From Elmis aenea (Eukaryota; Arthropoda; Insecta; Coleoptera; Elmidae): a DNA stretch of 64,000 nt. The stretch covers positions 5,894,640-5,958,639 of the forward strand of contig OX393581.1 of NCBI GenBank assembly GCA_947652605.1, given 5' to 3'. The position numbers and the translations under genes are program-made. Shown in pieces: positions 1 through 64,000 of this stretch (position 1 is its first letter; every line of letters starts with the position of its first letter). The notes below the pieces were generated by a model that was given only the letters and a program-made list of their open reading frames with translations, was not told where the DNA came from and did not search any database.

Positions 1-1659
1 CTATCAAACATATGCAGGGTTTTTGCCCCTTGAATAATAAGCAAAACCCCATGTTGGAACTCGAACTTATTCACCCTGTATTTATGTGTTTACAAAGTAA
101 ATCATTCATAAATTATACTTTCAAAGACGGTACGAACAAAAAACATCGCTGGTAATATATCAAAATGTACCGCACTCAAACTTTTTATACATTAAAATTT
201 ATCGTAATGTTGTTGTTTGTTTTTATATATCAATTGTGGACGTTCAAAATTATCAAACCGGTTCTATCCGGTGTTTTATTTAAATAAATGCAAAATGAAA
301 CGATTAAGTTTTGTTCAAGGACTCTAAACGTGAAATATTAGTCTATTCCTATCTCCAAAATTCATATTGAATGTGCAGCATGTAAAAATACACCAAAATT
401 CTAAGTAAGCTTGAATGGGGATATTTTTTGGGTCAAGTTTTACGAGTTGGTAATTTTTTTTTTGTGTATTTTAATTGACTTAACTGCAATCGTTTAAAAA
501 AAAATTATATGTTTATTCAAGACGATCTGATGAATTTTTAAATATCCTCTTTGGCCCTGCTCCTAATTTTGTTTACATGACGGATAATTAGCTAATGTAC
601 CGATATCAATTTTTCCTTCTCAATTTTTCTAACAAATTAATTACCTTAATGTATTTTCATTCGATAATAAAAATTAACTCCTTGATCCTTAATAATTCCG
701 TAACATTAAAAGCCCTAACGCATTACTCGAGTGGCATAAGTTTGCTTTGTGATAATTTATGAATGTTTCCTTTACTTATCCTTCGTCCTTGCATGCGTAA
801 TGACCTTAGCTGCAGTTTCGAGTTTCAGTTTAGTAATTGGTTGACAAAATAGATCTACTTTTACCTTGTTTCGGTGACCCGCGACCCTGCAACGTCGGGT
901 TTGCGTTTTGGAAGCATATTTTTGTAAGAATCGGATAATCAAATTAAAAAGAAATAACGCTATCATGTTATAGCAATTATAATTTTAATTCATTCATTTT
1001 GTGTAGGTTTTGTTTATTCAGTTCGTTGGAAACAACGCAATAGTTAAAAATAATTAGAAGCAAGCGACATAGACACAATAGTTTTTGTATTGAAACCATA
1101 CGTCTCAAAAAATGCTTTTTAAAGTTGTTTTTTTATTGGGTTTTAGTACTTTTTTTACGTTTTATTTAAAAGCTATTTATAAATTAAAACTAACTCTATA
1201 TGAGTCTTCTACATGGAACTTATTTAAGGATTCCTTAAACATTTTCTTTTTAATTATAAAGGGAGTGTGTTGGAAAATATTGCATAAGAGGAATTGCACA
1301 GCATAAATGTATCGCAGTTTTATGTAACCATCATCATAATCCTAGAGCCTTTTTTACCATTTTGGGTGTAAGGCCAAGTTTTATGTAGTGTTGAGCTAAA
1401 TTAAAAGATTTGGTCGTAGAAATGGCGTAATCCAACAAAAAAATATCATTACAGATGTAACAGTATGCAGTTATAAAGTAACCCCCTGCTGTAAGTGTTC
1501 CTAACAAAATTTATTGATACATGGGGTCTCTTATAAATCTACAAAAGTTTTTCCATCACATCAATGCATTATTTACGGAACAGATTCCACAGTAGCTAAG
1601 CTAACTAAGCTTTCTCTATAAGAATGCCAAAAGTAGGTGTGCACAAAAAATAGGATTGA
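1..1659. other. AT-rich stretch without a recognisable gene
   Basis: No open frame here has codon use, domain similarity or flanking splice sites that convince me. The short frames at 772-966 and 1112-1306 are low-complexity AT-rich translations. At the very start, a CACCCTGTA motif near 71-79 looks like the terminus of the ACAGGGTG-ended repeat family seen many times later in the window. It may be the right end of a copy that begins outside the window. Confidence 0.6.
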
Positions 1660-1855
1660 AAATGAAGATTGAAGTAAAAATAAGTAGAGAAGAACCAAGA
1701 AAAAACGATCTGAGGCAGAGGCTAGAAGAAAGAGGAGTCAATTAAAGAGAAATTGACAGAATACGTCAGAGAAAGATAATCAAGAAATACGAAATCATAG
1801 ACATAGAAAGTTACAAGAGAACTCTGTTAAGAAGAAGAATATTTGATGCTTTGTA
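1660..1855 (+). mobile_element. 3' end fragment of a non-LTR retrotransposon
   Basis: The plus strand reads like the basic C-terminal tail of LINE reverse transcriptases, with RKNDLRQRLEERGVN, then one stop, then REIDRIRQRKIIKKYE. It ends in a GAAGAAGAAG-rich stretch near 1828-1840. The same layout (RKRLEEKGVSWRDV, then IQK and an AAGAAG-rich 3' end) closes the better copies at 10.4-11.0 kb and 32.5-32.8 kb. It is a short 5'-truncated dead copy. Confidence 0.5.
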
Positions 1856-4800
1856 TGCCCCCCCACATAGCCCCAAAAAATTATCAAGTGTTTCCAAAAC
1901 TGAAAGAGTATTATCAAGGAGTTGCATTAGTTGATACAACAAAGATAAAAGATAGATGTTATAATGTGTCCATGCTATCAATTTGCGGTACTTCTTCGAC
2001 TGTAGACTGCAGATGTGATTAATATAAAGAAAGATTTTCATAGTGATGAAAATAGAGGTTAATAAATGTGGCTGTACGAGTTTTATTTAAATATCAAATC
2101 CAATTTCTACACAAACAATTAGGATGTAACCTATCAGCGGACATACATATTACTAACTTTAGTAAAAGTTTTTAGTGGGGTACTTAGAACCTCAGCCATA
2201 GAATAGCCATGAATTTATTATAAAAATAAGAACCGTGACTACAAATATAAATGTCTACGAAGCATTTTTCAAGTTTTAATAGCAGAGAAATCAAAACAAC
2301 GGCTTCATATTTCATTCATGGTGTGTCGTGCAGTGAAATTACCCATAATCACCTGTATGCACATACATTCAAGTTTTAAAATCCCTCCCTTGACCGTGGG
2401 TTCTATAATAAGTGCATTTTATCGATCATCGAATTATCTGCTTTCCGAAGTAGACATTAACCATCTATTGTTCAGTTTCTTGAGGGAGTACCTACATCGG
2501 ATGAATTTAACAAACATTTCAATTACAAATTGAAAACGATAAACATCTCCCACTTGATCCTTTCAAATTCGTTCGCATTCCGGGTTTAGCGGAGAATCTC
2601 TTAGGAATTTGGTGGCATTTTCGCTGACCGGTGTTAAGTAAACACTTGGACGCCAACGCGAAACTGCTTTGCGGCTCGTGGGGTTATTTAGTGGGTTGTG
2701 CGAAACTGGAGCGACGGCTTATGATTTATTCATGGCATTTTTAATCCCTGCATTGTCAGGGATAATTAGGTTCAGTATATGACTACGTTTCGTGCGTTTT
2801 TTATTGGGCCTTCAAGCCTTCATGTAGCATGAAATAAGTGCCCTTGTATGTTAGACAAAAGTGCACAAAAAATGAATCAACTGGGAAAAGCAATAAAGGA
2901 AAACAAAATTATTAGGTTTTGATTACTTACGGGCGTAACACGATTGCACTACAATTAATGGCAAAAATTTGGATTTTGCATTTTCACCCTTTATTTGTTT
3001 AAAAACTGTCAAATAATTATTCACTGCTCTTCATAGTTTTGACGAAAACTGTTCTGTGGTGTTTCCTGCATGGGCAATAAACTTCTTTGAGTATGAGAAA
3101 CTCATTTTGTGACACAAAACAACAAGCTCACACCGACGACATTCTTTTTTATCTATTTGTTGCTATGAAATAACAGACTATAGACAACAAGACAACAGCC
3201 CATTGTTGATGCTACACTTAACAGTCGACCTCTATGACAAACGATGTGCTTAATGGTGTGTTTTGAATGTATTTACATTTATAAACTAGTGTGTTAGCAA
3301 ACGAAATAACAGCTGTTAAGGCAATGTATCATAGGTGCATAATTCAAACCAAATTAAATAACAATTACAACTTTTGAAAGGTGATAGTAGAGGATGAAAA
3401 TTTGTTTTAGTTAATTACATTTCTAAAGGCTAATAGCTCAGTATGTCACACAACCCAGTATATACACAGGGTAACAATAATAGTTTACCGCTTTACATGG
3501 GTAACTTTATTGTTATAAGAGATAGGGGAGGGTCGACTACATTAACAAAGATTAACAGACAATATTTATAAAAACCCATACATCCATCAAAAACTGTTTC
3601 ATAAGGCTACATTCAATAATAAATGCTATTTAAAAACAGTAAGTTTGGTCGATATTGCATAACTTAAAAACAATTTAGTGCCTTAATTACAACAAATTTA
3701 TTTATTGTAATTGTATTGTTTTAAAATTACCTTGCTACAACTTTTTTCTATGTTCTAGTAAAAGATATTTGTTTTTTAAAGTTTTGGTATTTTTCATTTT
3801 TTCTCTCAAGAGTACAGATAAAATTTTTAACACTTGGCGTAAAATTATTGTCGCTCTGTGTAGCCTGTCCTCTTGAGAACTTAAACTTATCTAGTCAAGG
3901 AGCAATTCCTGATAATTTCAGCAAGTTTACCTGTAATCACGAACTTACGATGATGATTACACTTTTATCGCAAGCACACTTCGATCGACCTAATCTATAA
4001 ATAGCAAATGACAAGTGCACTTATTTTTAATTTGTTAAAACTCGAGTTATTTTCACGAAATACGTGCACTAGAATCTTCAAAACTTTTATTAGCACTTAA
4101 AATTTAAAAATACGCTTTTTTTCTGGTCGCGAAAATAACTATCATACCAAAATAAATTTAACACGCCCGGTAAAACAGCAAATCGAGAAATCGCCGAAAC
4201 GAGTAAAATGTGACGTTTGGAGTGTAACGGATTGTCAAAAATGTGGTCTGCGTTTAACATTTTGCAAACAACAAGACACTAAGCTACAACCAATTTTTTG
4301 CATACAATGCAGTGGACACATGAACTTAAAAAAGAACTAAGAACTTAAATTATTGCAGCCTTAGTTGGTATTTATTCAACTTAGCCAAATTTAAAATTAA
4401 AGTAAAAAATGAGAATTGCTTTTTGATTTTGTTTACATTGTAAGTGTCCAAATTTAATTTTATTAAAGGTATCATGTGAAACTGCGTGCAAAACTAAATA
4501 TTCATGTGATTCATTACAGGAACTGATTTGAATGCGTGGTATAAGCAAATAAAATCACACAATCTTTATCAGGCTCACATTTAGCTTTGTGTTGCACATT
4601 CTTTGTTGGCCGATAATATTTTTGTTTAGTTTCATCACATCCTGATTTATTTTAAACAAAACAGTTTTAGGTGCATTATTGAATCATAAAAATTACGAAA
4701 AAAACTTTGTGTAAAAAGCAAAATAATTTAATTTGTCAGCAGGTGTATAAAGTGAAGCAACTTTGATAAGCTTGTTGAGTTCTCTGGAGTCTAGAGATTT

Positions 4801-6950
4801 ATTTATGAAATAAACTCATCTGTGTCATGAGATTTGTAGTACAATTTACGTTTTTGTCCCTAAGGACAAAGCTAAAATTTTCACGAATTTTTAAATTATC
4901 CGTTACATATTGATTATTAAAATTGAGAAAAGTATTGTTATAGTTTCTAAGGTTTTTTTTTAAGCAGAACGATAAATAAATAAACACATTTTAGTGAAGC
5001 TTTTCATTTTTAAGATATGAAACTTTCTCAGCTTTCAGAAAATAATATGTGTTGCAAATACTGATAAAGATATAGTTACTCGTTTGAAAAATTCATAGCT
5101 AATAGTGTCATGAAATTAAATTGCTAAAAATCAGAATATTCTTAGTACATATGCATATTCTTTTGGACATAATTTTTCTTCAGTACTGGGTTATTTTACA
5201 TTTTGTTGTATTTTGAACATTATTATACTTGAGGTCTCTAAGAAATTTGAAATTATTGAAGTTTACAATGAAAATGTAATTGTTCACACAACTTTACAAA
5301 AATTACATTTATTATTTATAAAATGTTGCTTTAGAGAAACTAAAGAAAAAACAAGGCAGTTGCTTTTTGTAATATTATCATGTCTCCATACAGCGAATGC
5401 AAGGAATGCATGAGCAAGGAACTTGAAACAGTTTGAAAATTATATACATTTTTGATTTAGGCTTTTTAACAGTGTTACTTCAAAATCTTAATTGTTCATT
5501 TTTTCATTTTTTCATTCTTAATTATGATTTACAGCAAGTAAGCTGTACATGTTTACAAAGTTGATGAAATAAACGTTACAAAATTTAAACGTCCATCGAT
5601 GGATTGGCAGGTTGAAAGCCAGACAGGCTCCTTGTCTCTCAAATATGTGACGCAGGAAAAATTTGTTTTTGAACTCAATTTTTCGCAAACGTCAATAAAA
5701 ATATAATTTATGCGCTAAAATTCAGCTGTAAAATATAATATAGCGGAAACGAGCGATTTTAGTCATAAGTTTATATTTTGAGGTTTTATTTCGTTATCAA
5801 ATTGTTTCAAAATTTCGAAGAGCTATAAAAAATCGTTTCAGCTCGTTTTTAAACAAACTTAAGGTGGTTACCTATGCATTACTTAGCGTCTTTAAAGTTG
5901 ACCACCAACTCATATATACACTGTATAAATTTAAACATGTGTTTTTATCTTAACTATTTTTAAATTGTGTCAATAACTATTTTCATTAAGAGTGGAGTTT
6001 CTTTTTTCCACATTATTATACATAAATATAAATAAATCCTAATGAATAACATAAAAATCATAGAGAAAATAATTTTTACTTTTCAAATAAAATTGTTATC
6101 GTTACTTTCAGTAACAGAAATAAAATCGATTTTAAATTCATTGCAAACTACATATTCCAGCAATTTATATAATCAATCGTTAATCAGTTGACTTAAAAAA
6201 TACCTAATTGGTAAGTGATACAATTAGTTGGCGACTAAAAAAATATCATTTAATTGATCTACGTTAATTTTTTTATGATCTTCATTAACAAAAGACTATT
6301 ACTTAAAACGTAAATGCAACCTAATTAAGTAAAATAAACGACTTACCAAGTTTATAGTTATTTATAGATGAATTTGTTGTATACATTTTATTTACAACAA
6401 AAATTTCGAATTGTTGCATTTTGATCCATTAAAAATTCAAATTATTTTAGAAATATCTTGTTTTATGCTCTCCAGTAACGTTAGCAAAGTTAATTGTCTA
6501 CACTTAACAGCTGTCTAAAAGTTTTGCAATAAATATTACTCGTCAGTGCCAACTGGAAATGTTCATAAAGTAAACCAAGTCAAAGCTCACGCGATTCTAA
6601 TCGTTTGAAATATTTCAACCCACAGACACTGCCTTATTTGTTTAATAATTATCGAACTTGGGACAAAATAATGGCCGGCAGTAATTTACGAGTGAAATAA
6701 ACTTGCAAATTAAGCTAACGAATGCGTACTCACTATCACAATAAAACTCGAATAAATGAATAAATAAATTTCACACACACACAAATTTATTTGCACCTTC
6801 GTTACTCAACTACCTGTTAAACCTAGATTGACTAACCTCATTACCGCTCTGTAAGGTAAAAAAATAAAGATTCACGAATAGTTAAATGCGTCATATTGTC
6901 CACATATTCATAGCGTTTATTATAATATGGTTGCTATACCCCCAGTGAGG
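1856..6950. other. Gene-free AT-rich stretch
   Basis: About 5 kb without supportable coding exons on either strand. The longest frames (2318-2533, 4799-4987 and 5213-5413) have no recognisable motifs and biased composition. TATA-like words such as CTATAAATAG near 3994-4003 occur but are expected by chance at this base composition. The region may be intergenic, or part of a long first intron of the gene whose visible exons begin at 17,641. Confidence 0.5.
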
Positions 6951-6984
6951 TTGAGACGCTTTTAAGCTTTCCAGATCCTTTATT

Positions 6985-7800
6985 TTGGAAGGATCAGTCC
7001 CAGTCTATTAGCATATACTAGAAACTACAACAACTTTTCTCCATTCTGTCCCATATTTTGCTTAAACTTTCCATTTTCTAACGCCTGTCCTGCTTAGAAC
7101 GTCTATCACTTTCTGCATCGATTTTGACCTCGGTCCTCCGGGATCCCATTTTAAGACTGAATTGATTTGGGTGCCATTAATTGTTTCACGGTGAAGATGT
7201 GGTCGTGTGTACTTCTTTCAGCCTTTTCTAAATCCGCTTTGTGTTTCCGCTAATTGTTTTTCAGTTATTTCCTTCAGTTTCCTCTCTAGCATGAACTCAT
7301 AGGCTTTGGATATAATGCGTGTGATCCCTCTGTAGTTTGTACAGTTTCGGTTGTCTCCTTTCTTAAATATTGGATTGTTATTCCAATTTTCCATTCGTTT
7401 GGTACTTCTCCTTGGGTCCATGCTTTGTTAAATAAGTGTGTAACTATGTCTATTTCTTCATTTCCTAAATTTTTTACCATTTCTGGTGTGAAACAGTAAG
7501 TCCAGCTGATTTCCCTTGCTTTAGGTGTTTTATTGCTTCTACAACTTTGTCTCGGTTTATGTGTTCATCTTCTTTCATATTATCCGGCATATAATCATTC
7601 TCCTCAGTTCTAGTTTTATTTTCTTTTGTAGTTAAAAGTTCTTGAAAGTATTCTTTCCATCTTTCCATAACGTCTGCGTCGTTTGTTAACATTTTGTTAA
7701 TTTTTGATTTCACATGTTTTATTACTTGCCGTTTTCTTTTTTTAAATTTTTTAAGTACTTTGTAAAAAAGTTTTTGATTTATTGTGCAGTTCATTTCCGT
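6985..7800 (-). mobile_element. Non-LTR retrotransposon relic with internal deletion
   Basis: Reading the minus strand from about 7794 down, the frame gives an upstream spacer (INKMLTNDADVMERWKEYF) and the start of reverse transcriptase (VVEAIKHLKQGKSAG). After frame shifts come VPNEWKIG, PIFKKGDNRNCTNYRGI and LAETQSGFRKG, which are typical RT motifs 0 to 2 of RTE/Jockey-type LINEs. The catalytic FADD part is missing. The sequence jumps to a C-terminal tail (WDPGGPRSKSMQKVIDVLSR, RKWKV, EWRKVVV) at about 7140-7010. It is dead: several frame changes, stops and a central deletion. It differs from the LINE family at 10.4 and 32.1 kb in its tail motif. Confidence 0.8.
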
Positions 7801-9400
7801 TCTTCTGCCAATGTAAAATTGCCAAATGTCATCGTGATCTTTTGCTAGTAATACCGATAGAATCTGTCTGCGTTTTTTTTTGTCATTTGCAATTTATCTA
7901 ATGTTTGGAGTAAATTTTTCAAAAATTAACACCGTCGCAAATTTGTCTAAATGGCCAAACGCGACAGTGTTAAATGAAAAAAAAGTTTAAGATAAAATTG
8001 ACACCAAAATTCTTTCCAAGTACACCAAGCTGATCAACATCGGTATATTTTTAACTGTGTTTGATTTAGCATTCATATGTGAGCTTGCCATGTTAGACCC
8101 CAAGTTTTATCACACTGTAAAACTACACAATGTATTTCAAGTTCATTTTCCTACAAAATATTAGAAAACTTTGGTTTCTTTACCGGTAAATGGGCAAGTG
8201 CAAGAAATAATAAGACTTAAACGTTTTGTGTTCTTATTTAAAATGATTTTAACTAGTTCAGCCTATCGTGCTAGTAAAACCTTATAAAACTAGTTTAAGA
8301 CTACACAAATTTGAATCAAAATTCTACTGCTTCTGTTACCAAGTGCCTCAAAACTGTATAAATTAGCATAATACTGTATTCATATGTTGTTGGTTGAATG
8401 TATTTGATACTTGCAAGAATATTCTGCCCCAATAAGAAACTTTAAGAAAATATTTTCAGACAATAACTGCGAAAAGCGAGATTAACAAACGGGTTATAGC
8501 AAAATTAATATTTGGTCGTGCTATTTTCGCGATTAGATCTCGATAAACTTCGTAACGCATACTAGAAAGGTGTTGGTAATATAATTACGAGATATAAAAG
8601 TGCAACGGTCGCCCTTGAGCTAAAGTTTAGATTACCGAGTGCGAAAGTGGTCTACGCAAAAGAGTCTGCAAGGTTCTCAAGAGTTTGCTTTTGGTTATTA
8701 ACGAAATCGGTCGTATTACCGGCGTTATCGAACTACTAACTGTAAAATACATTTCAGCAGGAATTTCATATTGATTAACAGGCGGATGTCCTTTGTAACG
8801 GCAAGAACAGTAGAAGATTGATGTATAAAAAGATGTTTGAGATGTATCGTTTGCTACGGTAGTTCACTAGAACTCGGTTAGAATACGGTATTTGCTGACG
8901 ACGTTTATCGGTTTCAGGAATAATCATTTAGTATTGTCTGGCGCGTACTAGGAAGTTGCTTACCTTGGTGATACTGGAGTAGGGCACTTGCTGTGTATCC
9001 TGGAAGTGTCCGATAAATGTGCACGCATCTGCAACGAAACACATTGATGGTTAATGAGATTTTATCCAATTTTGCCTTTAATTAAAGCCACAGATCTGTG
9101 GTTTTACTATTTTCGATGGTTCATATACTGAATAGTTCGAAAAGTTCCTACGTTTTACTTTCGCCATGCGTAGAATTAAGAGCGTATTGTGTCGCGAAAA
9201 TGTTTGCACAATAAATTGCACTTATGCACCAGTTTTGATCTAACCCGAAATAGCTTGCGCGATTTAGACAAACGACGTTTTAAAGTGTCATATAATTGAG
9301 CAATTAAATTTTTTTTGGAGGTTACATTTCAAAAATTAAATAATAAACAAGATCAAGAACGGGTTGCATTTTGAAAACATAGTTTTACTTTAAAAGGGAT
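7801..9400. other. Intergenic stretch with no supported gene
   Basis: No coding exon could be supported. Base composition is slightly less AT-rich from about 8,500 to 9,060. Two TATA-like words (ATATAAAAG at 8594-8602 and GTATAAAAAG at 8823-8832) lie there, but no open frame with a good start follows either. A 5' exon of the spliced gene starting at 17,641 could lie here, but I could not identify one. Confidence 0.4.
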
Positions 9401-9402
9401 TG

Positions 9403-10008
9403 ATTGCATTCAAAAAATCATTTGTGGTGTTTATGGAGAGGCTGGTGTTGATGTAGGAACGGTTTAAAAGTGGTTATCAAAGTTTCGTTAAGGAGATTTT
9501 TCCTTAGAAGATGCATTAAGGCCAGAAAAACCTTTTGAAGGTGACGATTTTGAAATTGTGGCAATTATCAAAAATTACTCACGCTGTACTATGAAGCATT
9601 TTGTAGAAAGTGTCTTAATATTACAAGAATAAGTTGTTAGACATCTACAGCATTGGAATACGTTTTTTGCAATGATTTTGAGGATGATAACACAGAATAT
9701 CAGATTAATTTAATTGTTTCCATAGCTACTGGTACTTCTGTAACTCTAAACCGATACATCTTGGGTCAATAGGCAAAAAGTTTGACTGGAAAGTTTTGTG
9801 TTACTTTCCGAATCTTGCGCCCTCGAAGTACTGACTACTCCGATCTCCACAGAATACTTTAAACTTTTTTTTTTAATACAGATGCCATTAAAATGCACCT
9901 GAAAAAGTTCCTTCGTAATAAACCGCACGAATTGTTTGAAGATGGTATTGTACAACTAACTGAAATGTAGGCAAAATTCATACAAAATGATGTTACTTAT
10001 ATTGTTTA
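9403..10008 (+). pseudogene. Decayed mariner transposase with a central deletion
   Basis: The 5' part (9403-9661) reads CIQKIICGVYGEAGVDVGTV, a stop, KWLSKFR, a stop, then GDFSLEDALRPEKPFEGDDF and VVRHLQHWNT. This matches the N-terminal helix-turn-helix half of mariner transposases (the usual pattern is VYGE, KWF.RF, GDFSLED..R.GRP, VVRHL). The 3' part (about 9850-10,008) reads AIKMHLKKFLRNKPHELFED, GIVQLTEM, a stop and AKFIQNDVTYIV, the usual C-terminal end of these enzymes. The middle, including the D,D(34)D catalytic core, is missing or unrecognisable. Stops show it is inactive. Terminal repeats were not found. Confidence 0.8.
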
Positions 10009-10414
10009 ATTAAATCGTTTTGATATAAAAGATCCTTGCCTCAATGTTATTAAAAAAAGCGAACAAAGTTTTACACCAACCCAATATCTAATATTAGTTT
10101 ACTAATAGTCTTGTTGTTTTTTTATTCAAAAATTGTTTGACTATTTTCTTACACAATATTACAGTTAAATTTCCTAAGAAGTATTAGCAAAAAAAAACAA
10201 TTAACTATGCGATTTTAAACAAATATAAACAAACACACCAATATTTACACAAAAATTAACTTGTAAAACAAATTTATGCAGCACAGGTGTGTAAATTAAA
10301 TAAAATTATCTATTTTTAGGCATAAAATTATGCACATCGGTATTTGCATAATTTATGATAAAAGCAATTTTTTTTGCTACTTTAAAATTTAATTTTGGTA
10401 ACTGGTTCATGAGG

Positions 10415-11052
10415 TTTCGCTGTAACCATAGCCTTTGTCTTTGTTATAAATATTTAGGAACAATAATTACAGAGAATGGTAAATTGGAGAAAGATCTGAA
10501 TAACAGAATAGCGGCAGCGACGAAATTTTACTGCGACACTAATAAATGTTTGAGTAGTTAGGAGATATCAAAAGAAACGAAGACGCGAGTTTTTAATGCA
10601 GCGTACGTACCCATTCTCACGTAGTTCAGAAACTTGGACACTAACACAAAAACAAAAACGAAGAATACAGGTACAGGAAATGAGATTCCTGAGAAGAATA
10701 GAGGGATGTAGACTGATCCATAAAATCAGTAACGAAAACGTTCGAAAAAACCTAATAGTAACGGATATTAAGAAAATGATGGAGGAAAACGACGGCTTGG
10801 ACATCTACTACGCATGCCAGAAAGAAGATACGCGAAAAAAGGATGGAAATTGAAGATGGAGGGAAAAAGAAATAGAGGAAGACCAAGAATAAAATGGGAA
10901 AAAGAAGTGAGGAAGAGACTAGAAGAAAAAGGAGTCAGCTGGAGAGATGTGCCACAATTAGCTAACGACAGGAAGGAACGGAGAAACTTCATACAGAAAT
11001 AGAAAAGCATACCGTACAAAGTGAAACCGATTAAGAAGAATAAGAAGAAGAA
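10415..11052 (+). mobile_element. 3' end of a non-LTR retrotransposon (RT thumb and tail)
   Basis: The plus strand gives YLGTIITENGKLEKDLNNRI, then SETWTLTQKQKRRIQVQEM, RFLRRIEGCR and, after frame shifts, RNRGRPRIKWEKEVRKRLEE, GVSWRDV and a terminal IQK stop. These are the conserved motifs downstream of the catalytic region in a common arthropod LINE group. The copy ends in an AAGAAG-rich run at about 11,031-11,052, which fits a simple-repeat 3' terminus. It is 5'-truncated and interrupted by stops. The same family supplies the copy at 32,061-32,790, so it is a repeated element and not a host gene. Confidence 0.8.
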
Positions 11053-14000
11053 GAAAATTTATTTGGCCGTAATTATAAATCAAACTTGTTTTTCATTTGT
11101 AAATGCATAACATAATGTCTAACAAAACCAGTCTGCTTTACATTTTGTGAGTGTATGATACGATACATTTTTCCTGCACAACATTAAGTGCATAGGTACA
11201 TGTGTTAAGTGTAATATGACAGCCCTACGAAAAATATTCTAAGGCATTCGTAGATTTTGTAATTGGCAGAAAAACTATCATATTCCATGAACATCTTATT
11301 TCAAGATACTTAAAATAGCTTATATAAAAAAAGACCATTAAAATGTAAATTAGAACTAACCGTCAGCTTAACCTTGACATTGGCTCTTAAATAAAATAGC
11401 CTTCATCGTATCTGTACGAAAAATAAATATTTATATTTTAGTGTAAACAGTATTTAACAGGTTTTGTAGCATTTTTGGTTCCGAAATGTCGTTACCAAAA
11501 CTTGTATTTGATAATCTATAACAACCCTGTCCAGAACAACTCAGAGATCAGTATTCTAGACCTAATCAACCTTCTTTTTGTTATTATGCAAACAGATTTA
11601 TTTGATATAGGCTAACTTCCACAGCCGCTACGATTTACACTGTGGAAAAAGCCTTAATTACTATAAAAGCCATTTGCACTTATGCGTTACGTCAAAGTCC
11701 ACTTGATATTTACATGTGAACTGATTTATTTAGTTTCAATAACTTTTTAAAAGCCGCTCGATGATAATTTTGACTGAAACAAAAAATAAACAAGCGATGG
11801 TTTTATTTGTTATATTTTGTTTGTTGCTATCGACGCGATTGTGTGTTATCAGCTGTTGTTAAACAAATTTATCGAGTGTATGTGAGGGCCGTGAGAATAA
11901 TAATATACAGGGCGTATACTGTTTAGCAGCATGCTGTGATAAATAATTGTTGAAAATGACACCTAAAAGTCCCGACAACTGACAAATGACTGCATATATT
12001 TGCTTATAGCCTTCTGGGTGATTTTATGTTGGGTACCTGAACGCTCAATGCCGCTGTAAATGCTTGATTTGTTATTGATTTGTTATTGAGTTATTATTGA
12101 TTGTGTATTTGTTGTCAATCAAAAAATTGTATTAAATAAAGTGGTAGAATTTAAAATCCCATTTTTGCAAAATTACCTAAAAGGTGATGCTTTAAAGATA
12201 TGTGTTTGATCAATTTTTTTCATTTAAATATTTCTGAATACATGCCAAAAGTTTACTTCTCAAGAAGATTCTTATAAATTAAATATTATTAACAATTGTT
12301 TGCATTTATAAATGAAGTAAACTATTTTCAAAAGCATTCAGTCGACGAGTATTAGCAGCCCTTGATAGATTATGCTCTAAAAGTGGTATTAGAGCATTGC
12401 AGCATCACTACAACTTCTTCATCTTTAAATTTAATTCTTATCAGTAGTGACCACAGTCTGCTTCCTCTGTGGAAGGCAAAACATTGTTCAGGCAACCCCC
12501 GTAGATGGTTCAACCAGAACTGGTTGAGTTCCACAAAATTTTATAAAACTACTTTGTGTTTTGAATGATCATTGCATCACAAAAGCGAACTTCATGTGCG
12601 GAATTATCTATCAAGCAGGTCTTCAAGTGACGTCTGCGTTTGTTTTCTATAAACAACAACCTACTTGTATTATTTGTTATTCGTCGATCAAAAATTGGAC
12701 ATACGCTGTGTTATGTTTATTAACGGATCATCGCTAATTTACATTCGGTTGAACTGAGTTTATCTTATCACACACACTTGTTTGGAGGAGAAAACAAGCG
12801 AACACGCGCAATTTTCAAGGTCGCGTCCAGCGGAATATGCGATGACATTGAAATACAAAGTCCCTATTCCCATACAATATGGATATTGAATTATCATGTT
12901 TGTTTTAATGTGGGCTGGATAAGTCATGAAGATGGAGACTGGTGATGCGTTATATAAAATGTGGAGGCTTGTCATTTTCAGGAAATTACAGACCAGAAAC
13001 AGTGCATAATTTTCCTTTCAATAACGTTAATAACAGTTCTTTTATGATTATTGTCGCCATAAGCAAATTCTTTTATGATTTCATGCATTCTAACTACGTC
13101 AGAATAAGTATGAAGTATTATTACTAAAAAAAATAATTTTTCAGTGGTATTTTTGTGTCTGATAATCCAAGAGTTGGCATATGGAATGAAAACAATCTAC
13201 CAAAAATCTTTGTGAATAAGGTTTTCTAAACCTCTGAAAATTTTAAGTGATAAATTAAATTTTTACAATGGTGCAAACCTTTGAAACAGTAATTTCTTCA
13301 AAAAAAGTTTAAGACAATTTTTTGCGAAAATTAAAAACCAACCAATCAATCAACAACACATTAAAATATTCGCGATAAGACACATTCAAAACTGTTAAAA
13401 CAAATATTTTATGTGAGTATGTGTTTTATTTATTATTTTATTTACAATCCTTGGTGACACATAAATATTCCATAAGCAATTTAAGTCTAAATCTAATAAT
13501 TTAGATCACTTGCCATAAATAACTTACTCTGACTTCGTTCTTTTATCATTAAAATCCATCTCCATAAAAAAAAACTTTTTGACGCTCGTTTTATTTATTC
13601 GCGTTAGGGAATTTCAGGAAACACCTGCCACACGGAAACAAAAACGCATTGGATATTATTTTGTTATTTTTATCCCACGACATTTCACCACAATAACGCT
13701 TTGCATATCCTTTTCGATATGGATATTTGACGTGAAAAACGAAAATTTGATGTATGGGAACTCTTGCGGGCACTAGTAAAATCCATCATAATATCAGTTT
13801 GATTAAATGCGATACGAAGTTAAAATATTAGACTACCTCCCTGAATATTTTAGTCATTCAGCAAAACAGATAAATTGAAATTTAGGGACAAAAATAAAAT
13901 ATTAATCAAAAATTACTTTTATGCAAATCTTACTACTGTTTAAAGAAAATTTCTCGACATTTGACCTTCCAAAAAGCGTTAGACATAACTAAATTCTCAC

Positions 14001-14597
14001 GCACAAGTAAAACACCCCAAAAACTTGTAACAAAAAAGCTGTTCTACACGGAATACAAATATTTATTGCTAAAGTAAAGGCGAATATTTATTTTGCAAAA
14101 CAAATATACCGCGACAAATACACACAGACGTAATCTGTCTTGTGATATGGTTTGAAATATTTGGTTTTGTTTGTTTTTCTTGTCTAATCTTCACACGCAA
14201 TAATGTAGTTACATTCTTCTTCCTATTTTTTTTTGCTATCTATCAAGGCCATATTTCAAATCATAAATATTGCTTTTACCTTAAGCAAATATTGATCGAG
14301 AATTTTGTATTGAAAGTGAAAAAAATTACAGCATTCTCATGTACTACCAACATATTTGTTTAAATTAGACTAATTAAAAAGTATTTGGGTCTTTTTTATA
14401 AACCAATGCTAGATTAGTCTTAAAATTCACGTATCCTTCTGCACTTCTACAAGAGATGCTTAATGAAAAAAAAAACAAGTAATTTTTAATTAAACCTATT
14501 ATATTTAAATTAAATATCTCAAATAATTCAAGCATTAAACGACAGATTGAAAATTGCACATTAATTATTTAAAATAATAAACGCAACTATTTTTTAT
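11053..14597. other. AT-rich stretch without a supported gene
   Basis: No coding exon is supported. An ACAGGG word near 11,908 may mark a foldback-element end. At 12,069-12,118 there is a short direct-repeat run (GATTTGTTATT and variants). The frame at 12,362-12,568 faintly resembles the C-terminal part of mariner-like transposases (SSDHSLLPLWKAK, then WLSSTKFYKTTL), but this is too weak to call. Confidence 0.45.
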
Positions 14598-14727
14598 TTC
14601 CGCGGAGGGGGGCCCCTTTCGGTTTGCTGTACAGACTCCTATTGGTCTATGGCAGTGCTTCCCAAACTGTGGTCCGCGGACCCCCAGGGGTCCTCGGACT
14701 GTTCCCTGGGGGTCCGCAGGCAAAGTC

Positions 14728-15091
14728 TTGAATCACATGTTTGAACTGCGGGTTGAAGTGCGACTATTTCTAATGGATAAAGATTTTTATTTGAAAGACC
14801 GTTTTATTAGTTACGTCAGGTTAATTAAAATATTCTCCCATTTAAGTGACTTAAACTTAAGTTTGCAGGAGAGTGCAATAAATATTTTCAAGTTGGAGGA
14901 GAAAATATAAGCGATGGTCAAAAAGTTACATTTATTGGCGATTAATCTACAAAATAATAATTTTGATTTGTTTCCTACCTTACACTAGTTCATCGAAAAC
15001 TCGGAAAAAATCGTACCCAACGAATGTGTTGCAAATATGCTGCACTTACAAACATTGAAAATAACTTTCAGAGATTATTTTCCTGAAATGT
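14728..15091 (+). pseudogene. hAT transposase relic (SCAND3/ZBED5-type)
   Basis: Translation gives YLKDRFISYVRLIKIFSHLS, directly followed by DLNLSLQESAINIFKLEEKI. Past a stop come MVKKLHLLAINLQNNNFDLF, PTLH, a stop, FIENSEK and finally LQTLKITFRDYFPEM. The IFSHL-LNLSLQ pattern followed by NFD-FP.L and F..YFPE is characteristic of the transposase family domesticated in vertebrate SCAND3/ZBED5 genes. Only a central piece survives, with stops. The DDE residues and the C-terminal dimerisation domain are not visible. Confidence 0.75.
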
Positions 15092-15251
15092 AATAAAATA
15101 TCTCGTGAATCAGCGATCAATTTCACTGTAAAATCAGTGAAATTACAAACATAACCGCTATTAAACAAGCCAAACTTGTTAAGGTATCGTGTAATAATGA
15201 TTTAAAAACTTAGTTTTAAGAAACTAGTCCCAGTGACTTTTGGATCTCAAT

Positions 15252-16050
15252 TAGGGATTGCAATCCCGATCAAATTTTACGATCCCGGGATTTCGGGATT
15301 GAAGATGTTTTAATCCCGGGATCCCGGGATTATATATAATGTGAAGTATTTGCTTAAAAACAGAAGTTAATGCTGTGTATATATATTTTTTGATTACAAA
15401 TGATTTACATAATTATTGAATAATTTAGTAATTACCAATTATTTTTATTAACTTTTTATTTAATTTGTTTTCTCTATAATTTCTGTTAATTTGTTTTAAT
15501 TATATCATAGGTGCAAAGATGTTAATAATAATTGAAAAATATATATATAGCTACCGTACCTATTATGTTTTATTAATACAGAAATAATTGAATTATTAGA
15601 TATAACATTTAAATAAATGACATTAAACTTATTATACATTAGAATACTTAATTACATAAACATAAATTTGCTGAAACTGTTAAAAACACAAACAAAGCAC
15701 AACTTTAATTCACTAAAAATTTAAAAAATAGACTGTTTTATAAGTAACAATAATAAAAGAAATTAGGATGATTATTATCTTAGTACAAGAATTTTTTTAA
15801 ATTTTGTTATCATACATAAGACGGTGAGCGGCGACGTAAACAAGCTTAAACTTGCAAAATTGCATCGTTCAACTTATTCACGTTGAGTAGATACCAACTA
15901 TGAGCAATTTTTTTTTACAAAATAATGTACTTATAGTTAAATTTTTTAAATCCCGAAAATCCCGGGATTCTATATTTAAAATCCCGGGATTTTCGAGACC
16001 AAAAAGCGACCGGGATCCCGGGATCCCGAATCCCGTGATTGCAATCCCTA
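15252..16050. mobile_element. Nested 799-bp hAT-type MITE with perfect 8-bp duplication
   Basis: The termini are inverted repeats beginning TAGGGATTGCAATCCCG on the left and TAGGGATTGCAATCACG on the opposite strand at the right end. ATCTCAAT is duplicated exactly on both sides (15,244-15,251 and 16,051-16,058). Subterminal arms are packed with CCCGGGAT palindromes (15,280-15,335 and 15,950-16,035), which could bind transposase as repeated sites. The interior is AT-rich and non-coding. It sits inside the older hAT element 14,653-16,463. Related TAGGGATTG-ended sequences occur at 42,289-43,222 and, degraded, near 28,145-28,205. Confidence 0.93.
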
Positions 16051-17640
16051 ATCTCAATACAAAAATGTTACATTTACTAGCTTAAAATGCGTTAAAACAT
16101 TTACTTTCATTCTACTCAACTTATTTGTGCAACCTGACGTTTTCTCCGTTAGTTTATATTAAAAATAAGCAAGTATTGAATGTGAAATATTATTTAAGAA
16201 TTAATTTATCCAGAATTAAACCCGAGATCGATAAGACCGTAGGCACAAAGCAACACAATTTTTTACTTAATTCATCAAAATACAATTCTATTAAAGGTGT
16301 AAAGTTTAATTATTATAATCGAAATCTCTGCTGCGTGTCACGAAAAAAGCAGCAGCGTGTCACTATTAACACGCGTGTCATAGGTTTGCCATCACAAGAG
16401 GGGTCCGCCGTAAAATCTGTGGAAAAAAGGGGTCCGCAGACCAACAAAGTTTGGGAAACACTGGTCTATGGTACCCTCTGGTGATAGTCCCTTTAAGAAG
16501 TTCTGTGTTTTTGAAAAACTCCAGGATTTTCTTTAAGGGTGATTTTCTTGGTTGGCTTTTTCCATCCCTAGAAGTCTACGCCGATAGTGAGTGAATCCTT
16601 CATACTGGTATATTACGTGAAGAGAAGTTTCTTCTCCTTCACCACATCTTCTGCATATATTGGTTCCTGAGAGCCCTAATATGTTGAAGTGTTTGTTTAG
16701 CCCACAGTGTCTTGTGGCTGCTCTGATTTCTACTCTGATCATCCTGTGCATTTCTTTTATCTTTTCTTTGGGGACCATTAATAGGATCGCCTTAGAATGG
16801 GCTTGTCCTGCAACTTTTTTCCAATGAGCATTATATCCTTGTATTAATATGTCATTAAGACACCGCTTGGCTGTTTCATAGGATGTACCAACTGCGGGTT
16901 CTGGTCCGAAGAAAGGTGCCCCGCTGCCAATTTAGCTAGGCCTTGTCGTTCCCTGGTATATTAGTGTGCCCTGGACTGGACACCATACCAGTGATAACAT
17001 TATTCCTGCTTCCTAGCACGATAAGTGCCCGGATGCAGTTCAGAACAAGTCCTGAGTTTACTTCCGACGAGCCAGAGCTTTTAACGCTGCTTGGCTGTCG
17101 AACACCATGAAGATTCTGTTATTATTATAATCTTTTTCTAATAGTGTATTTGCACATGTGCATAGCGTACAACTCGGCTTAAAATATGGTTTCACACTGT
17201 CCAAGGCTTACAGATATGCCTTGTCTCAGTTGCGCTGCCCCCATATTCCGCAGCTGTGCCATTTTGCGTTTTCGACCTGTCTGTATACCAGACCAGGACA
17301 TTTAGCTCTATTTTTTAAGGCTCCCATTGGTCCCGTGTTGGAATTATGATGGTTTGCTTTAGGGCTAGCGTCCTGTTTATTCTATCCACGATCACCCTTA
17401 GTGTCGGATGCGTGTCTCGTTGAGAATAGCTAAGTGCCCTTTTCTACGTCTCCCCTCTTTGGAGGCGATTTTCAGTCGAAACTCAAGTATTTAGTTTCAA
17501 ATAGAATTTTTTTCTGTTGTATGGTGTTTGTTTTGGCCTACATAATATTATATGAAATCGTGGCAATAAATTTTATGATTCTTTAAGGCTGTATTTTATG
17601 TGTTTAAGCTAATAAACTTATTGACTTTTTTTTATTGCAG

Positions 17641-20600
17641 TTGTATTCTGTGATTATGCTGCATCTGGAAGGTCCTTGCAGTTTATTGAAGAGTACATGG
17701 TGCGAGAGGTGCTTCCATGTTTTGGGAGTACGCATACTACCACCAACATCACTTCATTGCAAACTACTCTATTTAGGTGAGTGTGGTTATTTGTAAAAAA
17801 AACTTTGTTTTATTTCGTCCCAGTGGAGAATTTACTCATAATTTTTATTAATTTTTTTTTGGATTAATATTAAAATAAAATTGATTCATTTGAAGGTTTT
17901 TGCTACCCAAGTATAACAATACATTTATTTGGTTGCTATGTTTATCTCAATTTTAGTAAATTTTATTTGTAACTGCTTATTTAAAAAAAAGAAACGTTTT
18001 TTGCCTGTTTTGAACCATTCAATGCCACCCACAAATCTGTCGCCGAAGTTTCGCAACATCTGTAATGAATGATCGATTATTAATTGCATTGAATTTCAGC
18101 ACGAGCGATTGTTGTTGATCTGGAGATTACACAGCCTTTACAATTGTTGTGTCTTCGAACAAAATTACTGCTTTAAAATACTTTTTACGATTTTTCTAAT
18201 CGTGTTTACGAGTGTTGAGCATGTTGTTGATATGTTGCCCTCTAAAATATAGGTCTAGGGCGAGTTTTATACCTAACAGCGATTATATCCAATATAAATG
18301 TTTTTAGATTCGTGCTGTGAAGTGGGAAAACAGCAAATGCCATATAGTAATTAAAGATCAGTACCGATAAAGAACGAATATAATTGTTTATAAAGCAAAC
18401 TATTAACCCAGCAATTAGGGCAATTTGAAAACGTTTCTTAATTAATTATTGTAATGTTAAATAATTGGAATACTGGTTGAATTTTTTTAAATTTTCTAAA
18501 GCTGCAAAATATTTTTAATCGCTTTTTGAACAAATTTTTAGTCGTCATGTATTGCCTTAATGTTGTTTAACATCTTTAGGAACAATAAAGCCAATTTTCT
18601 TTTAAATCTTAAATTTAAAAAAAAATACGTTGCAAGGGTATGCGCTTGGCAAATTACTAAAATCTTAGACAAGCTGTAATATTTTTAATCGTTTTATAAA
18701 CAACATAGTGATAGTTTTAATTTAATTCGGTTTTGTTCAACATACATTACAAACAATAAAGCCAATAATAAATTTTTTGATTTTTTTACCAAATAAGTTC
18801 CAAGAGCATACATAAAAAAAGTTCAAAAGTTGTAACAGCTGTGAAACAAATTTTTCTGCTTTTTTTTGAAAAAACTGAAGGCACATAATTTCTCCTTTTA
18901 TCGTTTTAAAAACTTTCTAGCTAATTGCAAAACTTTTTTTTTTTTGAAAAAAAAAGTGTTAATAGTATACACTTTGATTTTTTTTTAAAACGTGTAAAAA
19001 ATATTTTTAATCGGTTTCTAAACGATATGGCATGCATTAGATACTAAATAGTTGTTTAACACTTTAAAAAACAATACAGTCAAGTGCAAACAGTTTGAAT
19101 TTTTGACAAAATAAAGTTCCAAAACTTACAACGTATCCAAAAACTTTAAAGACTTTTAAAACATAATTTGAATCGGATTTTGAACGAGTGGTTAGTCGTT
19201 AATCTTTGCTTTAATGTTGAATAACATTTGGACAAAATGCCAACTGCAAAATGTTTGAAAATTTGACAAAAAACCAAGGTTGTACAGGGTGGCCTATTTT
19301 CGATGCCCATACAGGGTATCTCGGTTATTATCAGAGATTAAAAAAAACTAAGTACGTAGTCTCGATTTCTTTTTTCAAGAGGAGTTCATTGCCGTAAACA
19401 GATTTTTGATATCTCGTTTAAATTTCGAAATATAGCCAAAACCCGATTTTTGGCAATTTTCAAAACTTTTAAATATCTCGCTTAAACGAAAAGATAGGGA
19501 AAAACTTTAAAGACATCTTTGGAATGGTTTTTTGTCCTTAATAAGACAGCGATATTCAATTTTTTTACTCATATAAATATCGAACTTTCTTATTTTAAAT
19601 AGTATTTCTAAAATTAAAAAGATATCCAAAATCTGTTTACGGCAATGAACTTCTCTCGAAAAAAGAAATAGAGACTACGTACTTAGTTTTTTTCTATCTC
19701 TGATAATAACCGAGATACCCTGTATGGGCATCGGACATAAACCACCCTGAACCCAAAAAAGTTTTTAGAAACTAAAAAAAAACTGTTTTATCGGTTTCTG
19801 AACAAATTGGTAGTCGTTGATCATATCCTTATTGTTGTGAAACAATTTGATTAATGACAGAGCCAATTAATATTTGATCAAACAATTTCAAGTGTATTTA
19901 CTTGAACAAGTTTCATAAACTTTGAAGAAAAATATAGTGGTTTTTAACAAACTGGAGGTAGATAATCATTGCTAAGAGAGTTTAATAGTTTTTAAAATTT
20001 CGAGCTAATTGCAATCGATTCCCGAAGTCCCCATCTTCATAATGGAGCCACTATGCATACTATTATTACCCAACTATCATGTTAATTTTATTAATGCACA
20101 TTTATTGGTAATTTAATCAGGACATCCTTCCTTTAATAAATTAAGTGCAAGTGCTATTGGAATGTGGAACAGTTCACAACACACTCTATCACTTATTTAA
20201 TTATAAAATTATGCAGTCGGAGCTCCTCATGTGGTAGTGGTATTTATTGTTTGATGCAACACTCAAAATAAGTAAATAACCTGGATAATTTTAAATAAAT
20301 GCTCATACAAACTAGAAAAATAAACAATTTTATTTTGGCTAAAAGTGAAATTAATTTCCTTGAAAGGTAGAAAAGAATTATAGTGAAATGGGATTTTAAA
20401 AACTTTTTTACTATTTGTAAACAGAATCTACGCAAAATTGTGCTTCAATGTCGAAAAATATTTTGAGTGATTTCAAATAAGCAAGTTGTAAGCAAAAATT
20501 AAAAGCCTGATGTGTTTTGTTTTTTTATCAATAGCGTAAAATTTTTTCACTTATTTTAATATTTTTTTATAGAGCTCTTGAATCATTTTGACTCATTGAA

Positions 20601-23600
20601 CCAACTCTGTATCTCTGACCGTTTGCGAAATCCCTATGCTGAACACGATAACTGAGACACCCAGTATATGAGGGGACCTAATTTTTTTTTGCAAATTTTT
20701 TTTAATGTAGGTCCTAAGGATTCGATTGATGCAAAAATTAGCGAAGGCATACTTTGCGGGACACCTTGTAAGAGTGACTTATGTCACTATTCTCAAAAAA
20801 TTAATTTGTTTTATAGATTCACAAACATTTTAATTTACAAAAATGTGATCAAACTTAGTAGACTTTATCAATATTTTTAAATCGACTTAATTACAACCCT
20901 TTACATATCTCGAAACAAAAGAACAATTCATAAAAATGGTTCAGGTATTGAGACGAAAAGAATCAAGCATTTGCCAAAATTTTTGTTTTACTGACATACA
21001 AAATTATAAAGTTGGTCGTTAAGTATCAAAAATGATGTTGAATTTTGTTCTTCTGAAGTTAGAACCATGTTTTATTTGTGTTTACAACTACTGACTTTTA
21101 ATTGTATTGCGTTCTACCCAATTTCTTGCATTCCCCAGTATGCCATATCCCTAACAATGTATTACTCCTACATGTTACTTCTATTACAGGCACGAGGCAC
21201 GTGAAATAATAAAAAATGCAGTGAACGCTACAGACGAAGATGCCATAATTTTTACCAGTCAAGGGTTCGTAGGGGCCATTAGGAAACTGACCGAAGTTTT
21301 AGATCTCCGAGAACCGCCGGTAGTTTTTACAAGTCCTAGCGAAGACCATGACAACTTAAAACTATGGCAACAAACAGGAGCCAAGGTAAAAGACCTTAAT
21401 TTGCTTGGGTGGCCAAATTGCTTTTTGCTGCATGATGGAGCACCTATATGACGTCAATAAAACTTGTTTAGCTAACGATTAAGTTCTACGCGAAGCGGAC
21501 GGCTAGAAATTTTGGAAACCTGTTTGGACTACTTGCATTTTGTTATTTATGTGCGGTTTGGCAAATTAAAATACGTTCGAATGTTGATAAATATCTTTAT
21601 TGTTATGTAATTGGTTTCTTGTGTGCTTTCTTTTGAGTTGTAAGAATGTCAACTACGTGTTTCAAGCACTTATTTTTTATTGTTAACCATTACAGCAAAG
21701 ATCGTGCCACAAGATAAGAGATTCGCATTTGGTTAATTGGAACATTGTATGTTAATTCAACACATTAATCTACTTAAATATAAATTAGCTCGTATTAGAA
21801 CGCCTTATTGTGGATTTGATACGTCCTAACTCTGTAATTAATTGCGAAAAATTCGGAAAGTCGTAGTGAAATATATTGGGTGGACTAAATTTGAATGTTT
21901 TACGGGGTATCTCGGTTACCATAACAGTTAGGGAATATCTGATATCGGTCTCTTGGGTTATTTTTTTGAGGTAAACACGCCGGTGCTATAAGATTTTTTA
22001 TATCACCTTTCATTTTGGCACCACAGACAAAAGATAAAATTTCATCGTTTTTAAAAATTTACTATTCTTTATTTACAAAAATAGAACTAAATGTTACATA
22101 CGTTTTTTATTAAAAAAAAGTATGCTCAATTTAAGAAACATTTTAATTTTTTAACGACCTTCATATTTGTGATTTGAAAAATGTACAGTGTAAGCTTCCA
22201 ACATATTAAAGTTTTCAAGGTATTTTAATTTAGCGATGTTCACAATACTATAATATTCAGTAATAACACATATTTAAAAAATACATGTTTTATAATTTAC
22301 TTGGATGTGACGTTTAGTTACTTTTTAATTGCAAATAAAACTAGTTTGCGCAATCGTGGCAAAATTTTATAATACAATTTTTACGAAATCAGTCATAGTA
22401 TCGGTTATTTTCGGAAGTAAATATACTGGATGTTTCTTAAGTATTGCAAAAAAAACCGGAAGGTGATTCCCTATCAAAAATTAAAGGGGGTTTTTCATAT
22501 AAATTTCCTCCCACCTTCATAGGGGGCTGAAAAGTGTGACCCCTGTTGGTTTTTTTATCAGAACTTTTTGGTGGATTATAATTTTGCAATTTAAAATTTT
22601 ATTTCTTGAAAGCTTGATTTGTTTAGAAACTTTTTTTATTCATTAGTTTTTCCCGTAAAACCTACAGTTTTTGAGTAAAAAATAAAATAAGTAAACATGA
22701 ACCATCAAATTAATATTCCAATACAAAACTATTCATTTTGGTGGTTACAATGGTGTGTTTATGTTCATATTGGGTAGAATGGACGGGCGTTCTAGCGTTG
22801 TCACCGCGTAAACGTCGAAATGAATTACACCCGTCAATTATACCCAATTTTTTTAATGGAATAATTTTAAGCCACCAAAAAGTTCTGATAAAAAACCAAC
22901 AGGGGTCGCATTTTTCAGCCCCCTGTGGAGGTGGGAGATGATTGAAAATATTACTATGAAAAACCTTTTAACAAGAATAAGACATCTACTAAATTAATAT
23001 CATTCTCCTACATTTATCCAAATTTGAGAAATAAAATAAAAACCTAATTTTACCGCTCCCCTTAAGGGGGGTGTAACTTCGAAAGAAGACGTCTAAGGAA
23101 TTTGTTTTTAATGAAAGACTCCCCTTAATTTTCGATAAGGAATCACCTCCTGAATTTTTTTGCAATATTTAAGAAATACCCTGTATAAACTATATGTTTT
23201 TATATCTATTGTCATAGCCTTGGGTATTTTCTGTGGTCATGCCCCTACTAGGGTTTCCAAAAAATTGGTTTACTTAATATCTCAAAAATCAATTTCGTTA
23301 AAAAAAAAAATTTGTTTTAAAATTAAACATAAAAATTTTTAAAAACCTATATAACATTAAATTTTACATTATTTATAATTCACTTATAGAAAATTTTCAA
23401 AAACGATGAAATCTCAAAAAAATAACCCGAAACCGATATCAGATTTTCGCTATCATGATAACAGAGATACCTTCTAAAATATTCGAATTTGATCCACCCT
23501 GTTGTGGGTGTTCTGTAAATTAAGGGAGAAAAAAAAGAAAATGTTACTCATCTTTGTGAAAAAATGTCGAAATTCACAAGTTTATAAGCCTTTTCTGTAT

Positions 23601-26600
23601 ATATTAATTTCTTAATTTGTACCTTAATCTACGAAACATCTTTACCAACCTTTTTATAGCTATTAATTTCGTGTATTAATTTGAATAAGACTATTAATAA
23701 CCTATAAATATAATTATAAATTGGTAACATGTTGGCTAAACAAACTTTCTAAATTAAAATGACTTAAAATACGTCCAAAATGTTAATAATAAAAATAATA
23801 TTAACCTAGGAACTTTGGTATTTTGCCCAACTTCTAAAATGGTGGCATTAAATGAAATTCCACCTTTTTGTTATTGAACATTGAAGAATTGGAAAAGTTT
23901 TCCTTGCTTTATTAAAATAATCTTAAGCCTAACTCGATTTTTATCCTTAGATTGTACGAATAACAGAAACAAAGGAAGGATTCCTTGACCTAAACGACTT
24001 AGAGGAACAGTTAAGGATGTACCAAAACTCTGGAAGGCAATTAATAGGTTCTTTTTCCGCCGCCTCTAACGTTACCGGGATCATAGTCGATGAAATTGCT
24101 TCGACATTATTGTTGCACCAATATGGTGCTCTGGCTTTTTGGGACTATAACATCGCGGCCCCTTACGTGTCAATAGACATGAACCCCGTCGTACCTGGCG
24201 TGGAGGAAAACACAGTCTATAAGGACGCTGTTTATTTCTCTGGACACAAGTTCGTGGGTGGAGTACAGACGCCAGGTAATTTTTGCGTGAGATAAAAGAG
24301 AAACTCGTTACAAGTAAAGTATTTCAGGAGTTCTAATAGCCAAAAAGTCGCTGTTCAGAAACGTAACCTTGCACGAGTCTGAGGGTTTTCTGGAAGCGCA
24401 CGAACAAAATAAGGTAATTTTGTTTTATGGTCAAATATTTTGCATGCTGATACCGTTTTTGTTCAGAGTTTTGAACTACAAGAGGAGGGCCACGCGGCTG
24501 CCGTTGTGGAATCCATACGAGCTGGACTCGTCATGCAACTCAAGGAAACTGTAACGGTTGCCAATATTATGCAGAGACAAGAAAAAATTACCAAGTGAGT
24601 ACTTTTTAAACGTTGTCACTTTTGTGTTATCTAAATTAATCGCAAATTGTTGAATTATTTAAGTGATTCACTTCATGTACACAGTAAAAATCGATCTGGG
24701 TTAATCAGGCTGTGCAATTTGCGGCCCGAGGGTCGCATGCGGCTCCTCTGACGTTTTTATGCGAACTTATCGATTACTTTTGTACCTACTCGATGCAGAA
24801 AAAAAACATTTTTTCATACATAGGTATACCGTATTTAGTTGGGTTTAGGTTACAGCGCAGTTCCTATGTTTTAGGCTCATCAATCTTGTCAAATAATTAA
24901 TGTCAATGTTAGCTCCTAGGGTCATAGTGAGATGCACTTATTTCAGTACCAAAAAAAAAATTTGCATGCTTCATATTCATGTCAAGGTCGTGCAGTTTAC
25001 AATAGAGCATTGTTCACACCTTGCTTCTCGCCATGTGCCAAAAATTACTTACGGATTATTTGTTTTAGACAAATGCTACAACACATACGCACCATCCCTG
25101 AAATAATTTTATTGGGTAACGGATCTAGTACGCTTAAACGCTTGCCAGTTTTATCATTCATGGTGAAGCACCCCCGAGGAACATTCTTGCACCATAATTT
25201 TGTATGCGCTGTTCTGAACGACGTATTTGGTATACAAGCCCGTGGAGGTTGCCCATGTTCAGGAATATACGCGCAAGATCTTCTGGGCATAGACCAAAAT
25301 CTAGCAGACCAGTACGAAAGCATCATTTTAGAAGAAAGGTAAGAATGTAAACGCTTATAAAACTTCCACAACTAATTTTTGGTACATTTCAGGAGATTGA
25401 GTAGCTTAAGTCTTTCCATGGATAGCTCAACTTTAGAACTGTTAAGGCCTGGCTTCACCAGAATCAGTCTTCCATACTTTATCAACGATTCTGAGCTTGC
25501 GTTTGTCATGGAAGCGGTCAAAATGGTCGCCACTGAAGGCTGGAAGCTCCTACCACAATACATAGTTGATCTCGAAACCGGGGAATGGCGCCATCACTCA
25601 AACTCCATTTCAAAAGATCGAAAATGGTTAGGTTCTATAAGATACATTGACGGTAAAATGACCATGAACGAGAGGCGGATATCAGGCCCTGGATTGTTTC
25701 CACAGAACTATTCCGAGTGTCTCCAAACTGCTAGGAATTTGTTTAACCGCGCGAGAAAGACAGCTATTAGAAACCCATTTCCCGACCAAGGAATTCATTT
25801 TAACACCCGTGGTGAAAAATTACGGTGGTTTATGCTTCCTTTCGAAGCCCAAGAACTCTTAACGAGTAATTCGCAGAACGTGAAACATAGTGTTCCTTTC
25901 AATCCTGTTGGATATGCAGGCTCAAAACGTGTTGATACTCCGGTAGAAGCAGCCAGTTTGCCGTTTCAAACCGCATATTCACATATGTGTACAAGACACT
26001 TTAGCTTGCCATGTATAGACGACCCCAGACTGATAGGATCTCCTTCTCCTGTGCCATACTATCTACAAGAAGTTGTGCCAACTACTATATATCATCCTCC
26101 AAATACTGCAATTTCCTTCGTACAAGCTCCTCCTCATTTTGCTGTCGGTGAATGTGTCAACTCGGCAATTTTTAGTCCAGTTCCTCAACCCACTTCATTC
26201 CAAAGAGAACGTTGCTTCAGTTTAGGAGCTCCTAACGTGTCTCCACCTCCACCACCACCGATGTTAAGCCCTCAAACTAGAGCAAGCTTGGGAATCAGTC
26301 CAAACCTACGTCGACGAAACTGCAGCTTTAACAGCCAGAACGATTCACACTCTTTAGACTCGGAAGTAAATACGTCGCCAACGCAAAGTTTAAATTTACT
26401 GTACGTCGGCGGAAACGATACTGCTCAATTAGGAAGGGCATCTCCCTCACCACCCAATGCGGAATTACAAGCATACGTGAACGAAATTTCAAAAGAATTA
26501 GCAACTAGCATCAAATCAGAAATCAGAGAAGTCATTAATAAAGTGGAAGATGTTCTTGAGAGTACCGACAGCATAGATGTTAGCACATTTTCATGTAATG

Positions 26601-28706
26601 ATCGACACGGCAGTGGAAGCGAAGACGGGAGAAGCGATTCCATTTCAGCAAACGATGTTGCAGAATATTTGGAAAAAGTGTCCATAGAGATGGCCAATGA
26701 AGTGAAATCCGAAATACGTGACGTCGTTAGTGCTGTTGATGTTTTTATAACACCAGAAAACCAAGACAGACATTCCTACTCAAGAGCGTCGAGTTCCGGT
26801 GATAGTGAGAAATTTTTGTTTACTTTTCCCAAGTTTGACAGAAGCGATAGACAACACACACCAGGTTCAAGCAGTGAGACTGTCATCCAATTGATCAACA
26901 CGTCACACAACCCTAATCGTTTTAGTGATGAAGAAGCATCACAACCTGACAAACCCTCAAAAAATAAGTTGTTAACGTCTACTGTTACTAGTGTTAGTTC
27001 ACAAGATAGTGGTATCAATTTATCATTCCATGAACAAGAATATTTATCAAGTGAATTCGCTAAATGTCGTAGCAGTTCCGAATCATCAGCAAGTAGAACC
27101 GTTAAGCAGGAGAATGAAAAGTTAAAATACTCAACCTTACAACGACAAAAACGCGAGTTAAGTGAAAGAGAAACCAGCGAAGAAAAAGAACAGACGTATT
27201 CAAAATGGATTTGCCCTCCAAAACATATCTGGAAACCCACAATTGAAGCAATACAGGAGTATGAAATGATTAAAGATGGAGATAAAGTGATGGTTGGGTT
27301 GTCTGGAGGAAAAGATTCTTTGAGTTTGTTGCATACATTGCTGCAGTATCAAAGTTATGTACAGAGTAAAGGGATTTTGTTTAGTTTGGGTGCTGCCACA
27401 GTGGACCCAGAGATAACCGGTTGTGATCTTTGTGTATTAGTACCTCATTTAAAAAGTTTGGGTGTCCAGTACATCGTTGAAGAACAAGCTGGAGTTAAAT
27501 CAGATGCTGGTAAGAATTTCTTTTAACTCAGTTAAAATGTTTTTGTAGTGTAGCCCAGATTTTCTTAAAAAACTAAAACTTTGATTGTATTACCTTCACT
27601 TGATATACCTAATTCTTTGCTAATTTGTTTTTTTTACCTAGAAAACATCAAACATAAAAGGGAAAATGTGTGGAGCTTCTGCACTGCAGAGAAGAGAAGA
27701 AAATTATATTCCGCCGTTAAAAATAGTGGTTATAACGTTTTAGCAGTTGGTCAGCATTTGGACGACTTGTCAGAGAGTTTTCTTTTATCTATTTTTCACA
27801 CTGGGAAATTACGAACAATGAGAGCACATTATTTAATAAGGTAAACAGTTGAAATACTAAAAAATACATTGGCAAAAAAACTCCACTAGGCAAATTTTAA
27901 AAAAACTTTGAAGAGCTAGCAAAAATATTAACTCAATTAAAAATTATGGTATTGTGTTTTTTAAAATAAAATTGTAATAGAAAGGTAATATTTCTTAAAT
28001 GTATATTTTTCTAACCAATATTATTTTATTATTTATAATAATGACGGAGTAAAATGCATTACATATATGACTTGGAAGTTGGAAGTAATAATCCGCTCCC
28101 TTCCTTTTTCGGGTTATTTATTTCAAAATATTGACATTCATTATATCCCGAGATCCCGGGAAATCCCAGGAAGAAGTCGAATTTCTTCCCGCATTCCCGG
28201 GATTAGCAAAAATGTCAAATATGAGAAATCGTAGTAGTCAGTATATAGGCAAAGTGAGAAAAGAACATTTTAATAATTAATTGGCGAAAGAGCCGAAATG
28301 GCGTATAGTCGATTAGCCGGTACAATGTTAAAAAATCTAATTTAATATTGTTTTAAACTGTGATGTATTTGATTTCAGAGAACACAATCTACGAGTAATC
28401 AGGCCATTTGTTTACGTACGTGAAAAATCTATTCGGCAATTTGTGGTAACGCAAGATGTACCAGCATTCATGGACACCAATTGTTTAGAATCAACAAAAG
28501 AAAGACAAAGGGCAAAACAACTTTTAACGCAACAAGAGATATTATTTCCAAAACTATTCGCAAGTCTGCGTTCCGCGATCCACCCGCTCCTTGGCTTCCA
28601 ACCGAACGAAGACCAAATGAAACTAAAGCGAAGAATAAAACCAAAGGAAAGCGGAGAGGATTCCGAAGTCGAGACTGACGAAGAACCCATACTAAAAACT
28701 GACTGA
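17641..28706 (+). CDS. Cysteine desulfurase-like / TtcA-like PP-loop ATPase fusion protein (5' incomplete)
   Basis: Nine exons: 17641-17776, 21190-21385, 23951-24275, 24328-24413, 24467-24594, 25069-25338, 25393-27509, 27642-27840, 28379-28706. All introns are GT-AG and the phases agree, leaving 1,260 codons plus a TGA stop after a two-base partial codon. Residues 1 to about 530 (counting from the first full codon) are a class V PLP-dependent aminotransferase fold of the NifS/IscS/CsdA type. Residues about 540-980 are a polar, Ser-rich linker. Residues about 985-1240 are a PP-loop ATPase most like bacterial TtcA. Known biology: in bacteria IscS supplies sulfur for TtcA-dependent 2-thiocytidine formation in tRNA. 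Inference: this protein combines sulfur mobilisation and nucleotide activation, perhaps for RNA thiolation. The upstream exon(s) with the start codon were not found. I see no clear mitochondrial targeting sequence because the N-terminus is missing. Confidence 0.9.
18460..19985. repeat. Decayed tandem repeat (about 165-bp period) in intron 1 of the fusion gene
   Basis: A unit built around (A/T)TTTTAATCG-(G)TTT-T-AAC, followed by TAGTCGT-A, TTAATGTTG-TTAACA and ACAATAAAGCCAA, recurs with divergence. Anchors lie near 18,511, 18,681, 18,892, 19,003, 19,167 and 19,785. When the 466-bp foldback insertion at 19,284-19,749 is removed, the last spacing also falls near 150-170 bp. This is an old satellite-like tract that has decayed in the intron. 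It is not coding. Confidence 0.65.
19284..19749. mobile_element. Foldback element with about 130-bp inverted arms
   Basis: The left end ACAGGGTGG...CGATGCCCATACAGGGTATC is mirrored by the right end, whose complement reads CAGGGTGGTTTATGTCCGATGC and continues through TATCTCGGTTATTATCAGAG. The arms (about 19,284-19,415 and 19,620-19,749) also share TTCATTGCCGTAAACAG. A second, truncated copy is at 40,568-40,885. It has no coding capacity and lies inside the decayed tandem repeat of intron 1. Confidence 0.85.
20555..20671. mobile_element. Single end of an ACAGGGTG-type foldback repeat
   Basis: The segment ACCAACTCTGTATCTC...CCGTTTGCG...ATGCTGA-CACGATAACTG(A)GACACCC(A)GTATA closely matches 43,420-43,495. 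Both end in a GACACCCTGTATA-type terminus. Only one arm is visible here. Lies in intron 1 of the fusion gene. Confidence 0.6.
21876..23501. mobile_element. Long inverted-repeat element in intron 2, carrying a second nested one
   Basis: The left arm starts GGGTGGACTAAATTTGAATG and runs through GGTATCTCGGTTACCATAAC and CTGATATCGGTCTCTTGGGT to TTATTTTTTTGAG. The right arm is its diverged reverse complement, ending GAATTTGATCCACCCTG at 23,501. Arms are roughly 100-160 bp. The interior (22,432-23,187) is itself another inverted-repeat element. No coding frame is supported. Confidence 0.82.
22432..23187. mobile_element. Nested foldback element with an internal long hairpin
   Basis: The ends read TATACTGGATGTTTCTTAAG on the left and, on the complementary strand at the right, TATACAGGGTATTTCTTAAA. 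Both continue with ATTGCAAAAAAA and an AGGTGATTCC block. Inside, 22,505-22,575 (CCACCTTCATAGGGGGCTGA, CCCCTGTTGG, CAGAACTTTTTGGTGG) pairs with 22,871-22,937, so a large hairpin can form within the outer one. The short GC-richer centre (22,760-22,850) is unexplained. Confidence 0.8.
24707..24765 (+). mobile_element. Terminus of a hAT-like element in intron 5
   Basis: CAGGCTGTGCAATTTGCGGC followed by CCGAGGGTCGCATGCGGC is a GC-rich island typical of hAT non-autonomous ends (CAG start and CGGCC palindromes). A diverged partner may lie around 24,985-25,020. No clear target duplication was found, so the extent is uncertain. Confidence 0.4.
25831..27170 (+). other. Disordered linker between the two enzyme domains, with a duplicated helical motif
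   Basis: This part of exon 7 stays open for over 1.3 kb without a stop, so the fusion of the flanking domains is read directly from one exon. It is rich in Ser, Pro, Asn and Glu, with a PPPPPP run and many Ser-Asp-Ser stretches, suggesting disorder and phosphorylation. Two similar helical segments occur, EISKELATSIKSEIREVINK (in 26,471-26,560) and EKVSIEMANEVKSEIRDVVS (in 26,656-26,742). They share K-SEIR-V, look like an internal duplication and may be docking helices. Bacterial IscS and TtcA have no counterpart known to me. Confidence 0.75.
27171..28706 (+). other. TtcA-like PP-loop ATPase domain of the fusion
   Basis: The domain opens with YEMIKDGDKVMVGLSGGKDS; the PP-loop SGGKDS is at about residues 1017-1022. 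Then come LSLLHTLLQYQ, ATVDPEITGCDLCVLVPHLK, SLGVQYIVEEQ, VWSFCTAEKRRKLYSAVKNS, VLAVGQHLDDLSESFLLSIF and GKLRTMRAHY. This order matches TtcA (a D-type strand, C-x-x-C-S-R-x-R-R, GHHxDD, GGKMxxMPP). Oddities: the first Cys of the usual CxxC before the RR pair is Trp here (WSFC), and the later CxxCGSQ is replaced by a segment with one Cys (MDTNCLES). An extra CDLC lies upstream. The Fe-S ligands may therefore be rearranged or lost. The C-terminus ends in an acidic tail. Confidence 0.82.
28140..28206. mobile_element. Degraded CCCGGGAT-rich hAT MITE fragment in intron 8
   Basis: ATCCCGAGATCCCGGGAAAT, CCCAGGAAG and TTCCCGGGATTAG repeat the palindromic motif that fills the arms of the intact element at 15,252-16,050. 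Termini and target duplication are not recognisable. Confidence 0.55.
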
Positions 28707-29133
28707 CTAATAGACATTATCACAGTTTAATTTGTGCGTTTTGAATGAGTGCTCACTTAACTGCGTCGACGCACAAATGAAATATTTTAAGTTTCTAATG
28801 AAGTGACCATTAATTTATAAATTTAAGAATTGACATTTAAATTTTTATCCAAATTTTTTATACGTTAATGTTGCACTATATAACTGTTAAGAGAGTAGAG
28901 CTAGAGGTAAAAATGTATTACTATGTTTAAAGAAAAAAAAAATGTTCACGATGTGTGCTAATTTCCGTAAGGGAGTGTGATCTGTAATTATAAATTCTTG
29001 TTGAATTGCCATTTGAGATATTTAACAGTGTTGATGCAAGAGTGGAATGTAATTTTATTTTTACTGCATAATATATATTGTATTAAAAATTTAATTTTAG
29101 TGTTATTATAGGATAAACATGAAAATATTGCCA
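28707..29133. other. Presumed 3' UTR and downstream flank of the fusion gene
   Basis: No further exon follows the TGA at 28,704-28,706. The stretch is AT-rich. No canonical AATAAA is seen close to the stop; an ATTAAA near 29,082 is a possible cleavage signal. A foldback element begins at 29,134. Confidence 0.4.
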
Positions 29134-30263
29134 TATACAGGGTTCTCGTTTTTCGAGGGCCACTATGGGGATCTCGTAAACGGTAAGAGTAACGACTTCG
29201 GTTAAATTAGGGCAAAGTTGTATATTCAGGTGGTTAATAATTCGATGCAAACAGAACTTATCTAGCTCTTTTAGTTTTTGGGATATAGGGAAAAAAGTAA
29301 AAAAGTGGATTTTTATTTTTTGCCCGTAACTTTTTCATTTGATGTCGAATTTAATTTCTGTAAAAACTTTTTCATGGCCACTTTTTGCAAGGAATCAGAA
29401 TCCCCAATTATATTTTCAGTGCAACGTTTTGTTTTTTAAAAACCATCATCAGCTCAATTTTTTCTTATGGACGCTATATCTGATTTTAACGCTAATTTGT
29501 AGAGCATTTTTTTCTGAATTCGACAATGTATAACACTTGGGACTTTTTTGAAACAATTGTTGTTAAAAATGGCAAAAACAAATATTTTATTTAAAACAAA
29601 TCCTAATCGGCATGGTAAATAATTGTCTTTGTCCCTTTTTCCTTGGAAGCACGTAAGTAAACCGCATGAAATTACTATTAAAGGGATTTAATTAAAAAAA
29701 ATAGGTAGGTATTAATAAATATGTTGGGAATGCATTAACATTGTTCACTTATTAGCAAATATTTTTAGAATATTTTCTTTGGTTAAGTAATAAATTTCTC
29801 TAAAATGTGTATTTAATCCTTATTTAATGCATTCCCAACATATTTATTAATACCTATTTTTTTTAGGATTGATTTTAAATTACATCAGTTGTATATAACA
29901 TTATTATTCTCTTCAGAATTTTTAACAATAATTTTTAATACAAAAATACAATTATCGCCTATGAGAAATAAAAAAGTTGATGATGGTCCAAAACAGACGA
30001 AACGTCTTACATAAAATCAAGTCACATCCGCATATAGAGAATAAATGGTTGCCACCAGAAATAGTTTTGTTTTTAAAGTTTTTTTAAAATGAAATAACGC
30101 AAAAACCTGATGGTCTAGTTTTTGAAATAATTAATGAAACAACAAGATGGTCATAACATTGTTAGATTTGAATTCAGCGCCAAATTTCGTAGCTTTGCTT
30201 CATTTTGAGCAACCTCGTAGCTTTCAAGATAGGCGAGATCCCCATGGAACGTACACCCTGTAT
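29134..30263. mobile_element. 1.1-kb inverted-repeat element ending in TATACAGGGT
   Basis: The left end is TATACAGGGTTCTCGTTTTT with TATGGGGATCTCG. The right end, on the complementary strand, is ATACAGGGTGTACGTTCCAT with GGGGATCTCG. Only about 50 bp at each end pair well. The interior is AT-rich and non-coding and holds a separate 40-bp-stem hairpin at 29,694-29,864. Confidence 0.75.
29694..29864. repeat. Near-perfect inverted repeat with about 40-bp stems
   Basis: The left stem includes AGGTATTAATAAATATGTTG then GGAATGCATTA (29,694-29,737). The right stem includes TAATGCATTCCCAACATATT then TATTAATACCT (29,825-29,864). The loop is about 87 bp. The stems differ only by a short GGTA/GTA indel, which suggests recent origin or gene-conversion maintenance. 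It may be a small MITE inserted into the surrounding element. Confidence 0.85.
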
Positions 30264-32060
30264 CATAAAAATACATACAGTTAAGTAGCCTACAGATAAT
30301 TCACCAAAATACTAATTACAATATTTAAAAATCTGTCAAACCTTTGCAGCTGTTCATCCCCACTCGTTTTAAAATATCTTCACACACGCTAAAACCACTA
30401 CGTTTTTGGAATTATTTTTAGTGCACTCAAAATGTCTACACATGCAATTTAGTTGATTTGAACAGTTGCTTAGTATAGCAACATAACTACCAAATATTCC
30501 GTGCACTTTAAATTTAGTTTTTACAGTGCGAAAACTCAAAATTAACTGTAAAATTTAACCATAAACAAAACGTTTTGTGGTGTCACTTCTCTAATTTCGC
30601 GCATGGCATAACTGATAGACAACACGCGTGCTAAAACTTGCTAGACAAAAAACTCAAAAACTGAAAAGGTGGGAATGCACTCGACAATTTACATGTAGGC
30701 TGTTAACTTTATTACTGCGTATCTATTAACGCTCTTTTTTTACTTAACAATGTAAATAAGGTATTATTTAGTTTTGCTCGGATGCAGAAAACTCTTTTAG
30801 TTGAACTTGATCATTATAATTGTAAAAAAGAGACATAGATATTGTTAGCAGATTGGAAAATAATAATTACTCCTTATAATTCAAGAATCCTTAGAAAGGA
30901 TCTGTTTGTAATTATCGTTTGAAATATAGTTTGTAAATCGCGATTACAAAATTAATCATACAATCAACAACAATTTTGGTTGCCTATAACACAGGCAAAA
31001 CTGCAAATTTCAGAGCCTACTCAGATGATAACATTTGCGAATGGGAAAATAATTACAACAAATATTTGAATAAGCTTTAAATTATTTGATAAAAGCTTGG
31101 AACTATTCGAGCGATTGAATTAAAAATCACTTTTTTATGTGCTACACTATTTCTGAGATTATCGTTTCCAAGTCAGTAGCTTACCCAATCCAAAGCAAAC
31201 GATGCGATGAGTCTCAAAACTGCCCTAGCTTTCATTAAAAAAAACAAACTTTTAATTAAACGTATTTATTTTACACTACTTATTTTGAAATCTATTTTTA
31301 GGGAGTCTAATTTTTATTTTTAGTCAAAAATTCCTTTCAATTGGCGTTCCAATGGTTTTAAAAATGTATACCTCGAAACTTTATACCAAGTTGATCAGTT
31401 AAAGGCTCCTCTAATTATTTTACCAAAAATGTTCATGAAGATTTTTTTAAGGGCACTTGAGCAATTGCAGCCTTTTCTCGTAGGCTCAGTTTAAAATTAT
31501 TTGTAAATACGTTTAAAATGAATTATTTTTTTTGAAAACATCGAAACAGCCTTGTTTGATCATTGTCGAAACTTAACAACTAGTTTGAAAATAGGTCAAT
31601 TTAAAAAAATTCTATTAATTATTTTTAGTAAAGAGTAAATTTTTAACCACTCGGTTACAAATATAGTTACCAGTAGCCTATGATAATCAAAAATTAAAAC
31701 ATCAATTATTGAATATTCTATAATAATCAATGTATGTCTATGTTTGTGTTTCTCCGAATCAGTGAACTTACCAAATTCATTAATTACAGACCATTTTTTT
31801 TGTCGAATTCTTGAAATAGGCAGAGCGTTTGTTTTGTTCGTTAAATAAGCAATACTCCTCCTAGTACCTGAAATCGGCACAAGTCTATATCGCGAAATAG
31901 GCAAGGCATAAAAAAAAACTTATACTAACCTTTAACTGAACCCTCATGCGCTTGCTTTAAAAGAGGATCAGTGTAAAGTTTGTTTTAGAATTATTGTTTA
32001 ATTTCCGAATTAGGCAAAAAATTCCTATTTTACGAATTGGGCAAATTCACTAACGCTTTA
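30264..32060. other. Gene-free AT-rich stretch
   Basis: No supported coding exon. Around 31,815-32,052 a short motif (GAAATAGGCA and close variants) recurs about five times at uneven spacing, without an obvious function. The minus-strand frame 31,596-31,904 has no recognisable domain. Confidence 0.5.
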
Positions 32061-32790
32061 GAAAATGAGATGTTTAACAAACTTTTCTATAAGAGATTAA
32101 AAAACCTAAGAAAAGATAAAAACCATACATTTTGGCAAATAATGGATAAACAGGGAAAATACTGACTACAGAAAATGAAATTATCGAACGATGGGAAAAT
32201 TATTTTAAGGGGTTATTGCATAGTGATAACATAATAATTAGTGATAACATGATGAGGAAGACGAGCAATTGCAGGAGAAATACGAAACAATCGAACAAGC
32301 ATATGAAGAAGAAATAATCGAAGATGAGTTGGATAAAGCGATACATAAAATGAAAATTGGAAAAGTAGCAGGTCATGATGGTATTTTACCTGAAATGATT
32401 TAGTACATGGGAGTAGATGAAAGGAAAATGGTGCTAAGAATAGTAGACTGATCGATAAAATCAGTAACGACAAAATTCGAAAAAACCTAGGAGTACTGGA
32501 TATTAAGAATAAGATGGAGACGATTCAATTAAGATGGCTTGGACATCTACTACGCATGCCAGAAAGTAGATACGCGAAAATAGGATGGAAAATGAAGATG
32601 GAGGGAAAAAGAAATAGAGGAAGACCAAGAATAAAATGGGAAAAAGAAGTAAGGAAGAGACTAGAAGAAAAAGGAGTCAGCTGGAGAGATGTGCCTAACG
32701 ATAGGCAGGAGTGGAGAAACATAATACAGAAGTAGAAAAGCACAACTCGACACCGAAAGTTACAAAAGGAACCGATTAAGAAGAAGAAGA
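32061..32790 (+). mobile_element. Internally deleted copy of the 10.4-kb LINE family
   Basis: Starts with ENEMFNKLFYKRLKNLRKDK, then HTFWQIMDKQGK, ERWENYFKGLL, the RT-entry motif AIHKMKIGKVAGHDGILPEM, a stop, and YMGVDERKM. At about 32,445 it jumps directly to the tail LIDKISNDKIRKNLGVLDIK. The tail METIQLRWLGHLLRMPESRY, then RNRGRPRIKWEKEVRKRLEE, ends in a complete stop after IIQK at 32,735, followed by an AAGAAGAAG terminus near 32,777-32,790. The catalytic palm is deleted, so it is inactive. The tail is close to that at 10,596-11,002, marking one family. Confidence 0.85.
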
Positions 32791-35147
32791 TATCCCTAGT
32801 TTCAAAGAAAATTTAAAAAAATCAAAAACACATATTTTATAACATTTCTGTAACTAGGTTATTTAAAAAATGCATAAACGTCTCCACAACCTTTTATGAT
32901 TTATCACCAGAAGTGTCTTTGTAAGCAATTATTTAATAAACTGATCAAATGCTGATATTTTTCAGATAATAACATCTCACAACGCCTATAAAAAATCTAC
33001 ATTAAATATTACTGTAAAATATATAGTGAAGTCAATATTTGACCAGTTTGAAATTACCATGGTATTTCCCATGTTGTGTTCATCGATGCAACAAAGATAT
33101 AGCCCATAAAATTGTTTGCGAAAAATAAAGTGAAGAGTGTAGTTAAACATTAATTGCAGTGATATTATAGCATGGTATCAATTGACTTGTTTTAATTCAG
33201 TGTTTCCTTTAATGAACATTTGAACAACTACAAGGAAATTTCGCAGACAGGCAATGAATACTGAATTTGTTATTTGCTTCAAAAGGTCAAAGAAATATTT
33301 GTAGTAATTTTCAATCAAAAAGAAGTTACTTTGATGTCATAATCCTTGTTTGGTTTCCATCATTAATCAAATTATAGCTTTGAGGGATTATTTATATCAA
33401 ACATATCAAACTGAAATATCTAAATAAGAATGAATTTTATTTTACATTCCCGACCTTTCAACTTTACATCAAATGAAACGTAATTGGATCACTGTTAGCT
33501 AGATTACAGCTTATAAAATATGTAAGCTCGCATGTTGGTGCTTAAATTACACAGTAATCGCTTAGAAATAATATAAGAATGTAAATAGTTATCTGAATGA
33601 GTTTTGCGATGTACAAACAAAGCGGAGAATAGCAATTTATTGTATATTCATAACGGGATTGTATTGTTTGCGTTTGAAAGAACAGAATTTGCTAAAATAA
33701 ACGCAAACCGAAGCTCGACGTGAGTATCATAACACTAGCACCAAATTTATCGGTATGAAACTCATTGTAACGAATACCTACTATAATTTTAATAACGGTT
33801 TGTAATGAAAGGAATTTTATGCTAATATTTATGCTCTAATGGTCCTCAGTTCTCTAAACATTCTGCAAGTATGCCATGACTACGAATGGCGATCGTTAAT
33901 TATTTTAATACTGTTATTAGAGTTTGAAGAAATTGTTGTAATTATTAGGTTGCAACTGTAATTACATTTATATTAGCTACAGTATCACTGTAGATGTCAG
34001 TTTACTTTTACATCCAAATATTTAGACTCTTTGGTCGATTAGTTCAATTAACAAAGCCAGTGAAATTATTGCTTGTTACTTTTTGTTGTGTTGATATGCT
34101 AGATTTGATTTGTTGAACTATCTCGGTTATTATGTACAGTTTTATAATCACTGATAATTAAATCTGCTATAAAAAGTACCAAATAGTAATTTTTAAGATA
34201 CAAATTACCTAGATTATAGAGTATGTTGCCTTGATTTTTCAAGAGACATGGGTGTTCTCAACTAGCAAGCCAGCTTTAAAATAAATGAGCAAAAAATCGC
34301 ACTTTTAATACGTATTAAGTTGGTTTCGTTTCGTTTAACATTCCAAATTCGGAGAAAAAGTAGTGATATAAGCTACATATATTACAAAATTTCCATATTA
34401 TTAATAAACAGGCGAAAAATACTGATCTCTCTGACATTTTAAGCATTTTCGAAATATATCTAATACTTTTGGTGACTGTTTTGAAAAACACAGTTCTCTT
34501 TTGAAATGAATAACCTTAGTTCCTTTTTCACGTTTGATGTTTTGTTAGGAATTTTAAAAGTTTATTAAAATATATCTCCTCAAAAATATTCAAAAAAAAT
34601 TTCATATACATTGTACCAGAATTCGTTCATTTTTTTATTGCGCCTGATGAAGGGTAAAACACAGACCAACAGGATTATTTTTAAATTACTTCTTATTAAC
34701 TCAAGCGTAGTCTTCAATTTATTCTGCAAAGCAATATTTCCAGAAAATTCTGCTAAAGTTTGCCAAATGAGCGATTGTTACAAGCAAATCCTTGCTGTGT
34801 TTTTCTTTTGGCGAAATATTTACGATGATAAATGTATTTAAATCGTCTCAGATAGTTTTTGGTTTATCTTGTTGTCCTTTCACTTTCTTAAGCATTGCAT
34901 TTTTTCCATGAGTCAAGTGTGTATTTTTCTTTGATTAGGTAATATTTTTTGAGATATATCTACTCACAATCAGTAGAAGACTTTTATTAAAAATAAGCTG
35001 TCAAGAATTGGCTTTGAACTTCCCATCAGCTAACAAAGAAGCAATACCGGTTAAAAAACACGTAAAAATAGGACTATGAACCTATTTCATATTTGTTAAA
35101 AATGGGCATTGATCCCAAGGAAGATTAATTAAGAAAAGCATAGACTA
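32791..35147. other. Gene-free AT-rich stretch
   Basis: No splice-flanked exon or recognisable protein motif on either strand. The frame 34,611-34,841 (+) is AT-rich without family resemblance. Confidence 0.5.
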
Positions 35148-35495
35148 ATGCCTAATTTACATTGGTATAGTAGCTAATGCAAGTAACTAAATCAAGTAAC
35201 TAAATTTAGCTACTTGCACCGTGTAGTTTTGTTTAGTACTTGCGCAAGTAAACAATTTAGTGACTTTTTGAGTAAAGTAAATAGAAATCATTACTATTTA
35301 CTTGAAGACTATACTTCATTTATTGTCAAATACTAAACAATTTCCTTAAATTGGGTGTAGACCACGTATATATTGTGTAAACAAAACACTCACTAAACCA
35401 AAATTTTGACAAGTTTTGCTACTTGATTAGTGACTTGCTTTAGCTACTTGATTTAGTAACTTGCTTTAGCTACTATACCAATGTAAATTAGGCAT
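35148..35495. mobile_element. 348-bp MITE with long terminal inverted repeats and TA flanks
   Basis: The left end ATGCCTAATTTACATTGGTA and about 30 further bases are matched by the complement of the right end up to 35,495. TA lies directly outside both ends (35,146-35,147 and 35,496-35,497), fitting a Tc1/mariner-type target. Near each end the motif (C)AAGTAACTAAAT recurs as short subrepeats. The interior is non-coding. High identity between the arms suggests a young insertion. Confidence 0.85.
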
Positions 35496-35497
35496 TA

Positions 35498-36670
35498 TTT
35501 AGGGTTAAAAAAAGGTATAAGTCTCAAATGTTTGAGAATCACTCACATACGTATTGGTTGAATGTAGGAATGTAAGAAAAATGCGTTACAACAATAATTT
35601 AAATTAATGCATGTAACACTTTTTGGAAGACTATTAAAATGTATACATTACAAAAATTAATTATCTTTCATCAGTTTAATGCGATTTTTAAGGATGTCAT
35701 GTTTAAACTGCAACTTAACGGAAACGTTTTTTTTTTCTCTTTAATGCAACGGGCATCTAACATATTGCCATCCGCTTACAAATCCATTTTAACGGTCGTA
35801 AGACATGTAGCTTCATAAATTTATCGATTATTGAAATAGTTGCAACGAATATGGTTCAATAACCTTTAAAAAAAAAATCGAAACGTAATTCTGTGCTTGT
35901 ACAACCCCTAAAAGGCAATCGTTTATTGTAAAAAATGCAACTACACTATGAAAAATAAATAAAATTGGTACCTACTTTGGTTGCTACTGGCGGAAAATTG
36001 AAGTATAAAGGAGTTTTAAAAGGCAAGGCAAGATGCACACGAAATCGCTCAAAAAACTGAGTGGTTTACTACAAATAATTGGGACGAGATCATTTTGGTC
36101 AGATTAAACAATTGATTCTATTAACAGAAAGAAAAGTTTATTTATAAGGATCCGACTAAGCAACGAGACTTCGTCCAAATAAGCGAAACGAATCAATTTA
36201 TTTATGTTTTTCAGGTTTAGATAACGTGACCATTTATTTTTTTTCCCTCAAAACGCGACATCTACTAATTCGACATATCGATATAAAAGGGGGTAAAAAA
36301 AAGAAAAACAGGAATACGAAATATCGTGATACCGAAAAAATGTCGAGTGACATCGATAAAAAGAGGCTGGTGACATAAAAAAAAAAGGTCCACGATATTA
36401 TATCGATATAACGCCGACCCCTATTGCTCTCTTCCGAAAACGGTACATATTGGCGTCTCAAAGCTGTGCTTGGGGACAACGGGATAGGCCACTCAAAAAC
36501 GGGACGGTCACGTTAGGTTTAGCCCAAGATAAATGACTTCCTGGATGATCCCCATGCAAAAATTTAAAAGCATCGAAATAAACTTGTCATAAATTCCTAT
36601 CTTTTTGAATATTTACCATATTCACAGTTAAAAAATATGTACATAAAACACTTAAATAAATCAAACGTTA
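35498..36670. other. Gene-free AT-rich stretch
   Basis: No supported gene. Around 36,265-36,415 several TATCGATAT-type palindromes and ATCGATA words cluster (TCGACATATCGATATAAAAG, GTGACATCGATAAAAAG, ATTATATCGATATAACG). This may be a decayed repeat end; the flanks are unresolved. Confidence 0.4.
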
Positions 36671-36673
36671 CAT

Positions 36674-36679
36674 TTTATT
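36674..36679 (-). terminator. AATAAA polyadenylation signal of the 51-aa metallothionein gene
   Basis: TTTATT on the plus strand (AATAAA on the coding strand) lies about 130 nt after the stop codon at 36,806, a suitable 3' UTR distance. Confidence 0.5.
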
Positions 36680-36805
36680 TCAAACATTACAACAAATTGG
36701 CATTTTAATAAAGCGTAATAAAAAATATAATAATATAAGGAACAAATAATAAAAATATATTCTTTGTAATACGTGGAATAGTTAGGAACTCAAGATATAA
36801 TGGCC

Positions 36806-39586
36806 TTAATTTTTCTGGCAGCTATGATCGCCAGCGGAGCATCCACAGGTATCGGCTGTAAAAATAATACGTTGCATTAGATACGAAACATAAACGGTAA
36901 AAGAGCCGAAGACACCTTTTTTTTAGCACAAAATTCACAGTTCTACGGCTCTATAACGACTTATTGCGCAACTTTAGGGGAGGGGGGGGTTCTGACCCCC
37001 CTGGCCCCTCTGCCTACGCCACTGGTTGTTATAATATCCAACAAGAAATACTGTACTGACAGCTGATTTTTTAACTTGTGGTTTTGTATTGATATTTGCA
37101 TTTTTTGCTAACAAAACTACGATATTTTATTGATTCACAAATATCTAATGTTTGCAAGTTATCAACGGATTGTGTCTATATTTTTGATTGTTATAGAAAT
37201 AAAATATGGTTAAACAAAATTAGTTGTCATACCTGGATTGTCTGCACATTTGCAGTCATCTCCACAATTGCATTCGCTGCCGCATTTTGCTTCTCCATCG
37301 GTGCATGTTTCTACAAAATAAGTGGCACATTATGTATTATGTTAGTTGGTAAATGCTCTAATAATTTTCTATGACAGCTGTGTACCAAAAACGTTGAAAA
37401 TTAAACGAGAATAGCGCAAATGTAAAAAGTGTTTCTGTCTTTAATTTTTTATTGGTAAAGGATGAACGTTAAACTGCAAATTTTGACACCACTGTTTAAT
37501 TAAACAGTTCGTACACAACTGTTTCTTACAGAAAATAAAAGAAATATTTAAAATTGAATTGTTTAAACAAACGAGTACTGAAGCTAATTATACTAAGTAG
37601 AAAAAGAATTTACAGACGTATGGTTAATAGAATCTTTCACCGAAATCCCATTACCTCTTTCGGAACTAACGGGACAATAAGTAAGTATATCCGTTAATTA
37701 AAATAAGCAGTAAAGGGATTTACAGAAAACTGGTAATTGGTAATAGAATGTTTCACCGAAATGCGATTAAACAGCAGCAGTGCGCGCAGGTTCATAAATT
37801 CCTGTGCAACTCATTTTATTCATTTGTGGGACTAAATAACAAAACCGACAGTAAAAAGTGCGCGTTATTGGAAACTAATTAGTTTAATTATTAGGTAAGT
37901 GTATTAGCGACTGAAAATTCTACTTGTATTATTTTTGGAACTTTGTATTAGTGAAAACGAAAAACTTCCTTTTATTATGTCTGGCTCAGAGGATGATGTA
38001 AAAGTCGGAGATTTTAAAAAACGAAAAAAATCTGGAAGGATGTAACACAAGCTCACGTAAAACAATGGTCAAATCTTCTTAACCGCAATTATTTTAAGAA
38101 ATGTTTTTTCCCTATGATAAAATGAAGGAAATTGAGTCCACAATTTTACACCCTCGTCTAATATTGCATCGAAATTCATACAATAGTGAAATGGCAAAAA
38201 ATCCAATTTGCTCTATAGGACAAACAAGGTCATCAGAAAATAAAGAATTTAAATTGCCAACACAATAACACTATGAACTGCTTCCACTAAATGAAGAAAA
38301 ATACAAAGATATTGCACATCTTTCAAAATTTTGTTATTCTGAATCTAATAAGAATTTCTACCTTAATCTACATGAGGTAACAATTTAATTAATAAATAAT
38401 ATCATTATTTGTTAGTGTGTATAAATAATTCTTAATTGCATCCTAAGTGTATTTTTGTTTTAAATAAGTTACAATAAATGGTATTTTTTCATTGGCATTC
38501 TTTTTTTGAACCTAAAATTTGACAGATCACTTAGAATAACTAATTATTATAGTTTAAATAAAAATTATTTTTCACGTTAATTGATTAATACTCATTAATA
38601 ATAATACGATCCATAGTAAAATAAAGTTTGGTTGATGCAGCTCTATAAACAAAAAAATTGTGGACTTTCAAATCTTTAAAATCGAATTGTAGAGATCTAA
38701 TACAAATTGGCATTCCTTGTTTTCTCCCAACCCCCTTCATATGATACTTTTTTCAGTTTTCGTGAAAACAGCTGCAAATATTTGAAGTCTGTTATGATAT
38801 TATAAATCGGCACAAAATTTAGCAACTTTTACGAATTTAAACCTATGCTTCATCTCTCATTATAAGCAATATATTCATGTGAATCTATAATTTTATATCA
38901 ACTAAAAATTTTATAAATTCCAATAACCTTTCTCCAGAATTCACTTGATTTGTTTATTTTGAATGCATATTAAATATTGTAACTTTTTTTTTAGTTGTCT
39001 TAAAAACTTTATAAGAATTGGCAATCAGATAATCTTAAATCAACACATTTTTTGCCATAAAAATCATGACTTATTTATAAACTTTTTTGATATTAATTTA
39101 ATGGCTGATGCATTCGACTCTATTAATTTAAATAACTGCATTGTAATTTTAGTGCGGTTTTATTAACTTGTTCAGATTCATTTTATTTTAAAACTTAATT
39201 GGTTGTTGTAATTTTTCAAATAGTATTTTTGTAAACATTAAAATAGTCACAGTAATTTTTGGTTTACCAAGACTTTGACAGAAAAAAAAATTCACAGCGT
39301 TACGAGACAGTTATGACAGACAGATTCAAATTACAATAATTTTGAAATTTTATTTGGAAAAATTTTCGGAAAAACTAACGTTTTGCATTAAAATTTTTTT
39401 CTCCTAATATCATTTGCACAAAATTCGGATTTTATGCGATTTTTGAAACCGTAATGTTTCAATTCCAAAATCAAAATTTTCAAAATGCGCGTCAAATTCT
39501 GACAAACAGCTGTCACGTTTGAATAATCGAAATAAATTAAAAGAAAATCAGTCCATACCTTTGCACGAGTCACAGGGCGATGGCAT
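36806..39586 (-). CDS. Canonical short metallothionein, 51 aa, three exons
   Basis: Exons on the minus strand: 39586-39559, 37310-37233, 36855-36806. All splice sites are GT-AG (donors AG|GTATGG and AG|GTATGA, acceptors GTAG and ACAG) and phases fit, giving MPSPCDSCKE, then TCTDGEAKCGSECNCGDDCK, then CADNPADTCGCSAGDHSCQK, then N and a TAA stop. It has 11 Cys in 51 residues, mostly C-x-C and C-x-x-C, no aromatic residues and many Lys and Asp. This is the standard composition of insect metallothioneins, cytosolic proteins that bind Cu, Zn or Cd through thiolate clusters. Intron 1 is 2.2 kb; intron 2 (377 bp) contains a hAT-like end. A TATA box is placed well upstream. No exact metal response element was found within about 500 bp. 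Confidence 0.85.
36985..37024. mobile_element. hAT-like terminus in intron 2 of the short metallothionein gene
   Basis: The segment ends CTGCCTACGCCACTG; on the other strand this begins CAGTGGCGTAGGCAGAGGGG, a very common hAT end sequence in insect genomes, with a G-rich subterminal tract. The opposite end was not identified. Confidence 0.45.
38100..38390 (+). other. Unrecognised ORF remnant inside intron 1 of the short metallothionein gene
   Basis: The plus strand reads MKEIESTILHPRLILHRNSY, then NSEMAKNPICSIGQTRS, a stop, and LLPLNEEKYKDIAHLSKFCY. The composition is more protein-like than its surroundings and there is a single stop. I do not recognise the family. A transposon remnant is the simplest explanation. 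Confidence 0.25.
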
Positions 39587-39663
39587 TTTAATCAACTGGT
39601 GGTTAATCACACAGATAACACCAACAATACTAAGTTTTCTGAACGGGTTTCGCAACGCATCAA

Positions 39664-39692
39664 CGTCTGAAAATGTTAGCGGCGTATTTATA
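39664..39692 (-). promoter_or_regulatory. TATA box and initiator of the short metallothionein gene
   Basis: On the coding strand TATAAATA (39,692-39,685) is followed about 20-25 nt later by TCAGACG (39,670-39,664), an arthropod-type initiator. The ATG is about 80 nt further on. Spacing is as expected for a strong inducible promoter. Confidence 0.6.
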
Positions 39693-40567
39693 AACAACTG
39701 CGCTGGCTACCCCCGTTCGTTCTTGTTCGATCGAACATTGCTCTGGATTTTTGGGGAGGGGATTGCATGGGCGCTCGGAAACGCATCTCCGTGAACATTA
39801 TAACGATTTTAGAACATTCTTAGCGTGAGATTAAGTCCACAACTATTAACTAAATCATTTTACCTAAGCTATTTTAAGATTTGTTGCTTGTAAGCGCAAT
39901 CGATAATGATAATGGAGCAAATATTTCATTTCCTCGTCCATGAATTACGAAGCAACATATTCGCTCTGTGTTCTTGTCCAAAAGCTCAATTGCACGATGA
40001 GGGATTTGTTCGTCAAAGTAGAGATAACACGATACGAACACCAAAGAATTAAAATGTGAGTCCTAGTTCAGAACAGAAGGAGTAACATGATATGGAAGTT
40101 CGATTTTAAGGGTGGTTAGTCCAGTAGCAGAAATAGGGTAGAGTTGCCTAATAATCAGACTGTAATTTGTACTGGTCACCTAAAACGTATCTCATCAAAT
40201 TGTTTCATTACTAAATACAAGACTCAAATAAGGGTAAATATACAGGGTGTTGACTAAGAGTATCCTGCAACATAGGACTTTACCATGCAAAGAAATAGTT
40301 GCAAATATTGGCTCCCCTGATTATTTTACGACAAAAGTGTACAAACAGAAGTTGTTCAGAATGAAAAACTACGCAAGATTCCTTAAATGCACTTTTTATT
40401 TGGTTAGCATTTTCGGTTCCTTTGGGAAAACTCGAAAACTTAAAAACTTGTTTTCACTTTTCTACTAATATTTGAAATTTTTATTACATAAATATGAAAT
40501 AGGAGATGAATAAGCGCGATTATATCTTGCAGGAAGGGTAGATTATTGTGATCTAAACTTTAAATTT

Positions 40568-40885
40568 GTACAGTAAAAAGTGGTCTATTTTCGATGCCCA
40601 TATAGGGAGGGTATCTCGGTTATTATCAGAGATTGAAAAAAACCAAGTACGTAATCTCTATTTCTTTTTTCGAGAGAAATTCATTGCCGTAAACAGATTT
40701 TTGATATCTTTTTTAACTTTCGAAATATAACCAAAAACCGATTTTTAGCAATTTTCAAAAATGTTAAATATCTCGCTTAAACGAAAAGATAGGGAAAAAC
40801 TTTAAAGACATTTTTGGCATGGTTTTTTGTCCTTAATAATATAACGATATTCATTTTTTTTTACTCATATAAATATTGATATATT
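40568..40885. mobile_element. Truncated copy of the 19.3-kb foldback element
   Basis: GTGGTCTATTTTCGATGCCC, GGGTATCTCGGTTATTATCA, TTCATTGCCGTAAACAG and the centre GATAGGGAAAAACTTTAAAG match the left arm and centre of the element at 19,284-19,749. The right arm is missing. A small ATAGGGAGGG duplication sits near the start. Confidence 0.8.
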
Positions 40886-42280
40886 ACACCTAACAATGTG
40901 ATCATCTTTTACATTTTCATGTTTCTATAGAAGTAGATTAATTGTAGAATATTTAAAATTTATTTCGTGTGTAAGCGACAATTATTGTAGAGGTTTATAT
41001 AAAATTTATCGTGTTTGCTAAATCGTACAACCCAAAATTTCCGAAACATACTGGTGTGGGTTCATGGAAGCTTTGGAGAAAAACCACGAAGAGGCAACAT
41101 TTATTTTTGTCCAAATGGGTCTAATAACAATTTTTTAAATGGGTTTTTCATAATATGTTTTATTTGTGTGATTTTTTTTCTAATTTTTGATATAAATTAA
41201 ATATATTTGAGACACTTTTTGACTTGCTACTAATAAAATGTATATATTAGTAGAAGATCTCTTTTTTTAACCATATTATTTATAATTTTCTTTTGCAAAT
41301 TTAGCACTGAAAAGAGATTAATTTTTGAAAACCGATGGTACGATTTAGGGAACCAATTAATAAAACCGTACCTTTTGTGCTATGTTATATTTAAGGCTTA
41401 CAATAAATGAATTTGTTCTTACGAATAGGTTAAACGTGTAACAATAGGTGTCTTAAAAATCAAGCTACAATTTCCAAACTTAACTTGCTCACAAATTAGG
41501 ACCAAATGAGAAATATAGGTAATATAATATCTTAGGTACAATTTTGATATCACCAATTAAAAATATCTGTATCAAAATTGTACTTAATTTTTTTAACAAT
41601 ACATGTCTGCTAAACTTTCTTAAGTACTCCAAAATATGGTCCTAATGATTTTACGTTCTATCGAAAACTTTCTCTGGGAGTGTGGGTGAAATTTAATTTG
41701 GATCCTAGACATAATTGGACAATAAATTTTTATGATTCGATTGTGTTGTAGAGTAGATTTTGTACCCATTACAGAGACTGTTTAAAGTCAGAAAAAAGCA
41801 ATAGCTAAAAGTATGCAAAGTTTTTTTTTTTAAATAAAATATTTACATTAAAAGGTGGTGGCTGTTTTAATATTAATAAATCTGATTATATAGAGAGTGT
41901 CCAAATTCAAATTTGACCAGTTTACCGGACTTCTAGCTCTTAAGATAAGGGATATTATCAGGATTAGCTTTGAAACCCTGTATAAATATTGCGATTAATT
42001 AAAATTCACCGCTGGCCTAAACTGACCTAGAGTGTTCGAAAAACCTCGTAGTTTACAAAGACAGTTACAATTACATCTAATTAAATAATAAAAGGTATTT
42101 CTTCGTGTTAAAAACTTAATTTAAACTAATGTTATGTTATAATTTAATTGCAAAAAGCTGTGCCAGTTTCTTATCGAGTATTATAAAAATAATTTAAAAG
42201 TTTCAGTTCATGTGTGTAGTTATGCAAAAAAGAAACTCATTTCCGAGTGCATGTATCCGGAAAAATTGATACTGGTTAAT
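40886..42280. other. Gene-free AT-rich stretch
   Basis: No supported exon. A GAGAGTGTCCAAATTCAAAT...AAACCCTGTATA segment at about 41,892-41,986 resembles another short repeat with a CCCTGTATA end. Confidence 0.4.
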
Positions 42281-42507
42281 GAGGTAATTAGGGATTGTAA
42301 TACCGGTAAACCGGTAAATCGCAAAAAATGCTCTTCAAATTTTACCGGTAATTTGACAGTTTTTTACCGGTAATTCCGGTAATTTTACAATATCTTTCTA
42401 ATCATGATAAAAATCTAAATCAAATAATAGAAAAAAAATTAACGTATTTTCAAAGAGAAAAAATAAGAGGAAAGCATACAAATGGCATATGATTGTTTGA
42501 TTGTTTA

Positions 42508-42650
42508 CTCACTACTCGACCAACAAGTGTATTAGAATCTGAAAAAGCTTTTTTCGCGGCTGGATTATTTTGTACAAAAATTAGGTCGCAATTAGGAGAC
42601 GATAGTTAAGATAAATTATATTTTCTACGTGGTTATTTTTTAAGAAAAGT
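42508..42650 (+). pseudogene. hAT transposase C-terminal dimerisation domain remnant
   Basis: Translation gives LTTRPTSVLESEKAFFAAGL, then FCTKIRSQLGDDS, a stop, and DKLYFLRGYF. The P-TS...SE..F..AG...T..RS.L.....D.L.FL pattern is the hallmark of the hAT C-terminal dimerisation domain. One in-frame stop and the absence of the rest of the protein show it is a dead fragment retained in a non-autonomous element. Confidence 0.85.
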
Positions 42651-42969
42651 TTAAAATAAAAAATATTGTTAATAGTTTGACAACATAGGTATATTATGTT
42701 AAATCATTTTATATTTTATGTTCAGAATAGTTTTATTTTCATGTGTTTTTTGTAATGCTGGATTATATTTTTTGTAATATTTTTATTTTCTATATTATAT
42801 ATTGTCATTTTATATTGTGTTATATTAATACTACATAAAAATATATTAGATACGTTAATGGCTGTTAACTAATATATTGCATGAAACTAATTGGGATAGT
42901 TTAGGCTTCAAGTATATCAATCAGTTCCATAATAAATAAATGTATATAAATATATTTATTTTTAATATG

Positions 42970-43059
42970 GTTTTCGGAGTTTATCCGGGTAATATTTAAA
43001 TTGGCTCGACGTTTCGGCAAGCTCTCACTATAGGGGAGACGCGGATAAACTGCGAAAAC
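42970..43059. repeat. Inverted repeat with 18-bp arms
   Basis: GTTTTCGGAGTTTATCCG (42,970-42,987) pairs with CGGATAAACTGCGAAAAC (43,042-43,059) with one mismatch. The 54-bp centre contains GGCTCGACGTTTCGGCAAGC. It is a compact hairpin within the hAT element. Confidence 0.8.
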
Positions 43060-43409
43060 TACATTAAAAATGTCAGTAACCGCAAACAATCTAAAAAGAA
43101 ACAATATAATATAAATATATATAATAATATGATTTACCGGTAAATTACCGGTAAACCGGTTTTGATTGACAGTTTTACCGAATTACCGGTAATTCAAAAA
43201 GTCGGTAAATTTACAATCCCTAGAGGTAATGTATGTTCGTCTAATTGCTGAATAGCCACTAGCCAATTTGCCGAAAAAAAAGTAAAAAAAAAAATTTTTA
43301 GGCTCATCCTTTCATTCATTTTACAATTGTTTCTCCTTAAGTAGTATTTTACTTCATTAAAGACAATAGTTTTAGTTGAATACAATTAGTTGTTCGTAAA
43401 TCATAGAAT

Positions 43410-43497
43410 ATTTTGACTCATTTAAAACCAACTCTGTATCTCATACCGTTTACGGGATCCTGATGCTGATCACGATAACTGGGACACCCTGTATAAC
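43410..43497. mobile_element. Solo end of the ACAGGGTG-type foldback family
   Basis: AACCAACTCTGTATCTCATA, CCGTTTACGGGATCC and CACGATAACTGGGACACCCT match the segment at 20,600-20,671 in the same orientation. Only one arm is present. Confidence 0.65.
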
Positions 43498-44759
43498 TCA
43501 ATTTTAAAACCGTGTTTTTAATTTGTGGTACTGTGTGTTTAATTTTCAGTGTTTCTATAAATCTTTAGAAATCGTTAGGATTTTTACTTACTGATAAATT
43601 TGACCTGAAGTAACGGAGATTTTATCATCTAAACTTCAATAAAACTCTCAAAAAACTTTTTTTTCTTGCAATACGAACAATTGAAGCACGTAACAACTTT
43701 GTTTTATTACGTTTCCATACAATTTTATTACCTTACGCACATGTCTATTAGATCGATTGTACCATCGAATACCGTTTGCATAACAATTCCAAATTTATGA
43801 GCTCATTGTTTCGGACTCTTAACAACTGTGAGACCTAACAGTAACAAACGGTAACGAATCCAGATTTTGATATCCGATAATTCGATCGGGTTTCGTCTAT
43901 TAAATTTCTTAGACGATTGTATGACGCTGTTGAACCGTGATGTGCTAGGACGGAATGGGCAAAAGAAACAGGTCGATGAACGTGCAGAAATGCACGGTTC
44001 TTAGGTTATATTATCCATGCATCATAGATCAAGTAAGCTCAGTTTTCAAGTTATTAATGCAAAAGTGTTTTAGGATGTTGGCGGATCCATTCACTCAATG
44101 AATCGGCTAAGAAGTTGTACGTGTCATGGTTGTACGATTATAGCTGCTCGTTCTTCGACTGAACTGGTTATTTTTTTGGACAGTTTTTGAATGAGAAACT
44201 TCAGTTATGCGAAATATTTCATTAAGTGCTATTCGTTGTGAATTTATATGAGGTTAAAATGCTAAAAATAGTACGTTGCTGTTATAAGAACTGCATGAAA
44301 TTCATCATAGATATTTAAATTAATGGGAGTTCTTAAAGCTAATAATTTAGTAAATTATGCACGTATTTGTTAATTAAATTTGTATTGCAATAATTAATGT
44401 ATTTTAGTAATGCTTTGCTCGTCTACAGTGAGTCTGCGATAAAATTTCCGTGTTTGCTGATGTAACTCTGATTAAAAATATGTTCTTCCTGTTTCATCAA
44501 GAATTAGACTTATTGCCTCACGTCCCTTGAGTTTGTTCCTTTAATCTTTTTGGAGGTCGTCTTACTAATCTCTTTCGTTTTGCTCTGTGCTACCATACCT
44601 ACTTAGAGTTATTATTTGTTTATTCAATCTGTCTACATGCTTTTTCAGTTGTTTGACCCTTCTGTTCTGTTTGGGTTTATAGACCCAAAACAAATGTTAT
44701 TTGCTCATAATAAAATGTCCCGTGGAAATATTGAATTTGTAACTTTATAGTTAAACACT
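43498..44759. other. Gene-free stretch
   Basis: No coding exon supported on either strand. Composition is slightly less AT-rich around 43,850-44,200, without frames of interest. Confidence 0.45.
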
Positions 44760-44764
44760 GTTAT

Positions 44765-46364
44765 AACAAACGCTTGGGCGTCTTTTGCTAAGATTGACAA
44801 AAACGGCTTGGACTATATGCCCAGGTAATTTTAGAACCATGACTTTAATAATTTTCTAGTTATTGTATAATACAGGGTGTGTTATCCTACGGTATTAATG
44901 TTAAGATCCATATATGCCGTATATATTGCAAAAGAGGTACCGACGCTTGGGCGTCTTTTGCTAAAATTGACAAATACGACTTCGACTATGTTAGCTAAAC
45001 ATGTTCAGGTAATTTTAGAACCATGACTTCAATAATTTTCTAGTTATTGTATCTTATACGGGGTGTTGTCTTACGGTATTAATGTTAGAATTCATATATG
45101 CAGTATATATTGCAAAAGAGGTACCGACGCTTGGGCGTCTTTTGCTAAAATTGACAAAAACGGCTTCGACTATGTTAGCTAAACGTACCCAAGTAATTTT
45201 AGAACCATGACTTCAATAATTTTCTAGTTATTGTATCTTATACGGGGTGTTGTCTTACGGTATTAATGTTAGAATTCATATATGCAGTATATATTGCAAA
45301 AGAGGTACCGACGCTTGGGCGTCTTTTGCTAAATTTGACAAAAACAGCTTCGACTATGTTAGCTAAACATGTCCAGGTAATTTTAGAACTACGACTTTAA
45401 TAATTTTCTAGTTATTGTTTATTATACGGGGTGTTGTCTTAAGGTATTAATGTTGTTATTCATATATGCATTATATATTGCTAAAAAGGTACCGACGCTT
45501 GGGCGTCTTTTGCTAAATTTGACAAAAACAGCTTCGACTATGTTAGCTAAACATGTCCAGGTAATTTTAGAACTACGACTTTAATAATTTTCTAGTTATT
45601 GTTTATTATACGGGGTGTTGTCTTACGGTATTAATGTTGTTATTCATATATGCGGTATATATTGATAAAAAAGTACCGACGCTTGGGCGTCTTTTGCTAA
45701 AATTGACAAAAACGGCTTCGACTATGTTAGCTAAACGTACCCAAGTAATTTTAGAACCATGACTTCAATAATTTTTTAGTTATTGTATCTTATACGGGGT
45801 GTTGTCTTACGGTATTAATGTTAGAATTCATATATGCAGTATATATTGCAAAAGAGGTACCGACGCTTGGGCGTCTTTTGCTAAAATTGACAAAAACGGC
45901 TTCGACTATGTTAGCTTAACATGTACAAGTAATTTTAGAACCATGACTTCAATAATTTTCTAGTTATTGTATCTTATACGGGGTGTTGTCTTACGGTATT
46001 AATGTAAGAATTCATATATGCAGTATATATTGCAAAAGAGGTACCGACGCTTGGGCGTCTTCTGCTAAAATTGACAAAAACGGCTTTGACTATGTTAGCT
46101 AAACGTACCCAAGTAATTTTAGAACCATGACTTCAATAATTTTCTAGTTATTGTATCTTATACGGGGTGTTGTCTTACGGTATTAATGTTAGAATTCATA
46201 TATGCAGTATATATTGCAAAAGAGGTACCGACGCTTGGGCGTCTTTTGCTAAAATTGACAAAAACGGCTTCGACTATATTAGCTTAACATGTCCAGGTAA
46301 TTTTATAACTTTACCTTCAATAATATTCTAGTTTTTGTATTTCATACGGGGTGTTGTCTTACGG
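44765..46364. repeat. Satellite array of a 184-bp monomer, nine copies
   Basis: The anchor GACGCTTGGGCGTC recurs with its CGCTTG at 44,771, 44,944, 45,128, 45,312, 45,496, 45,680, 45,864, 46,048 and 46,232. The first interval is 173 bp and the next seven are exactly 184 bp. The anchor is a perfect 5-bp-stem hairpin with loop TTGG. Each unit also carries TACGGGGTGTTGTCTTACGG. The first copy has TACAGGGTGTGTTATCCTAC at that place, like a foldback-element end. Copies 4 and 5 share private variants (AAACAGCTTCGAC, AACTACGAC). The array stops abruptly at 46,365 where a hAT-like element begins. Confidence 0.95.
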
Positions 46365-46603
46365 CAGTGGTATTAAACCCGTTTTCATCAATGTACCCGT
46401 TGGCCTCACTGTGAAGCGTCACGTACCCCCTGTCAGTTTGTTCATTTTAGTAGAACTTCATTTATTTATATACAGTGTAAAAAATATTTAGGGCGAAAAT
46501 GGTTGGTTCTTGCCTTCCACCAATACATTTTTCTGGTCATTGTATTTGTTACGTACCTCCTGTAGAAGCTTCACGTCCTAGGACGCCTGGTTTAGAACCC
46601 CTG
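46365..46603. mobile_element. 239-bp hAT-like MITE abutting the satellite
   Basis: The left end CAGTGGTATTAAACC and the complement of the right end, CAGGGGTTCTAAACC, form a 15-bp inverted repeat with a few mismatches. CACGTACCCCCTG and GTTACGTACCTCCTG occur as subterminal repeats. No clean 8-bp duplication is visible (TCTTACGG on the left, CTCTAGGT on the right), perhaps because one flank has been lost with satellite units. Confidence 0.7.
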
Positions 46604-47828
46604 CTCTAGGTGTACACTTTGTATTAAACGCGCCTAACTGAAGCCATTTAAGCGCCTATGTTTAAATTTATCCAAGCTTAATTCAATGCAATTACATAAC
46701 TAGTTCATTAAACTTGTTACAAAGATAAATTACGTAAATTTGTGTAACAATTGCTAATAACTTCAAAATTTGCTCGGCGTTCAAAATCCCGTAATGTTGC
46801 TATGCATCAGGAATAAATTTTCCACTGGAGTGCTTGAAGGGAAAGCATGAGGACAACAAACGTAGTACAAAGGGTTACACAACGATTGACGTCACATTAC
46901 TACAAATATAACGGAAGCGTCAATATCTTGTTGTATAACTTGTTTTTGACTTGTTTAGCTTGAAAAAGTTCAAATTTATACCAACCTGTCGATAACAATA
47001 TTGATGTTGAAATTTACGGAAAATCATTTACATCTTGGAGGTTTGTATGTTTAGTAAATAAAATTACAACTTTCTCTTTTTCTCTATTTCAGGTAGACAA
47101 TCGCATGTTTTCTTTTTAAAAATTAAACCTTTTTTAGGAAATTTTGGACTTGTCCATATTTATTATGGCTGTCGATACGTGGCATACTTTGCAATTTTAA
47201 CTTAACAACTAACTTTTTCAAGAATAGAATTTCCTGAGAAATCGATAATAAAATACTTTTCCATTTCCATTTGTTGTAGGTTTTTTGAATGACGCTGTAT
47301 ACATAAAGTGGATGTAAAATATTTTGCAATAAACCTACTTTTATTAAAATATGTATATGCAAAATAAAAACACAGTGTTAGATTATTATTAGCTTCATAA
47401 ATTGGTCAAAAGATACATAAGTCGTACCTGATTCTTTAAAATGTTTGTAGCAAATTATCATAAGTTATTTATAACTTATTTAATGATTTTATTAATTAAA
47501 TAAATAAATACAAGAAATCGCTACTGACAAAAAGACGAGTCTTCAAAATAGTGTAGCATTTTTACAAAAAAACCTTCATAAAAAAAGTCAGTTTTAAATT
47601 AAGTTATTTATGTTATCAGTTTAAACTCTACTAATTAAAAAAAAAGAAAAAAATTATCAGTAGATATATTTATAAAAATATTGTTAATATAAAGTACAGT
47701 TTTACAAGTAATATATCAAACATTGTCAAACTAAATTAAAGCATCACACTATCTGTTTTTTAAACTATTATAAAAACATGTTTAAGAAAAAATCAATACA
47801 AAATATAGCAAAAGTCTTGTGAAGAAAT
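46604..47828. other. Gene-free stretch downstream of the 94-aa metallothionein gene
   Basis: No supported exon. The part nearest 47,828 is presumably the 3' UTR of the minus-strand gene next to it. No AATAAA is seen close to its stop; ATTAAA-like words are present. Confidence 0.4.
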
Positions 47829-48346
47829 TCAACATTCGCACACACATTTGCACTGATATTTTGTTTGTCCATCTTCAGTTTCTATTTTAGTGGCAGTTTG
47901 AGGGTTGCAGTCGCATTTGCAGTTACAGGAACCGCAGTCGTCTTTGGAACATTTGCAAGTGCACAGACATTCGCAAGGGAAATCTCCTTCAGGAGTGTTG
48001 AAGACGCACATGTGCGTGAAAGTGTAGGTACCATCTTCATTTTTTTCGCATGCTGGCTGGGGTGGTCTAACGCAAGGTTTTGTACAGCACTGGGCTATAG
48101 GAATTGAAAAAACTTTCAAAAATGGAAAATAAAGCAGCTACATTAGTATTACAAAAAAGTTAGGAGTTTGAATAATTTTTTTTTGAAACTAAAACTGTTT
48201 GGAAATATTTTATGTGTTTATATTCTTTGCAGTTTTTATTGAACTTTGTTTGCAAACGACAACTCATATATTATTAAAAAAAAAAAACTACCAAATTTAA
48301 AGTCGAACTAAAAACTACAAAACTTACCACTTTCTTCGTTAGACAT
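47829..48346 (-). CDS. Cysteine-rich metallothionein-like protein, 94 aa, two exons
   Basis: Minus-strand exons 48346-48328 and 48094-47829, joined by a GT-AG intron (donor GTG|GTAAG, acceptor CTATAG) in phase 1. The start gives MSNEESAQCCTKPCVRPPQP. A middle part with unusual aromatic residues (GTYTFTHMCVFNTPEGDFPC) is followed by CECLCTCKCSKDDCGSCNCK and CDCNP, and the end is QCKCVCEC. There are 19 Cys in 94 residues, almost all C-x-C in the second half. Two Cys-rich lobes are separated by a linker of about 15 residues (NPQTATKIETEDGQTKY). Inference: a metal-binding protein related to the two flanking metallothionein-like genes, with which it shares the tiny first exon. It is longer than usual insect metallothioneins (40-70 aa). 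The aromatic residues make alternative roles possible. Confidence 0.82.
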
Positions 48347-48441
48347 TTTAGTAGAAGTGCATATAACTAAACACAATGTTTAAAAACATCAATAGTCGGT
48401 CGAGATAATTCCTGTTGTAGGCGTTGTTTGTTTGTAGTACC

Positions 48442-48448
48442 GTGCGCA
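48442..48448 (-). promoter_or_regulatory. Metal response element upstream of the 94-aa gene
   Basis: TGCGCAC on the coding strand fits the TGCRCNC core bound by MTF-1. It lies about 100 bp upstream of the ATG. A single site is weak evidence by itself, but position and gene type agree. Confidence 0.5.
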
Positions 48449-49926
48449 TATGTTTTTATCAGGGGCGGATTAAAATAATTGTTTTGTTTTTACTAGTTGC
48501 TCACACAAATTTTTCCATGTAATATAACAATTAACCTGACAATAACATTTAATCAGATTTAGACAATTTAGATTGACAATAAAAAATAATTATTTTGCAC
48601 TAGTTATATTTTTAAAATATTATATAGTGTTTTTTTTTCCAGCCTTATGGAAAATTTAATTGTTTTACTTACCTCAGTTTTTAAAACAATCGTTTTTTAA
48701 AAACATTTTTTACCAGTTTTAAGACTTTGGTCCTTTGCCAGTAGATTTTTTTTACATTGAATTATGAACTACACATATATATTTTTTATTGTTAAACTGT
48801 TTAAATTTTGTATATACATATTAGTTTACTTATTAATTGTTTTACAATAGAGATGCGAGAGCAAACAGTTTGATTGTAAATTGTATAAATTGGTTTTCTT
48901 ATGGTATTGTTTGTGTTTGTAAAGAGACTGGGCTAAATGATTTAGCGATGTACTTTTTAAGCCAGTCCGTCTCTGTGTACGTGCTTAAACAATGTTGATA
49001 TAACCGAGTAAGGAAATATTAGTGTCGTGTGCACTGTTTACCGTTTTATCTGTTTCCTTTACATGTTTTAATATATATGGATATTAGTACGATATTATTT
49101 AAGTAATTTGGTTATTTTTATAACTAATTGCTCATTTTAGGTTATATTTTGAATATGTATTACGGTCAAAATATGGCATGTTTTACTTTTCTAACGTAAT
49201 TGAACTGTATATGGATTAAATGTTATTAAATAAATGTATTCTTAAATCATTTGGCCAGTTGCTGTACGTGTCTGTATTTGTTAAATAATAGGTATAAAAA
49301 TAATGACATTTAGATGTTTATAATCGATTTTTTTTTGTTTTTAAATCGCTTTTAGTTCCAATATATTTTCTGATGTAAAAAAGGTGGAGAAATATAATCA
49401 AGAATTAGGAAAACATACCTTTACGCCAAAAGGTATAAAAGAATGTGCTTAAGAAGAATAATAAATATGTTAACTGCTTAAATGTACGAATAAACAAAGT
49501 TGGTCGTTATCAAAATTATTGTACTCAATGTTTTCTCTTGCATATTTAACGTCTGTTATAAATTTGACAGCACTGTAGCGAGATAATCGGTAAATGCAAA
49601 TATTGACTGTTTACTCCCTTTAATATTGCCAGTATACGAATTGTGAATCAATGAATCAGAATTGTAGAATGACTAGCAAATTCTTTGGTGTTCGAAGCAT
49701 TGGAATTCTGTTGTTTATTATAAAATTGCTTAGTGTACTATAAGTGCTTTTTCCTGAGTAATTTATTTGATTTTTACGTGCAATGAAATAAAATGTTATT
49801 TCCACCTTTTGGTGGTGAATTATTGCCTTTTTTACTTCCAGTTTTTTTATTGCTTACTTTGTAACACTGAACCAACTAAATGCAACGTTAAAAGATATAC
49901 AAAAACAATTATTAAAATTAAACCTG
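48449..49926. other. Gene-free stretch between two metallothionein-like genes
   Basis: No exon supported. A CAGGGGCGGATTAAAA word at 48,461-48,476, near the promoter of the 94-aa gene, resembles a hAT-type terminus, but no partner was found. Confidence 0.4.
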
Positions 49927-49932
49927 TTTATT
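49927..49932 (-). terminator. AATAAA polyadenylation signal of the giant metallothionein gene
   Basis: AATAAA on the coding strand lies about 134 nt beyond the TAA stop at 50,066-50,068, with further AT-rich sequence after it. Confidence 0.5.
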
Positions 49933-50065
49933 TATGAATACATATTTGTGAACAATACATTAATATGTAAGTAGTAAGCACATAATACTTCATTATATTT
50001 GTAGCTAATACAATTGATAAAATTTACGAGTTAATTAAATATATTTTTGCACGCCAGTTTAACAT

Positions 50066-51155
50066 TTACAATTCGGTCTTCTTACTGCAAACGTTTTTGC
50101 AAGGTTTTCCTTCCTTGGGGCATTTGCAGTTTTCATCGCACTTCTTACCATCAGCACATTTGCAGGAGCATTTTTCAGCGCTACCCTTGGTACCTTCAGT
50201 CTTCTTGCTGCAAGCATCTTGGCAGGATTTTTCGTCCTTGGCGCATTTGCAGTTTGCATCGCATTTTTTACCATCGGCACATTTGCAGGAGCACTTACCA
50301 GCGCTTACTTTGCTAGCATCAGGTTTCACGCAGCAGGTACAGGAGCAATTGCAGGGTTCGGCCTTCTTGCTGCAAGCACCTTGGCAGGATTTTCCATCCT
50401 TGACGCATTTGCAGTTTTCATCGCACTTCTTACCATCGGCGCATTTGCAGGAACACTTTTCGGCGCCACCCTTTGTACCGTCCGGCTTCACGCAAGAGCT
50501 GTCAGTCTTCTTGCTGCAAACGCCCTCGCAGGATTTTCCATCCTTGACGCATTTGCAGTTTTCATCGCACTTCTTATTATCGCTGCATTTGCAGGAACAC
50601 TTTTCAGCGCCACCCTTTGTACCGTCCGGCTTCACGCATGAGCTGTCAGTCTTCTTGCTGCAAGCGCCCTCGCAGGATTTTCCATCCTTGACGCATTTGC
50701 AGTTTTCATCGCACTTCTTACTATCGCTGCATTTGCAGGAACACTTTTCAGCGCCTCCCTTTGTCCCGTCTGGTTTCACGCAGCAGCTGTCGGTCTTCTT
50801 GCTGCAAACGCCTTCGCAGGATTTTCCATCCTTGGCACATTTGCAGTTTGCATCGCATTTTTTACCATCGCTGCATTTGCAGGAACACTTTGCAGTGCTG
50901 GTACCATCTGCTTTCACGCAACATTTGCAGGAACAATCGCAGACGTTGGTCTTGCTACCATCAGAACATTTGCAGGAACACTTGCTCGCTCCATCGCTGG
51001 AGCCTCCAGTTGGTCCACATTTGCAGGCGTCTCCACATTTCTTGTTGCTTGCAGACAAGCACTTTTCTACCAATTTACAATAAATAAGTCCCAGAACTCA
51101 ATTATATATTTAAAAAAAAATTCTTACCGTTGCAGGATTCTTTGGCGTTGCTCAT
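50066..51155 (-). CDS. Giant repeat-built metallothionein-like protein, 342 aa, 70 Cys, two exons
   Basis: Minus-strand exons 51155-51128 and 51066-50066, phase-1 GT-AG intron of 61 bp (donor CG|GTAAG, acceptor GGTAG). It starts MSNAKESCNEKCLSASNKKC. Exon 2 encodes six full modules of the form KCSCKC(S/A)DGKKCD(E/A)NCKC, (V/A)KDGKSC(E/Q)G(V/A)CSKKT, plus a degenerate N-terminal module. The best-preserved unit is 48 aa with nine Cys; the last modules are 54 and 41 aa. Total 70 Cys (about 20%), Lys- and Asp-rich, no Trp, Tyr or Phe seen. Nine Cys per module equals the count of a typical three-metal cluster domain, so the protein could hold many metal ions (inference). Insect metallothioneins are usually 40-70 aa. 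A keratin-associated-like role is an alternative, but the first-exon homology and an upstream metal response element favour metallothionein. Confidence 0.87.
50086..50960 (-). repeat. Coding minisatellite of 144-bp units in the giant metallothionein gene
   Basis: On the plus strand the word AGGATTTTyC recurs at 50,224, 50,386, 50,530, 50,674 and 50,818, giving one interval of 162 bp and three of exactly 144 bp. An AGGTTTTCC variant lies at 50,101. Every interval is a multiple of three, so unit gain or loss keeps the frame. The three central units are nearly identical in DNA, which implies recent duplication or ongoing conversion. Confidence 0.9.
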
Positions 51156-51210
51156 CTTGATGTTCACTTTTTTCACTAGATGTCTCGAGTACAGATAGTT
51201 AAGTGTTATC

Positions 51211-51268
51211 ACTGAAGCGTACTGATTTGATTGACGTATATATATCAGCAGGAAAGGTGCCGGGTGCA
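51211..51268 (-). promoter_or_regulatory. TATA box, initiator and metal response element of the giant metallothionein gene
   Basis: On the coding strand, TGCACCC (51,268-51,262) matches the MTF-1 core TGCRCNC. It is followed by ATATATATA (51,245-51,237) and then TCAGT (51,215-51,211), an arthropod initiator about 30 nt after the TATA box. The ATG follows about 57 nt downstream. A palindromic CGAACGTGCGAACG lies further upstream near 51,293. Confidence 0.65.
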
Positions 51269-51309
51269 CTTGCAATCGGCGCCGTTCGCACGTTCGTGTT
51301 AGTCATTGT

Positions 51310-53974
51310 AAGTTTACTGGGAATTCTAAAATGTTTTTTGTTAATCTGTGTACTTACCATGGTACTCATAGTTGCTATCATTGTGACGTCATATTTTGCA
51401 CACGGCACGTAAACTGCTCGTTTGTTTGAACTTGTAAGATTGTGCAGTACAACCAGTAGTAAAGTTTGACTGTTGCACACTGCAAAGAAATTAAGTGCAA
51501 AACTTTTTTTAAAAATTTAGTATTATTTTTTCTGAGAATGAGTGGTAAATATTTATAATGCAAATAGTCAGGGTTAATTTTTCTGGGTACAGTTTGTCGT
51601 TTAAGATTGTAAAATCTTCAGTTGAAATTAGGTTAAAATGTTAAATTGTCCTATATTAAACCAGAAATCTTTTTAGTTTTACTTTTCGTAGTAATTTAAA
51701 GATATAGATAATAGATCGTAAATATGCATTCATAAAAATACCTTTAAATGAGTAAAAAAAAGTGGCTTTCAATTGTTTTTTAAATCTCCATTTTGCAAAA
51801 TAATTTTAGTCTACGGAAATTTATGAATTATAAGATCTTGGAGTCGGTTTAATAAGCAAAGATGTGCAAAATTTTCAACTGATTTTAAATCTAGTTTCGA
51901 ATTTCAGAAAACATTATGGAAAAATCAAAAATTAAAACTTTTAATTTCTTAATAATATTTTTGTTTGTTAAATTATTAAAAATCCTATCAAATGCGAACA
52001 ATCGAATCGAATCTTATCAAGGTATTGGAATTTCACAACAACAAATCAAAAACAAACTCAACAACTTTTTTTTATCGATAATATCAAAAATAAAAATAGT
52101 ATAACGGTAATTCTTCAATCCAGTGAATCTTTTAACAGCCAATGAAGATTTAATTTAAAAAAATACTGCTTTTTGACCAAAGAAAACATCCATTTATGTT
52201 AAATACTGTAAAAAAAAAGAAATAGTAAAGGAAATATTTTGCTCACGTCATTTTAAACTGGCTGAACAATTCAGTTTATAAATTTCAAAATAAGTTTTAA
52301 TTGTCTTAAAATGTTGTTAATTTAAACATAATAGTTAAATGGAAATGTTACTTGTAATTTGTAGTAAAAGCTCTTATAAAGAAAATAATTTGGAAGGACC
52401 TATTAATAGTATTGAAATAGTGCAATGTCAAAGTCATCTACTTAAAAATTAGATACATTAATGGTTAAAGCACTCATTTTTTCGTTTATTCATTGGAATA
52501 TAAATAAATATTTGGTGCTTATCATTGTAATTAGAATTATCGCATATGGAAACAATGCAGTTTCTGTGATACATTAGCAAGCTTACGCATTTGCCATTCA
52601 ACTTACAAATACATCATTTGTGATATTATTTACACTTCTAGCTTTTATTCATTTTCATCGTTAAATAAAGTTTTATCTATAATTTATGGATCCATTTTTG
52701 TACTTAAGGATTAGTAGCAAGACGGAAATAACGCAAAGTACAAAGGAAAGATTTGAAATGTAAAAATAAAAGGATAATAAACCAATATTCTTACCTTGCG
52801 ACAGCCATCGCTGCACTATAACTAGTAAACAAAACGTTTTTGTGTGTTATGGGGGAATTTTAAACGTTTTTGAGTCATTGACATATACTTAAAAATGTAC
52901 TTTGGCTCAACTTTGTCGCAGTAAATGAAGATTTTTTTTGACTTAATAAAGCAACATCCAATTAAGTTATCTAACTGTTTTAATTAAAAAAATCTACTTT
53001 TCAATTCATGTGTAACAAACCAAAAATTACGGTGCATACTCTCAAGTGAAAACACTTAGGTGTTGTTTTTGTTTGAACTTCATAATAGAGCGATTCTACG
53101 AGAATATGATTAAAAAAATCTCAAATTGATGATTTAAGAGCTCAACCAAACAAAATTCAAGTCAAAATAATTTTTATATAGCTCATTCCGATAAGCAGGT
53201 TATATACAGTGCTGCGCAAAAGTATGGAAACAAACAAATATCTAGAACACTATCAAAGATATTACAATGAAATTTGGTATCTGACCGTTATGGTATATTG
53301 CAGCCAACTATGACTTCCATTTAAGAAAATGCAAGTTTGTGTTACAACTCGAAAATCGAGAGTGCTATGAAAATTTCGTTAACTTATTTAAAATCTAGGT
53401 AAAAATATCTATAGAAGCCATTTTTAATTTTTGTTGTAGCTCATATGCTTACGGAATTGTTAAAGTTCGAAAACATCGAACTTTTTAAGTTTTTTCAAAA
53501 TATTTCAAAAAGTTAATGACGTAGGTCAAATTTGAAAATGGTGTCAGATTTCCCTTTAAATTCTGCACAAATTTGCTAAGTTAAACGTTTCTGTATCTTT
53601 AATATTAACGGAGTTACCCATACAACAGGTTAGAAAAAGGGGCACCCTGTAAAATTAAAAGTTTAGATATTCTTTTTTAAACTACTTTACAAAAATCCTT
53701 CTAGTGCTAGTAAAAATGAAGGTGCTACAGATTTTCTGTAATTCACTAAATTCGTATCGTTTGTGAGATCCCCACACTTGGCGAGTGTATCTTGGGCGTC
53801 CTTAAAAAACATTGAAATAAAACGAAAATAGCAAAATCAACAGTTTTACTTAATAATAATGGTAGACAAACGTATAATATAAAACTTATCACATGAAAAG
53901 CATGCGACACATTATTTAAAATTAAGTTGTGTTAGGTACGAGATATTTGGTATAAAATTCAAATTAAAAACAGA
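51310..53974. other. Gene-free AT-rich stretch
   Basis: No supported exon. A repeat-like segment starts with TATACAGTGCTGCGCAAAAG at about 53,203, and a GCACCCTGTAAAA word lies near 53,643. These may be ends of a Tc1-type or foldback repeat, but the arms do not pair convincingly. The end closest to 53,974 is presumably the 3' UTR of the RASSF-like gene. Confidence 0.4.
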
Positions 53975-56537
53975 TTAAACTAAGGTATCTAATACTTCTT
54001 TGGTATGATGTGAATTATTATAAGGTGAGTAATAATCACGGTGCCTCTTGTGATTCGTGCTGTAGAGCATCGTCTGCAACATTTCGTACTCCTGGTCCTC
54101 GTTCTGCAAGTCTTTGTGGAGGTTTTCCAGATAGCTCCTTCTGTTTTGCAACCTTTCTGTGGTTTCTTCTAGGACCACTTCGTTGTGCTGCATTTCGCAC
54201 GAGCTCTTAGCCATCTCTGTGCGTAACGTTGTCAGCGCCTTTTGGACCTCATCCGAGCTGTTTTTAAATTCTTTGTCGTATTTTTTTATGTTGGCGTGCA
54301 ACCGCACCAAACATTCTTCCTCTTTTAGTAGCCGCTTGTTCATTTTACTGATCATATCAAATAATTCTACCTGCTCCCTTACTGTTGCTTCGCTTATCGT
54401 TGAACTTGAGTCATCGTCATCTTTTATGTCTTTTTGTAGTTCTTCGGAGGATGGTGTTAGGCGCTCATTCTAAAACCAAAATAAGGTTAAAACAATTTTT
54501 GCTTAATATTGTTGTGGTAGTACAAATTTATATCTTATTATGGAGGCCAGAGGAAAGGCGAGTGGTAGGTCAAGAAGAAAATGAAAAGGGGGGAAGATGA
54601 TACAGAGATATGCTCTTTACTGAATGTAACCCATGGTCTACAATTTTTTTTACCTCTGTTGAAGACGATGGTTTGGTGGGGTTTGACTGTTCACTGTCTC
54701 CTTCTGTAACCACACCACTATCGCTGTGTTTGTCAGTGCCTGGATGTTCCTCAATATTTGGGTCTACAGCCTCTGATAAGCCTTTTAAATAAGTTTCTAG
54801 GAGATAATTGCTCCCATGTTTGCGAGCTCTTGCTCTATGGGTCTTTTCTTCTAAAAATCCAATTTGATGTTCGCTATGCCTACAAAAAGAACAAAACTTT
54901 CAGTTAAACAAGTTTATTTTAATATTGAAATAGAAGTTGATTGATGATCTAGCTCCAACATGGAAATCTCGCATATTATAAGAGATAGAATACAGGTTTA
55001 AAACTAGTCAAGTTGGTGAAATTGCTAAAATTTATGGCAATTAGCATATCTAAAAAGATTTTCGACTTCTATAACCGTTTTCATGAAACCTGAAAAAATC
55101 TGAAAGGCTAACTTTTCGTATTCTGGATGTAACGTTTTTATTTACATTTTTTTAAATCAGATTTTGCATTTTTTTAAAATTTTGATAAAAATGCTTTGAG
55201 CAATCTTGATTTGGATTTTTTTTCATCGTTAATTTTCTTATATTTCGTAAGTGCTAAATCTAATTTTAAGTAGTTGGTTAGTACGTTCACTGATTTCAGA
55301 AATATATCACTTTTGTTATTATTTACAATTAAAAATTAAATACTTCTAGAAAGCTGTATTAACATGGGTTAGTTCGTAAAAAACGAAAATTACCTGCGTT
55401 CATGAAAATATTGTTGCATTTATTCTTTTTTAAGGTAGGTATTGACATAAAATGATTTGTTTTTGTTATTAAAATACAGTAGTGTGATAAAATTCTTTGA
55501 GTTTGCAACAGAAACCTCAAAAATGGAAGCCTATTTTCAAAGTTTAGAAAATAAAAAGTACAATATATTTCATGAAATTACCACGAAACTTGAAATTAAG
55601 AGCACCTGAACACAGTTTCTCATATTTTTTGTTCGTCGAACGCTTTTTCAAGGCATTTGAATATTTGACCTAAGAAAAATGTTGCATGTGGCTATTTACT
55701 CATGAAATAACATAATAACATTATAAGAGAGTTTTTTTCTGATCTGTTAAGGTTACAAATTTAATTGGTTTGTATTTTATTATGTTGTCTAAAAAATAAG
55801 TCAGGCACTTGGTAAAGAAATAATTACAAATTCGACATTCTTTTACTTACAACTTTTGCTATTTTTAGAAGTTTGTTTATTGTGTAAAATCAGTTATTTT
55901 GCAATATTTTACTTAATTATTGTAATTATTTTAGTAATATGTATATTAGTTTAAACAGAAAAACAAATGTTAAAATCAATTAAGAGATAAACTTAACTCA
56001 ATTTTGAAAAAATTGGTAAAAACGAAATTCCAAAGCTTTATTAAAAAAGTTACAGTTAATAAACAAAGAGTACGTTTTTTAATCTAAGAAAATTTGTTTG
56101 ATAACGTTTGCAGATATCTAAAATCTGCTTTAATTACTAATTAGCATACAACTAATTATCTTTGTCAATTGTAAAGCTGTGCTTTAGCCATTATGATAAG
56201 CTTATAATTGAACAATTTGGAGTTTGTAATCAAAAGATTTTTGAATATTCTTTTGTAGTGTATGAATATTTGAAAATGTGTGTAGATGATCCTTGAACAA
56301 AAACTGTCATTCGTACCTTAATTTTCTTAACTGTCTTCTTATAACTTCCCCCTGTGCCAAAACTAATTTGATTAATTGGTCTGTACTCGAAGGCTGTGTC
56401 TCTGACTGTAGCGCATGCAAGCGACGCGGGTGGACGGTTCTGTAGGCGCTCCTATCCGACCAAGTCCCAGAGTCGGACCTGCAGCGCTTTCTTCTTTGAA
56501 GTCTATCGTCTTTTATCCTTCTAAGGGATATTTTTAC
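53975..56537 (-). CDS. RASSF9/RASSF10-like (Meru-like) coiled-coil protein, last three exons
   Basis: Minus-strand exons 56537-56317, 54879-54654 and 54469-53975 (TAA stop), all GT-AG and in phase. The first gives VKISLRRIKDDRLQRRKRCR, then DQLIKLVLAQGEVIRRQLRK. Across the splice follow LRHSEHQIGFLEEKTHRARA and KHGSNYLLETYL. An acidic stretch (SEAVDPNIEEHPGTDKHSDS) and a long C-terminal coiled coil (about 54,340-54,060) come next. The L(V/I)-LIL-Q---I--Q---L---E--I---E...G-NY(L/V)--(T/A)YL pattern matches the segment after the RA domain in RASSF9/10. Known biology: N-terminal RASSF proteins are scaffolds; Drosophila Meru (RASSF9) links Frizzled-Dishevelled polarity to Bazooka in sensory organ precursors. 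The RA-domain exons and start codon were not found and should lie above 56,540. RASSF9 versus RASSF10 cannot be decided here. Confidence 0.75.
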
Positions 56538-59500
56538 CTGAAACAGGAAATTCCATAAGACGAGATATATATACAGATTACCACATCAAGTTGCGTAATT
56601 GGTCTAGTTTTTAAACAGTAAAAAGAAGATATACTGGATTGCGAGGCGTCGTTCGAAGGTTAATTCCGTGTTTAGAATCGTGTTGTTTTATTGTGTTTAA
56701 ACAAATAGTATACGGGGGTAATTTAATAAGTGATGTATCAAGCCATAAAAATAATACGTAGGACTAAACAAAAGTTATTTTTAACGCAACACCCTTCGAC
56801 AGACACAACTTTAGGCAATTTTTCGCAAAAAGTTACTGAGCCAAAGTTAAATTTATTAAAACAGAAAGTGTTATTACAGTTATAAAAACTTTCCATATTT
56901 TATTATAACTTATCGAAGCCAACTCAGTCTTCAAATAAGAATTTTATGTTTTTTTTATCTTAAGTGGGTGGTCGTCATTTTTTGAATCACAGATTGAAGA
57001 TGAGATGGCATTTCTTAGAACGAAGTTAACTCAGAGTGAATATTAAAGCAACGTTAGTGGCTTCCGGTCAAGGAATTGAAACAAAACTAAGGTATAATGT
57101 GCGGTTTACATGTAAAAAAAAAGGCCCGATACAAAATTAGAGAACATTTGTTAGTGATAAAGTATTTTGCGGTCTTTCGCGGTACCGGCAAATTATATGA
57201 AGTGGTATTTTATTATCCCAATCCATTACCTAAGACATTTGATTGTAGCGTTTTGTACAGGGTGTTTTAGAAGCAGTGTCCAGCTTTGAGCTACAAAAAT
57301 AGCACAAGGAAAAAACTAAACAGGAAACAAAAAAATCGCACATCAAAATGAAATTGAATTTTATTAGCAATTGTCGGTTTGCTGTAAAACGTAAATTCCA
57401 AAACATCTTAACTCTCGAACGGACGCACTAGAGTATAAAATACGCCAATGTTATTAAATTTAATTCGGCAATACTGTCACTTAATCGTAAAAGACTCTGG
57501 GAGATCCTTTAGTGTCATTTTGACTTGCAATTGAAAAGTTGTATTTCAAAGATCTATAGTAGGGTGACAATTATTAAACAATTAAATAATATACCTATAT
57601 TTGTCAAACATGTAGTGCTGAAGAATATAATTTAGATGAATAAAGAACTGCTATCTAAGTTTGTGTGTTAATTTAACATTTAGCTTCAAAAACTAAACCA
57701 AATCGACACGAACTTTTATTTAGGCACATACATGTGTTTTTATACCCTGCTAATACCTTATCCAATACATTTTGACGTTTGTATTGGAAAAATTGACGTC
57801 AAGAGTATTAAAACTTTGCAAGAAAATTTACTATCCTATTTTAATCATTTGTAAAGAACTTAATAAAGCTATTTTATTTTATTCCAAACTTTTATTGTGA
57901 CATCTCGTCACCTACATGGCAAATTTGTGATCTTGTCTCGCATTATTTGTTCACATTTTTGAATTTACCTATTTGCCAGTTTACTTAAATTATTAATTTT
58001 TGATTGGAGTGAAAACAAGGCTGCTAACTGATCAGTTCATCGTATTGATGCTGTCTCGAAACATTTTTACGACTGTGGTTAGGCATTATCTTTTTGCAAA
58101 ATGATATCTGGATTGCGATTTTCTTTAAACGGCACAACACGATGCCCAAAAACATTTACATGTGCCGTTAAGTTGTAGGACTTTCCCCACAAGCACTATT
58201 CCTCCATTTAGGTACATGTCACCGAACACTATTAGGATAAATCATCCCTTAAAATGACGACTTTCATACATCTCATACTCTTGAAATCTCTTGCTCATCA
58301 CCTATAGATTCTTTTTGTCTATCTCACATCCCTATAACCACCCAAGAAGCTTAAATATTCAGTTGTCTTCCCTGACCTCTTGTTTGTCGATTTATGTTCA
58401 AAATCTTAGACTTTTGTTACTGTAGAAGATGATAGAGACACAGAAGTTTTAAAACGACTGAATACAAATTTTTAGATTCATTATTGAACCATTGCTTCGT
58501 CCGTATAGGGCAGACGAATAGTTCCCCGAAACGATCACGAATTATAAAGTGAAACCTTGTATTATCTTTCGATGATTTGTTAGCACGAGCTGTGTCTATG
58601 CAGAAATTACAGCCCAGGGCTGCTCTTTCGGGATGCATCTAAACCGTAACCCATTAACCGTAAGAGCGGTACATTTGCTAAAACAATTAGTCCCTGCAGA
58701 AAACACGAAACCAAATTTATAATGACTTTAGCAGCACGTCTGCCCACGTCTGTGCATAATACGTTTACCGCATCATCTGTCTTTTTTTTTTTTAAATTTA
58801 TGTGCTTACTTTCGCGTATAGGTTTTTAATCGTTCGAAATTCAGTCAAGGTGGTTTAATTTTGGTCTAAACGATGCAAAACTCTCTTTAAAAAATAGAAA
58901 ATTAGTGCGTAAATCTGTCTTATCTTAAGTAAATCTTGAAACCCAATATTAAATTTTCTATAAAACATCAACAACTACAACTAAATATTTCTTAGGCGGT
59001 TATTTATACAGAAGAATATTTTTTAATAAAAATAGGCTGAAATAAAAAAAAAAAAAATGTGAACTGCAGTTCTTTCTTACTTTTTGGCGTCGACCAGTGA
59101 CCTAACCCTTTAACCAATGCTTTGCAAAAAAAAAACATTTACAAACTCAACTGTGACTAAGGTAATAATGTACTTTTATGTCATGTCTCTTTCCTGAAGT
59201 GTTTACACCGATGTCTAAAATTTAAAATCAACAAATTCCATGTTTTACACCGCAAACTATTTTATTTTAAAAATACGCTTAGAGCGATCCAAGGTTATTT
59301 GTTACTAACTACAACATACATTATTCATAATTTTTTTAGGGATTAATTTGTTTTTGAAAACGGTTGACAACACAATCGATTGCACCCACGCAGTGTTGTT
59401 GTGCTAGCTCACCTTAATTCTTTTAAATCCGCTAAATACATACAGGGTATTTCAAAAATGACAACCACCTCAATTTTTCTGTCGCATTTAATAATTAATA

Positions 59501-60689
59501 TTAGATAAAAGTTGCATGCACTCAGTATATAGTTATATCCGAAGTGTTTTCAATAAAATAAATTGTAATGACTCAGATATTAGGTCTTCTTTACAATTTT
59601 CATGTCAGTCAACTCGATAATAAAGCCAACTTATACGTAAAATTGCAGTTTTTAACAGCTATGTGCTGGAAATATAAATTTTAATGCGTTTTGAACAGCA
59701 TTTACATTCCCAACGAATTACATGTGTTATCATAATGTAAAACAATGTTTGTTTAATATAGTCGGCCGTGAATACTAACGGTTTTTTGATGGTAACATCA
59801 AGAACATATTGAGTGTTCGTTTGACAACATAATATTATATAGATGGGTGTTTTATCGTGATACAGACATTATGCATTAGTTTATAAGAACCTTGTTGTGA
59901 AATACAGGTGTATAAGGTGTTTATTGCATCAGGTGTTTGGTGGGTGAATCGTTAGAGATATTGGGGCCATTAAATTGAACAATTTTGTTTGTTTATGGGA
60001 TCAGTTTTATGATACTTCAATATTTATTATTCTGGACGTGTATATAATTTTTTTGTTAATGTGGATAAAAAAGCAAAATACATTTATTTAATCAGCTTTT
60101 TTGTTAAATTCGTGTTCTCAATTGGGTCACTGGGACAAAACTTGTGTCACAACAAAACATAAACATTGGATTTGCTTAAAAATAATATGTTTAAAATTGG
60201 TTACATGGTTTAAGAAATCTATTTTAAATATAAGATACACGGCAATAGGATAATCTATTGCATTACAAGTGTAATTAATAAATCTTAGAAACAAGATTAA
60301 TGTAGCAAAAATTAACAGAAGGAAACAAAAATTTGTAGCGTTATAAAAGTGTTACCAACTTAAAAAACGCAAAGAATTAAACGGTAATTAAATTTTCTAC
60401 TCAAAAATCTTTTTAACTGTAAGAGATAAAAAATTTGTAAATGGGCAATTTTTAGAAACATTGTGTTGCTTGTGATTAAGACGCTTATATTGTTAAGTGA
60501 TTACCAAACTTACGTTTTTAAAAGGCAAATAAAGTAGGCTGTAACCTTAAGGTCCAACTGCACTAAGCAACATTGGTATTAAAATACAAGTTAATCCCTA
60601 AAACTATTAGCGCCAACTATGTTGCGATTCTTGGAACAGACATTTAGAATAAAATTTAGTCACTTAATAATTCTGTAGAAAAATTATAT
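56538..60689. other. Presumed upstream intron or intergenic stretch of the RASSF-like gene
   Basis: No RA-domain exon could be recognised on the minus strand. Repeat-like ends include GTACAGGGTGTTTTAGAAGC at 57,255 and ATACAGGGTATTTCAAAAAT at 59,441. The minus frame 58,417-58,638 has reasonable composition but no splice context or recognisable domain. Confidence 0.4.
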
Positions 60690-61556
60690 CTGGATTTAGT
60701 GAATCCGTTAAAATATTTGTTCAAATTTGTCGTGTTTTAGATTCACTTTATATAATAACCGCCACATCCATCCATTTAAGTCCACCGATTCGAGGTATTT
60801 CAAAGCAATTTGTAAATCAGTAGCACATTTTAATGTAGACTCTTTGGATTAATTCTAAAATGTCAATAAAAATCTAAATAAATCTATGGTCTCTTTTAAT
60901 TGTTTAAATCGATGTTGAAGAGACTGCAGTGTTTTATCTAACACTTGATTAAAACAGTTTATTTTGTATGCTTCCTTTGCATCTGAGGACTCGTATATGC
61001 AAATTGCCTTTTGCCTTACCGTATACGTTTCAACTGGAATTGTGGAACAACATCTAAATCTTTTGCAAGATCATTTGCACCGATTAATACATCTTTAAAA
61101 CCTTTTTCTCGGTACACTTCTAGCCATTTGCACAAATTTTTAAAAGTGAGTATTCCCGAAGACAGATCTGAGGTTTCACTTTGTAATTCTTTGCTTACTA
61201 AGTTCACTTGGAAAAACAAATCATGCCAGAAAACTAAAGATACCAAGAATTTGTAATCTTTCATTTGAGTAGTGAAAATTTCGCTTCACTTTTTGCGTTT
61301 CCGTAAACGTTTCAAACGGAATTATTTCACGAAAGCTTTTGTTAATTGATTTGATAAATAATCTATTATATTACTGTGGTATAGTTTATTTATTAAGTTT
61401 AGTATTTCACTATTGAACAAAAACTTTTTTAAGTGATATGATGGAGAATTGCTTTTTGTTTCTATGCTATTAATAAGCATTGTATTTATATTTTTTGAGA
61501 GCGGGGCCCTAGGCGAGGGAATCGGTGGAATGTGCTTAAGGCCGCGGCCGGCCCTG
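60690..61556 (-). pseudogene. hAT transposase relic (ZMYM1-like, TTF-type) with one element end
   Basis: Minus-strand translation gives FLVSLVFWHDLFFQVNLVSK, ELQSETSDLSSGILTFKNLC, KWLEVYREKGFKDVLIGAND and LAKDLDVVPQFQLKRIR. In lower coordinates follow EAYKINCFNQVLDKTLQSLQ and HRFKQLKETIDLFRFLLTF with a stop. The V.WHD...N.VSK.LQSE...YRE.GF...DL...FQ..R pattern is typical of the hAT transposases related to vertebrate ZMYM1. Upstream, 61,500-61,556 is GC-rich and ends GGCCGCGGCCGGCCCTG, which on the coding strand starts CAGGGCCGGCCGCGGCC, a hAT-style end. The other end was not found. Confidence 0.75.
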
Positions 61557-62593
61557 TCGCGAACAAATTAAAAACCTATTGATTATCCTAAAAAATAATT
61601 ATCTTTTCAGGTAGCACCGCTCAGTTTATTCCATATTCAAATTTCGCTTCGATCCGCCCTTGAAAGTGTAAAATAAAACAGCTTAAAGTATCAAATTATC
61701 ACAGCCTACCCCCATCCGCCTCTGACTACAGAGTAAATGATAAATATCCACCACCGTAGAATTAATTCCAGGCAATCCTTATTCCTTGACATCATTACAA
61801 CAATATTTATGTTCTCAACTTGCTGTTTTGTAATTGAATAATTGCATAATTGAATAACTCATTAATAGTGTACGGCTTTATTACTGTCACGTACAATTTT
61901 CTACCGAGAAAAGTATAACTTAACTACAATGTAGGTATTACGAAATTGCTCGCGTTTTCATTTAAAATGAATGCGATTGCTTGCGAACAAATTAAAGTAA
62001 AAAAAAACACCGAAAGAAACCGTTTAGTGTCAATATTTTAAGCTGCAACCACGCCATTAATTATTTGTCGTTAGTTATTATTTATCGTAAAAAAAAAGTT
62101 TAACCGGTTCGACGTGATCTATTGCTGACATTAAGTCCGATAATTAGTTTATTTGTGTGGTATGTCTTTCATGTACGTGATATTCTAAGAAGTCGGTAAT
62201 AAATTTTACAGTAGGTAGCAAACTCGGTAATTAAAAAGGTCTTATAAACAGGTACCCCTAAAATTCTGACCGAGATATGATTCAATAAGAGATAATCGAG
62301 CCATTTTTAAAAGGGACACCACAGAGAGAGTAATAAATAATTGTGGCTTTATGCCTGAGACTCATAATGGAGCCAAATCAGTAACATCAAACAAAACAAG
62401 GAAAAAAAATAATGGTGCAAATTAATATAGTAAGGATGCTACTAAAAAAATAATCGTTATTTTAATTTCGAGAAAATAAAAGGATATAATGCAATTAAAC
62501 ACTACTTTATAGTTTTCTTCTGAATAATTCTGAGCAAAAGGGCTATCGCATTTTCATTTTAGAGTTAAATTTGGAACTTAGCACTTAGTAGGA
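61557..62593. other. Gene-free AT-rich stretch
   Basis: No supported exon, RNA gene or clear repeat boundary on either strand. Confidence 0.45.
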
Positions 62594-63345
62594 TACCATT
62601 ATATAAGAAAGGGGACAAAAGGGATTGTTCTAACTATAGAGGAATAACATTAATGAGTGTACCAGGGAAAATACTGGCAAGAGTAATGGAAAGCAGATTT
62701 AAAAAAAAAATAGAAAGCACACTAGAAGAATCCCAATAGGGTTTTAGAAGAGGAAGGAGTTCACAAGACCCAGTCTTTATATTAAGACAAACAATAGAAA
62801 AGAGTTTAACAAAAAACAAAGAAATACATTCATGTTTTATAGACTTGAAAAAGCATTCGATGAAATCAAAATAAAAGACGTATAGAGCGGCCTAAGAAGG
62901 AAACGAATAGAAATAGAAACAATCGACATAAAAAAGCCATGTACGAGAAAACGATAAATATTGTAAGAACTCAAAGTGAAGAATCGGTAGAGTTTGAAAC
63001 AAAAGAGGCCTTAAAACAAGGATGTGTGCTCAGCCCATTATTATTCTCAGTAGTTATGGATGGGGTAGTTAAAGAAGTAAATCAAAAATTGAGACCGTTT
63101 CACCTGGGTAACTGGAAAATGGGAAAAATAATCATAACTGAGCCATTGTTTGCAGACGACATGGTCTTAGTCGCGGAAACAGAAAAGAATCTGCAACATA
63201 ATCTAGTAACTCTAAACCAGGAATTGGAAAAAAACTATATGAGAAAAAATACAGAAAAAACTAAAACTATGTTACAAGAGAGACAAAAAAACATGGAAAA
63301 AAATCAGCACAACACAACCCAACAGTACTACACCAAACAGTAGAA
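62594..63345 (+). mobile_element. Non-LTR retrotransposon reverse transcriptase relic with FADD motif
   Basis: Starts with PLYKKGDKRDCSNYRGITLM, VPGKILARVMESRFKKKIES, LEESQ, a stop, then GFRRGRSSQDPVFILRQTIE and CFIDL. A one-base shift leads to KAFDEIKIKDV. Then KAMYEKTINIVRTQSEESVE, FETKEALKQGCVLSPLLFSV and, at 63,140-63,180, PLFADDMVLVAETEKNLQHN. The QG.VLSPLLF and FADD motifs are the catalytic palm of LINE reverse transcriptases. A stop, a frame shift and truncation at both ends make it inactive. It is the only RT relic in the window that keeps the catalytic aspartates. Confidence 0.85.
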
Positions 63346-64000
63346 GGACTTATGACTAAATAAATAAATCGCACTTAAGGTAAGTCTTAAATTAAGTACA
63401 CCCTGTATATGTATAAAAAAAGTTCAATTAAGAAAGATATTTAAAAAAAAATATTTCACGTGATTCTATCACAGCTTTATATTTATTCTTAAAAAATCTT
63501 TAAATATCGAACAAAATCCAGCAAGAAATTAAAGCCAAATAAATATTAATCCAACCTCAATATTTACAAATCAAACAATCTTTAATTAAAGTATGCAGTC
63601 CATTCAAATATTGATTATATCCGTTGAATTAAAATATTACGAAAGTTAAATAAAATCTGAAAGCTATAAATTTAAATATTTTTAATTTATTTAGTGGAAA
63701 TTAAGTAATAAAGTACATTTTAAATAGGTATGTTTGATTATAAAAAAAACATATCGAGGTATGATATGCTTGTGTTGTATAATGTCCCATAAGTTTACTT
63801 AGCTAATAGTGCATTAAAAACAAATAACTGTAAATTAGTCAGTACAAACTTTGCAAGTGGACGAAGAAAGCTGTAGAAAACAAATAAATGAAAGAACGCA
63901 TTGCAAATAGTATGGTGCGATACAGATTTTCTTGAAAACGGTATTTTTTTAACATGTGCAAATAAAAATGCTGTTATAAAAGCTTCAGCCCGTTCCTTGC
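63346..64000. other. Gene-free AT-rich end of window
   Basis: No supported gene. A GTACACCCTGTATA word at 63,399-63,412, just beyond the LINE relic, is another terminus of the ACAGGGTG repeat group. Confidence 0.45.

Follow-up and report, generated by a model that had tools for sequence, protein, structure and literature searches.

A single predicted gene in a 64,000-nucleotide stretch of the Elmis aenea genome (the whole stretch analyzed, referred to here as the window) appears to encode a PLP enzyme that has the SufS fold and belongs to a bacterial RGGC family, joined through a linker to a TtcA-type PP-loop ATPase. With moderate confidence, we favor the reading that the fusion is genuine and conserved-looking and that the protein has been repurposed, its original chemistry being either lost or rebuilt. 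This reading is considered likelier than a working RNA-sulfur machine because key catalytic residues of both halves are changed.

Gene model and the joined polypeptide

The gene was modeled as nine exons between positions 17641 and 28706 of the forward strand:

Exon 1 of those found, 17641-17776, forward strand: start of the PLP domain (VFCDYAASGRS...), from the gene model and alignment with bacterial relatives
Exon 2, 21190-21385, forward strand: PLP domain, with V72 and the D97 codon at 21344-21346
Exon 3, 23951-24275, forward strand: PLP domain, with D175, S207, H209, and the Schiff-base lysine K210 (codon 24248-24250)
Exon 4, 24328-24413, forward strand: PLP domain, lacking the GGGTV loop of the bacterial family
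Exon 5, 24467-24594, forward strand: PLP domain, with A257 and EEGHAA where the bacterial family has EEGGTP
Exon 6, 25069-25338, forward strand: PLP domain, with RGGCPC at 25241-25258 (R348, C351, C353)
Exon 7, 25393-27509, forward strand: PLP C-terminal subdomain, linker, and start of the PP-loop domain, with SGGKDS at 27302-27319
Exon 8, 27642-27840, forward strand: PP-loop domain, with WSFC at 27671-27682, Q1123 at 27752-27754, and the DD pair retained
Exon 9, 28379-28706, forward strand: PP-loop C terminus and stop codon, with the likely third cluster cysteine C1187 at 28482-28484

The first-pass annotation had described nine in-phase exons, and the model agrees with that description: the exons form one frame of 1260 residues with its sole stop at the end, and all eight introns are GT-AG. 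Its claim that exon 7 alone runs without a stop from the PLP C-terminal subdomain to SGGKDS also held, as did its identification of the PLP lysine (K210) and an RGGC-type cysteine (C351). Exon 7 lies within a 716-codon stop-free stretch (25376-27526), for which the chance expectation at the stretch's own base composition is about 1e-20. The domain search that the annotation had proposed as a check found Aminotran_5 (E 3.4e-23, residues 1-358) and the PP-loop family ATP_bind_3 (E 5.5e-14) in the joined protein, and TtcA was the best NCBIfam PP-loop model; individual exons gave weak Pfam matches. NCBIfam, Pfam, and the modeled fold thus bear out both proposed family assignments: the PLP enzyme is of SufS type and the PP-loop protein of TtcA type.

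The sequence offers good support for fusion of the two domains in a single predicted polypeptide, with exon 7 as the main support. It is very improbable that two transcripts or genes are only seemingly fused, for example through a second promoter or polyadenylation site in exon 7. In favor of such an arrangement, the fusion is read from genomic sequence, and the linker is long. Against it, the 716 open codons span the joint, and the PP-loop domain begins within exon 7, where it shares the reading frame of the PLP part. Because the frame stays open over 1260 residues, the joined protein is taken to be under selection.

The predicted model is 5'-incomplete. An acceptor at 17640 precedes exon 1, whose first codons already lie within the PLP domain, and bacterial relatives carry about 40 extra residues N-terminal to this point. 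Scanning for a PFG motif gave no convincing match to an upstream start exon, and a search with a profile of the bacterial N terminus in the three forward frames of window positions 1-17700 plus 10 kb upstream was likewise unconvincing (best E 0.18).

The linker, encoded in exon 7, consists of about 445 residues, is rich in Ser and Pro, and is disordered-looking. Within it, at 26461-26760 of the forward strand, are two alike helix-like segments of about 29 residues, ELQAYVNEISKELATSIKSEIREVINKVE and DVAEYLEKVSIEMANEVKSEIRDVVSAVD. Their alignment score was 66, and the scores of 2000 shuffles did not exceed 56. The pair may represent a helix for docking or dimerization that has been duplicated; no AKAP-type helix pattern was found in the linker.

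Other features were observed in the window. Inverted-repeat arms (ggtatctcggttattatcagag...) were seen by eye in the first intron, at about 19310-19400 and 19640-19720, and look like a small mobile element. An unusually long open frame of 343 residues with Cys-rich repeats (CSCKCSDGKKCDENCKC...) lies on the reverse strand at 50066-51097; by eye it resembles metallothionein, and Pfam gave no match at E 0.01. A second Cys-rich open frame (ECLCTCKCSKDDCGSCNCKCDC...) is located about 2 kb away (47829-48137, reverse strand). A reverse transcriptase fragment (RVT_1, E 3.6e-16) is found at 62864-63343 of the forward strand.

The PLP half and its bacterial relatives

The PLP half falls in a widespread bacterial RGGCxC family, to which it is 33-48% identical and whose modeled fold is predicted to be that of SufS. 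With a 467-residue query, tblastn matched this family at 100% coverage and 39% identity (E 2e-91). Identity to bacterial relatives was 33-42% in an eight-row alignment, and best-segment identity to 80 GTDB loci was 39-45%. These 80 loci were kept from at least 584 PLP relatives found in the GTDB collection with an alignment query; scanning the collection with a single protein returned no relative. PANTHER PTHR43686 is a possible family name, and no literature was found under that number.

Much of the SufS active site is recognizable. The pyridine Asp D175 and the Schiff-base Lys K210 are retained (E. coli SufS D200 and K226), as are the substrate arginines R348 and R403 and the persulfide Cys C353 (R359, R379, and C364) and residues H31, N150, S207, and H209 (H55, N175, S223, and H225). 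It is C353 that aligns with the catalytic C364 of SufS, C351 being the cysteine of RGGC itself. Other positions have changed. The acid-base His on the PLP ring, SufS H123, is replaced by D97, and SufS T95 and T278, which we take to be the threonines of the PLP-phosphate site, correspond to V72 and A257; all 87 bacterial relatives have His at the first position and Thr at both of the others. The GGGTV loop of the bacterial family is missing, and 13 other ways of splicing in frame near intron 4 all fail to bring back GGG or GTP.

Twelve SufS active-site columns are kept in 87 of 87 members of the bacterial family (T94, Q203, and G253 were excluded), and nine of the twelve are unchanged in the window protein, including K210, D175, N150, R348, R403, and C353. 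In the part of the alignment that the model covers, 44 of 60 fully invariant columns are kept. Since the other 16 are changed, together with 49 of the 158 columns that are at least 93% conserved, the PLP active site, as read from the sequence, is altered yet not swept away. The NCBIfam sufS score was 69.9 bits, under the cut-off of 475.1.

In a phylogenetic tree the window row sat on a long branch (3.04), outside the well-supported groups, and for this reason no donor clade for the PLP half is claimed.

The long branch and the 49 changed columns would also be expected of a relaxed or decaying gene, in which a once-active ancestral fusion is now losing function in this lineage only. However, 1260 codons without a stop or frameshift, eight intact introns, and changes that spare most of the catalytic core make such decay unlikely.

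The fusion looks to have arisen outside the bacteria examined, because the sequences surveyed contained no fusion, no adjacency in the partial flanks of 87 loci, and few host TtcA genes. In these 87 bacterial PLP loci, no protein was extended by more than 200 aa at its C terminus, and no PP-loop relative lay in the flanks, which were partial because 15 loci came with less than 8 kb of sequence and 30 with 8-15 kb. Seventeen host genomes of the PLP family were chosen and 16 were searched for TtcA; four of these gave any match (E 0.001), and two gave a match above the cut-off. PLP gene contexts in Rhodococcus, Sagittula, Deinococcus, Pontibacillus, Paracoccus, and Sinorhizobium were without TtcA, and Pfam searches of ten gene neighbors from five bacterial loci gave no theme in common. 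On a plasmid of Sagittula sp. P11 (4917-8406), the PLP relative lies beside genes for an FAD oxidoreductase and a 2-aminothiazoline-4-carboxylate hydrolase, a gene run that hints at cysteine-related metabolism. Viral contigs yielded 42 TtcA relatives and no PLP relative. Among the titles and abstracts listed in the literature, none reports a PLP/PP-loop fusion of this kind.

The PP-loop half and other thiolation genes

The best NCBIfam model for the PP-loop half was TtcA (152.5 bits, E 1.4e-44), under its cut-off of 272. The TilS score was 61.5 bits, also under the cut-off (93.6), and the TtuA and NcsA scores were 40.3 and 19.8 bits. Motifs were compared with 17 TtcA relatives, left after near-copies were removed from 40 sequences that came from 44 loci. 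SGGKDS, common to all 17, is retained. The CXXC motif reads WSFC, with W1096 in place of the first cysteine (TtcA C122), and GHxxDD reads GQHLDD, with Q1123 in place of the His and the DD pair kept; all 17 relatives have the Cys and the His. A second alignment agrees, with Cys and His in all 10 other rows; it partly overlaps the first, adds four new TtcA rows, and includes the CTU1-like gene of this genome as one row. Two of the three cluster cysteines are left, C1099 and C1187, the latter aligned near the third Cys. Two papers describe the cluster required by these enzymes as being held by three cysteines (PMC5372739, PMC10067955).

It is possible that the protein is an active relay in cis, in which a persulfide on C353 or C351 would be passed to the fused PP-loop half and RNA would be thiolated by C1099 and C1187. 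The chemistry would be a cluster-free two-cysteine route, by analogy with a proposal for some MnmA/ThiI enzymes. Both halves lie on one predicted polypeptide, and K210, D175, both arginines, RGGCxC, SGGKDS, the DD pair, and two of three cluster cysteines are kept. Against this, H123 has become Asp, T95 Val, and T278 Ala, GGGTV is lost, CXXC has become WxxC, and GHxxDD has become GQHLDD. Furthermore, the bacterial PLP family does without TtcA, as the presence of an above-cut-off TtcA in two of 16 searched host genomes indicates. We regard the relay as a doubtful minority reading. Still less likely, in our estimation, is the fuller claim of an animal protein with its own sulfur donor and RNA-thiolating ATPase in which a two-cysteine persulfide route replaces the TtcA iron-sulfur cluster and makes a thionucleoside new to animals.

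The genome probably encodes the usual sulfur enzymes and U34 thiolases as well, and the window gene would therefore be an addition. Family searches of the genome (516 Mb, 302 contigs) gave five PF00266 matches from 12 scored candidates, one of these places being an IscS/NFS1-like gene, and one PF01171 match from four scored candidates. The sole other PP-loop place above the cut-off, pieces of which scored best with NcsA or TtuA models, is here called CTU1-like; it has intact CXXC and GHxxDD motifs (CTFC and GHNADD). Neither search recovered the window gene, and split paralogues can therefore escape such searches.

Function and comparison with known systems

In the favored reading, that of a repurposed protein, the PLP half would still adopt the SufS dimer fold and may retain PLP on K210. 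Having lost the acid-base His, the two PLP-phosphate threonines, and the GGGTV loop, it would have little or no cysteine desulfurase activity. With SGGKDS and the DD pair, the PP-loop half could still bind ATP, and it would be unable to hold the three-Cys [4Fe-4S] cluster used by TtcA, TtuA, and NcsA. From these presumed losses of desulfurase activity and cluster we draw a dimeric, ATP-binding, perhaps RNA-binding protein whose PLP half may serve mainly as a scaffold or ligand sensor. The protein is probably not a 2-thiocytidine synthase. The first-pass annotation was thus right about the families and the fusion; its proposal of a machine that by itself transfers sulfur and thiolates RNA is unsupported, given D97, V72, A257, W1096, and Q1123, and the repurposed relative that it offered as an alternative fits these changed residues better.

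Several points count against the favored reading. The PLP core is largely preserved and the ATP loop is intact; a plain scaffold would have no need of nine kept active-site columns. With K210, D175, N150, R348, R403, C353, SGGKDS, and two cluster cysteines in place, the protein may have some activity. The substitutions may be private to one species, because a single sequence is available, and the N terminus is missing from the model.

In animals, s2C or a similar thionucleoside, of which no report was found, would most naturally be sought in a fusion of a sulfur donor with a TtcA-type thiolase. The residue changes mean either that the chemistry has been rebuilt or that an old bacterial sulfur-RNA pair is now a pseudoenzyme. 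In addition, the bacterial PLP family, with hundreds of members that have no assigned function in the records examined, becomes worth assaying.

One of the closest known systems is that family, proteins of about 480-600 aa recorded as 'aminotransferase class V-fold PLP-dependent enzyme' (for example, WP_157180114.1 of Rhodococcus plasmid pDK1). Homology to the window protein extends through the C-terminal subdomain, but the catalytic His, the phosphate Thr, and GGGTV are intact in the bacterial family and changed in the window protein. In comparison with the SufS and CsdA cysteine desulfurases, the window protein falls under the SufS cut-off and has H123, T95, and T278 replaced. TtcA, the tRNA 2-thiocytidine(32) synthetase, is by far the best-scoring PP-loop family, with about 30% identity to the E. 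coli enzyme, but the window protein differs in the Trp at the first CXXC cysteine, the Gln at the GHxxDD His, and the fused PLP domain. The cytosolic tRNA U34 thiolase CTU1/Ncs6/NcsA is a PP-loop ATPase of the same superfamily as the window protein, and this genome carries a CTU1/NcsA-like gene at another place.
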